40,509 nt of DNA from Frankia torreyi (GTDB lineage Bacteria; Actinomycetota; Actinomycetes; Frankiales; Frankiaceae), in NCBI RefSeq assembly GCF_000948395.1, contig NZ_JYFN01000013.1, positions 1 to 40,509 of the forward strand, written 5' to 3'. Positions 1 through 40,509 of the stretch are shown here, piece by piece. A program made the position numbers and the translations under genes. The first letter of the stretch is position 1. The number at the start of each line of letters is the position of its first letter. Below the pieces are notes generated by a model. That model ran no database searches and was not told where the DNA came from. It worked only from the letters and a program-made list of their open reading frames with translations.

Positions 1-108
1 GCGGTCAACGCACCCCACCTCGTCGCCCTCGTCCGCGCCGGCGCCGTCTTCGAAGCCGGCCAGCTCGTCGAACGACCCACCACCACACCCGTCAACCAAG
101 CCGCCTAA
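1..108 (+). CDS. 3' end of an unidentified gene (possibly transposase), cut by window edge
   Basis: The first 36 codons are open in frame 1 and end in TAA at 106-108. The encoded tail is rich in V, A and L (NAPHLVALVRAGAVFEAGQ) and ends in a short polar stretch. I do not recognise the family with certainty. The tail resembles C-termini of some actinobacterial transposases as I remember them, and the sequence just after it could be an insertion sequence end, but neither is provable here. The start lies outside the window. Confidence 0.45.
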   Translation, partial: AVNAPHLVALVRAGAVFEAGQLVERPTTTPVNQAA

Positions 109-170
109 CGATCACCATCCACAGGTCTTGACAATTCCTCGTTATGTCAGCCTGTCGGTAAGGTTTCGCA
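109..170. other. Possible insertion-sequence boundary
   Basis: Directly after the stop codon is a locally AT-richer stretch (TCTTGACAATTCCTC, then GTTATGTCAG) unlike the surrounding DNA. If the preceding fragment is a transposase this would be its terminal region. The second terminal repeat and target duplication cannot be seen because the element would extend left of the window. Confidence 0.2.
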
Positions 171-210
171 AGACGGCGCCCGTGTGGGTGAGGTGTTCAC
201 CAGCCCGCCC

Positions 211-1119
211 TCAGGGCTTGTAGGCGACTGCGCCGTAGATGCTCACCTGGGCGTCGGTCAGCTCCGACAGCGGGATGGCCTTCACTCGGGCGGCCGGGTC
301 TGTCGCGGTCGCGCCGTCGCCGGCCGGGTCCGTCTCGGCCGGGGCGGCGAGCTCGGGCCGCCAGCGGTGGACGACCTGCAGTCCGGGCTCGACGAGATCC
401 AGGCCGTCGAAGAACCGCTCGACCTCGGCTCGGGTGCGCAGGTGCATGGGGACGCCGCTGGCCAGGTAGGCCCGCTCGACCTCGCGCATCGCCGGGTCGA
501 AGTCGGCGGTCAGGTGGGTCAGCGAGACGTAGCTGCCCGACGGGAGCAGGTCGACGAGGTGACGCATGATCCCGTACGGGTCGTCGCCGTCCGGGATGAA
601 ATGGAAGATCGCGATGAGTGACAGCGCGACCGGCCTGGTCAGGTCGAGGGTCTCGTGCAGCTCGGGGGCGGTGAGGATGCGGCGGGTGTCCCGCAGGTCC
701 GCGTCGATGTAGGCGGTGCGTCCCTGCGGGGTGCTGGCCAGCAGGGCGCGGGCGTGGGCGAGCACGATCGGGTCGTTGTCGGTGTAGACGATCCGCGCGT
801 CCGGGGCGACGCCCTGGGCGACCTCGTGCAGGTTCGGCGAGGTCGGGATGCCCGTGCCGATGTCGAGGAACTGGCGTACCCCGAGCTCGGCGGCCAGGTA
901 GCGGGTCGTCCGGGTCATGAACAGGCGGTTCTGCCGGACCACGATCCGGGAGTTCGGAAACACGTCGAGGACCTGTTCCGCGGTCTTCCGGTCGGCGGGG
1001 AAGTTGTCCTTGCCGCCGAGGAAGTAGTCGTACATGCGGGCCGGATGCGGCACGTCGACCTTCAGGTCGAAGCCGGCGCCCTCCGGCGCGTTGTGCCCTT
1101 CGTCTTGGCGGATTGTCAC
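211..1119 (-). CDS. SAM-dependent methyltransferase, PF04672 (S-adenosyl methyltransferase) family
   Basis: A 302-residue protein of the actinobacterial S-adenosyl methyltransferase family formerly called DUF574. Visible hallmarks are PHPARMYDYFLGGKDNF at 25-40, the SAM-binding loop FLDIGTG at 84-90, the acidic strand end VYTDNDP at 111-117 and DADLRD at 139-144. The fold is a Rossmann-like class I methyltransferase, presumably cytosolic; substrates are unknown for the family. Length is normal. The GTG start is preferred because TATGGT lies six bases upstream of it, as expected for a leaderless transcript, and no Shine-Dalgarno is visible. It stands alone, downstream of ssuD on the same strand, so it could also be reached by readthrough. 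Confidence 0.9.
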   Translation of the reverse strand: MTIRQDEGHNAPEGAGFDLKVDVPHPARMYDYFLGGKDNFPADRKTAEQVLDVFPNSRIVVRQNRLFMTRTTRYLAAELGVRQFLDIGTGIPTSPNLHEVAQGVAPDARIVYTDNDPIVLAHARALLASTPQGRTAYIDADLRDTRRILTAPELHETLDLTRPVALSLIAIFHFIPDGDDPYGIMRHLVDLLPSGSYVSLTHLTADFDPAMREVERAYLASGVPMHLRTRAEVERFFDGLDLVEPGLQVVHRWRPELAAPAETDPAGDGATATDPAARVKAIPLSELTDAQVSIYGAVAYKP

Positions 1120-1125
1120 GGAACC

Positions 1126-1131
1126 ACCATA
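1126..1131 (-). promoter_or_regulatory. Candidate -10 element for a leaderless methyltransferase mRNA
   Basis: On the minus strand TATGGT is followed by six bases and then the GTG start. This matches the TANNNT -10 consensus placed for transcription starting at the start codon. No convincing -35 was found. Confidence 0.35.
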
Positions 1132-1248
1132 GTGGGTGACTGCGCGCCTGCGGTGCGGGATCGGGCGTATCCGGCACGTAGCTCGCCCCGTATGGGTGCC
1201 CCGGCGGCGACGTCATCGATCGACGAGCCGGGTGCGGCGGCCGCGCCG

Positions 1249-2382
1249 TCAGGCCCGGATCGCGTCCGCCGACACCGGTGACGGCGCGAGCAGTCCTCGG
1301 TGTCGCAGCAGGGGCAGGACGCCCTCGGCGAACCAGTACGCCTCCTCCAGATGCGGGTGGCCGGAGAGGATGACGTGCTCGATGCCGAGATCGTGGTACT
1401 CGGCGATGCGGTCCGCGACCTCGGCGTGGCTGCCGACGAGCGCGGTACCGGCGCCGCCGCGGACGAGGCCGAAACCCGCCCAGAGGTTCGGGGAGATCTC
1501 CAGCGCGTCTAGGCTGCCGCGGTGCAGGGCCGCCATCCGTTGCTGCCCGACCGACTCGGTTCTGGCGAAACGTCGCTGCGCCGCGGCGATCGCCGCCGGA
1601 TCGAGCTGGGCGAGCAGCTCGTCGGCGACCGCCCAGGCGGCGCCGGCGGTGTCCCGGGTGATGACGTGCAGCCGGATGCCGAACTGCAGCTCGCGATCCT
1701 GATCCTTGGCCAGTGCCCGCATCCGGTCGAGCCGTTCGGCGACGGCGGCCGGCGGCTCGCCCCACAGCAGGTAGACGTCGGCCTGCCGGGCGGCGACGAG
1801 TTCGGCTGCGGGGGAGGCGCCGCCGAAGAAGATCGGTGGCGTCGGATCGGGACGCTCGCGGACGGTGGCACCCCGCACCGCGTAGTGCTCGCCGTCGTAG
1901 TTGACCGGCCGGCCCGTCCACACCCCCCGGACGACCTGCAGGAACTCCTCGGTGCGCCGGTAGCGGGCGTCGTGGTTCAGCCAGTCGCCGAAGCGCTGCT
2001 GCTCGTCGGCGTCGCCGCCGGTGACCACGTTGAGCAGGAGCCGTCCGCCGGAGATGCGCTGATAGGTCGCCGCCATCTGCGCGGCGAGGGTGGGGCTGAG
2101 GAAACCGGGCCGGAACGCCACCAGGAAACGCAGCCGCGTGGTCTCGCGCAGCAGGGCCGCGGTGGTGAGCCAGGCATCCTCACACCAGGTGCCGGTCGGG
2201 GTGAGCACGGCCTCGTAGCCGAGATGCTCGGCCGCGGCGGCGATCTGGGCGAGGTAGCCGATGCTCGGCGGCCGCTGGGCGGCGGGCTGCAGGTGGGGGG
2301 TTTCCTTGGCGCTCACCGCGGCGGCGTCGAGGTTGCGGCTGTCCCCCGAGGTGGGCAGGAACCAGTGGGCGTGCACGCTCAC
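1249..2382 (-). CDS. ssuD: FMNH2-dependent alkanesulfonate monooxygenase (SsuD type)
   Basis: A 377-residue luciferase-like (LLM) flavin monooxygenase that cleaves C-S bonds of alkanesulfonates with FMNH2 and oxygen, releasing sulfite for cysteine synthesis. SsuD hallmarks are TGTWCEDAWL (66-71, with Cys67 at the conserved active-site cysteine), FRPGFLSPTLAAQMAA, NVVTGGDADEQ, GIRLHVITRD (active-site Arg/His), and the long ISPNLWAGFGLVRGGAGTA and HPHLEEAYWFAE segments. Length matches the family (about 380). The open frame runs far upstream, but homology begins at VSVHAHW, so the GTG at 2382 with GGGAG upstream is the start. It is preceded by a cysteine-rich leader peptide, implying sulfur-dependent attenuation. 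No ssuABC transporter or flavin reductase lies beside it. Confidence 0.93.
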   Translation of the reverse strand: MSVHAHWFLPTSGDSRNLDAAAVSAKETPHLQPAAQRPPSIGYLAQIAAAAEHLGYEAVLTPTGTWCEDAWLTTAALLRETTRLRFLVAFRPGFLSPTLAAQMAATYQRISGGRLLLNVVTGGDADEQQRFGDWLNHDARYRRTEEFLQVVRGVWTGRPVNYDGEHYAVRGATVRERPDPTPPIFFGGASPAAELVAARQADVYLLWGEPPAAVAERLDRMRALAKDQDRELQFGIRLHVITRDTAGAAWAVADELLAQLDPAAIAAAQRRFARTESVGQQRMAALHRGSLDALEISPNLWAGFGLVRGGAGTALVGSHAEVADRIAEYHDLGIEHVILSGHPHLEEAYWFAEGVLPLLRHRGLLAPSPVSADAIRA

Positions 2383-2432
2383 GCGAGTCTCCCGGATGGC
2401 CGGAGGGCGAGGGGCGGGCGAGGGACGGATCG

Positions 2433-2485
2433 GAGGCCTGAGCCTCGAATCGACGGTGCGTCCGGACCGGTGGACGCGTGGTCCG
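2433..2485 (-). promoter_or_regulatory. Candidate attenuator hairpins between leader peptide and ssuD
   Basis: Three perfect stems sit between the leader stop and ssuD. GAGGC-CTGA-GCCTC spans 2433-2446. GCGTCC (2458-2463) pairs with GGACGC (2472-2477). CGGACC (2463-2468) pairs with GGTCCG (2480-2485). The last two overlap and exclude each other, as alternative structures in an attenuator do. There is no T-run, so termination would have to be Rho-dependent, or control may act on translation. Confidence 0.35.
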
Positions 2486-2533
2486 GGATTCTGCCGGCGA
2501 ATCAGCCGCCCGAGGGGCCGGCCGCGGCACCGA

Positions 2534-2632
2534 TCAGCGGGACACCGGGCAGTGCGGGGCGCAACACAGCGCACTCGCCACCCGGGCGAAATCCACGTGC
2601 AGGCGGCAGACCAGGGTGGGATCTCCGCGCAT
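2534..2632 (-). CDS. Cysteine-rich leader peptide upstream of ssuD
   Basis: A 32-codon ORF. The core CRLHVDFARVASALCC fits the recurring actinobacterial sulfur-gene leader pattern (R-H-V-D-L-x-R-V-x-S-A-x-C), and Cys codons occur at positions 9, 23, 24 and 28. Such polycysteine short ORFs are known in mycobacteria to act in cis: ribosome progress through the Cys codons senses cysteine supply and sets readthrough into the downstream operon. Here the downstream gene is ssuD, a sulfite-releasing enzyme, so the logic fits. The ATG at 2632 has no Shine-Dalgarno but has TACCGT six bases upstream, suggesting a leaderless message. A stem AGTGCG/CGCACT encloses the Cys codons. The peptide itself probably has no function after translation. 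Confidence 0.75.
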   Translation of the reverse strand: MRGDPTLVCRLHVDFARVASALCCAPHCPVSR

Positions 2633-2638
2633 GGCCCA

Positions 2639-2667
2639 ACGGTAAGCCCCTGCCGGGGTCCAGTCCA
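2639..2667 (-). promoter_or_regulatory. Promoter of the leader peptide-ssuD transcript
   Basis: Minus-strand TGGACT (2667-2662) and TACCGT (2644-2639) are separated by exactly 17 bases, and six bases separate the -10 from the leader ATG. This predicts transcription starting at the A of that ATG. Confidence 0.45.
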
Positions 2668-2780
2668 TTGCCGCGCACGGTGAAACGCCGCACCCGGTGA
2701 GTCGCCGCCCCCGGTGAGTCGCCGCTTCCGTGGGCACGAAAGCGATCCGGACAGCCAGACCGGCTCAGGGGCGGCGGCGC

Positions 2781-3821
2781 TCAGGGACGCAGCAGCACCT
2801 TGATCGCCCGGCGTTCGTCCATCGCCCGATAGCCCTCGGCGACCTCGTCCAACGGCAGTTCCAGATCGAAGATCCGCCCCGGCCGCACCCGGCCGGCGAG
2901 CACGTCGTCGAGCAGCTCGGGCAGGTAGGCACGCACCGGCGCGACCCCGCCCGCCAGCCGCACGTTCTTCATGAACAACAGGCCCAGCGGCAGGTTGCCC
3001 AGCGGGGCGCCGACACAGCCCAGCCGTCCACCGGGGTGGGCGACCGCGGCGGCCTGCTCCAGCGACTCCTGTGAACCGACGCACTCCAGAACGGCGTCGG
3101 CTCCATCGCCGAGCAGCTCGGCCACCTGCGCGATGCCCTCCGCTCCACGACCGGCGACGATGTCGGTGGCACCGAACTCGGCCGCCAGCTTCTGCCGGCT
3201 CGGCGTCCGCGACATCGCGACGACGCGCTCCGCTCCGAGGCGGCGGGCGGCGAGCACCGCGCACAGGCCCACGGCGCCGTCGCCGACGACCACGACGGTG
3301 GAGCCCGGACCCACCCCCGCGCTGACCGCGGCGTGATGACCGGTGCCCATCACATCGGACAGCGCCAGGACGTCGGGCAGCAACGCGTCGGGCAGCTCGG
3401 TGCCGACCCGCACCAGGGTCCCGTCGGCCAAGGGTGCCCGGATCCAGTCGCCCTGGCAGGCGTCGGAGCGGGCACCGGACCGGTCGTCGGTTCCCCAGAC
3501 CGAGCCGTTCTCGCACGAGGTCTGCAGGCCGGCGCGGCAGTACCGGCAGGTGCCGCAGCTGATCAGGAAGGGGGCGACGACCACGTCGCCGGGCCGCACG
3601 GTCGTGACCTCGTCGCCGATGTCCTCGACGACGCCGACGAACTCGTGCCCGACCCGCTTGGGGAACGCGGTCGGCACCTTCCCCCGGTAGGGATGCAGGT
3701 CGGAGCCGCAGATGCAGCTCGCGGTCACGCGCACCACCGCGTCGGTGGGGCGCTGGACGACCGGGTCGGGAGACTCCCGTAGCGCGATCTTCCCGACGTC
3801 CTCCAGCAGGGTCGCTCGCAC
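2781..3821 (-). CDS. Zinc-dependent medium-chain alcohol dehydrogenase
   Basis: A 346-residue NAD(P)-dependent zinc dehydrogenase of the threonine/alcohol dehydrogenase branch. Catalytic zinc ligands lie in CICGSDLH (Cys38 region) and VGHEF (His59-Glu60); the structural zinc lobe has cysteines at 89, 92, 95 and 103 (CGTCRYC...C). The cofactor loop is VVGDGAVGL. The C-terminal substrate half is complete, ending in IKVLLRP. The open frame extends 29 residues further upstream, but those residues are low-complexity and the GTG at 3821 has GGGAGG at normal distance. The physiological substrate cannot be read from sequence. It lies upstream of the ssuD leader on the same strand, but the leader has its own promoter. 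Confidence 0.9.
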   Translation of the reverse strand: MRATLLEDVGKIALRESPDPVVQRPTDAVVRVTASCICGSDLHPYRGKVPTAFPKRVGHEFVGVVEDIGDEVTTVRPGDVVVAPFLISCGTCRYCRAGLQTSCENGSVWGTDDRSGARSDACQGDWIRAPLADGTLVRVGTELPDALLPDVLALSDVMGTGHHAAVSAGVGPGSTVVVVGDGAVGLCAVLAARRLGAERVVAMSRTPSRQKLAAEFGATDIVAGRGAEGIAQVAELLGDGADAVLECVGSQESLEQAAAVAHPGGRLGCVGAPLGNLPLGLLFMKNVRLAGGVAPVRAYLPELLDDVLAGRVRPGRIFDLELPLDEVAEGYRAMDERRAIKVLLRP

Positions 3822-3979
3822 AGTCCCATGCCTCCCTGACGCATCGTCCCGGCGGTTGCCCACCGCGGTGCGATCCGACCGTGGCCCGGCCGGAACCGTA
3901 CCTGTCACCAGACGCTATCCGATCCGGGATGATCGGGGCGCCGGGGTGGTCGCCCCGGCCGGTCGCTATCGTCCGTCCC

Positions 3980-4567
3980 ATGCCCGATGTCGGTGCCGAG
4001 TCCGCGGCGGGGGCGGGGCCCGTCGAGGAGGCCCTGGCGGCCGCGCAGGCCCTGCTGCGCCGCAATCCCTACGGCTTCCTGACCACTGTGGGCGCCGCGG
4101 CTCGCCGCGACGCGTCCGGCCGGGTCACCCACGACCAGGCCGCCCGCGACCAGGCCACTCCCCACGCCCGGCTCGTCCAGCATCTCGCCGTGACCGACGA
4201 CCTCACCGTGTGGATCGGCACCAGCCCGCGCTCCCGCAAGGTCGCCGACATCGCCGCGAACCCCGAGAGCCGGGTGGCGTACGCGGTCGAGGACCGGGCG
4301 GCGTTGGCGTACCTGAGCGTCTCGGCGACCGTCAGCGTGGTCGACGACGAGCGCGAGCGCGCCGCGAAGTGGGAGGACGGTCTGGCCGCCTTCTTCCCCG
4401 CCGGCCCGCTCGGGGACGACTTCGTGCTGCTGAGGCTCGACCCCCTGCGGCTGGAGCTGATGGACTTCACCCGCCGCCTGCACCCGGATCCGTTCGGCCT
4501 CGTTCCCGTCGTCGTCGAGCGCCGTGCCGGAATCTGGACGCCGACGCCGCCCGACCGCGCCCCCTGA
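3980..4567 (+). CDS. Pyridoxamine 5'-phosphate oxidase-fold flavin-binding protein
   Basis: A 195-residue protein of the split-barrel flavin-binding superfamily (PNPOx-like, general stress protein 26 type). Visible features are the first strand YGFLTTVG (31-38) and the DLTVWIGTSPRSRKVADIAANP region (74-95), typical of FMN/F420 phosphate-binding members, followed by the YLSVSATVSVVDD strand. Function could be FMN or F420 binding or reduction. It is transcribed away from the zinc dehydrogenase. The ATG at 3980 was chosen because TATCGT is seven bases upstream (leaderless pattern); an upstream ATG in frame at 3929 is possible but adds unconserved sequence. It is the only candidate flavin-handling partner near ssuD, but nothing shows it is a reductase. 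Confidence 0.8.
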   Translation: MPDVGAESAAGAGPVEEALAAAQALLRRNPYGFLTTVGAAARRDASGRVTHDQAARDQATPHARLVQHLAVTDDLTVWIGTSPRSRKVADIAANPESRVAYAVEDRAALAYLSVSATVSVVDDERERAAKWEDGLAAFFPAGPLGDDFVLLRLDPLRLELMDFTRRLHPDPFGLVPVVVERRAGIWTPTPPDRAP

Positions 4568-4596
4568 CTCCGACCGGGGCGCTGTCGACAATGCGG

Positions 4597-4905
4597 CTAC
4601 CCGGCTCGGAACGCCTCGACGCAGGTCACGCCTGCCGGGCCGGCTGACGCCTCGTGGCGCGTCCCGGCCGGCAGGTCGAGGCGGTCGCCCGGAGCCATCG
4701 GCCACCGCTCGTCGCCGCCGAAGAACGTGATCTCCCCGGCCACGCACACGAGGATCTTGTGTTCCGGGTGGGCATGCGCGGCGAACCAGGCGTCGGGGCC
4801 GGCGGACCAGCGCTGCGGGTCGAGGCCCTGACCGCGCAGCACCGTCTCCGCCTCCGCGGGCACCACCACACCGTTCGACACGATCACGGGAGCCGGCCGC
4901 ACCAT
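4597..4905 (-). CDS. Small cupin-domain protein
   Basis: A 102-residue single cupin barrel. Cupin motif 1 is HAHPEHKILVCVAGEITFF (44-62, with metal-ligand candidates His44, His46 and Glu48 or His49), and motif 2 is PGDRLDLPAGTRHEA (72-86, His84). Such small cupins bind a divalent metal and have varied enzymatic or sensing roles; none can be assigned here. It is convergent with the PNPOx-fold gene, with 29 bases between stops. The ATG is preceded by TACCGT at six bases, another leaderless pattern. Confidence 0.8.
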   Translation of the reverse strand: MVRPAPVIVSNGVVVPAEAETVLRGQGLDPQRWSAGPDAWFAAHAHPEHKILVCVAGEITFFGGDERWPMAPGDRLDLPAGTRHEASAGPAGVTCVEAFRAG

Positions 4906-4981
4906 GCCTGAACGGTAGTACCGCAGGGGCGCGTCCTGCCACGCGGCGACCTCGTCGGACGGGTGCCGGCCGTCCCGTCCG

Positions 4982-5254
4982 TCACCGGGTCGAATCGGGC
5001 CCGTCGCTGGTCCGTTCCAGGGCGGCCAGGTAGTCCGAGGTGGCGAATCGGAACGGCCCGAGAGCAGGAAGATCCCAGGACCGATGGCCGTTGCGGAAAT
5101 GCTGCCAACCGACCGTCTCGGGGGTCAGCACAATGTCGGCGGTCAGCGGCCAGCAACCCGGGTCTCCGCAGCGACAGCCCATCCACGGCTCGACGGCGGT
5201 GTCCGTGCCAGTCGGGAACGCCGCGGGTTTGATGTGGAACTCGACTGTGTCCAC
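4982..5254 (-). CDS. Conserved hypothetical protein with GCRCGDPGCW motif
   Basis: A 90-residue protein of unknown function. The segment GCRCGDPGCWPL (26-37) has three cysteines and is followed by TVGWQHFRNGHR and LGPFRF, a pattern I recall from small uncharacterised actinobacterial proteins; the cysteines could bind zinc. The frame stays open to an ATG at 5317, but GTG at 5254 is preferred because TATCTT lies exactly six bases upstream and the extra 21 residues look non-coding. No operon partner. Confidence 0.6.
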   Translation of the reverse strand: MDTVEFHIKPAAFPTGTDTAVEPWMGCRCGDPGCWPLTADIVLTPETVGWQHFRNGHRSWDLPALGPFRFATSDYLAALERTSDGPDSTR

Positions 5255-5460
5255 CGGACAAAGATATCCGGCGCGTCGGATTGACGTGAACCGGACTTCA
5301 TCGTGAAGGCTGAACACGACGAGGACTGGCTCGGCTGGCGGTCATCGCGGATCCGGCGGCGCGTCAGGTGGCGATGGTCGCCGAGCGTGATGCCGGATGC
5401 GGGATCGGGGCGGACCGACAGGATGGATCAGTCCGTGCATCGCGAGGAGGCTGAAGGCGA
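5255..5460. other. Intergenic region between divergent genes
   Basis: This 206-base stretch separates the minus-strand hypothetical from the plus-strand NmrA-type gene. It holds TATCTT (minus strand, about 5261-5266) as a candidate -10 for the hypothetical, and AGGAGG at about 5442-5447 as the ribosome binding site of the next gene. I see no further gene. Confidence 0.5.
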
Positions 5461-6315
5461 ATGACGATTCTGGTGACGGGTGGGCGCGGGTCGGTCGCCC
5501 GTGCGCTGATCGACGAACTGCTGGCCGTGGACGCACCGGTGCGGGTGGTGAGCCGGGATCCGGCCCGGGCGGACGTGCCGGCGGGGGTGCAGGTCGCAGC
5601 GGCCGACCTGGCCCGGCCGGAGTCGATCCCGGCGGTGCTCGACGGCGTCACCGCCGTGTTCCTCTACGCGGAACCGGCGGGCATCGACGGTTTTCTCGAC
5701 GCCGCCGCAGCGGCGAAGGTCGAACGGATCGTGCTGCTGTCCTCGCTGTCGGCCGAGGATCCCGACACCTCGACCCCGATCGCCCGCCGTCACGTGGTCG
5801 TGGAGGAGGCGATCGCGGCGTCCGGGCTGGCGTGGACCTTCGTCCGGCCCGGAGCGTTCGCCACGAACGCGCTGGGCTGGGCGCCATCGATCCGGGCCGA
5901 GGGCGTGGTGCGCGGTGCCTACCCCGAGTCCCACTCCGCGCCGATCCACGAGCGGGACATGGCCGCGGTGGCCGCCCGCGCGCTGCTCGAACCCGGCCAC
6001 GAGGGGAAGCGCTACGCCCTCACCGGCCCGGAGTCGTTGACGGCGCGCGAGCAGGTCGAGCTGATCGGTGCGGCGATCGGCCGCCCCCTGCGCTTCGAGG
6101 CCCTTTCGCTCGACCAGGCACGGGCTCAGCTACAGGCGCAGCTGGGCCCCTCCGCCTGGCCCGGGATCGCCGACACGCTGCTGCGGTACCAGGCGGACAG
6201 CGACGGCAGGCCGGTCGCGGTGTCGGACACCGTCGGTGCGGTGACGGGCCGGCCGGCGCGTACCTTCGCCACCTGGGCCGCGGACCACGCGCCGGCCTTT
6301 CGTTCCGGGCAATAA
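5461..6315 (+). CDS. NmrA-like NAD(P)-binding reductase (atypical short-chain dehydrogenase)
   Basis: A 284-residue NmrA/NAD(P)H-binding family protein. The N-terminus MTILVTGGRGSVARALIDEL carries the glycine-rich dinucleotide loop; VVSRDP follows strand 2; the middle has IVLLSSLS and HVVVEEAIAASGLAWTFVRPGAF, typical of NmrA/QOR2-type proteins that lack the Tyr-x3-Lys catalytic pair. The C-terminal half binds substrate or partner. It may be a quinone or NADPH-sensing reductase; the substrate is unknown. AGGAGG sits 14 bases before the ATG. Length is normal. Confidence 0.88.
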   Translation: MTILVTGGRGSVARALIDELLAVDAPVRVVSRDPARADVPAGVQVAAADLARPESIPAVLDGVTAVFLYAEPAGIDGFLDAAAAAKVERIVLLSSLSAEDPDTSTPIARRHVVVEEAIAASGLAWTFVRPGAFATNALGWAPSIRAEGVVRGAYPESHSAPIHERDMAAVAARALLEPGHEGKRYALTGPESLTAREQVELIGAAIGRPLRFEALSLDQARAQLQAQLGPSAWPGIADTLLRYQADSDGRPVAVSDTVGAVTGRPARTFATWAADHAPAFRSGQ

Positions 6316-6366
6316 CCATGCCGCACAGCCGGATTGCGCGGGCTCAGGCGGGAAACGACCTGTGCT

Positions 6367-7104
6367 GTGTTCGACCAACTTGTGGACGCGATGTCCGGTG
6401 CCTGGTGGACCTATCTGCTGGTCTGGGGGATCTGCCTGCTCGACGCGGTCCTGCCGGTCGTCCCCAGTGAGACGATGGTCATCACCGGCGGGGTGCTCGC
6501 GAGTTCCGGCGACCTCAACCTCATACTGATCATGATTGTCGGGGCCGTCGGGGCGTTCGCGGGCGACAACCTTGCCTACGGCCTGGGGCGCCTGTTCGGT
6601 GAGCGCGTCGCCCGCCTGGTCGTCCGGGGACCACGCGGGGAACGGACGCTCGACTGGGCCCGGCGAACCCTAGATCGCCGCGGCGTCACCCTGATCATCG
6701 CTGCCAGGTTCGTGCCGGGCGGCCGGACCGCCACCACCCTGGTGGCGGGCACCACGCACTTCGACTATCGGCGGTTCGTGCCGGCGGCCGCCGCCGGCGC
6801 CGTCGGTTGGAGCGGCTACAACGCGTTGCTCGGTTTCGTGGGCGGGTCCACCTTCACCGACGCGCCGTGGAAGGGCTTCCTGCTCGCGTTCGGGCTGGCG
6901 GGGACGGTCACCGTGGCGATTGAGGGCGGCCGGTGGGTGTGGTCGCGGCGGCATCCCCAGCCGACCCAGCATCCCCAGCCGACCCGGCATGCCCAGGAGG
7001 ACCGGGCGGCGGGCGACGGCGGGCTGGGCGACGGCGGGCTGGGCGACGGCGGGATGGACGAGCGCGGGGCGGACGAGCGCGGGCGGACGACCGCGGCGCG
7101 GTAG
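6367..7104 (+). CDS. DedA family membrane protein (VTT domain)
   Basis: About 245 residues with the DedA signature: PVVPSETMVI (30-39, the acidic re-entrant region), GDNLAYGLGR (67-75) and ARFVPGGRT (113-121, conserved Arg). Four to five hydrophobic segments place it in the inner membrane; DedA proteins are implicated in undecaprenyl phosphate or phospholipid flipping and proton-dependent homeostasis. The start is uncertain: GTG 6367 or TTG 6334, neither with a clear ribosome site. The C-terminal tail after the last helix is repetitive (three 18-base then four to five 15-base units) and is probably disordered. It abuts the Nudix gene tail to tail with one base between stops. Confidence 0.85.
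   Translation: MFDQLVDAMSGAWWTYLLVWGICLLDAVLPVVPSETMVITGGVLASSGDLNLILIMIVGAVGAFAGDNLAYGLGRLFGERVARLVVRGPRGERTLDWARRTLDRRGVTLIIAARFVPGGRTATTLVAGTTHFDYRRFVPAAAAGAVGWSGYNALLGFVGGSTFTDAPWKGFLLAFGLAGTVTVAIEGGRWVWSRRHPQPTQHPQPTRHAQEDRAAGDGGLGDGGLGDGGMDERGADERGRTTAAR
6952..7005 (+). repeat. 18-bp tandem repeat (3 copies) in DedA C-terminal coding region
   Basis: Copies start at 6952, 6970 and 6988; the unit begins CATCCCCAGCCGACCCAG. The first two differ by one base and the third is degenerate. They encode HPQPTQ, HPQPTR and HAQEDR. Confidence 0.85.
7006..7080 (+). repeat. 15-bp tandem repeat array at DedA C-terminus
   Basis: Unit GGGCTGGGCGACGGC is perfect at 7021-7035 and 7036-7050, with a related copy before it at 7006-7020 and two diverged copies at 7051-7065 and 7066-7080. 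They encode GLGDG and MDERG/ADERG-like pentapeptides. Confidence 0.85.
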
Positions 7105-7105
7105 G

Positions 7106-7672
7106 TCAGCCGGCAAGCACGGCGGAGATGCGCGCCCCGGTGGGTCCGTCCAGATCCGACACCGGGATCCACCGGTGGTCGGTGACCTCGTCGAGGCGCA
7201 GGTCCACCGTGCCCGGACCCGTGGACCGCAGAATCTGGAAAATGAACCGGAAATCGTAGTGAGTGTGTTCCGGCTCGCCCTTCTCCGGATTCTCGGGAAT
7301 CGCGTGGACGTCAATGTCGACCGGGAGATCCCGCAGGGGCCGGACGGCCGAGGGGAGAACGCCGGTCTCCTCGGCGAGCTCCCGCAGGGCGGTGGCCGCG
7401 AGGGTGGCGTCGGCGTCGTCGACGTGCCCGCCGGGGAAAAGCCAGCGATCGAGGCTACGGTGGCGGACCTGCAGGACGCGAAAGGTCGTGTCCACGGCGA
7501 CCGCCCCGCAGGTCACGTGGCCTGGCAGGGTGGTGCGGGCGGTGACCGGCGCCGCGGTGGTCGCCAGGTCGAGCAGCGGGATCAGCCCCTCGGCCTCCGC
7601 CGGGTACGCGACCAGATAGTCCCGAACCACGGAGATCACCCGATCATTCAATCTGTAATCCTCATTCATCAT
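7106..7672 (-). CDS. Nudix hydrolase
   Basis: A 188-residue protein with a Nudix box GGHVDDADATLAATALRE then LAEETGV (81-105). Compared with the GX5EX7REUXEEXGU consensus it has Asp in place of the first Glu and one extra residue before Arg-Glu, a variation seen in some actinobacterial members; the metal-binding EE pair is intact. It should hydrolyse a nucleoside-diphosphate-linked substrate that cannot be named. The N-terminal 50 residues form a separate helical lead-in. The start is the first of two adjacent ATGs. Just upstream are two 13-base near-repeats (TACTCATCATCGG then TACTCGTCGTCGG). Confidence 0.88.
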   Translation of the reverse strand: MMNEDYRLNDRVISVVRDYLVAYPAEAEGLIPLLDLATTAAPVTARTTLPGHVTCGAVAVDTTFRVLQVRHRSLDRWLFPGGHVDDADATLAATALRELAEETGVLPSAVRPLRDLPVDIDVHAIPENPEKGEPEHTHYDFRFIFQILRSTGPGTVDLRLDEVTDHRWIPVSDLDGPTGARISAVLAG

Positions 7673-7934
7673 CAGTACTCATCATCGGTACTCGTCGTCG
7701 GCGCGTGGGCGGGGCGGCCGGTCGGGCGGCCCGCGAATCCCACGGCCTCATGATGGCACGGGCTGCGCCATTCCCCGGCGCGGCCGCCGGGCACGCCGCG
7801 TTGACGGCCGGGCAACGGGTCGGCGATCGGTCCCGGACATCGCACCGGGTGAGGCGCTCGGGGTGAGGCGCTTGAGAACGAGCGCGTGGGGAGAGATGCC
7901 GGGCAGAGGCGTGGTCTCCGTCGTCGCGGGTCGA
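7673..7934. other. Intergenic region upstream of Nudix gene
   Basis: Both flanking genes point left, so this holds the Nudix promoter and the 3' region of the XRE-cupin gene. Apart from the short TACTC repeats next to the Nudix start I see no gene or RNA in it. Confidence 0.4.
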
Positions 7935-7974
7935 GGCCCTCAGCGGCCGGCGGGGCCGCCGGCCGCTGAGGGCC
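7935..7974 (-). terminator. Perfect 17-bp stem-loop overlapping the XRE-cupin stop codon
   Basis: Left arm 7935-7951 and right arm 7958-7974 are perfectly complementary over 17 bases with a six-base loop GGGGCC. The stop codon TGA (7942-7940) is inside the stem, so the last codons of the regulator are part of it. No T-run follows, as is common for actinomycete hairpin terminators. Confidence 0.6.
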
Positions 7975-8557
7975 GGGCCCGGACGTGCATCCGCTCGCCC
8001 TGCGGACCGAACAGGCTGAGCAGCTCGAGCGGAGCGGGGTCCGGATTGCCGAACCAGTGCGGCGTGCGGGTGTCGAACTCCGCCGCCTCGCCCGGCCCGA
8101 GGACCAGGTCGTGTTCGCCGAGCACCAGCCGCAGCCGCCCGGACAGCACGTACAGCCACTCGTAACCCTCGTGCACCCGTTGGTCGGGCGGGCACGTCGG
8201 GGTGCACGGCGGATAGATCATCTTGTAGGCCCGGGGGCCGCCCGGGCGGCGCGTCATCGGCAGGAAGACGACGCCGTCGCGGACCGTCGGCCGCGGGTGG
8301 ATCCGGGGATCTCCGGTCGCCGGGGCGTCGACCAGCTCGTCGAGGGTCACCTGGTGCGCCCGGGCGAGCGGGAGCAGCAGCTCCAGGGTCGCCCGCCGCC
8401 CGCCGGACTCCAGCCGCGACAGCGTGCTCACCGAGATCCCGGTTGCGGCGGACAACTGGGCGAGGGTCGTCTGGCGCGCGCGGCGCAGGGCCCGCAGCCG
8501 CGGACCCACCCGGTCGAGGACCTCGCGCGCCGGCGGCTGCGGGTCGGTGGCGGTCAT
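7940..8557 (-). CDS. XRE-family regulator with C-terminal cupin sensor domain
   Basis: About 205 residues. The N-terminal helix-turn-helix (roughly 18-60; TLAQLSAATGISVSTLSRLE) is followed by a cupin domain (roughly 105-190; HEGYEWLYVLSGRLRLVLGEHDLVLGPGEAAEF). This architecture (HTH_3 plus Cupin_2) is a common one-component regulator that senses a small molecule in the cupin. ATG 8557 is chosen because TTGACA lies about 32-37 bases upstream, consistent with a leaderless start; ATG 8566 and TTG 8581 are alternatives. Target genes are unknown; the adjacent M20 amidohydrolase gene is the nearest candidate. Its 3' end runs into a long perfect stem-loop. Confidence 0.87.
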   Translation of the reverse strand: MTATDPQPPAREVLDRVGPRLRALRRARQTTLAQLSAATGISVSTLSRLESGGRRATLELLLPLARAHQVTLDELVDAPATGDPRIHPRPTVRDGVVFLPMTRRPGGPRAYKMIYPPCTPTCPPDQRVHEGYEWLYVLSGRLRLVLGEHDLVLGPGEAAEFDTRTPHWFGNPDPAPLELLSLFGPQGERMHVRARPSAAGGPAGR

Positions 8558-8589
8558 GCGGCCCATTTGCCGTGCCGGCAAGCCCTGTT

Positions 8590-8626
8590 GTCAAGTCCGA
8601 TCGTTGCCGGCATATCCGATCTTGAC
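8590..8626. promoter_or_regulatory. Inverted repeat and -35 element upstream of the XRE-cupin gene
   Basis: GTCAAG (8590-8595) and CTTGAC (8621-8626) form an inverted repeat flanking two copies of TCCGATC. The left arm contains TTGACA on the minus strand (8594-8589), a perfect -35 hexamer for the regulator gene. This may be its autoregulatory operator. Confidence 0.4.
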
Positions 8627-8636
8627 GGGCCGGGCC

Positions 8637-8700
8637 GGGTCGTCGCCGGGCCGAGTCGTCGCCGGGCCGGGTCATCGCCGGGTCGGGTCATCGCCGGGTC
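8637..8700. repeat. 16-bp tandem repeat, 4 copies
   Basis: Units at 8637-8652, 8653-8668, 8669-8684 and 8685-8700 follow GGGTCRTCGCCGGGYC (the second starts GAG). The last copy overlaps the final codons and stop of the M20 amidohydrolase gene. Confidence 0.9.
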
Positions 8701-9944
8701 GGGCCGGGGCGTGGGTCCGGCTCCGGGCCGCCGGCGGCGGCGGCGAGGGCGCGGGTGGCGAGCTCGGCGTAGAGCGCGGCGCCGTCGGGCAGGACGGTCT
8801 CGTCGAAGCGGGCGCGGGGGCTGTGGTTGAACGGCGCGGTGTGCGGGTCGGCGTCCGGGGGGGTCGCGCCGATGGCGACGAAGCTGCCGGGCACCTGCGC
8901 GAGTACGCGGGAGAAGTCTTCCGAGCAGGCCAGCGGGTGCGCGAGGTCGGTGTAGCGGCGTTCGCCGAACGTCTCCGCGATGGCGCGGGCGGCGAGTGCC
9001 GTCTCGGCCGGGTGGTTCACGGTCGCCGGTCGTTCGGGGACGAACTCGACGTCCGCGGTGAGGCCGTGGCCGTCGGCGATGCCTCGCAGCAGCCGGCGAG
9101 CGGCCTGCTCGACCAGTGTGGCGGTGTCGGGGGAGAAGGTGCGCACGGTCGCCTCGAAATACGCCTCGTCGGGGATCACGGTGCGCCGGGTGCCGGCCCG
9201 CAGGACGCCGACGGTCAGCACCACCGGGTCGAACACGTCGAACCGACGGGTCACCATCGTCTGCAGGGCGAGGACCATCTCGGCGGTGGCGAGGACGGGG
9301 TCGTGGGCGCGGTGCGGCATCGAGCCGTGCCCGCCCTCGCCGCGCACGGTGACGCGCAGCATCGCCGACGCCGAGGTGATCGCGCCCGTCCGGCCGCCGA
9401 ACTGGCCGTGGGGCAGCGCCGCGGAGAACACGTGCAGCCCGTAGGCCGCCGAGACCCGTCGCCCGGAGGCGTCGAGCACTCCTTCATCGATCATCTGCTG
9501 GGCGCCCTCCCAGCCCTCCTCTCCGGGCTGGAACATGAACACGACGTCGCCGGGCAGCCGGTCACGGCGCGCGCTGAGCAGGTGTGCCGCGCCGACCAGC
9601 ATGGCGGTGTGCAGGTCGTGGCCACAGGCGTGCATCACGCCCTCGACGGTGGAGGCGTGGTCGAACCCGGCGCTCTCCTGCACCGGCAGCGCGTCCATGT
9701 CCCCGCGTAGCAGTACCGACGGCGCGCGCCCCGGAACCGTCTGGTAGCCGGTGCCGCGTAGGACGGCGGTCACCGAGCTCGCGCCGCGGCCGGTGGTGAC
9801 CTCCAGGGGGAGGCCGTCGAGGGCGGCGAGCACCTTGTCCTGCGTCCGCGGCAGATCCAGGCCGATCTCCGGCTCGCGGTGCAGGCGACGTCGCAGGTGC
9901 ACGAGGTCGTCCGACAGGGAACGCGCGTCGTCGAGCACGGACAT
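8688..9944 (-). CDS. M20-family metal-dependent amidohydrolase
   Basis: A 418-residue zinc or manganese amidohydrolase of the M20D branch (hippurate / N-acyl amino acid / IAA-amide hydrolases). Metal-site residues appear in GDMDALPV (81-88), HACGHDLHTA (106-114, Cys107 and His109), GEEGWEGA (141-148), the YGLHV segment and CSEDFS near the C-terminus. It removes an acyl group from an amino acid or related amide in the cytoplasm; substrate unknown. Homology begins at MSVLDDARSL, where ATG 9944 has GAGAGGA upstream; the longer open frame is Pro/Arg-rich and rejected. The stop lies inside a 16-bp tandem repeat. Confidence 0.92.
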   Translation of the reverse strand: MSVLDDARSLSDDLVHLRRRLHREPEIGLDLPRTQDKVLAALDGLPLEVTTGRGASSVTAVLRGTGYQTVPGRAPSVLLRGDMDALPVQESAGFDHASTVEGVMHACGHDLHTAMLVGAAHLLSARRDRLPGDVVFMFQPGEEGWEGAQQMIDEGVLDASGRRVSAAYGLHVFSAALPHGQFGGRTGAITSASAMLRVTVRGEGGHGSMPHRAHDPVLATAEMVLALQTMVTRRFDVFDPVVLTVGVLRAGTRRTVIPDEAYFEATVRTFSPDTATLVEQAARRLLRGIADGHGLTADVEFVPERPATVNHPAETALAARAIAETFGERRYTDLAHPLACSEDFSRVLAQVPGSFVAIGATPPDADPHTAPFNHSPRARFDETVLPDGAALYAELATRALAAAAGGPEPDPRPGPTRR

Positions 9945-10197
9945 GGCTGGTCCTCTCGGTGGGCGGGGAGGGAAAGGACTCGGACGCCGGCGAGGTGCGG
10001 CGGTGCCCCTGACTCCAGCCTGTACGCCAGTGTGGTGACCCGCGCCGGACAATGATCCGGCCGGGCACCATCAGCGGACCTACGGTAGCCGGGAGATCAG
10101 GCGCCTGCGGAGGCAGACCGACATGCACATCGACAGTAGCGACCACCTCGTGCGCGCCATGCCTGCATATTGCAGGCGTGGCAGCACGAATGCAGTC
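9945..10197. other. Divergent intergenic region
   Basis: It contains the ribosome site of the M20 gene (minus strand GAGAGGA) and, on the right, the palindrome preceding the toxin-antitoxin pair. No other gene is evident. Confidence 0.5.
10156..10182. promoter_or_regulatory. 27-bp palindromic operator of the toxin-antitoxin pair
   Basis: Arms 10156-10167 and 10171-10182 match in 11 of 12 positions around TAT; the inner GCCTGCA-TAT-TGCAGGC is perfect. A further TGCAG half-site lies at 10191-10195. Position 16 bases before the antitoxin start fits an autoregulatory site bound by the ribbon-helix-helix antitoxin and toxin complex. Confidence 0.7.
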
Positions 10198-10428
10198 GTG
10201 ACCGCGATCACCATTCGTGACGTGCCAGATTCGACTCTCGCGGCGTTGAAGGTCAAGGCCGCCCAGAGCGGGCGGAGCCTGCAGGCCTACCTGCTCGACC
10301 TGGTCACCCGTGAGGCACGGACGCCGACCCTGGCGGACATGATGGCCCGCCTCGACCGCGAGACGCAGTCCGACGTCGATACCTCGGACATCCTCGCCGC
10401 GATCGACGAGGGCAGAAAGCGCCGTTGA
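10198..10428 (+). CDS. Antitoxin, FitA/VapB-type ribbon-helix-helix
   Basis: A 76-residue antitoxin. The N-terminal VTAITIRDVPD strand followed by STLAALKVKAAQSGRSLQAYL is the ribbon-helix-helix DNA-binding pattern of FitA-like antitoxins; the C-terminal acidic helix (DVDTSDILAAIDEG) would neutralise the toxin. The GTG start at 10198 begins exactly at the conserved strand; an earlier ATG at 10123 would place the palindrome inside the gene and is less likely. The toxin gene starts 11 bases after its stop, so both are cotranscribed and repressed through the upstream palindrome. Confidence 0.85.
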   Translation: MTAITIRDVPDSTLAALKVKAAQSGRSLQAYLLDLVTREARTPTLADMMARLDRETQSDVDTSDILAAIDEGRKRR

Positions 10429-10439
10429 GGGGCGGCGAG

Positions 10440-10835
10440 ATGGCGGTCATCGACTGTTCGGCGTTGGTGCGAACGCTGACAGATCACGGCACGGGCGGCG
10501 TTGCCGGGCGCCGCCGGCTCACCGGTGTCGCGTCGCTTCTGGCACCCGGCCTGCTCGACTACGAGATGATTTCAGCACTGTTCGGGATGCGCCGGGGAGG
10601 CAAGCTGACCGAGCGGGAGACGGCGAAGGCAGTCGCCGACTATCGGCTTCTGCCGCTGGTGCGGCACGAAACCCTGGTTCTGTGGCGGCGCGTCCGTGAG
10701 CTGCATCACAACCTCAGCGCCCACGACGCGCAGTACGTCGCGCTCGCCGAGACACTGGGGCTTCCTCCGATCGCCAGCGACGCCCGAATCGCGCGCGGCG
10801 GTGTGGCCACCTGCACGATCGAGGTGTACGCCTGA
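10440..10835 (+). CDS. PIN-domain toxin, VapC type
   Basis: A 131-residue PIN-domain ribonuclease. The four acidic metal ligands are visible: Asp5 (MAVIDCSAL), Glu42 (LLDYEMISAL), Asp96 (SAHDAQYVALAE) and Asp114 (ASDARIA). VapC toxins cut structured RNA such as tRNA or 23S rRNA; the target here is unknown. ATG 10440 follows a purine-rich GAGGGGCGGCGAG segment; a TTG at 10425 would overlap the antitoxin. Length is typical, with no sign of decay. Confidence 0.87.
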   Translation: MAVIDCSALVRTLTDHGTGGVAGRRRLTGVASLLAPGLLDYEMISALFGMRRGGKLTERETAKAVADYRLLPLVRHETLVLWRRVRELHHNLSAHDAQYVALAETLGLPPIASDARIARGGVATCTIEVYA

Positions 10836-10937
10836 CGTCGTCAGTGGGGCGCAGCCAGCTCGCCGGTTCGCGGCGGAAAGACGAGCCGGTGGCCAGGACG
10901 CTGGCATGATGCGGCCTCGATCGGTCCGGTCATCGAG

Positions 10938-12716
10938 TCATCGCTGTGACGGCGTCTGGCCGTCAGCCTCCACTGCCTGGCGGGCCTGATCGGGCACGGT
11001 CTCGTCAGATGCGTGGGCATCAGGTGCGTTCCCGTCGGGTTCGTTCGCGTCGCGTTCGCTGGTAGCCGGTTCGTCGGAGTCGGAGTCGGAGGCGGTCTCG
11101 TCGGGTCCGTTCGGGACGCCGGCGGCGCGCAGCACCAGGGTGCCGAACAGGGCGACGGCGAGGTTGAGCGCGAACGCCGTCACCGCGATGTAGCCGGCGT
11201 GGCCGAGCCCCGGCACGGTCGCCAGCGACCCGCCGAAGTGGCGGGCGGCCGCGCTGTGCTGCGCGTACGCCTCCGCGGTGCCGTAGCACATGCCCACCAG
11301 CCAGCCGGCGAGCAGCGCTCGCCGGTGCAGTCGAGGCCGCCACAGGGCGAGGACGACCGCCGGGAACGTCTGCAGGATCCAGACCCCGCCGAGCAACTGC
11401 AGATTGATCGAGTTCTGGGTGTCCAGATCGAGGACGAACAGCAGCGCCCCGGCCTTCACCAGCAGCGACGCGACCTTCGACACGGCGGTCTGCTCGGCCG
11501 CCGTCGCGCCCGGCCGCAGGTGCCCGACGTAGATGGTGCGGGTGAACAGGTTCGCCGCCGCAATCGACATGATCGCGGCGGGAACCAGTGCGCCGATCGC
11601 GACCGCGGCGAACGCGACGCCGGTGAACCACGCCGGGAACTCCCGCTCGAACAGCAGCGGCACCGCCAGCCGCGGGTTCGTGGTGTGCACCCCGGCGGCG
11701 ATCGCCACGTAGCCGAGCAGCGCGAGGAAGGCCAGCAGCAGCGAGTACAGCGGCAGGACGGCGGTGTTGCGGCGGATGACCTCCCGGCCGCGGGTCGCCA
11801 GCACGCCGGTGATCGCGTGCGGATACAGGAACAGCGCCATCGCCGAGCCGAGCGCGAGGGTGCCGTAGGCGAGGAAGTCCTTCGGCCCGGGGATGAACAC
11901 GGCCGTCGCCGGGCGACCCGACCCGGCCGCGACGGCGTTCGCCGCGTCGAACTTCCGCTCGGCCGCGTCGAAGATCGCGCTGAAGCCGCCGAGCCGGTGC
12001 GGGAGGACGACGACGGCGACCAGTACGACGGCGTAGATGAGCAGGTCCTTGGCGAACGCGATGAGGGCCGGCGCCCGCAGCCCGGCGGTGTAGGTGCAGA
12101 CGGCGAGGATGCCGAACGCCACGATGATCGGCAGGTCTCGGACGATCGGGTTGCCGCTGTTCGTCCCGACGCCCATCACCTCCAGCACCGCCTGCATGCC
12201 GACGAGCTGCAGGGCGATGTAGGGCATGGTCGCGACGATGCCGGTGACGGCGACCGCGAGGGCCAGCGCACGCGAGCCGTACCGGCCGCGGACGAGGTCG
12301 GCCGGGGTGACGTAGCCGTGCCGGTGCGACACCGTCCACAGCCGCGGCATCAGGACGAAGACCATCGGCCAGACGATGGTGGTGTAGGCGACGGCGAACC
12401 AGCCGGACACGGCGCCCGCCGCGTACATCGCGCCGGGCACGGCGACGAACGTGTACGCGGTGAAGATGTCGCCGCCGATGAGGAACCAGGCGACGAACGA
12501 GCCGAATCCGCGCCCGCCGAGCCCCCACTCGTCGAGGCTGGCCAGCGGTCCGGGCTCGGTGCGCCGCCAGCGGACCGCGCCGAACCCGAGGATGGCCACC
12601 GCGGCGAACAGGACGGTGAACACCGCGAACTCCACCCCGTGGAAGGGGGTGTGAAGCGGCTGCGCGGCGAGCGGAGCACCGCCGGTCGGCGCCAGCCTGG
12701 CGCCGCCCCGCGTCAC
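10938..12716 (-). CDS. Sodium:solute symporter family permease
   Basis: A 592-residue SSS-family (TC 2.A.21) permease with about 13 hydrophobic segments. Recognisable stretches are FLIGGDIFTAYTFVAVPGAMYA, RYGSRALALAVAVTGIVATMPYIALQLVG, GFSAIFDAAE, LALGSAMALFLYPHAITG and GALVPAAIMSIAAANLFTR, consistent with monocarboxylate or acetate-type symporters. GTG 12716 overlaps the stop of the DUF3311 gene by four bases (GTGA) with GGGAGG upstream, so the two are translationally coupled; the longer frame reading through the DUF3311 region is rejected. The last 50 residues form an acidic, Asp/Glu/Ser-rich hydrophilic tail. The substrate cannot be fixed. Confidence 0.9.
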   Translation of the reverse strand: MTRGGARLAPTGGAPLAAQPLHTPFHGVEFAVFTVLFAAVAILGFGAVRWRRTEPGPLASLDEWGLGGRGFGSFVAWFLIGGDIFTAYTFVAVPGAMYAAGAVSGWFAVAYTTIVWPMVFVLMPRLWTVSHRHGYVTPADLVRGRYGSRALALAVAVTGIVATMPYIALQLVGMQAVLEVMGVGTNSGNPIVRDLPIIVAFGILAVCTYTAGLRAPALIAFAKDLLIYAVVLVAVVVLPHRLGGFSAIFDAAERKFDAANAVAAGSGRPATAVFIPGPKDFLAYGTLALGSAMALFLYPHAITGVLATRGREVIRRNTAVLPLYSLLLAFLALLGYVAIAAGVHTTNPRLAVPLLFEREFPAWFTGVAFAAVAIGALVPAAIMSIAAANLFTRTIYVGHLRPGATAAEQTAVSKVASLLVKAGALLFVLDLDTQNSINLQLLGGVWILQTFPAVVLALWRPRLHRRALLAGWLVGMCYGTAEAYAQHSAAARHFGGSLATVPGLGHAGYIAVTAFALNLAVALFGTLVLRAAGVPNGPDETASDSDSDEPATSERDANEPDGNAPDAHASDETVPDQARQAVEADGQTPSQR

Positions 12717-13153
12717 CGGTCCTCCCGGCCGCCGGCGGCGTCCCGTCGAGCCTGATTGGCCTGATTGGCCTGGGCGCCCGCCGCGGCGGGGGGCCGAGTG
12801 GCTCGGCCCAGCAGCCACGTGCAGCCGGCCATCCCGGTGGCGCCGAGCAGGAGCCACAGCAGCGTGTACCAGTAGAAGAACGGGAATCCCCACAGCCGCG
12901 GCCCGCGCCGCGCGTAGGTGCCGACCAGCAGCAGGGCGACGACCTGCACCGCGAGCACGGCCGCGGCGACGGTCCGTGCGACGAGCCCGCCGGCCCGGTT
13001 TGTCCCGCCCACTCCGATTGCCCCGCCCGGCGCCGGCTCGCGGTCCGCCCGGGCGGGCGGCTGCCCCGAACGACGGGCGGCCTGGGGTCGGCGGGCGGCC
13101 CGGGATCGGCGGGGGCGTCCGCCGGGATCGGCTGCGCCACGGGCATGCGTCAT
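12713..13153 (-). CDS. DUF3311 small membrane protein, partner of the symporter
   Basis: A 146-residue protein. Residues 1-57 are Arg/Pro/Gly-rich and poorly conserved; 58-80 and 90-116 are two transmembrane helices, the second starting with WGFPFFYWYTLLW, the hallmark of DUF3311. Members sit immediately upstream of SSS symporters in actinobacteria and are assumed to be accessory subunits. AGGAGTG precedes the ATG. The stop overlaps the symporter start. Confidence 0.85.
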   Translation of the reverse strand: MTHARGAADPGGRPRRSRAARRPQAARRSGQPPARADREPAPGGAIGVGGTNRAGGLVARTVAAAVLAVQVVALLLVGTYARRGPRLWGFPFFYWYTLLWLLLGATGMAGCTWLLGRATRPPAAAGAQANQANQARRDAAGGREDR

Positions 13154-13299
13154 CCGGCGTCACTCCTGAAGAGAGATTGCGCAGGGGAGTTAGATGACGA
13201 CTTTAAGTGAGATTCTTGCGGGGTGGAGGGGAGGCGGCCGTAGGGAGTGTGGCCTTCGTGGGGTACTGCACAGGGCGAACGGGGGAGAGTTCCCGTCCC
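13154..13299. other. Intergenic region between GPP34 and DUF3311 genes
   Basis: Holds the promoter of the DUF3311/symporter operon (minus strand) and is less GC-rich near 13165-13220. No gene is supported. Confidence 0.4.
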
Positions 13300-13314
13300 G
13301 ATCGGATCCCGATC
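13300..13314 (-). terminator. Short inverted repeat at the end of the GPP34 gene
   Basis: GATCGG-ATC-CCGATC forms a perfect six-base stem touching the stop codon; no T-run follows. A weak terminator candidate. Confidence 0.25.
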
Positions 13315-13975
13315 AGTTCGACGCTGTGCTGGCGACGGCCGCGGTGGTCGCGGCGGCGGCCGCCGCCTGTTGCGCCTCCTGGATGACCTTCCGGACGATC
13401 GGCGCGACCGGCGTCTGCTCGGTCGCCGCGGCGATGCGGGCCTTGGCGTGGCGGCGGTCGGCGCGCTGCGGAGCGACCACCTCCAGCAGGCGGGACGGCC
13501 CGGACAGAGCGAGCACGGTGCCCGTGCGCGGGTCCAGCGGCCCGTCGCCGACCGCGGCCGCCTGCACCCGCTTCACGACCTCGTCGCGCACCTCGCCGCG
13601 CAGCACGGGGTGGTGAGTGATCCGCACCACCAGGACCCGGTCACGCCGGCGCCCGAGCACCCCGGTGTCGACGAGCCCGTCGACGACCCGGGACCAGACT
13701 CCGCCGACCGCCCCGTCCAGGCGACGGAACTGGTCGGCCGCCCGCCGCCCGCGGACCGTGCCGAGCGCCGCGTGGACGTCGGCGAGCAGCGGGTGCGCGG
13801 GACGGGCACCGATCGGCGCGAGCCGCCGACCGTCCTCCGTGACCAGCCCCGCGAGCCCCAGCTCGGCGACGAGCGCGCCGCACAGCGCCACGCCCAGCGG
13901 CTGGCGGGAGGAGTTCACCGGAGTCCCGCGGTCCGGGTCGAGCGCGAGTAGCAGCAGGTCCTCGGCGAGCAGCAC
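13313..13975 (-). CDS. GPP34 (GOLPH3/Vps74-like) family protein
   Basis: A 220-residue member of the GPP34 family, common in actinomycetes as a relative of eukaryotic GOLPH3. Family signs are the N-terminal LLAEDLLLLALDPDRG, ALVAELGLAGLV, the middle VVDGLVDTGVLGRR segment and VVKRVQAAAVGDGPLDPRTGTVLAL. The eukaryotic homologues bind PI4P at the Golgi; the bacterial role is unknown. It ends in an Ala-rich tail. GTG 13975 has GGAGGGGG upstream. It lies 170 bases downstream of the response regulator on the same strand, probably as a separate unit. Confidence 0.87.
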   Translation of the reverse strand: MLLAEDLLLLALDPDRGTPVNSSRQPLGVALCGALVAELGLAGLVTEDGRRLAPIGARPAHPLLADVHAALGTVRGRRAADQFRRLDGAVGGVWSRVVDGLVDTGVLGRRRDRVLVVRITHHPVLRGEVRDEVVKRVQAAAVGDGPLDPRTGTVLALSGPSRLLEVVAPQRADRRHAKARIAAATEQTPVAPIVRKVIQEAQQAAAAAATTAAVASTASN

Positions 13976-14145
13976 GGCCGTCGTCCCCCTCCAGGATCAA
14001 GCCTCTCCGGGATCGAACCCCAGATCGAACGAGGTGGGATCGAGGTCCCACTCCGCAGGCGAGGATCATGCCCTCGCTGTCGTGAGCGCAATCATCCGTC
14101 GCCCGGCCGACAACCGAACCGTTCCGGCTGCACCCGAGTCGGGCG

Positions 14146-14751
14146 TTAGAGCCAGCCGGACTCCTCGGCGGCGCGCAGGGCCTCCATCCGGTTGCGGGTG
14201 CCGGTCTTCGCGATCACGGACGACAGGTAGTTGCGCACGGTGCCCTCGGAGAGGAACAGCCGCCTGGCGATGTCGGCGACGGTCGCGCCGTCGCGGGCCG
14301 CGACGAGGACGTCCCGCTCCCGGCCGGTGAGCGGGCTCGCCCCGCCGGCGAGGGTGGCGGCGGCGAGGGTCGGGTCGACGACCCGCTCCCCGCGGGCGAC
14401 CCGTCGGATCGCGGCGGCGAGGGCCTCGGCGGGCGCGTCCTTGACGACGAAGCCGAGCGCGCCGGCCTCCATCGCCCGGCGCAGGTAGCCGGTGCGGCCG
14501 AAGGTGGTCACGATCAGGACCTGGGTCGCCGGCGCGGTGGCGCGCACCGCCGCCGCGGCGGCCAGGCCGTCGATGCCGGGCATCTCGACGTCCATCAGCA
14601 CGACGTCCGGGCGCAGCGCGCCGACCTCGGCGACCACCTCGTCGCCGCGGCCGACCTGGCCGACGACCTCGATGTCGTCCTCCAGGGAGAGCAGCGCGGC
14701 GAGCGCGCCGCGGACGAGATGCTGGTCGTCGGCCAGCAGCACCCTGATCAT
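14146..14751 (-). CDS. NarL/LuxR-family response regulator
   Basis: A 201-residue response regulator. The receiver domain (1-120) has the acidic pair Asp8-Asp9, phosphoacceptor Asp54 in VLMDVEMPGIDG and Lys104 in VVKDAP. The output domain (about 138-198) is a LuxR-type helix-turn-helix: LTGRERDVLVAARDG, TVADIARRLFLSEGTVRNYL. Its ATG overlaps the kinase stop (ATGA), so it is translationally coupled to the kinase and is its cognate partner. Likely targets are the adjacent ABC exporter or its own operon. Confidence 0.93.
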   Translation of the reverse strand: MIRVLLADDQHLVRGALAALLSLEDDIEVVGQVGRGDEVVAEVGALRPDVVLMDVEMPGIDGLAAAAAVRATAPATQVLIVTTFGRTGYLRRAMEAGALGFVVKDAPAEALAAAIRRVARGERVVDPTLAAATLAGGASPLTGRERDVLVAARDGATVADIARRLFLSEGTVRNYLSSVIAKTGTRNRMEALRAAEESGWL

Positions 14752-16124
14752 CGGCGTGCCGTCGCCGTCGGGTCCGTAGGGCCGCCGATCGCCTGCGTGA
14801 CCTGGAGGTTCGGGGGAGCCGCGGGGGCCGGTGGCGCGACGACGACCCGCAGCCGGAAGCCGGGCGTGGGGCCGATCGCCCCGGACGCGAGGTCGGTCGC
14901 GGTCGCGGGCCCGGTTTCGAGCCGGCCCCTCGCCGCCGCGACCCGCTCGGAGAGCCCCGCGAGGCCCGCGCCCCCGCCAGGACCTGCGCCGACGCCAGGG
15001 CCCGCGCCGACGGCAGAAATCGCCGCGTCGCCATGGCCTGCGGCGTCGGCGGGGCCGATGCCGTCGTCGACCACCTCGATGCTGCGGTCGTCGACGGTGA
15101 CGCGCAGGTGCTTCGCGCCGCTGTGGCGCACCGCGTTGGTCACGCCCTCGCGCACCACCCAACCGAACAGCTCCCGCAGGCCCCCGGGCACCTCGTCGAC
15201 GGACGCGGGCAGCTCGGCCCGGATGCCCGCCGCAGCGAGCACCTGACGGGCCGCGGCGAGCTCGGTGACCAGGCTCACCTCCCGGTAGCCGGCGACGGTG
15301 GCCCGCACGTCGGCCAGGCCCTGCCGGCCGAGCGCGGCGACCTCGGCCATTTCGCCGGCTGCGCGCGCCGGGTCCCGGGCCGCGAGCTTTGAGGCGAGCT
15401 CCGCCTTCACCGTGATCGTGGTGAGTGCGTGGCCGAGCAGGTCGTGCAGGTCGCGGGCGATCCGCAGCCGCTCCTGTTCCTTGGCCAGCCGTTCGATCTC
15501 CCGATGGGCGCGGGACAGCTCGACCTGGTTCCGCGCGCCGGCCCGGACCCCGAACACGATCAGCGCGGCGAACAGCACCGGTCCGGACAGCGACCACAGC
15601 GCGCCGCGCGTCTGCCACCACGCGATGTGCTCGGGCAGCCAGGTGTCCACGGTCGCGATCACGAGGACCAGCGGAAGGGACACGACCGGGCGCAGCAGCA
15701 GGACCAGGGCGACGGCCAGGTAGGCCGTCATCACCAGACCACCGCCGCCGACGACCGGCAGATACACGATGATGCAGGCCGTCATGGCGGCCAGCACCGG
15801 CACCCGCAGTTCCCGCCGGCCGCGGAAGGCGACCAGCGGGACCACCCACAGGTAGAGCAGGCTGAACGCGGCGAGCACGGCGAAACCGATCACGATGATG
15901 CCGGCGCCGTCGTGCAGGGCGAACATGTCCGAGACGGCGTAGCCGAGATAGATCAGGAACACGCCGGCGACCCGGCGCCAGCGCCAGGGGTCCATGCCGA
16001 TGCGGCCCCGCTGATCCGGCGGCCCCGGCTGTGGCAGCGCCGGCTGCAACAGCCAGCGGCGCAGCGCCCCAGCCGTGGCCGCCCGGCCCGCGGCCGAGCC
16101 GGACAACCCGGCCGTCGTCCTCAC
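14748..16124 (-). CDS. Sensor histidine kinase, HisKA_3 (NarX/DesK-like) type
   Basis: A 458-residue membrane kinase. About five transmembrane segments lie between residues 50 and 193. The dimerisation box has phosphoacceptor His227 in IARDLHDLLGHALTTI. The ATPase domain has the N-box Asn330 (EGVTNAVRHSGA) and VVDDGIGPAD. Between that and GLAGLSERV the ATP lid carries an unusual Gly/Ala/Pro-rich stretch (about 371-388, GAGP/GVGAGP repeats). GTG 16124 overlaps the helR stop (GTGA) behind a G-rich ribosome site; ATG at residue 44 is an alternative start. With no extracytoplasmic domain it probably senses membrane-associated signals, such as antibiotics. Confidence 0.92.
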   Translation of the reverse strand: MRTTAGLSGSAAGRAATAGALRRWLLQPALPQPGPPDQRGRIGMDPWRWRRVAGVFLIYLGYAVSDMFALHDGAGIIVIGFAVLAAFSLLYLWVVPLVAFRGRRELRVPVLAAMTACIIVYLPVVGGGGLVMTAYLAVALVLLLRPVVSLPLVLVIATVDTWLPEHIAWWQTRGALWSLSGPVLFAALIVFGVRAGARNQVELSRAHREIERLAKEQERLRIARDLHDLLGHALTTITVKAELASKLAARDPARAAGEMAEVAALGRQGLADVRATVAGYREVSLVTELAAARQVLAAAGIRAELPASVDEVPGGLRELFGWVVREGVTNAVRHSGAKHLRVTVDDRSIEVVDDGIGPADAAGHGDAAISAVGAGPGVGAGPGGGAGLAGLSERVAAARGRLETGPATATDLASGAIGPTPGFRLRVVVAPPAPAAPPNLQVTQAIGGPTDPTATARR

Positions 16125-18427
16125 CCCCCGACCCGCCCGGTCCCGGTCCCCACGGCCCGCACGGCCCGCACGGTCCGCTCAGGCTGCTTGGCCTGTTCGG
16201 TCCGCTCAGGCTGCTCGGTCCGCCGGAGGATGACGAGTTGCTGGGTCGCCCGGGTCATCGCGACGTAGCGGTCGACCGCTCCTTCGATGCCGTCGCCGAA
16301 CGCCTCCGGGTCGACGAGGATGACCAGGTCGAACTCGAGCCCCTTCGACAGCTCTGGGGTCAGTGACCGGACGCGGGGCGTCGCCGGGATCGCCGCACCG
16401 TCGTCGCCGACGCTGATGACGCAGGCGATCCCGTCGGCCTGCGCGGCGAGCCAGGTGTCGAGGATCGAGCCCAGCTCGGCGACGGATCCGTACACGACGG
16501 GGACGCCGCTGCTGCGGATGGAGGTCGGCACGTTGGCATCCGGGAGCGCGGCCCGGATGACCGGCTCGGCCTGCGCCATGACCTCCGCCGGCGTCCGGTA
16601 GTTGATGCTCAGGGGGGCCAGCGTGATCCGGTCGAGCCCGATCCGCTTGAGCCGCTCCTGCCACGACTCGGTGAACCCGTGCCTGGCCTGGGCCCGGTCC
16701 CCGACGATGGTGAAGCTCCGCGACGGGCAGCGCAGCAGCAGCATCTGCCACTGCGCGTCGGTCAGTTCCTGGGCCTCGTCCACGACGACGTGCGCGAACG
16801 GGCCGGCGAGCAGGTCCGGGTCGGCGCTGGCCAGTGCGGATTCGTCGACCAGGACGTCGTGGAAGTCCTCTCCCCGCAGCATCGTCACCAGGCCCATGCC
16901 GTACTCGTCGTCGGCCTCGCGCAGGTTGTCGACGACCCTGGCCTTCTGTTCACGTTCGGCGGCGACGGCGGCGTCCCGCTGACGCTTGTGCCGCGCCGCC
17001 GCCGGGTCGCCGAGCCGCTGCCGCGCCGCGTCCAGCAGCGGCAGGTCGGACACCGTCCAGGCGCGGGCGTCGCCGCGCTGTAGCTGCCGCACCTCGCCGC
17101 GGCTGAGCCAGGGAGCGCATCTGTGCAGGTAGGCGGGCACCGACCACAGGTCCGCGACGAGGTCGGCCGCGTCGAGCAGCGGCCACGCCCGGTTGAAGGC
17201 CGCCCGCAGCTGCCTGTTCTGCAGCAGCGACCTGCGGAGCTGGTCGGCCGGGACGTCGTTGCCGTGAGCGGCCTCGTGGGAGTCCAGCAGGATCGTGAGA
17301 AGCTCCGCCCAGACCTCCTGGCGCGCTTCGTTGTGTGCGGTACCGGGCGTCGGTACGTCGAACGCCTCAGCCCAGTCGTCGGCGCTCAGCTGGAGGTCGG
17401 ACCAGTGGGTCGTGACCGTCATCGGCTTGGTGGGCGGCTCCTCGTAGAACCGGACGGCCGTCTCGATCGCCTTCACCAGGCTCGCGGACGACTTCAGCGC
17501 GGCCACGTCCGGGTCGGTCTCGATCTCCGCCGCGGCTCCCTCGGCGACGAGATCCCGCAGGGTGCAGGTCTGCACGCCCTCCTCGCCGAGGCCGGGCAGG
17601 ACGTCGGCGACGTAGGCCAGGTAGGGCCGGTGCGGACCGACGAACAGCACGCCGCCCCGGCGGTGACCGAGCCGAGGATCGGAGTAGAGCAGGTAGGCGG
17701 AGCGGTGCAGCGCGACGACGGTCTTCCCCGTCCCCGGACCGCCGTCGACGACGAGAGCGCCGTCGGATCCCGCGCGGATGATGGCGTCCTGATCGGCCTG
17801 GATGGTGCCGAGCACGTCGCGCATCCGGGGCGAGCGGTGGCCGCCAAGGCTGGCGATGAAGGCGGACTGGTCGTCGAGCGCGGCGCGCCCGTCGAACCCG
17901 TCCGACGCGGGGCCCCGGGCCACTCGCGCAGCGATGGCCTGGGTGCTGAACACCTCGTCCCAGTAGTCGCTGATCAGACCGCGGGTCCAGCGATACCTGC
18001 GGCGGCTGGCCAGACCCATCGGGTTGGCGTGGGTCGCGCCGAAGAACGGCTCCGCCGCGGGGGAACGCCAGTCGAGCAGCAGCCGACGACCCGCGCTGTC
18101 CGTGAGGCCGAGTCGTCCGATATACAGGGGCTCGGGGTCGTCCACACGGACGATGTGGCCGAGGCACAGGTCCAACCCGAACCGCCGCAGGGTGCGCAGC
18201 CGAGCGCTCAGCCGGTGGATCTCCAGGTCCCGGTCCATCGCCGCCTGGCCGATGCCGCCGGGTGCCATCCGCTCGGCGTCGAGGCGGCCGGACAGGTCGG
18301 CGATCGACTGCTCAAGGCTTTCCGCGATGGCCGCGAAGTGCCGCTCGTCGCCGGCGATCAGCTTCGGGTCGGCCTTGGGACCGAGGTGGTCGGGAAGGTC
18401 GAACGCGCTGGTGGCCAGGGGGTTCAC
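16121..18427 (-). CDS. helR: RNA polymerase-recycling motor ATPase HelR (HelD-like, rifamycin protection)
   Basis: A 768-residue superfamily 1 helicase-like ATPase. Walker A GGPGTGKT is at 229-236, Walker B VVVDEAQELTD at 547-557, and motif VI-like VAMTRATQQLVIL near the end. The N-terminal part (NPLATSAFDLP, then DERHFAAIAESLEQSIADL coiled region, LLLDWRSPAAEPFF) matches actinobacterial HelR rather than UvrD or Rep. HelR proteins displace rifamycins from RNA polymerase and rescue stalled enzyme. GTG 18427 is chosen because similarity starts there. A 19-bp inverted repeat of rifamycin-associated type lies 138 bases upstream. The final 35 residues are a repeat-derived Glu/Arg/Val-rich extension. 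It is the first gene of an operon with a two-component system. Confidence 0.9.
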   Translation of the reverse strand: MNPLATSAFDLPDHLGPKADPKLIAGDERHFAAIAESLEQSIADLSGRLDAERMAPGGIGQAAMDRDLEIHRLSARLRTLRRFGLDLCLGHIVRVDDPEPLYIGRLGLTDSAGRRLLLDWRSPAAEPFFGATHANPMGLASRRRYRWTRGLISDYWDEVFSTQAIAARVARGPASDGFDGRAALDDQSAFIASLGGHRSPRMRDVLGTIQADQDAIIRAGSDGALVVDGGPGTGKTVVALHRSAYLLYSDPRLGHRRGGVLFVGPHRPYLAYVADVLPGLGEEGVQTCTLRDLVAEGAAAEIETDPDVAALKSSASLVKAIETAVRFYEEPPTKPMTVTTHWSDLQLSADDWAEAFDVPTPGTAHNEARQEVWAELLTILLDSHEAAHGNDVPADQLRRSLLQNRQLRAAFNRAWPLLDAADLVADLWSVPAYLHRCAPWLSRGEVRQLQRGDARAWTVSDLPLLDAARQRLGDPAAARHKRQRDAAVAAEREQKARVVDNLREADDEYGMGLVTMLRGEDFHDVLVDESALASADPDLLAGPFAHVVVDEAQELTDAQWQMLLLRCPSRSFTIVGDRAQARHGFTESWQERLKRIGLDRITLAPLSINYRTPAEVMAQAEPVIRAALPDANVPTSIRSSGVPVVYGSVAELGSILDTWLAAQADGIACVISVGDDGAAIPATPRVRSLTPELSKGLEFDLVILVDPEAFGDGIEGAVDRYVAMTRATQQLVILRRTEQPERTEQAKQPERTVRAVRAVGTGTGRVGG
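16171..16218 (-). repeat. 21-bp direct repeat in helR 3' coding region
   Basis: Copies at 16171-16191 and 16198-16218 (27-base period, one mismatch) plus a 9-base tandem (ACGGCCCGC) just to the left encode the EQPERTEQAKQPERTVRAVRAV tail in repeat-like fashion; the tail is probably disordered. Confidence 0.8.
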
Positions 18428-18509
18428 GGCATCAGGTCCGATCTGGGGCTCGTGACCCCGCGCGACCTCGTCGTCGACGACAACACCCGCATTCCGCGAC
18501 TCTCCTCTT

Positions 18510-18535
18510 CCGCAGCTTCTGGCCGCAGCTTCTGG
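18510..18535 (-). repeat. 13-bp perfect tandem duplication in helR 5' region
   Basis: CCGCAGCTTCTGG occurs twice in a row (18510-18522 and 18523-18535) between the rifamycin-type element and the helR start, inside the presumed untranslated leader. Confidence 0.8.
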
Positions 18536-18564
18536 CCTCGGCCAGCGATTCTGCGGCACGACCC

Positions 18565-18583
18565 GGGTCTTGCCGCAAGCCCC
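18565..18583 (-). promoter_or_regulatory. Rifamycin-associated element (RAE)-like inverted repeat upstream of helR
   Basis: GGGTCTTGCCGCAAGCCCC is a 19-bp inverted repeat (8 of 9 arm positions paired). On the coding strand it reads GGGGCTTGCGGCAAG, which is the core of the RAE as I know it from rifamycin-inducible actinomycete genes including helR. An AT-rich segment with TAATCT and TATAGC lies just upstream (18591-18603, minus strand) and may be the -10 region; no good -35 is visible. Confidence 0.8.
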
Positions 18584-18600
18584 CCAGTGTGCTATAGATT

Positions 18601-18632
18601 AAAAATGGAGGAGAGTGAGTACTGCCTCTCCT
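18601..18632 (-). terminator. Intrinsic terminator of the ABC exporter operon
   Basis: On the minus strand AGGAGAG (18632-18626) pairs perfectly with CTCTCCT (18615-18609) around a ten-base loop, followed after CCA by TTTTT (18605-18601). It sits 14 bases past the permease stop and separates the exporter operon from helR. Confidence 0.8.
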
Positions 18633-18645
18633 AGGTGCGCGTCGG

Positions 18646-19542
18646 TCAGGTGCGGAGCTGGTCTCGCAGATAGGCCCGGCCGGCGGCCGCGCCGAGCACG
18701 ACGGTCCACACCGCCAGGGTCACCAGGCCGCGCCCGCCGATCCAGCCGCCGGCGAGCACCGCCCGCCCGGCCTGCGCCGACCAGTACATGGGCAGCAGCT
18801 TCACGACGTCGGCGAGCCAGCCCGGGAAGTTCTCCACGGGCACCCAGATCCCGCCGGCCAGCGCCAGCAGGCTGAACACCCCACCGGTGATCGCCTGCAT
18901 GTTCTCGGGGCGCACGAGGTAGCCGAGCCAGATCGCGAACGCCGCGAGCGGAACCAGGCCGAGCAGGATCGACGCGCCCGCGCCGAGGTACGTCCCGGCC
19001 GACAGCCGGACCCCGCGCATCGCGTCGCCGGCCACGAACACCGCGACGATCGGCAGCACGGCCAGGGTGAAGCCGGTGGTCGCCTTGGCCAGCACGTACT
19101 GCGGCCCGGTCAGGGCGGTCAGCCGTAGCTGCCGGTTCCAGCCGATGGACCGCTCGGTCGCGATCCGCCCGGCGCTGCCGAGGACGGCGTTCATCGCCCC
19201 GAACGACGCCATGCTGATCATGATGTAGGGGGCGACGGCGAGGTCGCCGAGGCGGTCGCCCTCGCTCCCGGCACTGAACGCGCCGAACAGGATGATCGGC
19301 AGAAGCAGGGTGAAGATCAGCAGTCGGGTGTTGCGCCAGACCCGGGTGATCTCGGACCGGACGTAGCGGACGTAGGTCAGCACCGCGTCCGCGGTGCCGT
19401 TGCCGCCGGCCCGGGTGCCGCCGGTCAGGGGGCCGGCGAAGGTGGCGGCCGGGGTGGAGGCGGCCGTGGCGGAGGCGGCCGTGGGGTCTGCCGCCATGGA
19501 GCTGCCCGCCGTGGTGGAGGCGATTGTGGGGTTGCCGGTCAC
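18646..19542 (-). CDS. ABC-2 type exporter permease
   Basis: A 298-residue ABC-2 permease. Residues 1-50 are an Ala/Thr-rich, repeat-like hydrophilic extension; the membrane domain has six hydrophobic segments (about 75-92, 105-125, 153-173, 183-207, 217-236, 265-287) and the NWPVENFPGW-like GIWVPVENFPGWLADVVKLLP loop typical of drug or lipid exporters. GTG 19542 overlaps the ATPase stop (GTGA). With its ATPase it would export an antibiotic or lipid-like compound. A clear intrinsic terminator follows. Confidence 0.9.
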   Translation of the reverse strand: MTGNPTIASTTAGSSMAADPTAASATAASTPAATFAGPLTGGTRAGGNGTADAVLTYVRYVRSEITRVWRNTRLLIFTLLLPIILFGAFSAGSEGDRLGDLAVAPYIMISMASFGAMNAVLGSAGRIATERSIGWNRQLRLTALTGPQYVLAKATTGFTLAVLPIVAVFVAGDAMRGVRLSAGTYLGAGASILLGLVPLAAFAIWLGYLVRPENMQAITGGVFSLLALAGGIWVPVENFPGWLADVVKLLPMYWSAQAGRAVLAGGWIGGRGLVTLAVWTVVLGAAAGRAYLRDQLRT

Positions 19543-20498
19543 CGGGTGATCTCCTGTCGGGCGCTGGGGTCGGTGGCGTCGTCAGTGGTCAGCGCCACGA
19601 AGGCGTCTTCCAGGCCGGCGCCGACGACCTCGATGTCCTCGGCGGCCGGGTGGGCGGCGAGCAGCGCACGCAGGGCCGCGTCGCTGTCGGGGCAGGTGAG
19701 CGTGACCGCGTCGCCGCGGCCCTCGACCCGGGCCACCCCCGGCAGCCGGCCGAGCCCGGCGAGCCCGGCCGCGTTTAACCCGCGCAGCGTGGCCCGGATC
19801 GTCCGGCCGCCGACGAGCGCCTTGACCTCCGTGGTCGGGCCGTCGGCGATGACCCGGCCGCGGCGCAGCAGGACGATCCGGTCGGCGAAGGCGTCGGCCT
19901 CCTCCAGGTAGTGGGTGGCGAACAGCACGGTCCGCCCGCCGGCCGCCCAGGCCCGCATCGATGCCCAGAACGCCCGGCGGCTCGCCACGTCCATCGCGGC
20001 CGTCGGCTCGTCGAGGACGATCAGGTCGGGGTCGGGGAGCAGGGCCAGGGCGAAGCGGACCCGCTGGCGCTGCCCGCCGGAGAGCCGGTCGGTGCGGGTG
20101 TCGGCGAGATCGCCGACCCCGGCGCGGGCCAGCACCTCCCGGGTCGGCAGCGCGCGGGGGTACAGGGCGCGCACGGCCGCCAGCATCTTCCCCACGGTGA
20201 TCTCCGGCAGCAGCCCGCCGTTCTGCAGCATCGCGCCGACCAGCCCGGCGGTGCACGCCTGGCGGGGGGAGCGGCCGAACAGCCGGACCTCGCCGGAGTC
20301 GGGGCGGGTCAGGCCCAGCAGCATGTCGATCGTCGTCGACTTGCCGGCGCCGTTCGGGCCCAGCAGGGCGACCACCTCGCCCGGGGCCACGACCAGATCG
20401 ACGCCGTCGACGGCCCGCACGCCGCCGTACCGCTTGCGTAGGCCGGCGAGATGCACGCTGTGTGGCGGCGCGCCAGGCGGCGGTGGGTTCCTCGTCAT
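19539..20498 (-). CDS. ABC exporter ATP-binding protein
   Basis: A 319-residue ATPase: Walker A GPNGAGKST (47-55), Q-loop MLQNGGLLPEITV, signature LSGGQRQR (139-146), Walker B DLIVLDEPTAAMD and H-loop ATHYLEEAD. The C-terminal domain (about 225-300; TIRATLRG, EDIEVVGAGLEDAFVALT) is the DUF4162-type found in DrrA/NatA-like drug exporters. It is the first gene of a two-gene operon. Upstream are GTCATGAC and CATGAC-AACA-GTCATG inverted repeats that may be regulator sites. Confidence 0.93.
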   Translation of the reverse strand: MTRNPPPPGAPPHSVHLAGLRKRYGGVRAVDGVDLVVAPGEVVALLGPNGAGKSTTIDMLLGLTRPDSGEVRLFGRSPRQACTAGLVGAMLQNGGLLPEITVGKMLAAVRALYPRALPTREVLARAGVGDLADTRTDRLSGGQRQRVRFALALLPDPDLIVLDEPTAAMDVASRRAFWASMRAWAAGGRTVLFATHYLEEADAFADRIVLLRRGRVIADGPTTEVKALVGGRTIRATLRGLNAAGLAGLGRLPGVARVEGRGDAVTLTCPDSDAALRALLAAHPAAEDIEVVGAGLEDAFVALTTDDATDPSARQEITR

Positions 20499-20533
20499 GG
20501 ATCAAGGATCCCCGCCGCGCGCCGACGGTCCCA

Positions 20534-20571
20534 GTCATGACCGTCACCGCTCCCGCATGACAACAGTCATG
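20534..20571. promoter_or_regulatory. Inverted repeats (GTCATG/CATGAC) upstream of the ABC exporter
   Basis: GTCATGAC (20534-20541) is a palindrome, and CATGAC-AACA-GTCATG (20556-20571) is a perfect inverted repeat containing TTGTCA on the minus strand, a plausible -35. The spacing of 22 bases puts both on the same face of DNA. A candidate binding site for the neighbouring response regulator or another repressor. Confidence 0.5.
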
Positions 20572-20597
20572 GTGCCGCCGGCCGCCGATCTCGATTC

Positions 20598-20625
20598 TTG
20601 ACACTTGCTGTGATCTACCTAACAT
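20598..20625 (+). promoter_or_regulatory. Promoter of the fused CoA transferase gene
   Basis: TTGACA (20598-20603) and TAACAT (20620-20625) are separated by 16 bases in a locally AT-rich stretch, about 60 bases before the ATG. Confidence 0.6.
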
Positions 20626-20647
20626 GTAGAACTACGTGTTCTAGGTA
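20616..20647. promoter_or_regulatory. Nested palindromic operator over the CoA transferase promoter
   Basis: Inner repeat TAGAAC-TACGT-GTTCTA (20627-20643) is perfect, and outer arms TACCTA (20616-20621) and TAGGTA (20642-20647) also pair. It overlaps the -10 and predicted start of transcription, as a TetR- or GntR-type repressor site would. Confidence 0.6.
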
Positions 20648-20683
20648 ATCCTCCCCGGATCCGCGGCTGCGTCTGGAGTCGAC

Positions 20684-23233
20684 ATGAGCACTGCCTCCCT
20701 TTCCGGGCCGGGACCGAACGGCCCGGTGCCCGTGTCGAGTCCGCCGCTCGCCGGACTGCGGGTGATCGACCTGTCGACGACGATGCCGGGGGCGCTGGCG
20801 ACGCAGTTCCTGGCCGACGCCGGCGCCGACGTCGTCGGGGTCGAGCCGCCGGGGGGCAGCCCGCTGCGCCGCTCGCCGGCCTGGCCGGCTGTCGGCGGCG
20901 GCCGGCGCAGCGTCGTCGTGGACCTGCACCATCCGGCCGACCGGGACGTGCTCGACGGGCTGCTCGCCGGTGCCGACGTCGTGGTGACCACGCTGCGCCC
21001 AAGGACCGCCCGCCGCCTCGGCCTCGGCCCCGACGACCTCGCCCGGCACAGTCCGCGCCTGGTCAGCGTGGCGATCACGGGCTGGGGTTCGGCCGGACCC
21101 TGGGCGGACCTGAAGGGCTACGAGGCCCTGGTCATGGCCAAGCTCGGCATGTTCCACGCCAAGCGGCGGCTGGTCTCCCGGCCCGGCCCGGCATACAGCT
21201 CGGTCGCCTTCGCCACCTGGGGCGCCGCCCACACCGCCGTGCAGGGGATCGTGGCCGCGCTGGTCGAGCGGGAGTCGAGCGGGCGCGGCCAGCACGTGGA
21301 GGCCGACCTGGTCCGCGGCGTCAGCATGATCGACACCTGGAGCTGGTTCGAGCACCTCGTCGCGGTGCGCTTTCCCGACGCCTACCGGACCGTCGATGCC
21401 ACCACCCCGGCGGGCGACCCGGTCAGCGCGCTGGTCTACCCGCTGCTCGTGGCGCCCACCAGGGACGGTCACTGGTTGCAGTTCGCCCAGGTCGAGCCCC
21501 GCCTGTTCGCGGCGATGCTGGCGGAGTTCGGCCTCACGCCGCTGCTCGCCGACCCGAAGTGGGCGGGACTACCCGTCCTGGAGACCCAGGAGTTACGCAC
21601 CGAGCTCTGGGAGATCATGATCCGCAAGGTCGGGGAGCGCACCCTCGCGGACTGGCAGCAGGTCTTCGCGACCAACCCGGACATCAACGCCGAGGTGTTC
21701 ACCGTCGGCTCGGGCGTGCTGGACCATCCGCAGATCCGTCATGACGGCCGCGTCGTCGTCCTCGACACCGCCGAGCACGGCCCGGTCCGCCGCCCCACCA
21801 CCCTCGTGCACGTCGACGGCGCCCCGCTGACGCCGCCGCGCCCCGCCCCCCGGCTGGACGAGCACGGCGCCGACCTGCGCGCCGAGGCCGCCGCCCGCTC
21901 CGCCGGCCCGCCTGCCGCTGACCCGCCTGCGGCCGTCCCGGCTGCCGATCCCGCCGTGTCGGCGCCGGTCGGTCCGCCGCTGGCCGGCGTCACCATCCTG
22001 GAGTTCGGGCTGATGTTCGCGGCCCCGTTCGGCACGACCATGCTGGCCGACCTCGGCGCCCGCGTGATCAAGGTCGAGACGCTGGCGGGCGACACCATCC
22101 GCCGGATCCTGCCCTTCCCGGAGCTCGGCGCGGTGCGGGTCATGCAGGGCAAGGAGAGCATCGCCCTCGATCTCGACACCGACGAGGGCCGGTGCATCGT
22201 GCACGAGCTGGCCCGCCGCAGCGACGTGGTGCTGCAGGCGTTCCGCGCCGGCGCCGCCGCGCGGGCCGGCGTCGACGCGGCCACGCTGCGGGCGGTCAAC
22301 CCGGACCTGATCTACGTCAACGCGCCGGGATACGGCACCGACGGCCCCTGCGGGGACAGGCCCGCCTACGCGCCGTCGATCGGCGCGGCCACCGGAATCG
22401 CGCTGACCGAGGCGCCGAGCGCGGCGAACGCCACCTCGCTCGCGGAGATCAAGTCCGCCTCCGTGCGGATCAGGTCGGCCGCGGCGGTGACCAGCTTGCA
22501 GGCCGACGGGCTCGCCGCGCTCGGCGTGGCCTCGGCGATCTCGCTCGGCCTGTTGGCCCGCACCCGTGGCCACCCCCTCGGCCCGATGACCGTCACCATG
22601 ATCGCGACGGGCATGCACGCGCTGCTGGAGCAGGTCGTCGAGTACGCGGGCCGGCCGGCGCGGCCCGTCGTCGACGAGGGTGGTCACGGCCTGACCGCGC
22701 TCTACCGGATGTACCCGGCCGCGCGGGGCTGGGTGTTCCTCGCCTCGCCCACACCGCGGGAGTGGGCGGCGCTCGTCGCCACCCTCGCGGCGGATCCGGC
22801 CGTAGAGCTGGCCGCCGACCCCCTTGCCGTCGACCCCCTTGCCGCTGACCCTCGGTTCGCCACGGCCGCCGCCCGCGCCGAGCACGATCACGAGCTGGCC
22901 GTCGAACTCGGCCGGATCTTCGCCACCCGCCCCGCCGCCGAGTGGGAACAGCGGCTGACTGCCGCCGACGTGGGCTGCGTCGAGGTCACCGAGATGGACG
23001 CGGAGCTGCAGCTGCAGACCGACCCGGCGCTCGCCGCCGAGTACGCCTCGCCGGCCGTGAGCCCCATCTTCGACGACCACCTGCGTATGGGCCCACCGGT
23101 GCGCTTTTCCCGGTCGGCCACCCGCAGCCCGGGCGGCTGCCTGGCAGGCGAGCACACCGAGGCCATCCTGCGCGAGCTCGGCTACGGCGACGAGGAGATC
23201 AAGGACCTGCGGGCCCGTGCCGTCATCGGCTGA
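20684..23233 (+). CDS. Fused two-domain class III (CaiB/BaiF) CoA transferase
   Basis: An 849-residue protein made of two tandem CaiB/BaiF domains (about 20-400 and 440-845) joined by an Ala/Pro-rich linker. Each domain begins with the family pattern (LAGLRVIDLSTTMPG / LAGVTILEFGLMFAAPFG, then LADxGAxVxxVE). Class III enzymes move CoA between carboxylic acids through an active-site Asp. At the expected place domain 1 has KGYEALVMAKLG (Glu147) and domain 2 has RPAYAPSIGAATG (Ala563), so neither shows the usual Asp. Such fusions occur in actinobacteria; acyl substrates are unknown. A short ADPLA/VDPLA repeat is present near residue 710. GGAG precedes the ATG. Confidence 0.88.
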   Translation: MSTASLSGPGPNGPVPVSSPPLAGLRVIDLSTTMPGALATQFLADAGADVVGVEPPGGSPLRRSPAWPAVGGGRRSVVVDLHHPADRDVLDGLLAGADVVVTTLRPRTARRLGLGPDDLARHSPRLVSVAITGWGSAGPWADLKGYEALVMAKLGMFHAKRRLVSRPGPAYSSVAFATWGAAHTAVQGIVAALVERESSGRGQHVEADLVRGVSMIDTWSWFEHLVAVRFPDAYRTVDATTPAGDPVSALVYPLLVAPTRDGHWLQFAQVEPRLFAAMLAEFGLTPLLADPKWAGLPVLETQELRTELWEIMIRKVGERTLADWQQVFATNPDINAEVFTVGSGVLDHPQIRHDGRVVVLDTAEHGPVRRPTTLVHVDGAPLTPPRPAPRLDEHGADLRAEAAARSAGPPAADPPAAVPAADPAVSAPVGPPLAGVTILEFGLMFAAPFGTTMLADLGARVIKVETLAGDTIRRILPFPELGAVRVMQGKESIALDLDTDEGRCIVHELARRSDVVLQAFRAGAAARAGVDAATLRAVNPDLIYVNAPGYGTDGPCGDRPAYAPSIGAATGIALTEAPSAANATSLAEIKSASVRIRSAAAVTSLQADGLAALGVASAISLGLLARTRGHPLGPMTVTMIATGMHALLEQVVEYAGRPARPVVDEGGHGLTALYRMYPAARGWVFLASPTPREWAALVATLAADPAVELAADPLAVDPLAADPRFATAAARAEHDHELAVELGRIFATRPAAEWEQRLTAADVGCVEVTEMDAELQLQTDPALAAEYASPAVSPIFDDHLRMGPPVRFSRSATRSPGGCLAGEHTEAILRELGYGDEEIKDLRARAVIG

Positions 23234-23342
23234 CCCTCCGACCGAGGGACGACCAGGCCCCGGAGACAGCAGACCAATCTTGCTGAGGGCGCCACAGCCG
23301 CTGGTGGGACGTGGGCGAGTCGTACATCACGTTGTCGCTCAT
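23223..23342 (-). CDS. Small 39-codon ORF downstream of the DUF2889 gene
   Basis: A short ORF starting MSDNVMYDSPTSHQRLWRP and ending GRRVSR, 35 bases after the DUF2889 stop on the same strand. GGAGAAGGATTG directly precedes the ATG, a good ribosome site, and codons in its first half prefer G/C in third position. Its last 11 bases overlap the 3' end of the CoA transferase gene antisense. I do not recognise it; the Trp/Tyr/Gln-rich composition is reminiscent of small peptides attached to metabolic operons, but no function is assigned. Confidence 0.45.
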   Translation of the reverse strand: MSDNVMYDSPTSHQRLWRPQQDWSAVSGAWSSLGRRVSR

Positions 23343-23377
23343 CAATCCTTCTCCGTCTTTCGTCGAGGCCAACGCGT

Positions 23378-24457
23378 TCAGCCGGCCCGCAGCGGGCCGA
23401 GCAGCGCCTGGACGTCCTCCAGCACGCGCAGCGTGTCGTTGAGATGGGTGCAGGTCGACGTCCCGAGGAAGGTCCGGCGTACGAACGGGCGCAGCCCGGC
23501 CAGCGGCATCCCGGCGAGCCGGGTGGCGCTCGCGGCGGCGGCCGGGCACTCGACGAACGGCAGCGCGCGGGGCGTGGCCTCGCAGCTCAGGAACGTCGAC
23601 GTGGCCGTGTCGACCTCGGCGGTCACGGTGTACTCGTGGATGACGGTCGCCACGCCCTCGGGCAGGACGTAGGAGTCCCGGAACAGGGCGTCCACGTGGG
23701 CGCGGGCGGCGGAGCCGTCGAGACGGACGTCGACCCGGCGCGCCCGGCGCATGCCGCGCGGGGGCAGCGGCGGCGTGTCGTGCCAGGCCAGCGGGTCACC
23801 GGGGCGTTCGAGCGACGGGGCGACCGGACCGGTCACTACGGGTGAGCGGCCGAACGCCTCGACCTCGTTCATGATCGTCCCGCCCGTGGCGAAACCCGCG
23901 CACAGGTCCGTGACGTACCGGTAGTCGCCCTGGCGCATCGGCGGGATCGCCGGGGTGCCGGTCTCCCGCGCGTCCTGCGCGGCCGCGCTGTAGGCGTGGC
24001 CGGAGACGAGCGCCGCGCCGGGCAGGTCGTCCAGCAGCAGGTAGAGCAGGTCCTCCTCGGCGGCCACGGCCGGGTCGGCCTCGTCGAGCCGGGCGCGGAA
24101 GCCCGCGGCGACCGAGTATCCGATCAGCCCGGCCAGCGCCGGGCGCGCCGGGTCGCTGGTGATCTGCCGTAGCTCCCGCCCGGCGGTGAAGTCCACCACG
24201 GCGTGCACCATCGCCTCACCCAGCACCTCGGCGCCCGCGGCAGTGCCGCCCGCGCCGTCGCTGCCCGGTCGGGCGTCGGCGGTGCGCAGGTCGCGGCCCC
24301 GCGCGACGAGGTGCAGCGGGCCGCCGAACCCCTCGGGGCGCAGCATGTCGATCGTGGTGGTGCGGCGGACCGAGCCGGCCACGCGGGCGGGCGTGCCGCT
24401 GGTCGGTTCGTGGATGCCGTGTCGCGGATGCAGGATCCGCAGGGGAACTGTCGTCAT
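23378..24457 (-). CDS. DUF2889 domain protein
   Basis: About 359 residues. The N-terminal RRTTTIDMLRPEGFGGPLHLVARGRDL and the C-terminal run with RDSYVLPEG, VIHEYTVTAEVD, PFVECPAAAASATRLAGMPL, VRRTFLGTSTCTHLNDTLR are the DUF2889 pattern. The family often occurs near acyl-CoA and lipid or aromatic catabolic genes; its biochemical role is unknown to me. ATG 24457 is taken since GGGAGG lies 11 bases upstream; GTG 24469 overlaps that site. It sits between a TetR gene (upstream, same strand) and the convergent CoA transferase. Confidence 0.8.
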   Translation of the reverse strand: MTTVPLRILHPRHGIHEPTSGTPARVAGSVRRTTTIDMLRPEGFGGPLHLVARGRDLRTADARPGSDGAGGTAAGAEVLGEAMVHAVVDFTAGRELRQITSDPARPALAGLIGYSVAAGFRARLDEADPAVAAEEDLLYLLLDDLPGAALVSGHAYSAAAQDARETGTPAIPPMRQGDYRYVTDLCAGFATGGTIMNEVEAFGRSPVVTGPVAPSLERPGDPLAWHDTPPLPPRGMRRARRVDVRLDGSAARAHVDALFRDSYVLPEGVATVIHEYTVTAEVDTATSTFLSCEATPRALPFVECPAAAASATRLAGMPLAGLRPFVRRTFLGTSTCTHLNDTLRVLEDVQALLGPLRAG

Positions 24458-24574
24458 CGGCGGCTGCACCTCCCTCTCGATGTGCGTTCCCGAGTCCCGA
24501 CGAGACCCGCCCGCCGGATGATCCGCCGGGCCCGCCGCGTCCCGGCTGGTGGCCGTGCCCGGGGCTATCCAAAT

Positions 24575-24620
24575 GAAAACGTCTTTTTCGGAGAGTTGTT
24601 CCCGTCGGCCCGGCTGTCAA
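24575..24620 (-). promoter_or_regulatory. Promoter with AT-rich palindrome upstream of DUF2889 gene
   Basis: On the minus strand TTGACA (24620-24615), a 17-base spacer and AACTCT (24597-24592) form a promoter. Immediately downstream the perfect repeat GAAAA-CGTCT-TTTTC (24575-24589) covers the predicted start site. It stands out as AT-rich in very GC-rich DNA and could be the operator of the adjacent TetR protein. Confidence 0.5.
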
Positions 24621-24677
24621 CCGGGTGCCGAACCCGGGACGGAGTCCGTCGCACGGGAGCCGTGGGTGGTGGCGGGC

Positions 24678-25349
24678 TCAGCTCACGCCGGTGGCGGGCC
24701 GACCGGTGGACGCGCCGAGGGCGCGGAAGACGAAGTCGGCGACCCGGTCCGCCGTCTCGGTGGGGCGCTCGACCGGCGGGCACAGGAGCTGGCGGTCCAG
24801 GGCCCGGCCGAGCACCGCCTGGATCTGCTCGGCGTCGGCCCGCGCATCCGCCCAGGGAAAGGAGCCGTCCTCGACGCCCCGGCGCAGGATCGCCGCGAGG
24901 GCCGCCTCCTGGTCGGTCTGGAACCGTTCCCGCTCCGCGGCGAAACCGCGGGCCCGGCGGGTCTCCTCGGAGCTCAGGATCAGCGCGCGGCGCCGGCGGG
25001 GTTCCGCGGACATCAGGTGCAGCACGCCGTCGATCCAGCGGCGCAACGCCTCGCGGGCGGTCGTGGCCGTGGCGATCGACGCGGTCAGCTCGGCGGTGAC
25101 GCGCTCGCAGTCGCGGCGGAACAGCGCCAGCAGCAGGCTGTCCTTGGACGCGAAGTGGCGGTAGAAGGCGCGGGTCGACAGGCCCGCCGCGTGCAGGATG
25201 TCGGTGATCGACACGGAGACCCCGCCGCTCGCGAGCAGGCACCGGTACGCGGCGTCCATGATCAGTTCTCGCTCGTCGTCCTGGTCGTCCGGGACCGCCA
25301 CCGCGCCACCTCCTCGCCGTCGCCCTCGTCGCGTCCAGTCGCGGGTCAT
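24678..25349 (-). CDS. TetR/AcrR-family repressor
   Basis: A 223-residue TetR regulator. The N-terminal DNA-binding domain (about 25-75) has ITDILHAAGLSTRAFYRHFASKDSLLLALF, a classic TetR helix-turn-helix. The C-terminal ligand domain is helical and ends by about residue 215. GGGAGGGG precedes the ATG. It is followed on the same strand by the DUF2889 gene, with a palindrome in between, and most likely controls DUF2889 and perhaps the CoA transferase. Confidence 0.92.
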   Translation of the reverse strand: MTRDWTRRGRRRGGGAVAVPDDQDDERELIMDAAYRCLLASGGVSVSITDILHAAGLSTRAFYRHFASKDSLLLALFRRDCERVTAELTASIATATTAREALRRWIDGVLHLMSAEPRRRRALILSSEETRRARGFAAERERFQTDQEAALAAILRRGVEDGSFPWADARADAEQIQAVLGRALDRQLLCPPVERPTETADRVADFVFRALGASTGRPATGVS

Positions 25350-25487
25350 GCCCCTCCCGGCCCCACCGCCTCCCGGAAGACCTGGACGATCACCCTACCG
25401 ACCGTCGGGCCGCCCGCCCGGGTCCGACCCCACCTCCCGGCCGGGGGCCGTCGCGCGGGTCGGGCGCCCGTTTGCCAGGGTGGACGA

Positions 25488-26423
25488 ATGGACCTGCGCA
25501 TCTTCATCGAGCCCCAACAGGGCGCCTCCTACGAGCAGCAGCTCGCCGTGGCGAGGGCGGCCGAGGACGCCGGCTTCGACGGATTCTTCCGTTCCGACCA
25601 CTACCTGCGGATGGGGCCGGGCGATCCGTCGCCGGGGCCCTCGGACTCCTGGGTGACGCTGGCGGCCCTGGCCCGCGAGACCTCGCGGATCCGGCTGGGC
25701 ACGCTCGTCACCTCGGCGACCTTCCGGTTGCCCGGGCCGCTGGCCATCGCCGTCGCGCAGGTGGACGCGATGAGCGGCGGTCGCGTGGAGCTGGGCCTCG
25801 GCGCCGGCTGGTTCGAGGCGGAACACACCGACTACGGCATCCCGTTCCCCCCGGTCGAGGAGCGGTTCGACCGGCTGACCGAGCAGCTCGCGATCATCAC
25901 CGGGCTGTGGGGAACCCCGCCCGGCGAGACGTTCTCCCACGACGGCCGGTACTACCAGCTCGCCGACAGCCCGGCGTTGCCGAAGCCGGTACAGCGGCCC
26001 CGGCCGCCGATCATCATCGGGGGAGCCGGGCCGCGGCGCACCCCGCAGCTCGCCGCCACCTACGCGGCCGAGTTCAACGCCGCCTTCGCCCCCGCCGAGG
26101 TGGTCGGGCAGCGGTTCGCCCGGGTCCGGGAGGTGGCCGCGGCGGCCGGCCGCGATCCGGCGGACCTCGTCTACTCCACCGCGAACGTCGTCGTCTGCGC
26201 GAAGTCGGACGCGGAACTCGCCCGGCGGGCCGAGCGCATCGGCCGCGAGGTCGACGAGCTGCGCACCAACGGCTTCGCCGGCACCCCCGAGGAGATCCTG
26301 GCCAGGCTCGCGACCTTCGGCCCCGACGGCGCCGGGGCGAGCCGGATCTACCTGCAGGTCCTCGACCTGGCGGACCTCGACCACCTCGACCTGATCGCCG
26401 CCGAGGTGCTCCCGCACGTCTGA
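25488..26423 (+). CDS. LLM-class F420-dependent oxidoreductase (Rv1855c-like)
   Basis: A 311-residue luciferase-like TIM-barrel oxidoreductase. MDLRIFIEPQQGASYEQQLAVARAAEDAGFDGFFRSDHY, RIRLGTLVTSATFRLPGPLAI, DAMSGGRVELGLGAGWFEAEH and EERFDRLTEQLAIITGLW match the F420-dependent Rv1855c subfamily as I know it. It would use reduced F420 (or FMN) as hydride donor; substrate unknown. ATG 25488 is the only start that fits the family N-terminus; AGGGTGGA upstream may serve as ribosome site. It is convergent with the LysR gene and divergent from TetR. Confidence 0.87.
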   Translation: MDLRIFIEPQQGASYEQQLAVARAAEDAGFDGFFRSDHYLRMGPGDPSPGPSDSWVTLAALARETSRIRLGTLVTSATFRLPGPLAIAVAQVDAMSGGRVELGLGAGWFEAEHTDYGIPFPPVEERFDRLTEQLAIITGLWGTPPGETFSHDGRYYQLADSPALPKPVQRPRPPIIIGGAGPRRTPQLAATYAAEFNAAFAPAEVVGQRFARVREVAAAAGRDPADLVYSTANVVVCAKSDAELARRAERIGREVDELRTNGFAGTPEEILARLATFGPDGAGASRIYLQVLDLADLDHLDLIAAEVLPHV

Positions 26424-26440
26424 GCGGGCGGGCGGCGGCT

Positions 26441-26454
26441 GCCGGGCCCCCGGC
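26441..26454. terminator. Hairpin between convergent LLM and LysR genes
   Basis: GCCGGG-CC-CCCGGC is a perfect stem with a very tight loop, located between the two stop codons. It could act for either strand, but there is no T-run. Confidence 0.25.
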
Positions 26455-26469
26455 CTGGACCGGCGAGCC

Positions 26470-27390
26470 TCAGCCTCTCCTGGCGAGCTGGCGGCTCTCG
26501 ACGGCCGTCTCGGCCGCCGCCGGCTCGGCGAGCAGCCCCCCCAGGGCCGCCGCGACCCGCTCCGAGATGATCGAGGCCAGGCCGTGCCGGGACCAGACGG
26601 CGAGCGGCAGGGACGCGGGCTTCGGCAGGTCGTCGCGGGCGATGAGCCCCTCGGGCGTCTGCCCCAGGGTGGCCATCAGGGCGACTCCGAGACCGGCCCC
26701 CACGGCCGCCTGGACGCCGGCGAGCTGGATCGCCTCAGCGCCGATCACCGCGGGGATCGCATGCGACGACAGGGCCTCCAACGCGCAGGTGCGCAGCGCG
26801 CAGGGATGGTCGAAGGCGACCACGGGCATCGGCTGCGTCGCCGCCGGCCGTCGCCACAGGGGCGAGGAGTACCAGGTCAGCTCCAGGTCGCCGACCGTGG
26901 TCGCGCGGGGATCGGTGGCCGGGCCGAGCAGCAGCGCCAGATCGATCCGCCCCGCCTCGAGCCCCTCGCGAAGGTTGGTGCCGCGGTCGATGCGGAAGCG
27001 GATGCGGTAGCGGGGCAACGACTGCTCCAGCGCCGCGGCGAGGAAGGGCAGCAGTTGCGCCGCGGCATGCTCCGTCGAGCCGATCACGACGGTCTCCTCG
27101 GTCTCCATGCCGAAGCCGTGCAGCGTCTCGTCGTGGATGGCGAGGATCCGGCGGGCCTGGCGGAGCAGGTGCTCGCCGTCGGGGGTCAGTCGGGAGCCGC
27201 GTCCCTGGCGTTCGACGAGCACGCGCCCGGTGGCGGACTCGAGCCGGCGCACGTGCTGGCTCACCGCCGCCTGGCTGAGGTGCAGCGACGTCGCGGCCCG
27301 CTGGAATCCGCCACACTCCGCGACAGCGACGAAGCTGCGCAGCGGGGCGATGTCCAGTATCCGTCGCATGTCGGTCAGGGTACTGGACAT
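26470..27390 (-). CDS. LysR-family transcriptional regulator of the organosulfur-type operon
   Basis: A 306-residue LysR regulator. The winged HTH (about 14-75) has LRSFVAVAECGGFQRAATSLHLSQAAVSQHVRRLE; the effector-binding domain runs from about 95 to 295 (VVIGSTEHAAAQLLPFL, IDLALLLGP, GVQAAVGAGLGVAL). It is transcribed away from the leader peptide and 12-kb operon, 76 bases apart, the usual arrangement for a LysR activator of a divergent operon. ATG 27390 is used; ATG at residue 8 is an alternative. Ligand is unknown; sulfur metabolites such as O-acetylserine or sulfate would fit the context. Confidence 0.9.
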   Translation of the reverse strand: MSSTLTDMRRILDIAPLRSFVAVAECGGFQRAATSLHLSQAAVSQHVRRLESATGRVLVERQGRGSRLTPDGEHLLRQARRILAIHDETLHGFGMETEETVVIGSTEHAAAQLLPFLAAALEQSLPRYRIRFRIDRGTNLREGLEAGRIDLALLLGPATDPRATTVGDLELTWYSSPLWRRPAATQPMPVVAFDHPCALRTCALEALSSHAIPAVIGAEAIQLAGVQAAVGAGLGVALMATLGQTPEGLIARDDLPKPASLPLAVWSRHGLASIISERVAAALGGLLAEPAAAETAVESRQLARRG

Positions 27391-27392
27391 TC

Positions 27393-27420
27393 ATAACCGA
27401 ACGCGATTGATCGCCATAAC
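27393..27420. promoter_or_regulatory. Candidate LysR binding site
   Basis: ATAACCGAA (27393-27401) and ATAACGAAG (27416-27424) are direct repeats 23 bases apart, and GCGAT-TG-ATCGC (27403-27414) is a perfect palindrome between them. Placement between divergent genes and size fit a LysR-type site. Confidence 0.45.
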
Positions 27421-27429
27421 GAAGCGTCG

Positions 27430-27459
27430 TTGGACATCCGGCCGCCGGACCAGCATGCT
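27430..27459 (+). promoter_or_regulatory. Promoter of leader peptide and organosulfur-type operon
   Basis: TTGGAC (27430-27435), an 18-base spacer and CATGCT (27454-27459) precede the leader ATG by seven bases, consistent with a leaderless start. The -35 begins right after the second ATAAC repeat, where a LysR activator would touch polymerase. Confidence 0.4.
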
Positions 27460-27466
27460 CATCCCC

Positions 27467-27547
27467 ATGACCCAGTCGACGGCCGTGATGCTCACGTGTT
27501 GTCGTTGGCTGGATCTTGCCCGTGGCCAGGCAGCACTCTGTCGCTGA
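27467..27547 (+). CDS. Cysteine-rich leader peptide of the LLM/ABC operon
   Basis: A 26-codon ORF, MTQSTAVMLTCCRWLDLARG then QAALCR. The core LTCCRWLDLARGQAALCR aligns with the actinobacterial sulfur leader pattern LTxRRHVDLxRVxSALCR, with Cys codons (TGT TGT ... TGT) at 11, 12 and 25. It lies 216 bases before the first monooxygenase gene, and a hairpin plus T-run sits in between, so ribosome stalling at Cys codons could control readthrough. No Shine-Dalgarno is visible, in keeping with a leaderless start. It is the second such leader in the window, here in front of uncharacterised monooxygenase and transporter genes. Confidence 0.75.
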   Translation: MTQSTAVMLTCCRWLDLARGQAALCR

Positions 27548-27558
27548 CCTGATCGGTC

Positions 27559-27625
27559 GCTGCGCCGCCGCAGCCAAAGCCGTCGCCCGTTCCGGCGACG
27601 CTATGTAGCTATCTCCTTCTTTTTT
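27559..27625 (+). terminator. Attenuator: two hairpins and T-run downstream of leader peptide
   Basis: Stem 1 is GCTGC (27559-27563) with GCAGC (27570-27574). Stem 2 is CGTCGCC (27581-27587) with GGCGACG (27594-27600), seven perfect pairs and a six-base loop. About 20 bases later comes TTCTTTTTT (27617-27625), the longest T-run in the window. The gap between stem and T-run is longer than in a classic terminator, so an unlisted weaker stem (GCTA/TAGC at 27599-27609) or Rho may contribute. Confidence 0.5.
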
Positions 27626-27642
27626 CGCGTACTTCGGCGCGC

Positions 27643-27676
27643 CCCGTAGTCCAGCGCGTCCCGTGGTCCAGCGCGT
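27643..27676 (+). repeat. 17-bp tandem duplication in the operon leader
   Basis: CCCGTAGTCCAGCGCGT (27643-27659) is followed directly by a copy with one A-to-G change (27660-27676). It lies between the attenuator and the first monooxygenase gene. Confidence 0.9.
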
Positions 27677-27763
27677 CATTGTGCCGTGTCCGGAACCGGA
27701 TTCGGTCCGCCGGACGACGCCGTCGTCGTGCGCGCTTCGCCCCCAGACCGGGAAGGTTCCACC

Positions 27764-29185
27764 ATGCCTGTTCGCACGCTCAAACTGGGCGCCGTCCTCA
27801 TCGGCGTCGGCGGTCCGGGGCAGCACAACACGTGGCTGAACCCCGAGATCCCGGGCGACGCCAGCGTGGATGTCCGCTGGTACATCGCCCGCGCCCAGGA
27901 GGCGGAGGCGGCAAGGTTCGATCACGTCTTCATCGTCGACAGCCAGTTCATCACCGCGGACTCGCCGAACCACTACCTCAGCCGGCTCGAGCCGTTGACG
28001 CTACTGTCCGCGATCGCCGTTCACACCCACCACATCGGCCTGGTCGGAACGATCACGACGTCCTACAACGAGCCCTTCAACGTCGCCCGCCGCCTCGCCT
28101 CGCTCGATCACATCAGCGGCGGCCGGGCCGGCTGGAACGTCGTCACCAGTGGCGACTCCGGAACGGCGGGCAACTACAGCCGCGACGAACACTTCGACTA
28201 TCCGACCCGATACGGACGAGCGATCGAACACGTGCGAGTCGCGCAGGGGCTGTGGGATTCCTACGAGGCAGACGCCTTCCCCCGCGACAAAGAGCGGGGA
28301 GTGTTCTTCGATCGTAGCCGTCAGCATGCGCTCAATCACGCCGGCGAATACTTCTCCGTGGTCGGACCACTGAACCTGGAGCGCACTCCCCAGGGTCAGC
28401 CGGTCATCTTCCAGGCGGGCGACTCGGAGGAGGGCCGTGATCTCGGCGCGACTATCGCCGACGCAATCTTCACGCACTCGCAGACGCTCGAGCAGGCGCA
28501 GGCATTCCGGACCGAGCTGCGGGCTCGGGCGGCCGCCAAGGGCCGCGACCCGGAGAACCTGCTCATCGTTCCGGGGATTTCCCCGATCATCGCCGACACC
28601 GATGAGCAGGCCCGCGCCAAGGAGGACGCGATCCTCGGCGAGGGAAGCTTCGACCGGGCCCTGGCCGAGCTCGGCCGGCCCTTCGGCTGGCACGACTTCT
28701 CGCAGTACGACCTGGACGCGCCGTTCCCCGAGGTCGGAGATGTCGCCGAGCGCAGCTTCCGCACCCACGCGGAGGCGATCACGAAGCTGGCGCGGGACAA
28801 CAGCCTGACGCTTCGCCAGGTGGTCGAGCACCAGTTGCGGGCGCGCCGCTCGCCGTTCGTCGGCTCGCCCCTGACCGTCGCGAACGAGATCGAGCGGTGG
28901 TTCACCGCCGGCGGCTTCGACGGCGTCAACATCACCGTGAACGCGCCGAGCGAGTTCGCGCGCTTCACCGACCAGGTCCTGCCGATCCTGCGTGAGCGGG
29001 GCGTCGTGCGCAGCGAATACGAGTCGACCACCCTGCGCGGCAATCTCGGCCTGCCGATTCCGGAGAACAGATACACGGCGGCCCGCCGCCAGGCGCAGTC
29101 CGCCGGCGACGCGCAGTCCGCCGGCGAGGTGGAGGTCGCCGGCGAGGTGGAGGCCGACAGTGCGCCTCCGGCGCTCGTCTCCTGA
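27764..29185 (+). CDS. NtaA/SnaA/DszA-family FMNH2-dependent monooxygenase (first copy)
   Basis: A 473-residue LLM monooxygenase of the nitrilotriacetate/pristinamycin/dibenzothiophene-sulfone group, which cleave C-N or C-S bonds using FMNH2 from a separate reductase. Visible landmarks: GVGGPGQHNTWLNPEIPGDAS (14-34), FIVDSQF (57-63), HYLSRLEPLTLLSA (70-83), SLDHISGGRAGWNVVTS (113-129), GQPVIFQAGDSEEGR and the C-terminal SPFVGSPLTVANEIERWF. GGGAAGG precedes the ATG. Residues after about 450 are repeat-derived (QSAGDAQSAGEVEVAGEVEA). It leads the operon behind the cysteine leader and is clearly paralogous to the gene at 34744. Confidence 0.9.
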   Translation: MPVRTLKLGAVLIGVGGPGQHNTWLNPEIPGDASVDVRWYIARAQEAEAARFDHVFIVDSQFITADSPNHYLSRLEPLTLLSAIAVHTHHIGLVGTITTSYNEPFNVARRLASLDHISGGRAGWNVVTSGDSGTAGNYSRDEHFDYPTRYGRAIEHVRVAQGLWDSYEADAFPRDKERGVFFDRSRQHALNHAGEYFSVVGPLNLERTPQGQPVIFQAGDSEEGRDLGATIADAIFTHSQTLEQAQAFRTELRARAAAKGRDPENLLIVPGISPIIADTDEQARAKEDAILGEGSFDRALAELGRPFGWHDFSQYDLDAPFPEVGDVAERSFRTHAEAITKLARDNSLTLRQVVEHQLRARRSPFVGSPLTVANEIERWFTAGGFDGVNITVNAPSEFARFTDQVLPILRERGVVRSEYESTTLRGNLGLPIPENRYTAARRQAQSAGDAQSAGEVEVAGEVEADSAPPALVS

Positions 29186-29246
29186 GCCGCCGCACATTCC
29201 CGTCGAAATCCGAACACAGCACGAACCCGAACAGAGAAAGAAGACG

Positions 29247-30821
29247 ATGACCTCCGAGCGACACCTGCCATCCGCCCGCCGTACGAGACGCGGCGCCGTC
29301 CTCGGGGCCCTGCTGGCCCTCGCGGCCCTCGTTCTCAGCGCCTGCGGTTCCGGTTCCGGTGCCGGTGCCGCCGCCGCCGCCGGCGGCGGCGGCGGAGGCG
29401 GCAAGACTGCCACCCTGAAGTGGGCCTCCTCCTTCTTCCCGGCGCACTGGGATCCGGTGGTCGGGGGCAGCGGTGCCCAGTTCCGCATCCTCGCTCTGCC
29501 GTATGCCGCGCTGACGAGGACGGACGCGAAGGGCGACGCGGTCCCGGATCTGGCGCAGAGCTGGACCTACAACAGCGCCGGCGACGAGATCACGTTCCAC
29601 CTGCGCCCGAAGCTGACCTTCAGCGACGGCACTCCGGTGAATGCCGCGGCGGTCAAGAACGCCATCGACCGGGCCAAGTCGCAGAAGAACTCGGCGCTGT
29701 TCGGCGACCTCACCTCGATCAAGTCGGTCACCACCAGCGGCGACCTGGACGTGGTCGTCCACCTCACCCAGGTCGATCACCAGATCCCGCTGCTGCTCGG
29801 TGAGCGCGTGCTGCAGATCGCGAGTCCCAAAGCCGCGGCGGATCCGGCGAAGCTCGACCAGAATCCGGTCGGCGCCGGACCGTTCGTCGTCACGCAGTTG
29901 ATTCCGGGCACGAAGGTCCTGCTGAAGAAGAACCCGAACTACTGGGACGCCAAGAACATCCACATCGACAACGTGGAGCTGGTTTCGGCGCCCGACGTGT
30001 CGACGGTCGTCTCCGGCCTGCAGACGGGCGTCTACAACTTCGCCGACCTCGCCCCGAGCCAGGCGAAGGCCGCCAAGGCGGCCGGCCTCGACGTCTTCGT
30101 GCAGCCGGGCTTCAACGCCTCGAACATCAGCCTGAACATCAACAAGGAGCCGTTCAACAACCCCAAGGTCGTCGACGCGGTTCGCTACGCCACCAACCGG
30201 CAGGAGTTCGTCGACAAGCTCACCTTCGGGTACGGCAAGCCGACCAACCAGCCCTTCCCGCCCGGGTACATCGCCTACGACGAGAAGTCGGCGAACCTGT
30301 ACCCCTACGACCCGGCGAAGGCGAAGCAGCTGCTCGAGCAGGCCGGCTTCAAGCCGGGCCAGATCAAGCTGGACCTGGTCATCTCGAAGGAGGACCCGGC
30401 GGCGGAGATCGTGCAGTCGCAGCTCGCGGCGGTTGGGATCACCATCACCATCAAGATCAACAAGAACTGGGCGACGCCCTTCTTCGCCAAGGATCTGACG
30501 CTCTCGCTGTACGGCACGACCGGGCGTGACTCGGCCGCTCAGACGCTCACGGCGCACTTCGGGCCGGACGGCCCGTTGAACCTCAGCTCGCCCTACGAGC
30601 CGGACGGCTTCGAGGCCGCGATCGCCAAGGTCCGCCAGACGCCGCTGGACGCGCCGGACTACCCGCAGATCCTGCAGGCGGCCACCCGCGTGGGCCTGCA
30701 GAGCAAGGCGCTCGTCTTCACCTACTCCAGCCCGAACCTGTTCGTCAAGAACAAGGCGATCTCCGCGCTGCCCGCCAACCCGGCCCACATCGACTGGACC
30801 GGCGTGACCATCGGCAACTGA
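29247..30821 (+). CDS. ABC importer substrate-binding lipoprotein (SBP_bac_5 family)
   Basis: A 524-residue extracytoplasmic solute-binding protein, family 5 (peptide/nickel/opine). It has a twin-Arg-containing signal peptide, hydrophobic core and lipobox LSAC with Cys33, then a Gly/Ala-rich linker (34-53). The mature part has LPYAALTRTDAKGDAVPDLAQSW, ITFHLRPKLTFSDGTPVNA, and VRYATNRQEFV, typical of the family. Its placement with LLM monooxygenases recalls the KPN_01854-type binding protein family, described next to luciferase-like enzymes. It would deliver an organic substrate, not necessarily a peptide. GAGAAAG precedes the ATG. Three 17-bp repeats follow its stop. Confidence 0.92.
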   Translation: MTSERHLPSARRTRRGAVLGALLALAALVLSACGSGSGAGAAAAAGGGGGGGKTATLKWASSFFPAHWDPVVGGSGAQFRILALPYAALTRTDAKGDAVPDLAQSWTYNSAGDEITFHLRPKLTFSDGTPVNAAAVKNAIDRAKSQKNSALFGDLTSIKSVTTSGDLDVVVHLTQVDHQIPLLLGERVLQIASPKAAADPAKLDQNPVGAGPFVVTQLIPGTKVLLKKNPNYWDAKNIHIDNVELVSAPDVSTVVSGLQTGVYNFADLAPSQAKAAKAAGLDVFVQPGFNASNISLNINKEPFNNPKVVDAVRYATNRQEFVDKLTFGYGKPTNQPFPPGYIAYDEKSANLYPYDPAKAKQLLEQAGFKPGQIKLDLVISKEDPAAEIVQSQLAAVGITITIKINKNWATPFFAKDLTLSLYGTTGRDSAAQTLTAHFGPDGPLNLSSPYEPDGFEAAIAKVRQTPLDAPDYPQILQAATRVGLQSKALVFTYSSPNLFVKNKAISALPANPAHIDWTGVTIGN

Positions 30822-30891
30822 TCTCGCCGATCCACGCATCTCGCCGATCCACGCATCTCGCCGATCCACGCATCTAGCCGATCATCCACGC
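30821..30891 (+). repeat. 17-bp intergenic tandem repeat (3 perfect + 1 diverged copy)
   Basis: ATCTCGCCGATCCACGC occurs at 30821-30837, 30838-30854 and 30855-30871, and a degenerate copy with a 3-base insertion at 30872-30891. It fills the gap between the binding-protein and permease genes. Confidence 0.95.
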
Positions 30892-30924
30892 ACGCCCATC
30901 AGGCCTGAAGAGAGGAGGCAACCC

Positions 30925-31959
30925 ATGGCGGTGAGCACGGCTGACCACGCGGCCGTTGCCGACCCGGGCGTCGCGCTCGCCGCCGCCAGGGCGCGGCGGG
31001 CCGCCGGCCGCGTCCTGGTCACCCTCGCCCGCTCGGTCGCGATCTTCGTCCCGGTCTTCCTGGTGGCGACCTTCCTGACCTTCGCCCTGCGGGCGCTCAG
31101 CGGCCTGAGCCCCGCCAGCATCCAGCTCGGGGAGAGCGCCACCCCGGACGCGGTCGCCCGCATCGAGCACCAGTGGGGCCTGGACCGCCCGTTCCTCGCC
31201 CAGTACTGGAGCTGGTTCACCGACATCCTGCACGGCCAGCTCGGCGCGAGCTGGTCCAACGGCACGAACATCGCCGAGCTGATCAGCAACGGCCTGGCCA
31301 TCAGCCTGTCGGTGGTGACGCTGGCACTGATCATCGGCGTGGTCTTCGGCTTCGGGCTCGGCACCCTGGCGGCGGTGCGCCGCACGACCTGGATCGACCG
31401 GGCGATCACGGGCTTCCTGACGGTCTTCTCGGTGATGCCGCCCTTCGTGGTCGGCATCGTCCTGGTGACCGTCTTCGCCGTCGGGCTCGGCTGGCTGCCG
31501 GCCGCGGGCTACGTGCCGGCGAGCGTGGGGACGTGGCCGTGGTTCACCCACATCCTGCTGCCGGCGCTGGCGCTCAGCCTCGACCCGATGGCCGACGTCG
31601 CCCGCCAGTTGCGCTCCGGTCTCATCGCGTCCTATCAGGAGAACTACGTGACCGGCGCGATCGTGCGCGGGCTCAGCCCGCGGCGGATCTTCTTCCGGCA
31701 CGTGCTGCGCAACGGGGTGGGGCCGGCCCTGAGCGTGCTGGGCTGGCGGTTCCCCACGCTCATCGGCGGCTCCGTGGTCACCGAGTGGATCTTCGGGCTG
31801 CAGGGCTTCGGCCGGTTCGCCAACGACTCCGCACAGGCCGGGGACGTACCGGCGGTCCAGGGCGTGCTCGTCGTCTCGATCGTGCTGGTCGTCACCTTCA
31901 ACCTGATCGTCAACATCGTCCTGGGCCGGGTCACCCCGGCCTCGCAGCGGGGGGTGTGA
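30925..31959 (+). CDS. ABC importer permease (DppB/OppB type)
   Basis: A 344-residue inner-membrane permease with six hydrophobic segments (about 35-57, 122-150, 160-188, 203-220, 275-290, 312-335). The cytoplasmic coupling loop (EAA motif) is around 240-265: NYVTGAIVRGLSPRRIFFRH. RIEHQWGLDRPFLAQYWSW is a DppB-family hallmark. GAGAGGAGG precedes the ATG. It is cotranscribed with the second permease, whose ATG begins one base after its stop. Confidence 0.93.
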   Translation: MAVSTADHAAVADPGVALAAARARRAAGRVLVTLARSVAIFVPVFLVATFLTFALRALSGLSPASIQLGESATPDAVARIEHQWGLDRPFLAQYWSWFTDILHGQLGASWSNGTNIAELISNGLAISLSVVTLALIIGVVFGFGLGTLAAVRRTTWIDRAITGFLTVFSVMPPFVVGIVLVTVFAVGLGWLPAAGYVPASVGTWPWFTHILLPALALSLDPMADVARQLRSGLIASYQENYVTGAIVRGLSPRRIFFRHVLRNGVGPALSVLGWRFPTLIGGSVVTEWIFGLQGFGRFANDSAQAGDVPAVQGVLVVSIVLVVTFNLIVNIVLGRVTPASQRGV

Positions 31960-31960
31960 C

Positions 31961-32854
31961 ATGGTCCGTCGCGTCCTGGCGCTGCCGACCGGCCGGCTCG
32001 CCGTCGGCATTCTGTCCCTGATCGTCCTGCTGGCGATCCTCGGCCCGACCCTGGCTCCCCACAACCCGCTGGGGACGAGTGCACTGACCCTGACCGGCCC
32101 CTCCTGGGAGCACTGGCTCGGGACGGACTACCTCGGCCGGGACGTCTTCAGCCGGCTGCTCGCCGGGTCACGCACCAGCGTGCTCGGCTCGGTCGAGGTC
32201 GCGCTGATCGCGCTGACCGTCGGCGTCGTCCCGGGCATCCTGTCGGTGTACTTCGGCCGGGTGTTCGAGTGGCTCACGCTGCGGATCGCCGACACGCTCA
32301 TCGCGCTGCCGTTCCTCATCTACGCCGTGGCCGTCACCGCGCTGCTCGGCAACGGGATTCCGCAGGCGATGTTCACCGTCGGCGTGCTCGTCTCCCCGCT
32401 GTTCTACCGGGTCGCGCGGGCGGCGACGCTGGCGGTCGCCCGCTCGCAGTACGTCGAGGCGGCGCTGATCTCCGGCGCGTCGATCGGCTGGATCGCGCGC
32501 CGGCACGTGTGGGGGAAGGTGCTGCCGCCCGTCGCGGTGGCGCTGGCCCAGACGATCGGCGTCGGCTTCGTCGTCGTCTCCAGCCTGAGTTTCCTCGGCA
32601 TCGGGGTGCAGCCGCCGGCGCCGACCTGGGGTGGCCTGCTCGCCTCCGACCTCGGCTACCTGTCCTACCAGCCGTGGGCCCCGGCTGTCCCCGCCCTGCT
32701 GATCATGGCGACGGTGTGGGGCAGCAACCTGCTGGCCGACGCGATCCGTGACGTGTCCGGGGAGGCGGGCCGCGCGCTGCTGCACAGCCGCCGGGCGCGC
32801 GCCCGCCGCCTCGACCCAGCCGAACCGATTCCCGCCGGAGGCGTCGCCCCATGA
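31961..32854 (+). CDS. ABC importer permease (DppC/OppC type)
   Basis: A 297-residue permease: N-terminal helix (14-32), then the DppC-typical GPSWEHWLGTDYLGRDVFSRLLAG (46-69), three to four central helices, the coupling loop SQYVEAALISGASIGWIARRH, and the late FLGIGVQPPAPTWG motif diagnostic of the family. The last 30 residues are hydrophilic and Arg/Ala-rich. Its stop overlaps the next ATG (ATGA). It forms the membrane channel with the preceding gene. Confidence 0.93.
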   Translation: MVRRVLALPTGRLAVGILSLIVLLAILGPTLAPHNPLGTSALTLTGPSWEHWLGTDYLGRDVFSRLLAGSRTSVLGSVEVALIALTVGVVPGILSVYFGRVFEWLTLRIADTLIALPFLIYAVAVTALLGNGIPQAMFTVGVLVSPLFYRVARAATLAVARSQYVEAALISGASIGWIARRHVWGKVLPPVAVALAQTIGVGFVVVSSLSFLGIGVQPPAPTWGGLLASDLGYLSYQPWAPAVPALLIMATVWGSNLLADAIRDVSGEAGRALLHSRRARARRLDPAEPIPAGGVAP

Positions 32855-33861
32855 CGAGAACCCGTTCCAATGCCACGGTCACCGCCACGGTGCCCGCGGC
32901 GCGTCCGGCGGACCCTCCCGCCGCGCACTCGCCCGCAGTGGACGTGCCTGCCGTGGACCCACCGGCCGTGGGCTCGGGGGATCCGCCGGCCGCCCAGGCC
33001 GCCGTGCTGGCGGTCCGCGACGTGCGGATCCGCGACGACGTCAACGACCGCGAGATCGTGCACGGCGTCTCGTTCGAACTCAGGCCCGGCCGGGCCGTCG
33101 GCATCGTGGGGGAGTCGGGCAGCGGCAAGACGCTGACCTGCCGCGCGATCCTCGGCATCCTGCCGGCGCACTTCGCCGTGGCCGGTGGGTCGATCGAGAT
33201 CGCCGGGCGCGACATCGCCCGGCTGACGACCCCGCAGTGGACGGACCTGCGCGGATCGACGATCAGCGCGGTGTTCCAGGACCCCGCCTCCTACCTCAAC
33301 CCGTCCCTCAAGGTGGGAGTGCAGATCGCGGAGGTCATCCAGGTCAAGTCCGGGCTGCGGCGGCGCGACGCGCGTCGCCGCGCGCTCGAGCTGCTGACCG
33401 CGGTGCACCTGCGCGACCCCGAGCTCGTCTACGACCAGTACACCTACGAGCTGTCCGGCGGGATGCTCCAGCGCGTCCTCATCGCCACCGCGATCGCCGC
33501 CGACCCGCAGGTGCTCATCGCCGACGAGGCGACCACCGCCCTGGACGTGACCGTGCAGGCCGAGATCCTCGACCTGCTCGCCGACCTGCGGGAGCGCCGC
33601 GGCCTCGCGCTCGTCGTCGTGTCCCACGACCTCGCCGTCGTCGCGCAGGTCTGCGACGAGGTGCTGGTGATGCGCGCGGGCGAGGTCGTCGAGCACGGGG
33701 CGACCGCGGACGTGCTCTACCACCCGCGCCACGAGTACACCCGCCTGCTGATCGCCGAACACGAGCAGTACGGCCTGGACCGCTACCTGGCCGACACCGA
33801 CACCGACACCGGCGCCGGCGGCGGCGGCGAGCAGCGGAAGGAGCTGGACGGTGTCCGCTGA
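32851..33861 (+). CDS. ABC importer ATP-binding protein (DppD/OppD type)
   Basis: A 336-residue ATPase. Walker A GESGSGKT (87-94), Q-loop VFQDPASYLNPSLKV (141-155), signature LSGGMLQR (201-208), Walker B VLIADEATTALD (221-232) and H-loop VVVSHDLAVV. The first 50 residues are an unusual Pro/Ala/Asp/Val-rich extension (DVPAVDPPAV repeats) absent from usual members. The C-terminal tail has a DTDTDTG repeat. The ATG lies in the ATGA overlap with the permease. It lacks the full Cys-rich C-terminal region of OppD, so metal binding is unlikely. Confidence 0.93.
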   Translation: MTRTRSNATVTATVPAARPADPPAAHSPAVDVPAVDPPAVGSGDPPAAQAAVLAVRDVRIRDDVNDREIVHGVSFELRPGRAVGIVGESGSGKTLTCRAILGILPAHFAVAGGSIEIAGRDIARLTTPQWTDLRGSTISAVFQDPASYLNPSLKVGVQIAEVIQVKSGLRRRDARRRALELLTAVHLRDPELVYDQYTYELSGGMLQRVLIATAIAADPQVLIADEATTALDVTVQAEILDLLADLRERRGLALVVVSHDLAVVAQVCDEVLVMRAGEVVEHGATADVLYHPRHEYTRLLIAEHEQYGLDRYLADTDTDTGAGGGGEQRKELDGVR

Positions 33862-34684
33862 CGGCCGGCCGGTCCTGGAAGTCGCCGATCTCGAGGTCCA
33901 TTACGGACTGCGGCGGCGCCGGCGTCGGGTGCTGCAGGGTGTCTCGCTGTCGGTGGCCTGCGGCGAGACCGTGGGCGTGATCGGCGAGACCGGCTCGGGC
34001 AAGTCGACCTTCGCCCGTGCGGTGCTCGGCCTGGTGCGGGCCTCCGGCGGCCGGATCCTCATCGACGGCGAGGACGTGTCCCGGTACTCCCCCCGGCAGT
34101 GGCGCGCGCTGCGTCGCCGCGGCGTCGTCCAGTACGTGTTCCAGGATCCGCTGCGCAGCCTCGATCCCGACCTGCCCATCGAGGAGTCCCTCATCGAGCC
34201 GTTGCTCGTCCAGGGCGTGGGCCGCAAGGAGGCGATCGAGCGCGGGCGCGCCTACCTCGCGCGCGTCCGCCTGGACAGCGAGCTGTTCGGCCGCCTGCCC
34301 GGGGAGCTCTCCGGCGGCCAGCGCCAGCGCGTCGCGGTGGCCCGCGCCCTGGTCACCGAGCCCGCGCTGATCATCCTGGACGAGCCGGTGAGCGCCCTGG
34401 ACTCCGCCAACCGGGTCGGAATCCTGGAGATCCTCAAGGAACTACGCGACGCCGGCGTCGCACTGATCTTCATCTCGCACGACCTCGGCTCCGTCGCCGG
34501 CGTCGCCGACCGCGTCGCGGTGCTCTACCAGGGCGAGTTCGTCGAGGTGGGGGACGCCCGCGCGGTCATCAGCGCCCCCCGACACCCCTACGCCCGGCTG
34601 CTCGTCGGTTCGGCGCCGACGCTGCGCTCCGCCGCCGCCAGCCGGGCCGAGCGCGACGCGCTGCGCGCCCTGCTGCACGCCTGA
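33851..34684 (+). CDS. ABC importer ATP-binding protein (DppF/OppF type)
   Basis: A 277-residue ATPase: Walker A GETGSGKST (45-53), Q-loop VFQDPLRSLDP (96-106), signature LSGGQRQR (153-160), Walker B LIILDEPVSALD and H-loop FISHDLGSV. GTG 33851 lies inside the end of the preceding ATPase gene (11-base overlap) with AAGGAG upstream, so the two ATPases are translated together. It completes a five-gene importer. Confidence 0.93.
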   Translation: MSADGRPVLEVADLEVHYGLRRRRRRVLQGVSLSVACGETVGVIGETGSGKSTFARAVLGLVRASGGRILIDGEDVSRYSPRQWRALRRRGVVQYVFQDPLRSLDPDLPIEESLIEPLLVQGVGRKEAIERGRAYLARVRLDSELFGRLPGELSGGQRQRVAVARALVTEPALIILDEPVSALDSANRVGILEILKELRDAGVALIFISHDLGSVAGVADRVAVLYQGEFVEVGDARAVISAPRHPYARLLVGSAPTLRSAAASRAERDALRALLHA

Positions 34685-34689
34685 CCCCG

Positions 34690-34718
34690 GTCCGGCCTGA
34701 CCCCTGACCAGGCCGGAC
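34690..34718 (+). terminator. Perfect 10-bp stem-loop inside the operon
   Basis: GTCCGGCCTG (34690-34699) pairs with CAGGCCGGAC (34709-34718) around a nine-base loop, just after the ATPase stop and 25 bases before the next ATG. There is no T-run. It may be a partial terminator or a processing and stability element that sets the level of the downstream monooxygenases. Confidence 0.5.
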
Positions 34719-34743
34719 GTCATCCGTCAGAAGGGAACCCGAC

Positions 34744-36090
34744 ATGGCCCGCACGCTCCATCTCGCCCTGAGCGCCTACGGCGTCGGCGGCCCCGGCCAG
34801 CACGGCCTGTGGAAGGACCCGCGCGTCCCGAACAACGCCAGCGTCGACATCAACTACTACATCCGCCAGGCGCAGACCGCCGAGCAGGCGCTGTTCGACG
34901 CGTACTTCATCGTCGACAGCCAGTTCATCAACGCCGGCTACCCGGCGCACTACCTCAGCCGGCTCGAACCGCTGACGCTGCTGTCGGCGGTCGCGACCCA
35001 CACCCGCCACATCGGCCTGATCGGTACGGCGAGTTCGACGTACAACTCGCCGTTCAACCTCGCCCGCCGGTTCGCCTCGCTGGATCACATCAGCGGCGGG
35101 CGCGCCGGCTGGAACGTCGTGACCAGCTTCGACACCGGCACCTCGCGTAACTACGGGCTCGACGAGCACCTCGACTACGGCACCCGCTACGGCCGGGCGC
35201 TCGAGGCGGTCGAGGTCGTGCGCGGGTTGTGGGACTCCTACGAGCCCGATGCCTTCCCCGCTGACGTCGAACGCAACCTCTTCCTCGACCCGACGAAGCT
35301 GCACGCCCTCGATCACGTCGGCGAGCACTTCAAGGTCGCCGGGCCGCTCAACCTCGACCGGTCGCCGCAGGGTCAGCCGGTCATCTTCCAGGCGGGCGTC
35401 TCCGAGGAGGGCCGCACCCTGGCCGCCCACGTCGCGGAGGGCATCTACGCCCCCGGGGGGTCGCTGGCGGAATCGCAGGACTACTACGCCGACATCAAGC
35501 GGCGGGCCGCGGCGCTCGGGCGCGATCCCGACCACGTCGTCATCCTCGTCGGCGCCAGCCCCGTCGTCGCCGCCACCGACGCCGACGCGCACCGGCTCTC
35601 GCGCGACATCTTCGAGGCCGACAACGACTTCGACCGCAAGCTCGGCTTCCTCGGCCGCAGCTTCGGTGCCTACGACTTCAGCGGGCACGACCTCGACGCG
35701 CCGTTCCCCGACCTCGCGCACCTGGCCGAGAAGGGCGGGCGCACCCGCGGCCTGGAGATCGTCCGGCAGGCCCGCGACGAGGGGCTCACCCTGCGGCAGG
35801 TCGTCGAGACGGTCACCGAGTACGCGCCGTCGCCGTTCACCGGCGCGCCGGACACCGTCGTCGACGCGATCGAGCAGTGGTTCACCACCGGCGCGGCCGA
35901 CGGGCTGAACCTCCGCTTCCGCACCCACGACGACCTCGAGCGCTTCGTCGCCGACGTCGTCCCGTCGCTGCAGAAGCGCGGCCTGTTCCGCACCGAGTAC
36001 ACCGGCGACACGCTGCGGGACAACCTCGGCCTGCCGATCCCGGTCAACCGCTACGCGCGCGAGCGCGAGACCGCGGCCGCACAGGCCTGA
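34744..36090 (+). CDS. NtaA/SnaA/DszA-family FMNH2-dependent monooxygenase (second copy)
   Basis: A 448-residue paralogue of the 27764 gene: GVGGPGQHGLWKDPRVPNNASVD in the same N-terminal place, FIVDSQFINAGYPAHYLSRLEPLTLLSA (55-82), SLDHISGGRAGWNVVTS (112-128), GQPVIFQAGVSEEGR and an identical style of C-terminus NLGLPIPVNRYA. It lacks the repetitive tail of the first copy. Family members use reduced FMN and oxygen to cleave C-N or C-S bonds. AAGGGAA precedes the ATG. The presence of two paralogues suggests two successive oxidations or a broadened substrate range. Confidence 0.9.
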   Translation: MARTLHLALSAYGVGGPGQHGLWKDPRVPNNASVDINYYIRQAQTAEQALFDAYFIVDSQFINAGYPAHYLSRLEPLTLLSAVATHTRHIGLIGTASSTYNSPFNLARRFASLDHISGGRAGWNVVTSFDTGTSRNYGLDEHLDYGTRYGRALEAVEVVRGLWDSYEPDAFPADVERNLFLDPTKLHALDHVGEHFKVAGPLNLDRSPQGQPVIFQAGVSEEGRTLAAHVAEGIYAPGGSLAESQDYYADIKRRAAALGRDPDHVVILVGASPVVAATDADAHRLSRDIFEADNDFDRKLGFLGRSFGAYDFSGHDLDAPFPDLAHLAEKGGRTRGLEIVRQARDEGLTLRQVVETVTEYAPSPFTGAPDTVVDAIEQWFTTGAADGLNLRFRTHDDLERFVADVVPSLQKRGLFRTEYTGDTLRDNLGLPIPVNRYARERETAAAQA

Positions 36091-36101
36091 GGAGGACCAC
36101 C

Positions 36102-37940
36102 ATGACGGAGTATTCGGCGGACCAGGCTCCCGCGGGCCTGGCCGACTCGGACCTGGCCTACTCGGCCACGGGTGGGCGCGACGTCCACACCGTGCACTTC
36201 CCCACCGCCACGCCGCCGACCGAGGTCGACGTGCTGATCGTCGGCGCCGGCCCGGTGGGCCTGTCGGCGGCCGTGGAGCTCACCGCCCGGGGGGTGCGGG
36301 TCGCCGTCGTCGACCGCGCCCGCACCGCGACGCTGGTCCGGGCCGGCGCGATGGGCCACAGCCCGCGCACGGTGGAGCACTTCCGCCGCTGGGGGCTGCT
36401 GCAACGGATCCGCGACGAGTGGACCTTCCCGCCGGAGTGGAACCAGGGCATCCGGCTGGTCACCTCGCTCGTCGGTCACGAGCTCCTCGCCCCCCGCCGC
36501 CCGTCCTTCGCGGGTTCGGCCGGCGGTGGCCACTCGGCCGCGGAGGCGCTGCGCCGTCCGCAGAGCGCGCTGCAGCGGGTCTTCCTCGACCACCTCGACC
36601 GGCGCGGCGTCGGGGTGGCCGGCGGCTGGCGGCTGGTGGCGCTGCGGGAGAGCGTCGACCGGATCGAGGCCGACGTGCTCCCCGAGGATGGTGAGTCCGG
36701 CGCGCGGCGCACCATCCGGGCGCGCTACCTGCTCGGCGCGGACGGTGGCAGCAGCACCGTCCGCCGGCTCGCCGGCATCGAACGCGACGGCGCCCACGCC
36801 ACCGAGAAGCGGCTGCGGCTCATCGTGCGCACGCAGGACATCTCCGACCGGGTCGGCCCGGCGCCCAGCGGTACCAACATCGTGTTCAACCAGCGGGCCG
36901 CCGGCTTCCTCGCCGCGGTGAGCACCCGCGAGTGGCGCGTGTACGCCGGGCCGTACCCGCTCGACCACACCCCCACCGAGGCGGAACTGCTCGACTCCGC
37001 CCGGGCCGCCTTCGGGTTCGATCTCGACCTGGAACTGGTCTCGTCGACGACCTTCTACGACGCCACCCGGATCGCGCGGACGTTCCGCCGCGGGCGGGTG
37101 CTGCTGGCCGGCGACGCCGCGCACGTGCGCACCCCCGGCGGCAACCTCGGCGAGGGCTTCGGCGATGTGGTCAACCTCGGCTGGAAGCTCGCCGCCGTGC
37201 TCGCCGGTCAGGCCCCCGAGGAGCTGCTGGACTCCTACGACCAGGAGCGCCGCCGGCACAACTGGCGGATCGCCGAGCACGCGCTGGAGCGTTCGCGGCA
37301 CTCGCACGCACTGCTGGCGGAACTGCGCCGGCTCGGCATCCCCGACGACGCCGACGACAGCCCGCAGGCCGAGGCGCGCCGCGCCGAGATCCGCGCCCGG
37401 ATCAGCCAGGGCGCTCTCGGCGCGCCCGGCGTGACCTTCGACGAGCGCTACGACGCGTCGTCGGCGATCTGGTACGAGGACGGCCAGCTCGACGCCGAAC
37501 CACCGTGGCGTGCGGACGTCTACCAGGACGACCCGCGGCCGGGACACCGCGCACCGGACGGCTTCGTCGACCCCTACGGCGGCACCCTCTACGACCGCAT
37601 CGGCAACGGCTTCGCGCTGCTCGTGCTGTCCGCGGACCGGGAGGTGGAACGGGCCCTCGTCGCCGAGGCGCTCGTCCGATCGCTGCCGTTCACGGTCGTC
37701 CACCTCACCGACCCGGCGGTGCGCGCGCTGTACGGCGCCGACAACGTGCTGGTCCGCCCCGACCAGCACGTGGCCTGGCGCGGCGCCGAGCTTCCCACCG
37801 CCGGCGCCGGCGCCGTCCTCGACCTCGTCCTCGGTGCCGGCCAGGTGATCGGTGCCGGCCAGGTGATCGGCGTCGAGCAGGTCGTCGGCGTCGAGCAGGT
37901 CGCCGTCCCTGCCGGCGCGACCGCATCCGCTCGATCCTGA
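36102..37940 (+). CDS. FAD-dependent class A aromatic monooxygenase (PheA/TfdB family)
   Basis: A 612-residue flavoprotein hydroxylase. The FAD-binding Rossmann motif VLIVGAGPVGLSAAVELTARG is at 44-64, the DG motif is in LLGADGGSSTVRRLAG, and the GD motif in VLLAGDAAHVRTPGGNLGEGFGDVVNLGWKLA. The C-terminal region resembles the thioredoxin-like domain of phenol hydroxylases. Such enzymes hydroxylate phenolic or other aromatic rings with NAD(P)H and oxygen. AGGAGGACC precedes the ATG, 11 bases after the monooxygenase stop. The last 40 residues are repeat-derived (GAGQVI, GVEQVV). It hints that the imported substrate or product is aromatic. Confidence 0.9.
   Translation: MTEYSADQAPAGLADSDLAYSATGGRDVHTVHFPTATPPTEVDVLIVGAGPVGLSAAVELTARGVRVAVVDRARTATLVRAGAMGHSPRTVEHFRRWGLLQRIRDEWTFPPEWNQGIRLVTSLVGHELLAPRRPSFAGSAGGGHSAAEALRRPQSALQRVFLDHLDRRGVGVAGGWRLVALRESVDRIEADVLPEDGESGARRTIRARYLLGADGGSSTVRRLAGIERDGAHATEKRLRLIVRTQDISDRVGPAPSGTNIVFNQRAAGFLAAVSTREWRVYAGPYPLDHTPTEAELLDSARAAFGFDLDLELVSSTTFYDATRIARTFRRGRVLLAGDAAHVRTPGGNLGEGFGDVVNLGWKLAAVLAGQAPEELLDSYDQERRRHNWRIAEHALERSRHSHALLAELRRLGIPDDADDSPQAEARRAEIRARISQGALGAPGVTFDERYDASSAIWYEDGQLDAEPPWRADVYQDDPRPGHRAPDGFVDPYGGTLYDRIGNGFALLVLSADREVERALVAEALVRSLPFTVVHLTDPAVRALYGADNVLVRPDQHVAWRGAELPTAGAGAVLDLVLGAGQVIGAGQVIGVEQVVGVEQVAVPAGATASARS
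37833..37904 (+). repeat. 18-bp tandem repeats (2+2 copies) at the 3' end of the FAD monooxygenase gene
   Basis: GGTGCCGGCCAGGTGATC is repeated exactly at 37833-37850 and 37851-37868, and GGCGTCGAGCAGGTCGTC follows at 37869-37886 and 37887-37904 (one change). They encode GAGQVI twice, then GVEQVV and GVEQVA. Confidence 0.95.
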
Positions 37941-37951
37941 AAGGCGTCGGT

Positions 37952-39055
37952 ATGACCGCTGAGTCCGCCACTGCCGAGTCCGCCACTGCCGAGTCCGCCA
38001 CCGGCGGATCCGCTTCGCCGCGCTTCCGGCTCGGCTTCCTCACCCACGTCCAGGGTCCGGGCGACCTGGCAGCCACCTACGACCACGCGCAGGAGCTGTT
38101 CGTCGCCGCCGACGAACTCGGCTTCGACGTCGGCTGGGTGGCCCAGCACCACGTCTCCCTGGGCGGCGGTGGGCTGCCCTCACCCTGGACGTTCCTGGCC
38201 TACGCCGCCGCGCGCACCCGGCGCATCCGGCTCGCCACCGCGATCACGATCCTGCCGCTGGAGGACCCGGTCCGGTTGGCCGAGGACGTGTCGGTCGTCG
38301 ACACGCTCAGCGGCGGCCGGGTCGAGATCGGCGTCGGCAGCGGTGGCAGCGAGCTGGAGTACGCCGCCTTCGGCCGGGACGTGGGTCGCCGGCGCGAGCT
38401 GACCAGCGAGGGGCTGGCGGTGCTGCGCAAGGCGCTTGCGAACGAGGAGGTCGGCGCGCCCGGCTTCACCATCCAGCCACCCGCTCGGGACTTCACCGAC
38501 CGGATCTGGCAGGGCGTCTTCAGCGGTCCGGGTGCCGAGTACGCCGCGGCCTCGGGTTCGAACCTGCTGCTCAACCGCGCCGCCTACGGCTACGACGAGC
38601 CCACCGACACCGTGCAGCGGCCCTGGGCCGACGCTTACCTCGCCGCGTGGAACCGGCCGCGCCCGCCGCGCATCGGACTGTCGCGGTTCATCTTTCCCGC
38701 GGCCGACCGGCGGACCGCACTGGCCCAGATCGGGCCGCACGTGCTCGCGGCCGCACGACGGTTCTCCGAGCACGACGCCTTCCCGAACGGACACAGCGCC
38801 TTCCCGAAGGGAATCGACACCGACGAGGCGCTGCGCCGGTTCCACTCCTTCTACGGCCATCCGGAGGAGATCGTCGCGCAGCTGCGGCAGGAGCGGGTCC
38901 TGCCGGTCGCCACGGATCTGATCGCCCAGTTCAACCCGGCGGTCCTCGACCACGATGTGGCGATCCGGGCGCTCGAACTCATCGCCACCGAGGTCGCACC
39001 CGCCCTGGGCTGGAAACCCGCCTCCCCTGCCGCGCCCGCACTGGCCGGAGCCTGA
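37952..39055 (+). CDS. Luciferase-like FMN-dependent monooxygenase (KPN_01858-like)
   Basis: A 367-residue LLM protein. After an N-terminal repeat (TAESA three times, about residues 2-17) come FRLGFLTHVQGPGDLAATYDHAQELF, GWVAQHHVSLGGGGLPSPWTFLA (61-83), RIRLATAITILPLEDPVRLAEDVSVVDTLSGGRVEIGVGSGG (91-132). The LPLE(D/N)PxRxAEexaxxDxLSGGR core is typical of bacterial luciferase-like LLMs; among families I know it best fits the FMN-dependent KPN_01858 group, found beside family 5 binding proteins. The ATG follows the FAD monooxygenase stop by 11 bases. It closes the operon. Confidence 0.87.
   Translation: MTAESATAESATAESATGGSASPRFRLGFLTHVQGPGDLAATYDHAQELFVAADELGFDVGWVAQHHVSLGGGGLPSPWTFLAYAAARTRRIRLATAITILPLEDPVRLAEDVSVVDTLSGGRVEIGVGSGGSELEYAAFGRDVGRRRELTSEGLAVLRKALANEEVGAPGFTIQPPARDFTDRIWQGVFSGPGAEYAAASGSNLLLNRAAYGYDEPTDTVQRPWADAYLAAWNRPRPPRIGLSRFIFPAADRRTALAQIGPHVLAAARRFSEHDAFPNGHSAFPKGIDTDEALRRFHSFYGHPEEIVAQLRQERVLPVATDLIAQFNPAVLDHDVAIRALELIATEVAPALGWKPASPAAPALAGA
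37961..38005 (+). repeat. 15-bp tandem repeat at the 5' end of the luciferase-like gene
   Basis: GAGTCCGCCACTGCC is repeated at 37961-37975 and 37976-37990 with a diverged third copy at 37991-38005. Encodes ESATA, ESATA, ESATG. Confidence 0.95.
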
Positions 39056-39098
39056 CCCCGATCACTGGGGCCGACGCCGCTGCTTGGACGTCCACCGC

Positions 39099-40460
39099 TC
39101 ACCTCGCCGTGATCGTCGCCCGAGTGTCGCCGGCCGCCGGGGCGAGCAGGGCGAGCTCCTGCGCGGCGGCGGCGAAGCGTGCCCCGCCCAGCCCGGCCGG
39201 TCCACGGGCCGGATCGAACCCGTCGACATCCTCGACGTCGCCGGCGCGGTCGACGTCGCCGCTCGGGACGGCCGAGGTCGCGGCGAGGGCCCGCAGCCGG
39301 CGGGACGCCTCGGCGCTGCCGGCCCGGCCGGCCATCGCCGCGTGCAGGGCGGCGCGCAGCCGGTCGGGGGTCAGCCGCTTCGCCGGCAGGCTGACCCCGG
39401 CGCCGGCCTGGACCACCCGGCGGGCGACCTCCGGCTGGTCGCGGCCGAACGGCACCGCGACGATCGGCACCCCCGCCGCCACCGCCTTGTGGACGATGCC
39501 CATCCCGCCGTGGCAGACGACCGCCGCCGCCCGCTCGAGCACCGGACCGTGCGGGACGAACCGCTCGGCGCGCACGTTGGCCGCCGCCGGCAGGTCGACC
39601 CGGCCGTGGGCGTCGGCGAGGGTGACGAGCACCCGTACCGGTTCGTCGCGCAGCGCCTCGACGGCCACCTCGGCGAGCCGCTCGTCGCCCTGGTAGTCGG
39701 TGGACATCGTGACGAGCACCCAGGGGTCGCCGGGCTCGGCCAGCCAGTCGGGCACCGCGGCCGGCGGGTCCCAGACCTGGGCGCCGACGAAGCAGACGTT
39801 CGCCGGCGCGTCCACCCGCGGGTACTCCAGCGGGTCGCCGGCGAGGACCAGCAGCCGGTCGGCGCTGAGGAAGTGGTCCAGCGGGTTCGTCAGCGCGGGC
39901 AGGCCCGCCCCGGCGCGCAGCGCGTTGAGCGGCGGCAGCATCGCCTTGCCGTACTGGCGGATCACCAGCGGCCACAGCGCCCGGTCCCGCACCCAGCCGA
40001 GGGGCCCGCGGGCCGGGGCGAGGCCCAGCCCGTACGGCGGGATGCCGCGTCCGGGCAGCGCGATGAGGGACGGCAGCGTGATCGCCCACGGCCGGCCGGA
40101 CGCCTGCGCGGCCACCGCGGCGCCGTAGGCGTTGGTGTCGACGAGGACGACATCGGGGTCGACGGCGTCGATCGCCGCGGTCAGGTCGGCCCGTTCGAGC
40201 GGTCCTCGGGCCATCAGCCCGGCCAGCGCCAGCCGGAGCTGGTCGGCGCCGCTGCCGGCGGCGTCGTCGCGCACGACGATCTCGTCGATGCGCGGATCGA
40301 GAGGTTCGGCGTCGAGACCGGCGCGCCGGGCGGTGTCGACGAGCGCGGCACCGACGCGCAGCCGGACGTCGTGGCCGCGTTCCTGGAGCGCGAGCAGGCC
40401 GGGGACGAGGGGAAACAGGTGCCCGGCGGCGGTTGAGCAGTGGACGAGGTAACGCGTCAT
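39099..40460 (-). CDS. GT1-family (MGT-type) glycosyltransferase
   Basis: A 453-residue GT-B glycosyltransferase of the macrolide/UDP-glucuronosyl transferase class. The N-terminus YLVHCSTAAGHLFPLVPGLLALQERGHDV is the acceptor-domain hallmark (His14 region); the donor-binding motif near 315-350 reads CHGGMGIVHKAVAAGVPIVA then VPFGRDQPEVARRV, ending in the typical acidic residues. It would move a sugar from an NDP-sugar to a small hydrophobic acceptor such as an antibiotic or phenol, cytosolically. AGGAGA precedes the ATG. It is convergent with the luciferase-like gene. No sugar-biosynthesis or polyketide genes lie nearby. The C-terminal 60 residues include a low-complexity Asp/Gly/Ala stretch. 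Confidence 0.9.
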   Translation of the reverse strand: MTRYLVHCSTAAGHLFPLVPGLLALQERGHDVRLRVGAALVDTARRAGLDAEPLDPRIDEIVVRDDAAGSGADQLRLALAGLMARGPLERADLTAAIDAVDPDVVLVDTNAYGAAVAAQASGRPWAITLPSLIALPGRGIPPYGLGLAPARGPLGWVRDRALWPLVIRQYGKAMLPPLNALRAGAGLPALTNPLDHFLSADRLLVLAGDPLEYPRVDAPANVCFVGAQVWDPPAAVPDWLAEPGDPWVLVTMSTDYQGDERLAEVAVEALRDEPVRVLVTLADAHGRVDLPAAANVRAERFVPHGPVLERAAAVVCHGGMGIVHKAVAAGVPIVAVPFGRDQPEVARRVVQAGAGVSLPAKRLTPDRLRAALHAAMAGRAGSAEASRRLRALAATSAVPSGDVDRAGDVEDVDGFDPARGPAGLGGARFAAAAQELALLAPAAGDTRATITAR

Positions 40461-40509
40461 GGCGGTCTCCTGGCGTGGCGGGGTCTGGCGTTGCAGGGGT
40501 CTGGCGGGG
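40461..40509. other. Upstream region of the glycosyltransferase gene, with short repeats
   Basis: The remaining 49 bases contain the ribosome site (minus strand AGGAGA) and two copies of GGGGTCTGGCG about 20 bases apart. Too short to interpret. Confidence 0.4.

Follow-up and report, generated by a model that had tools for sequence, protein, structure and literature searches.

A putative organosulfur-scavenging operon of Frankia torreyi is preceded by a short, conserved leader ORF, and in this leader and every relative that we read, one Cys codon near the stop codon is TGT. We think it likely that a promoter beside a divergent LysR-type regulator gene drives a leaderless transcript of this ORF, and that ribosomes, stalled at the leader's end for want of Cys-tRNA, switch the operon on. 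With this, the cysteine-leader regulon would reach Frankia and take in an organosulfur-scavenging operon that is conserved in many actinomycetes, and the operon gains a predicted trigger. The invariant UGU also makes it possible to ask, by changing a single base, how a leader that relies on one Cys codon could sense cysteine. The leader lies in a 40,509-nucleotide stretch of contig NZ_JYFN01000013.1, and we refer to the whole of the stretch that was analyzed as the window.

The leader ORF (hereafter, the focal leader; MTQSTAVMLTCCRWLDLARGQAALCR) runs from the ATG at position 27,467 to the TGA at 27,547 on the + strand. It lies between a divergent gene for a LysR-type regulator (26,470-27,390, - strand; Pfam HTH_1 and LysR_substrate) and a monooxygenase gene (27,764-29,185, + strand). 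When we re-read the sequence, the 26 codons, the Cys-Cys pair, and the C-terminal LCR were exactly as stated in the preliminary description. Comparisons with related genomes indicate that the leader is conserved rather than a match by chance. In a protein search, it was present in 11 of the 12 other genomes of the genus that we examined, and also in sister genera (E = 2.3e-5 or better); the single genus member without the leader has a genome of 5.4 Mb, and the source genome is 7.62 Mb. One relative's leader peptide is identical to the focal one. Among 13 leader sequences, the changes are mostly synonymous (pN/pS = 0.35), and nine residues (M1, V7, L9, T10, R13, W14, L15, D16, and R19) are invariant in 15 leader peptides from the Frankiaceae. 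The leader's reading frame is open far upstream in the window, but stop codons close it in many relatives, so the short ORF, with its ATG and its peptide, is the conserved unit.

More widely, we considered 80 named loci with an orthologous monooxygenase gene (the orthologs include those of Frankia sp. QA3, F. tisae, and F. gtarii), and 42 of these have a recognizable leader. The genera with the leader include Frankia, Parafrankia, Protofrankia, Nocardioides, Amycolatopsis, Actinokineospora, Asanoa, Hamadaea, Phytohabitans, Catenuloplanes, Kineosporia, Pseudonocardia, and others. We did not find a recognizable leader at the monooxygenase-gene homologs of Paractinoplanes, Rhodococcus, Gordonia, or Microbacterium, or at loci that lack the LysR gene (in Rhodococcus, Gordonia, Microbacterium, Pseudomonas, and Sphingomonas). 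Because several homologs have the monooxygenase gene without a recognizable leader, the operon can do without it. At five loci from Paractinoplanes or Actinoplanes, the monooxygenase gene and the divergent LysR gene are both present and the gap between them is too short for a leader. The leader appears to be absent or lost there, which makes these loci a natural control.

The focal leader has three Cys codons. The tandem TGT TGT (C11 and C12; 27,497-27,502) is variable among homologs, which have Cys, Arg, or Ser there. The third, the TGT of Cys25 (27,539-27,541), lies nine residues past Asp16, a position that we call D+9, and is the proposed sensor codon. Where the orthologous leaders have Cys at D+9, it is encoded by TGT in 42 of 42 cases. 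The same holds for 30 of 30 leaders sampled from the class and for 59 of 59 further leaders (47 parsed and 12 read by eye, one of these 12 with Glu in place of Asp). Adding the other leaders of F. torreyi itself, the D+9 Cys is TGT and never TGC in all of the ~149 leaders that we read, although the samples include orthologs, so there are fewer independent events than these counts. The paralogous leaders within this one genome agree as well (18 of 18). One aligned ORF has Ser in place of the D+9 Cys. Leaders with runs of Cys codons (LTKRRAVDLCRVAGCCCCCC) also have TGT at D+9.

This is not the usual preference for Cys codons in these genomes. The remaining Cys codons of the leaders from the class and from F. 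torreyi are mostly TGC (95 TGC to 28 TGT), as are those of long genes at the same loci (122 to 27) and those of the window's genes (40 to 4). Nor is it due to general T-richness, because no other codon of the leader has T as its third base in more than 25% of cases. At the core Leu, Asp, and Arg, the amino acid is kept and the codons vary freely, while D+9 stays TGT, which implies selection on the peptide at the core and on the codon at D+9. The homologous leaders carry 1-5 Cys, and the focal leader has at most two adjacent Cys codons. Overall, the invariant TGT suggests an unexpectedly codon-specific sensor. In the literature that we searched (the full text of Canestrari 2020 excepted), we found no mention of a fixed UGU in these leaders. 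A uORF motif that precedes cysS in Rhodobacterales (PMC8632094) is different: it has mainly UGC, and it has a terminator.

Two Kineosporia leaders (from K. rhizophila and K. mesophila) are just 13 codons long and lie ~100 nt upstream of the monooxygenase gene. Their RWLD core is gone, and both retain the -10 element, the ATG, and the terminal TGT CGC TGA. Unless those leaders are decaying, they show that a leader can lose its peptide core.

Upstream of the leader, the sequence alignment shows a conserved promoter layout, with a -35-like TTGGAC (27,430-27,435, + strand), a -10-like CATGCT (27,454-27,459, + strand), 7 nt, and then the ATG. The 7-nt spacing from the -10 element to the ATG is fixed in 33 loci. 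TGGAC occurs at -36 or -37 from the leader's ATG in 28 of the 33, and a script matched a second TGGAC in 4 others. When the loci are aligned on the ATG, A at -12, C at -9, T at -8, and C at -1 are invariant in all 33. Because a conserved promoter stands at a fixed distance from the ATG, the mRNA probably starts at or beside that ATG, which would make the leader leaderless. We also considered the in-frame ATG at 27,455, which is probably not the start codon: it overlaps the probable, invariant -10 hexamer, the two codons just before the ATG at 27,467 vary freely among relatives, and several other genera have lost the upstream ATG but keep the one at 27,467.

A palindrome, AACGAAGCGTCGTT (AACGA-AGCG-TCGTT; 27,418-27,431, + strand), overlaps the -35 element. 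This block is conserved in the Frankiaceae and partly conserved elsewhere, and it is a candidate binding site for the divergent LysR protein. An orthologous divergent LysR gene is present at all 42 of the homologous loci that have the leader, and at most of these, the gene for a substrate-binding protein (SBP) comes next after the monooxygenase gene. This conservation of the LysR gene and the putative operator would fit with an operon that is controlled by LysR only, and with an ORF that is non-regulatory or encodes a small trans-acting protein; so would the conservation of core residues besides the Cys codons. We consider this very unlikely, since the same peptide pattern is found before ~18 other genes, which are mostly related to sulfur, and since a trans-acting protein offers no easy reason why one Cys codon should be conserved at the codon level.

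Those other leaders form a genome-wide set. The preliminary description had proposed a regulon from two loci in the window, which turns out to be an understatement: there are ~19 such leaders in the genome, mostly ahead of sulfur genes, so the idea of a regulon holds. The genes just downstream of them include those for a nitrite/sulfite reductase, a DUF4395 protein along with a sulfurtransferase (rhodanese), an SsuD-type alkanesulfonate monooxygenase, two MsnO8-type LLM oxidoreductases, a DszC/SfnB-like oxidoreductase, an enzyme related to NtaA and DmoA, and three SBP_bac_5 proteins. A few neighbors are unexplained or might be there by chance (a ROK protein, a response-regulator-type protein, an SDR, and an amidohydrolase). 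The window's first leader (MRGDPTLVCRLHVDFARVASALCCAPHCPVSR; 2,534-2,632, - strand) lies upstream of the gene for the SsuD-like alkanesulfonate monooxygenase and has its D+9 TGT at 2,564-2,566. When scanned as a peptide, it scores 27.3 bits against the NCBIfam model NF042934, whose curated cut-off is 27 bits.

A search with the NF042934 profile finds ~17 leader-like ORFs in the genome, and one further leader resembles the focal leader. The focal leader itself is not on the NF042934 list, and its peptide has no match to the model at E ≤ 10. Because the model does not find it, we do not file the focal leader under NF042934. Against a profile of the genome's other leaders, the focal leader scores 13.3 bits, while the maximum from 1000 shuffles is 7.6 bits, and hhalign relates it to them with E = 2.7e-5 and a probability of 74%. 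Leaders of an intermediate type (RRAVDLGRTSTATC) are found on the orthologous operon in Pseudonocardia, and there are bridging leaders in other genera too. Given the significant similarity and the location upstream of genes for sulfur metabolism, we place the focal leader in the actinomycete Cys leader class in the broad sense. Some other W-variant leaders score no better than the best shuffle, so their link to the class rests on the orthology of their position. Sampled genomes from the phylum's other classes gave no match to NF042934 at E = 1e-4.

The leader class is already known (Seliverstov 2005; Canestrari 2020; NCBIfam NF042934 and NF042936), and within it, the focal leader is a divergent W-variant. 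NF042934 as it stands does not detect this leader and misses a whole subfamily. The focal leader aligns without gaps to NF042934 (putative leader peptide, cis_reg_atten) over L-x-x-x-R-x-[VIL]-D-L-x-R-x-x-x-A-x-C, with the D+9 Cys encoded by TGT, but it has Trp, instead of His or Ala, before the hydrophobic residue and the Asp. Seliverstov et al. 2005 (PMC1262725) described candidate leaders with runs of Cys codons, and without terminators, before the cys operons of Mycobacterium and Propionibacterium, and suggested Rho as one possibility. The focal leader resembles those candidates in having Cys codons near the stop codon and no terminator hairpin; it differs in the genes downstream, and runs of Cys codons are described there, not one fixed codon.

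The polycysteine leaders of Mycobacterium smegmatis respond to cysteine (Canestrari 2020, as cited in PMC9031893 and PMC13236596). Like these leaderless sORFs (NF042936, Ms4527A), the focal leader is a uORF, probably of the leaderless type, with Cys codons near the stop, such leaders lie upstream of sulfur genes, there are several per genome, and an intrinsic terminator is not needed. The focal leader differs from them in that it lacks a run of consecutive Cys codons (it has 2 + 1 Cys) and has the RWLD core, and its operon encodes YtnJ-like monooxygenases and an Opp-type transporter, with a LysR partner. The focal peptide does not match NF042936.

The operon's first gene encodes a YtnJ-like flavin monooxygenase of the NtaA/DmoA family (TIGR03860, 1.2e-146; YtnJ/MoxC, 8e-126). 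It is followed on the + strand by a gene for an SBP_bac_5 substrate-binding protein (28,992-30,821 as called; Pfam, 1.9e-74), whose true start is probably farther downstream because the ORF as called overlaps the monooxygenase gene. Next are Opp/Dpp-type permeases and ATPases (30,925-31,959, 31,961-32,854, 32,851-33,861, and 33,851-34,684, all on the + strand) and a second YtnJ-like monooxygenase of the NtaA/DmoA family (34,744-36,090, + strand). For both monooxygenases, the nearest solved structures are YtnJ/MoxC of Bacillus, with DszA and DmoA lower in the list. CmoJ is the YtnJ-type enzyme. Since an Opp/Dpp-type transporter is encoded between two YtnJ-like enzymes, the operon most likely takes up an organosulfur compound and releases its sulfur. 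The preliminary description had argued that the leader gives the operon a probable sulfur role that its protein families alone would not suggest. The role itself is supported, as most of the identifiable genes downstream of the leaders are sulfur genes, but the remark about the protein families is only half right, because the likeness to YtnJ/MoxC already points to the chemistry of C-S bonds. Further luciferase-like monooxygenase domains, an FAD_binding_3 monooxygenase, and a UDP-glycosyltransferase-like gene flank the operon (24,549-26,420, 35,877-37,940, 36,932-39,052, and 39,099-40,460, the last on the - strand). The sulfur cluster may extend beyond the operon.

We propose that transcription from the promoter beside the LysR gene, which is probably activated by LysR, would give an mRNA that is probably leaderless, with the ATG at 27,467 as its first codon. 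If Cys-tRNA is scarce, ribosomes would pause at the Cys codons, and above all at the UGU of Cys25, which is one sense codon before the stop; the stalled ribosome would have this UGU in its A site, at the leader's end. The conserved L-T-x-x-R-W-L-D-x-x-R peptide would then be in the exit tunnel, where it probably helps the pause. Held at the leader's end, the ribosome would turn on the monooxygenase and transporter genes, so that a cell short of cysteine would scavenge organic sulfur. We infer the leaderless start, the stalling, and the cysteine response from sequences, and the cysteine response of the focal leader is predicted from its class, by analogy with the M. smegmatis leaders. A more specific version, which we hold tentatively, is that these leaders are codon-specific arrest peptides and not simple counters of Cys codons. 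The core (L...R-x-[VIL]-D-L-x-R), sitting in the tunnel, might slow only UGU at D+9, so that UGC will not do, and the slower or wobble reading of UGU by tRNA-Cys, or else a UGU feature at the level of the RNA, might set the sensitivity to cysteine shortage. The leader peptide of the E. coli tna operon, TnaC, is also short, has a conserved W and D at a fixed distance from its stall site, exerts its control near the stop codon, and acts through Rho. The signal for TnaC is free tryptophan, sensed at the stop codon, and in the focal leader, the sensor would be a Cys codon; this is an analogy only, and we do not claim homology.

How might a stalled ribosome switch the operon on? The preliminary description pictured a classical transcription attenuator, in which alternative stems form and transcription ends at an intrinsic terminator, placed at the window's longest T-run. 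No other T-run on the + strand of the window is as long as this one (TTTTTT, 27,620-27,625; A-runs reach at most 5 nt), and it does lie in the untranslated spacer between the leader and the first gene (27,548-27,763, + strand). However, the run is not conserved (at this position, close relatives have TTTT or no run), and a terminator scan of 26,900-28,000 found no stem that ends at it. The only terminator-like site in that region falls inside the leader, with 0.4 sites expected from shuffled sequences. Across 41 homologous spacers, including the window's, we found no terminator hairpin, and the one pattern match was inside a leader ORF. From the leader to the gene, the predicted RNA fold is no better than that of shuffled sequences (z = -0.63), and Rfam gave no match above the gathering score near the leader. 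The actinobacterial cys leaders of Seliverstov 2005 (PMC1262725) are also without terminators. From the comparison of the 41 spacers, we reject the intrinsic terminator, which we consider very unlikely.

Another possibility for this output step, and one that we take seriously without expecting it, is translational attenuation as in M. smegmatis. If the leader is finished, the RNA would mask the ribosome-binding site of the downstream gene, and a stalled ribosome would break this pairing. Unmasking has the best experimental precedent (Canestrari 2020, as described in PMC9031893 and PMC13236596), and a GGAAGG-type site before the first gene is conserved in Frankia. Against it, the 41 spacers range from 41 to 370 nt, we saw no conserved complementary element in them, and in folding simulations of ribosome stalling, the accessibility of the Shine-Dalgarno site was not above that for shuffled spacers (P = 0.83 and 0.76).

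We slightly favor, as a plausible output, that the stalled ribosome would shield the C-rich spacer from Rho, as in tna. All 41 spacers have more C than G, and their mean C-over-G skew is 0.22, compared to 0.14 in the following gene (P = 6e-9; the comparison is to the following gene and not to other intergenic DNA). This skew suits Rho.
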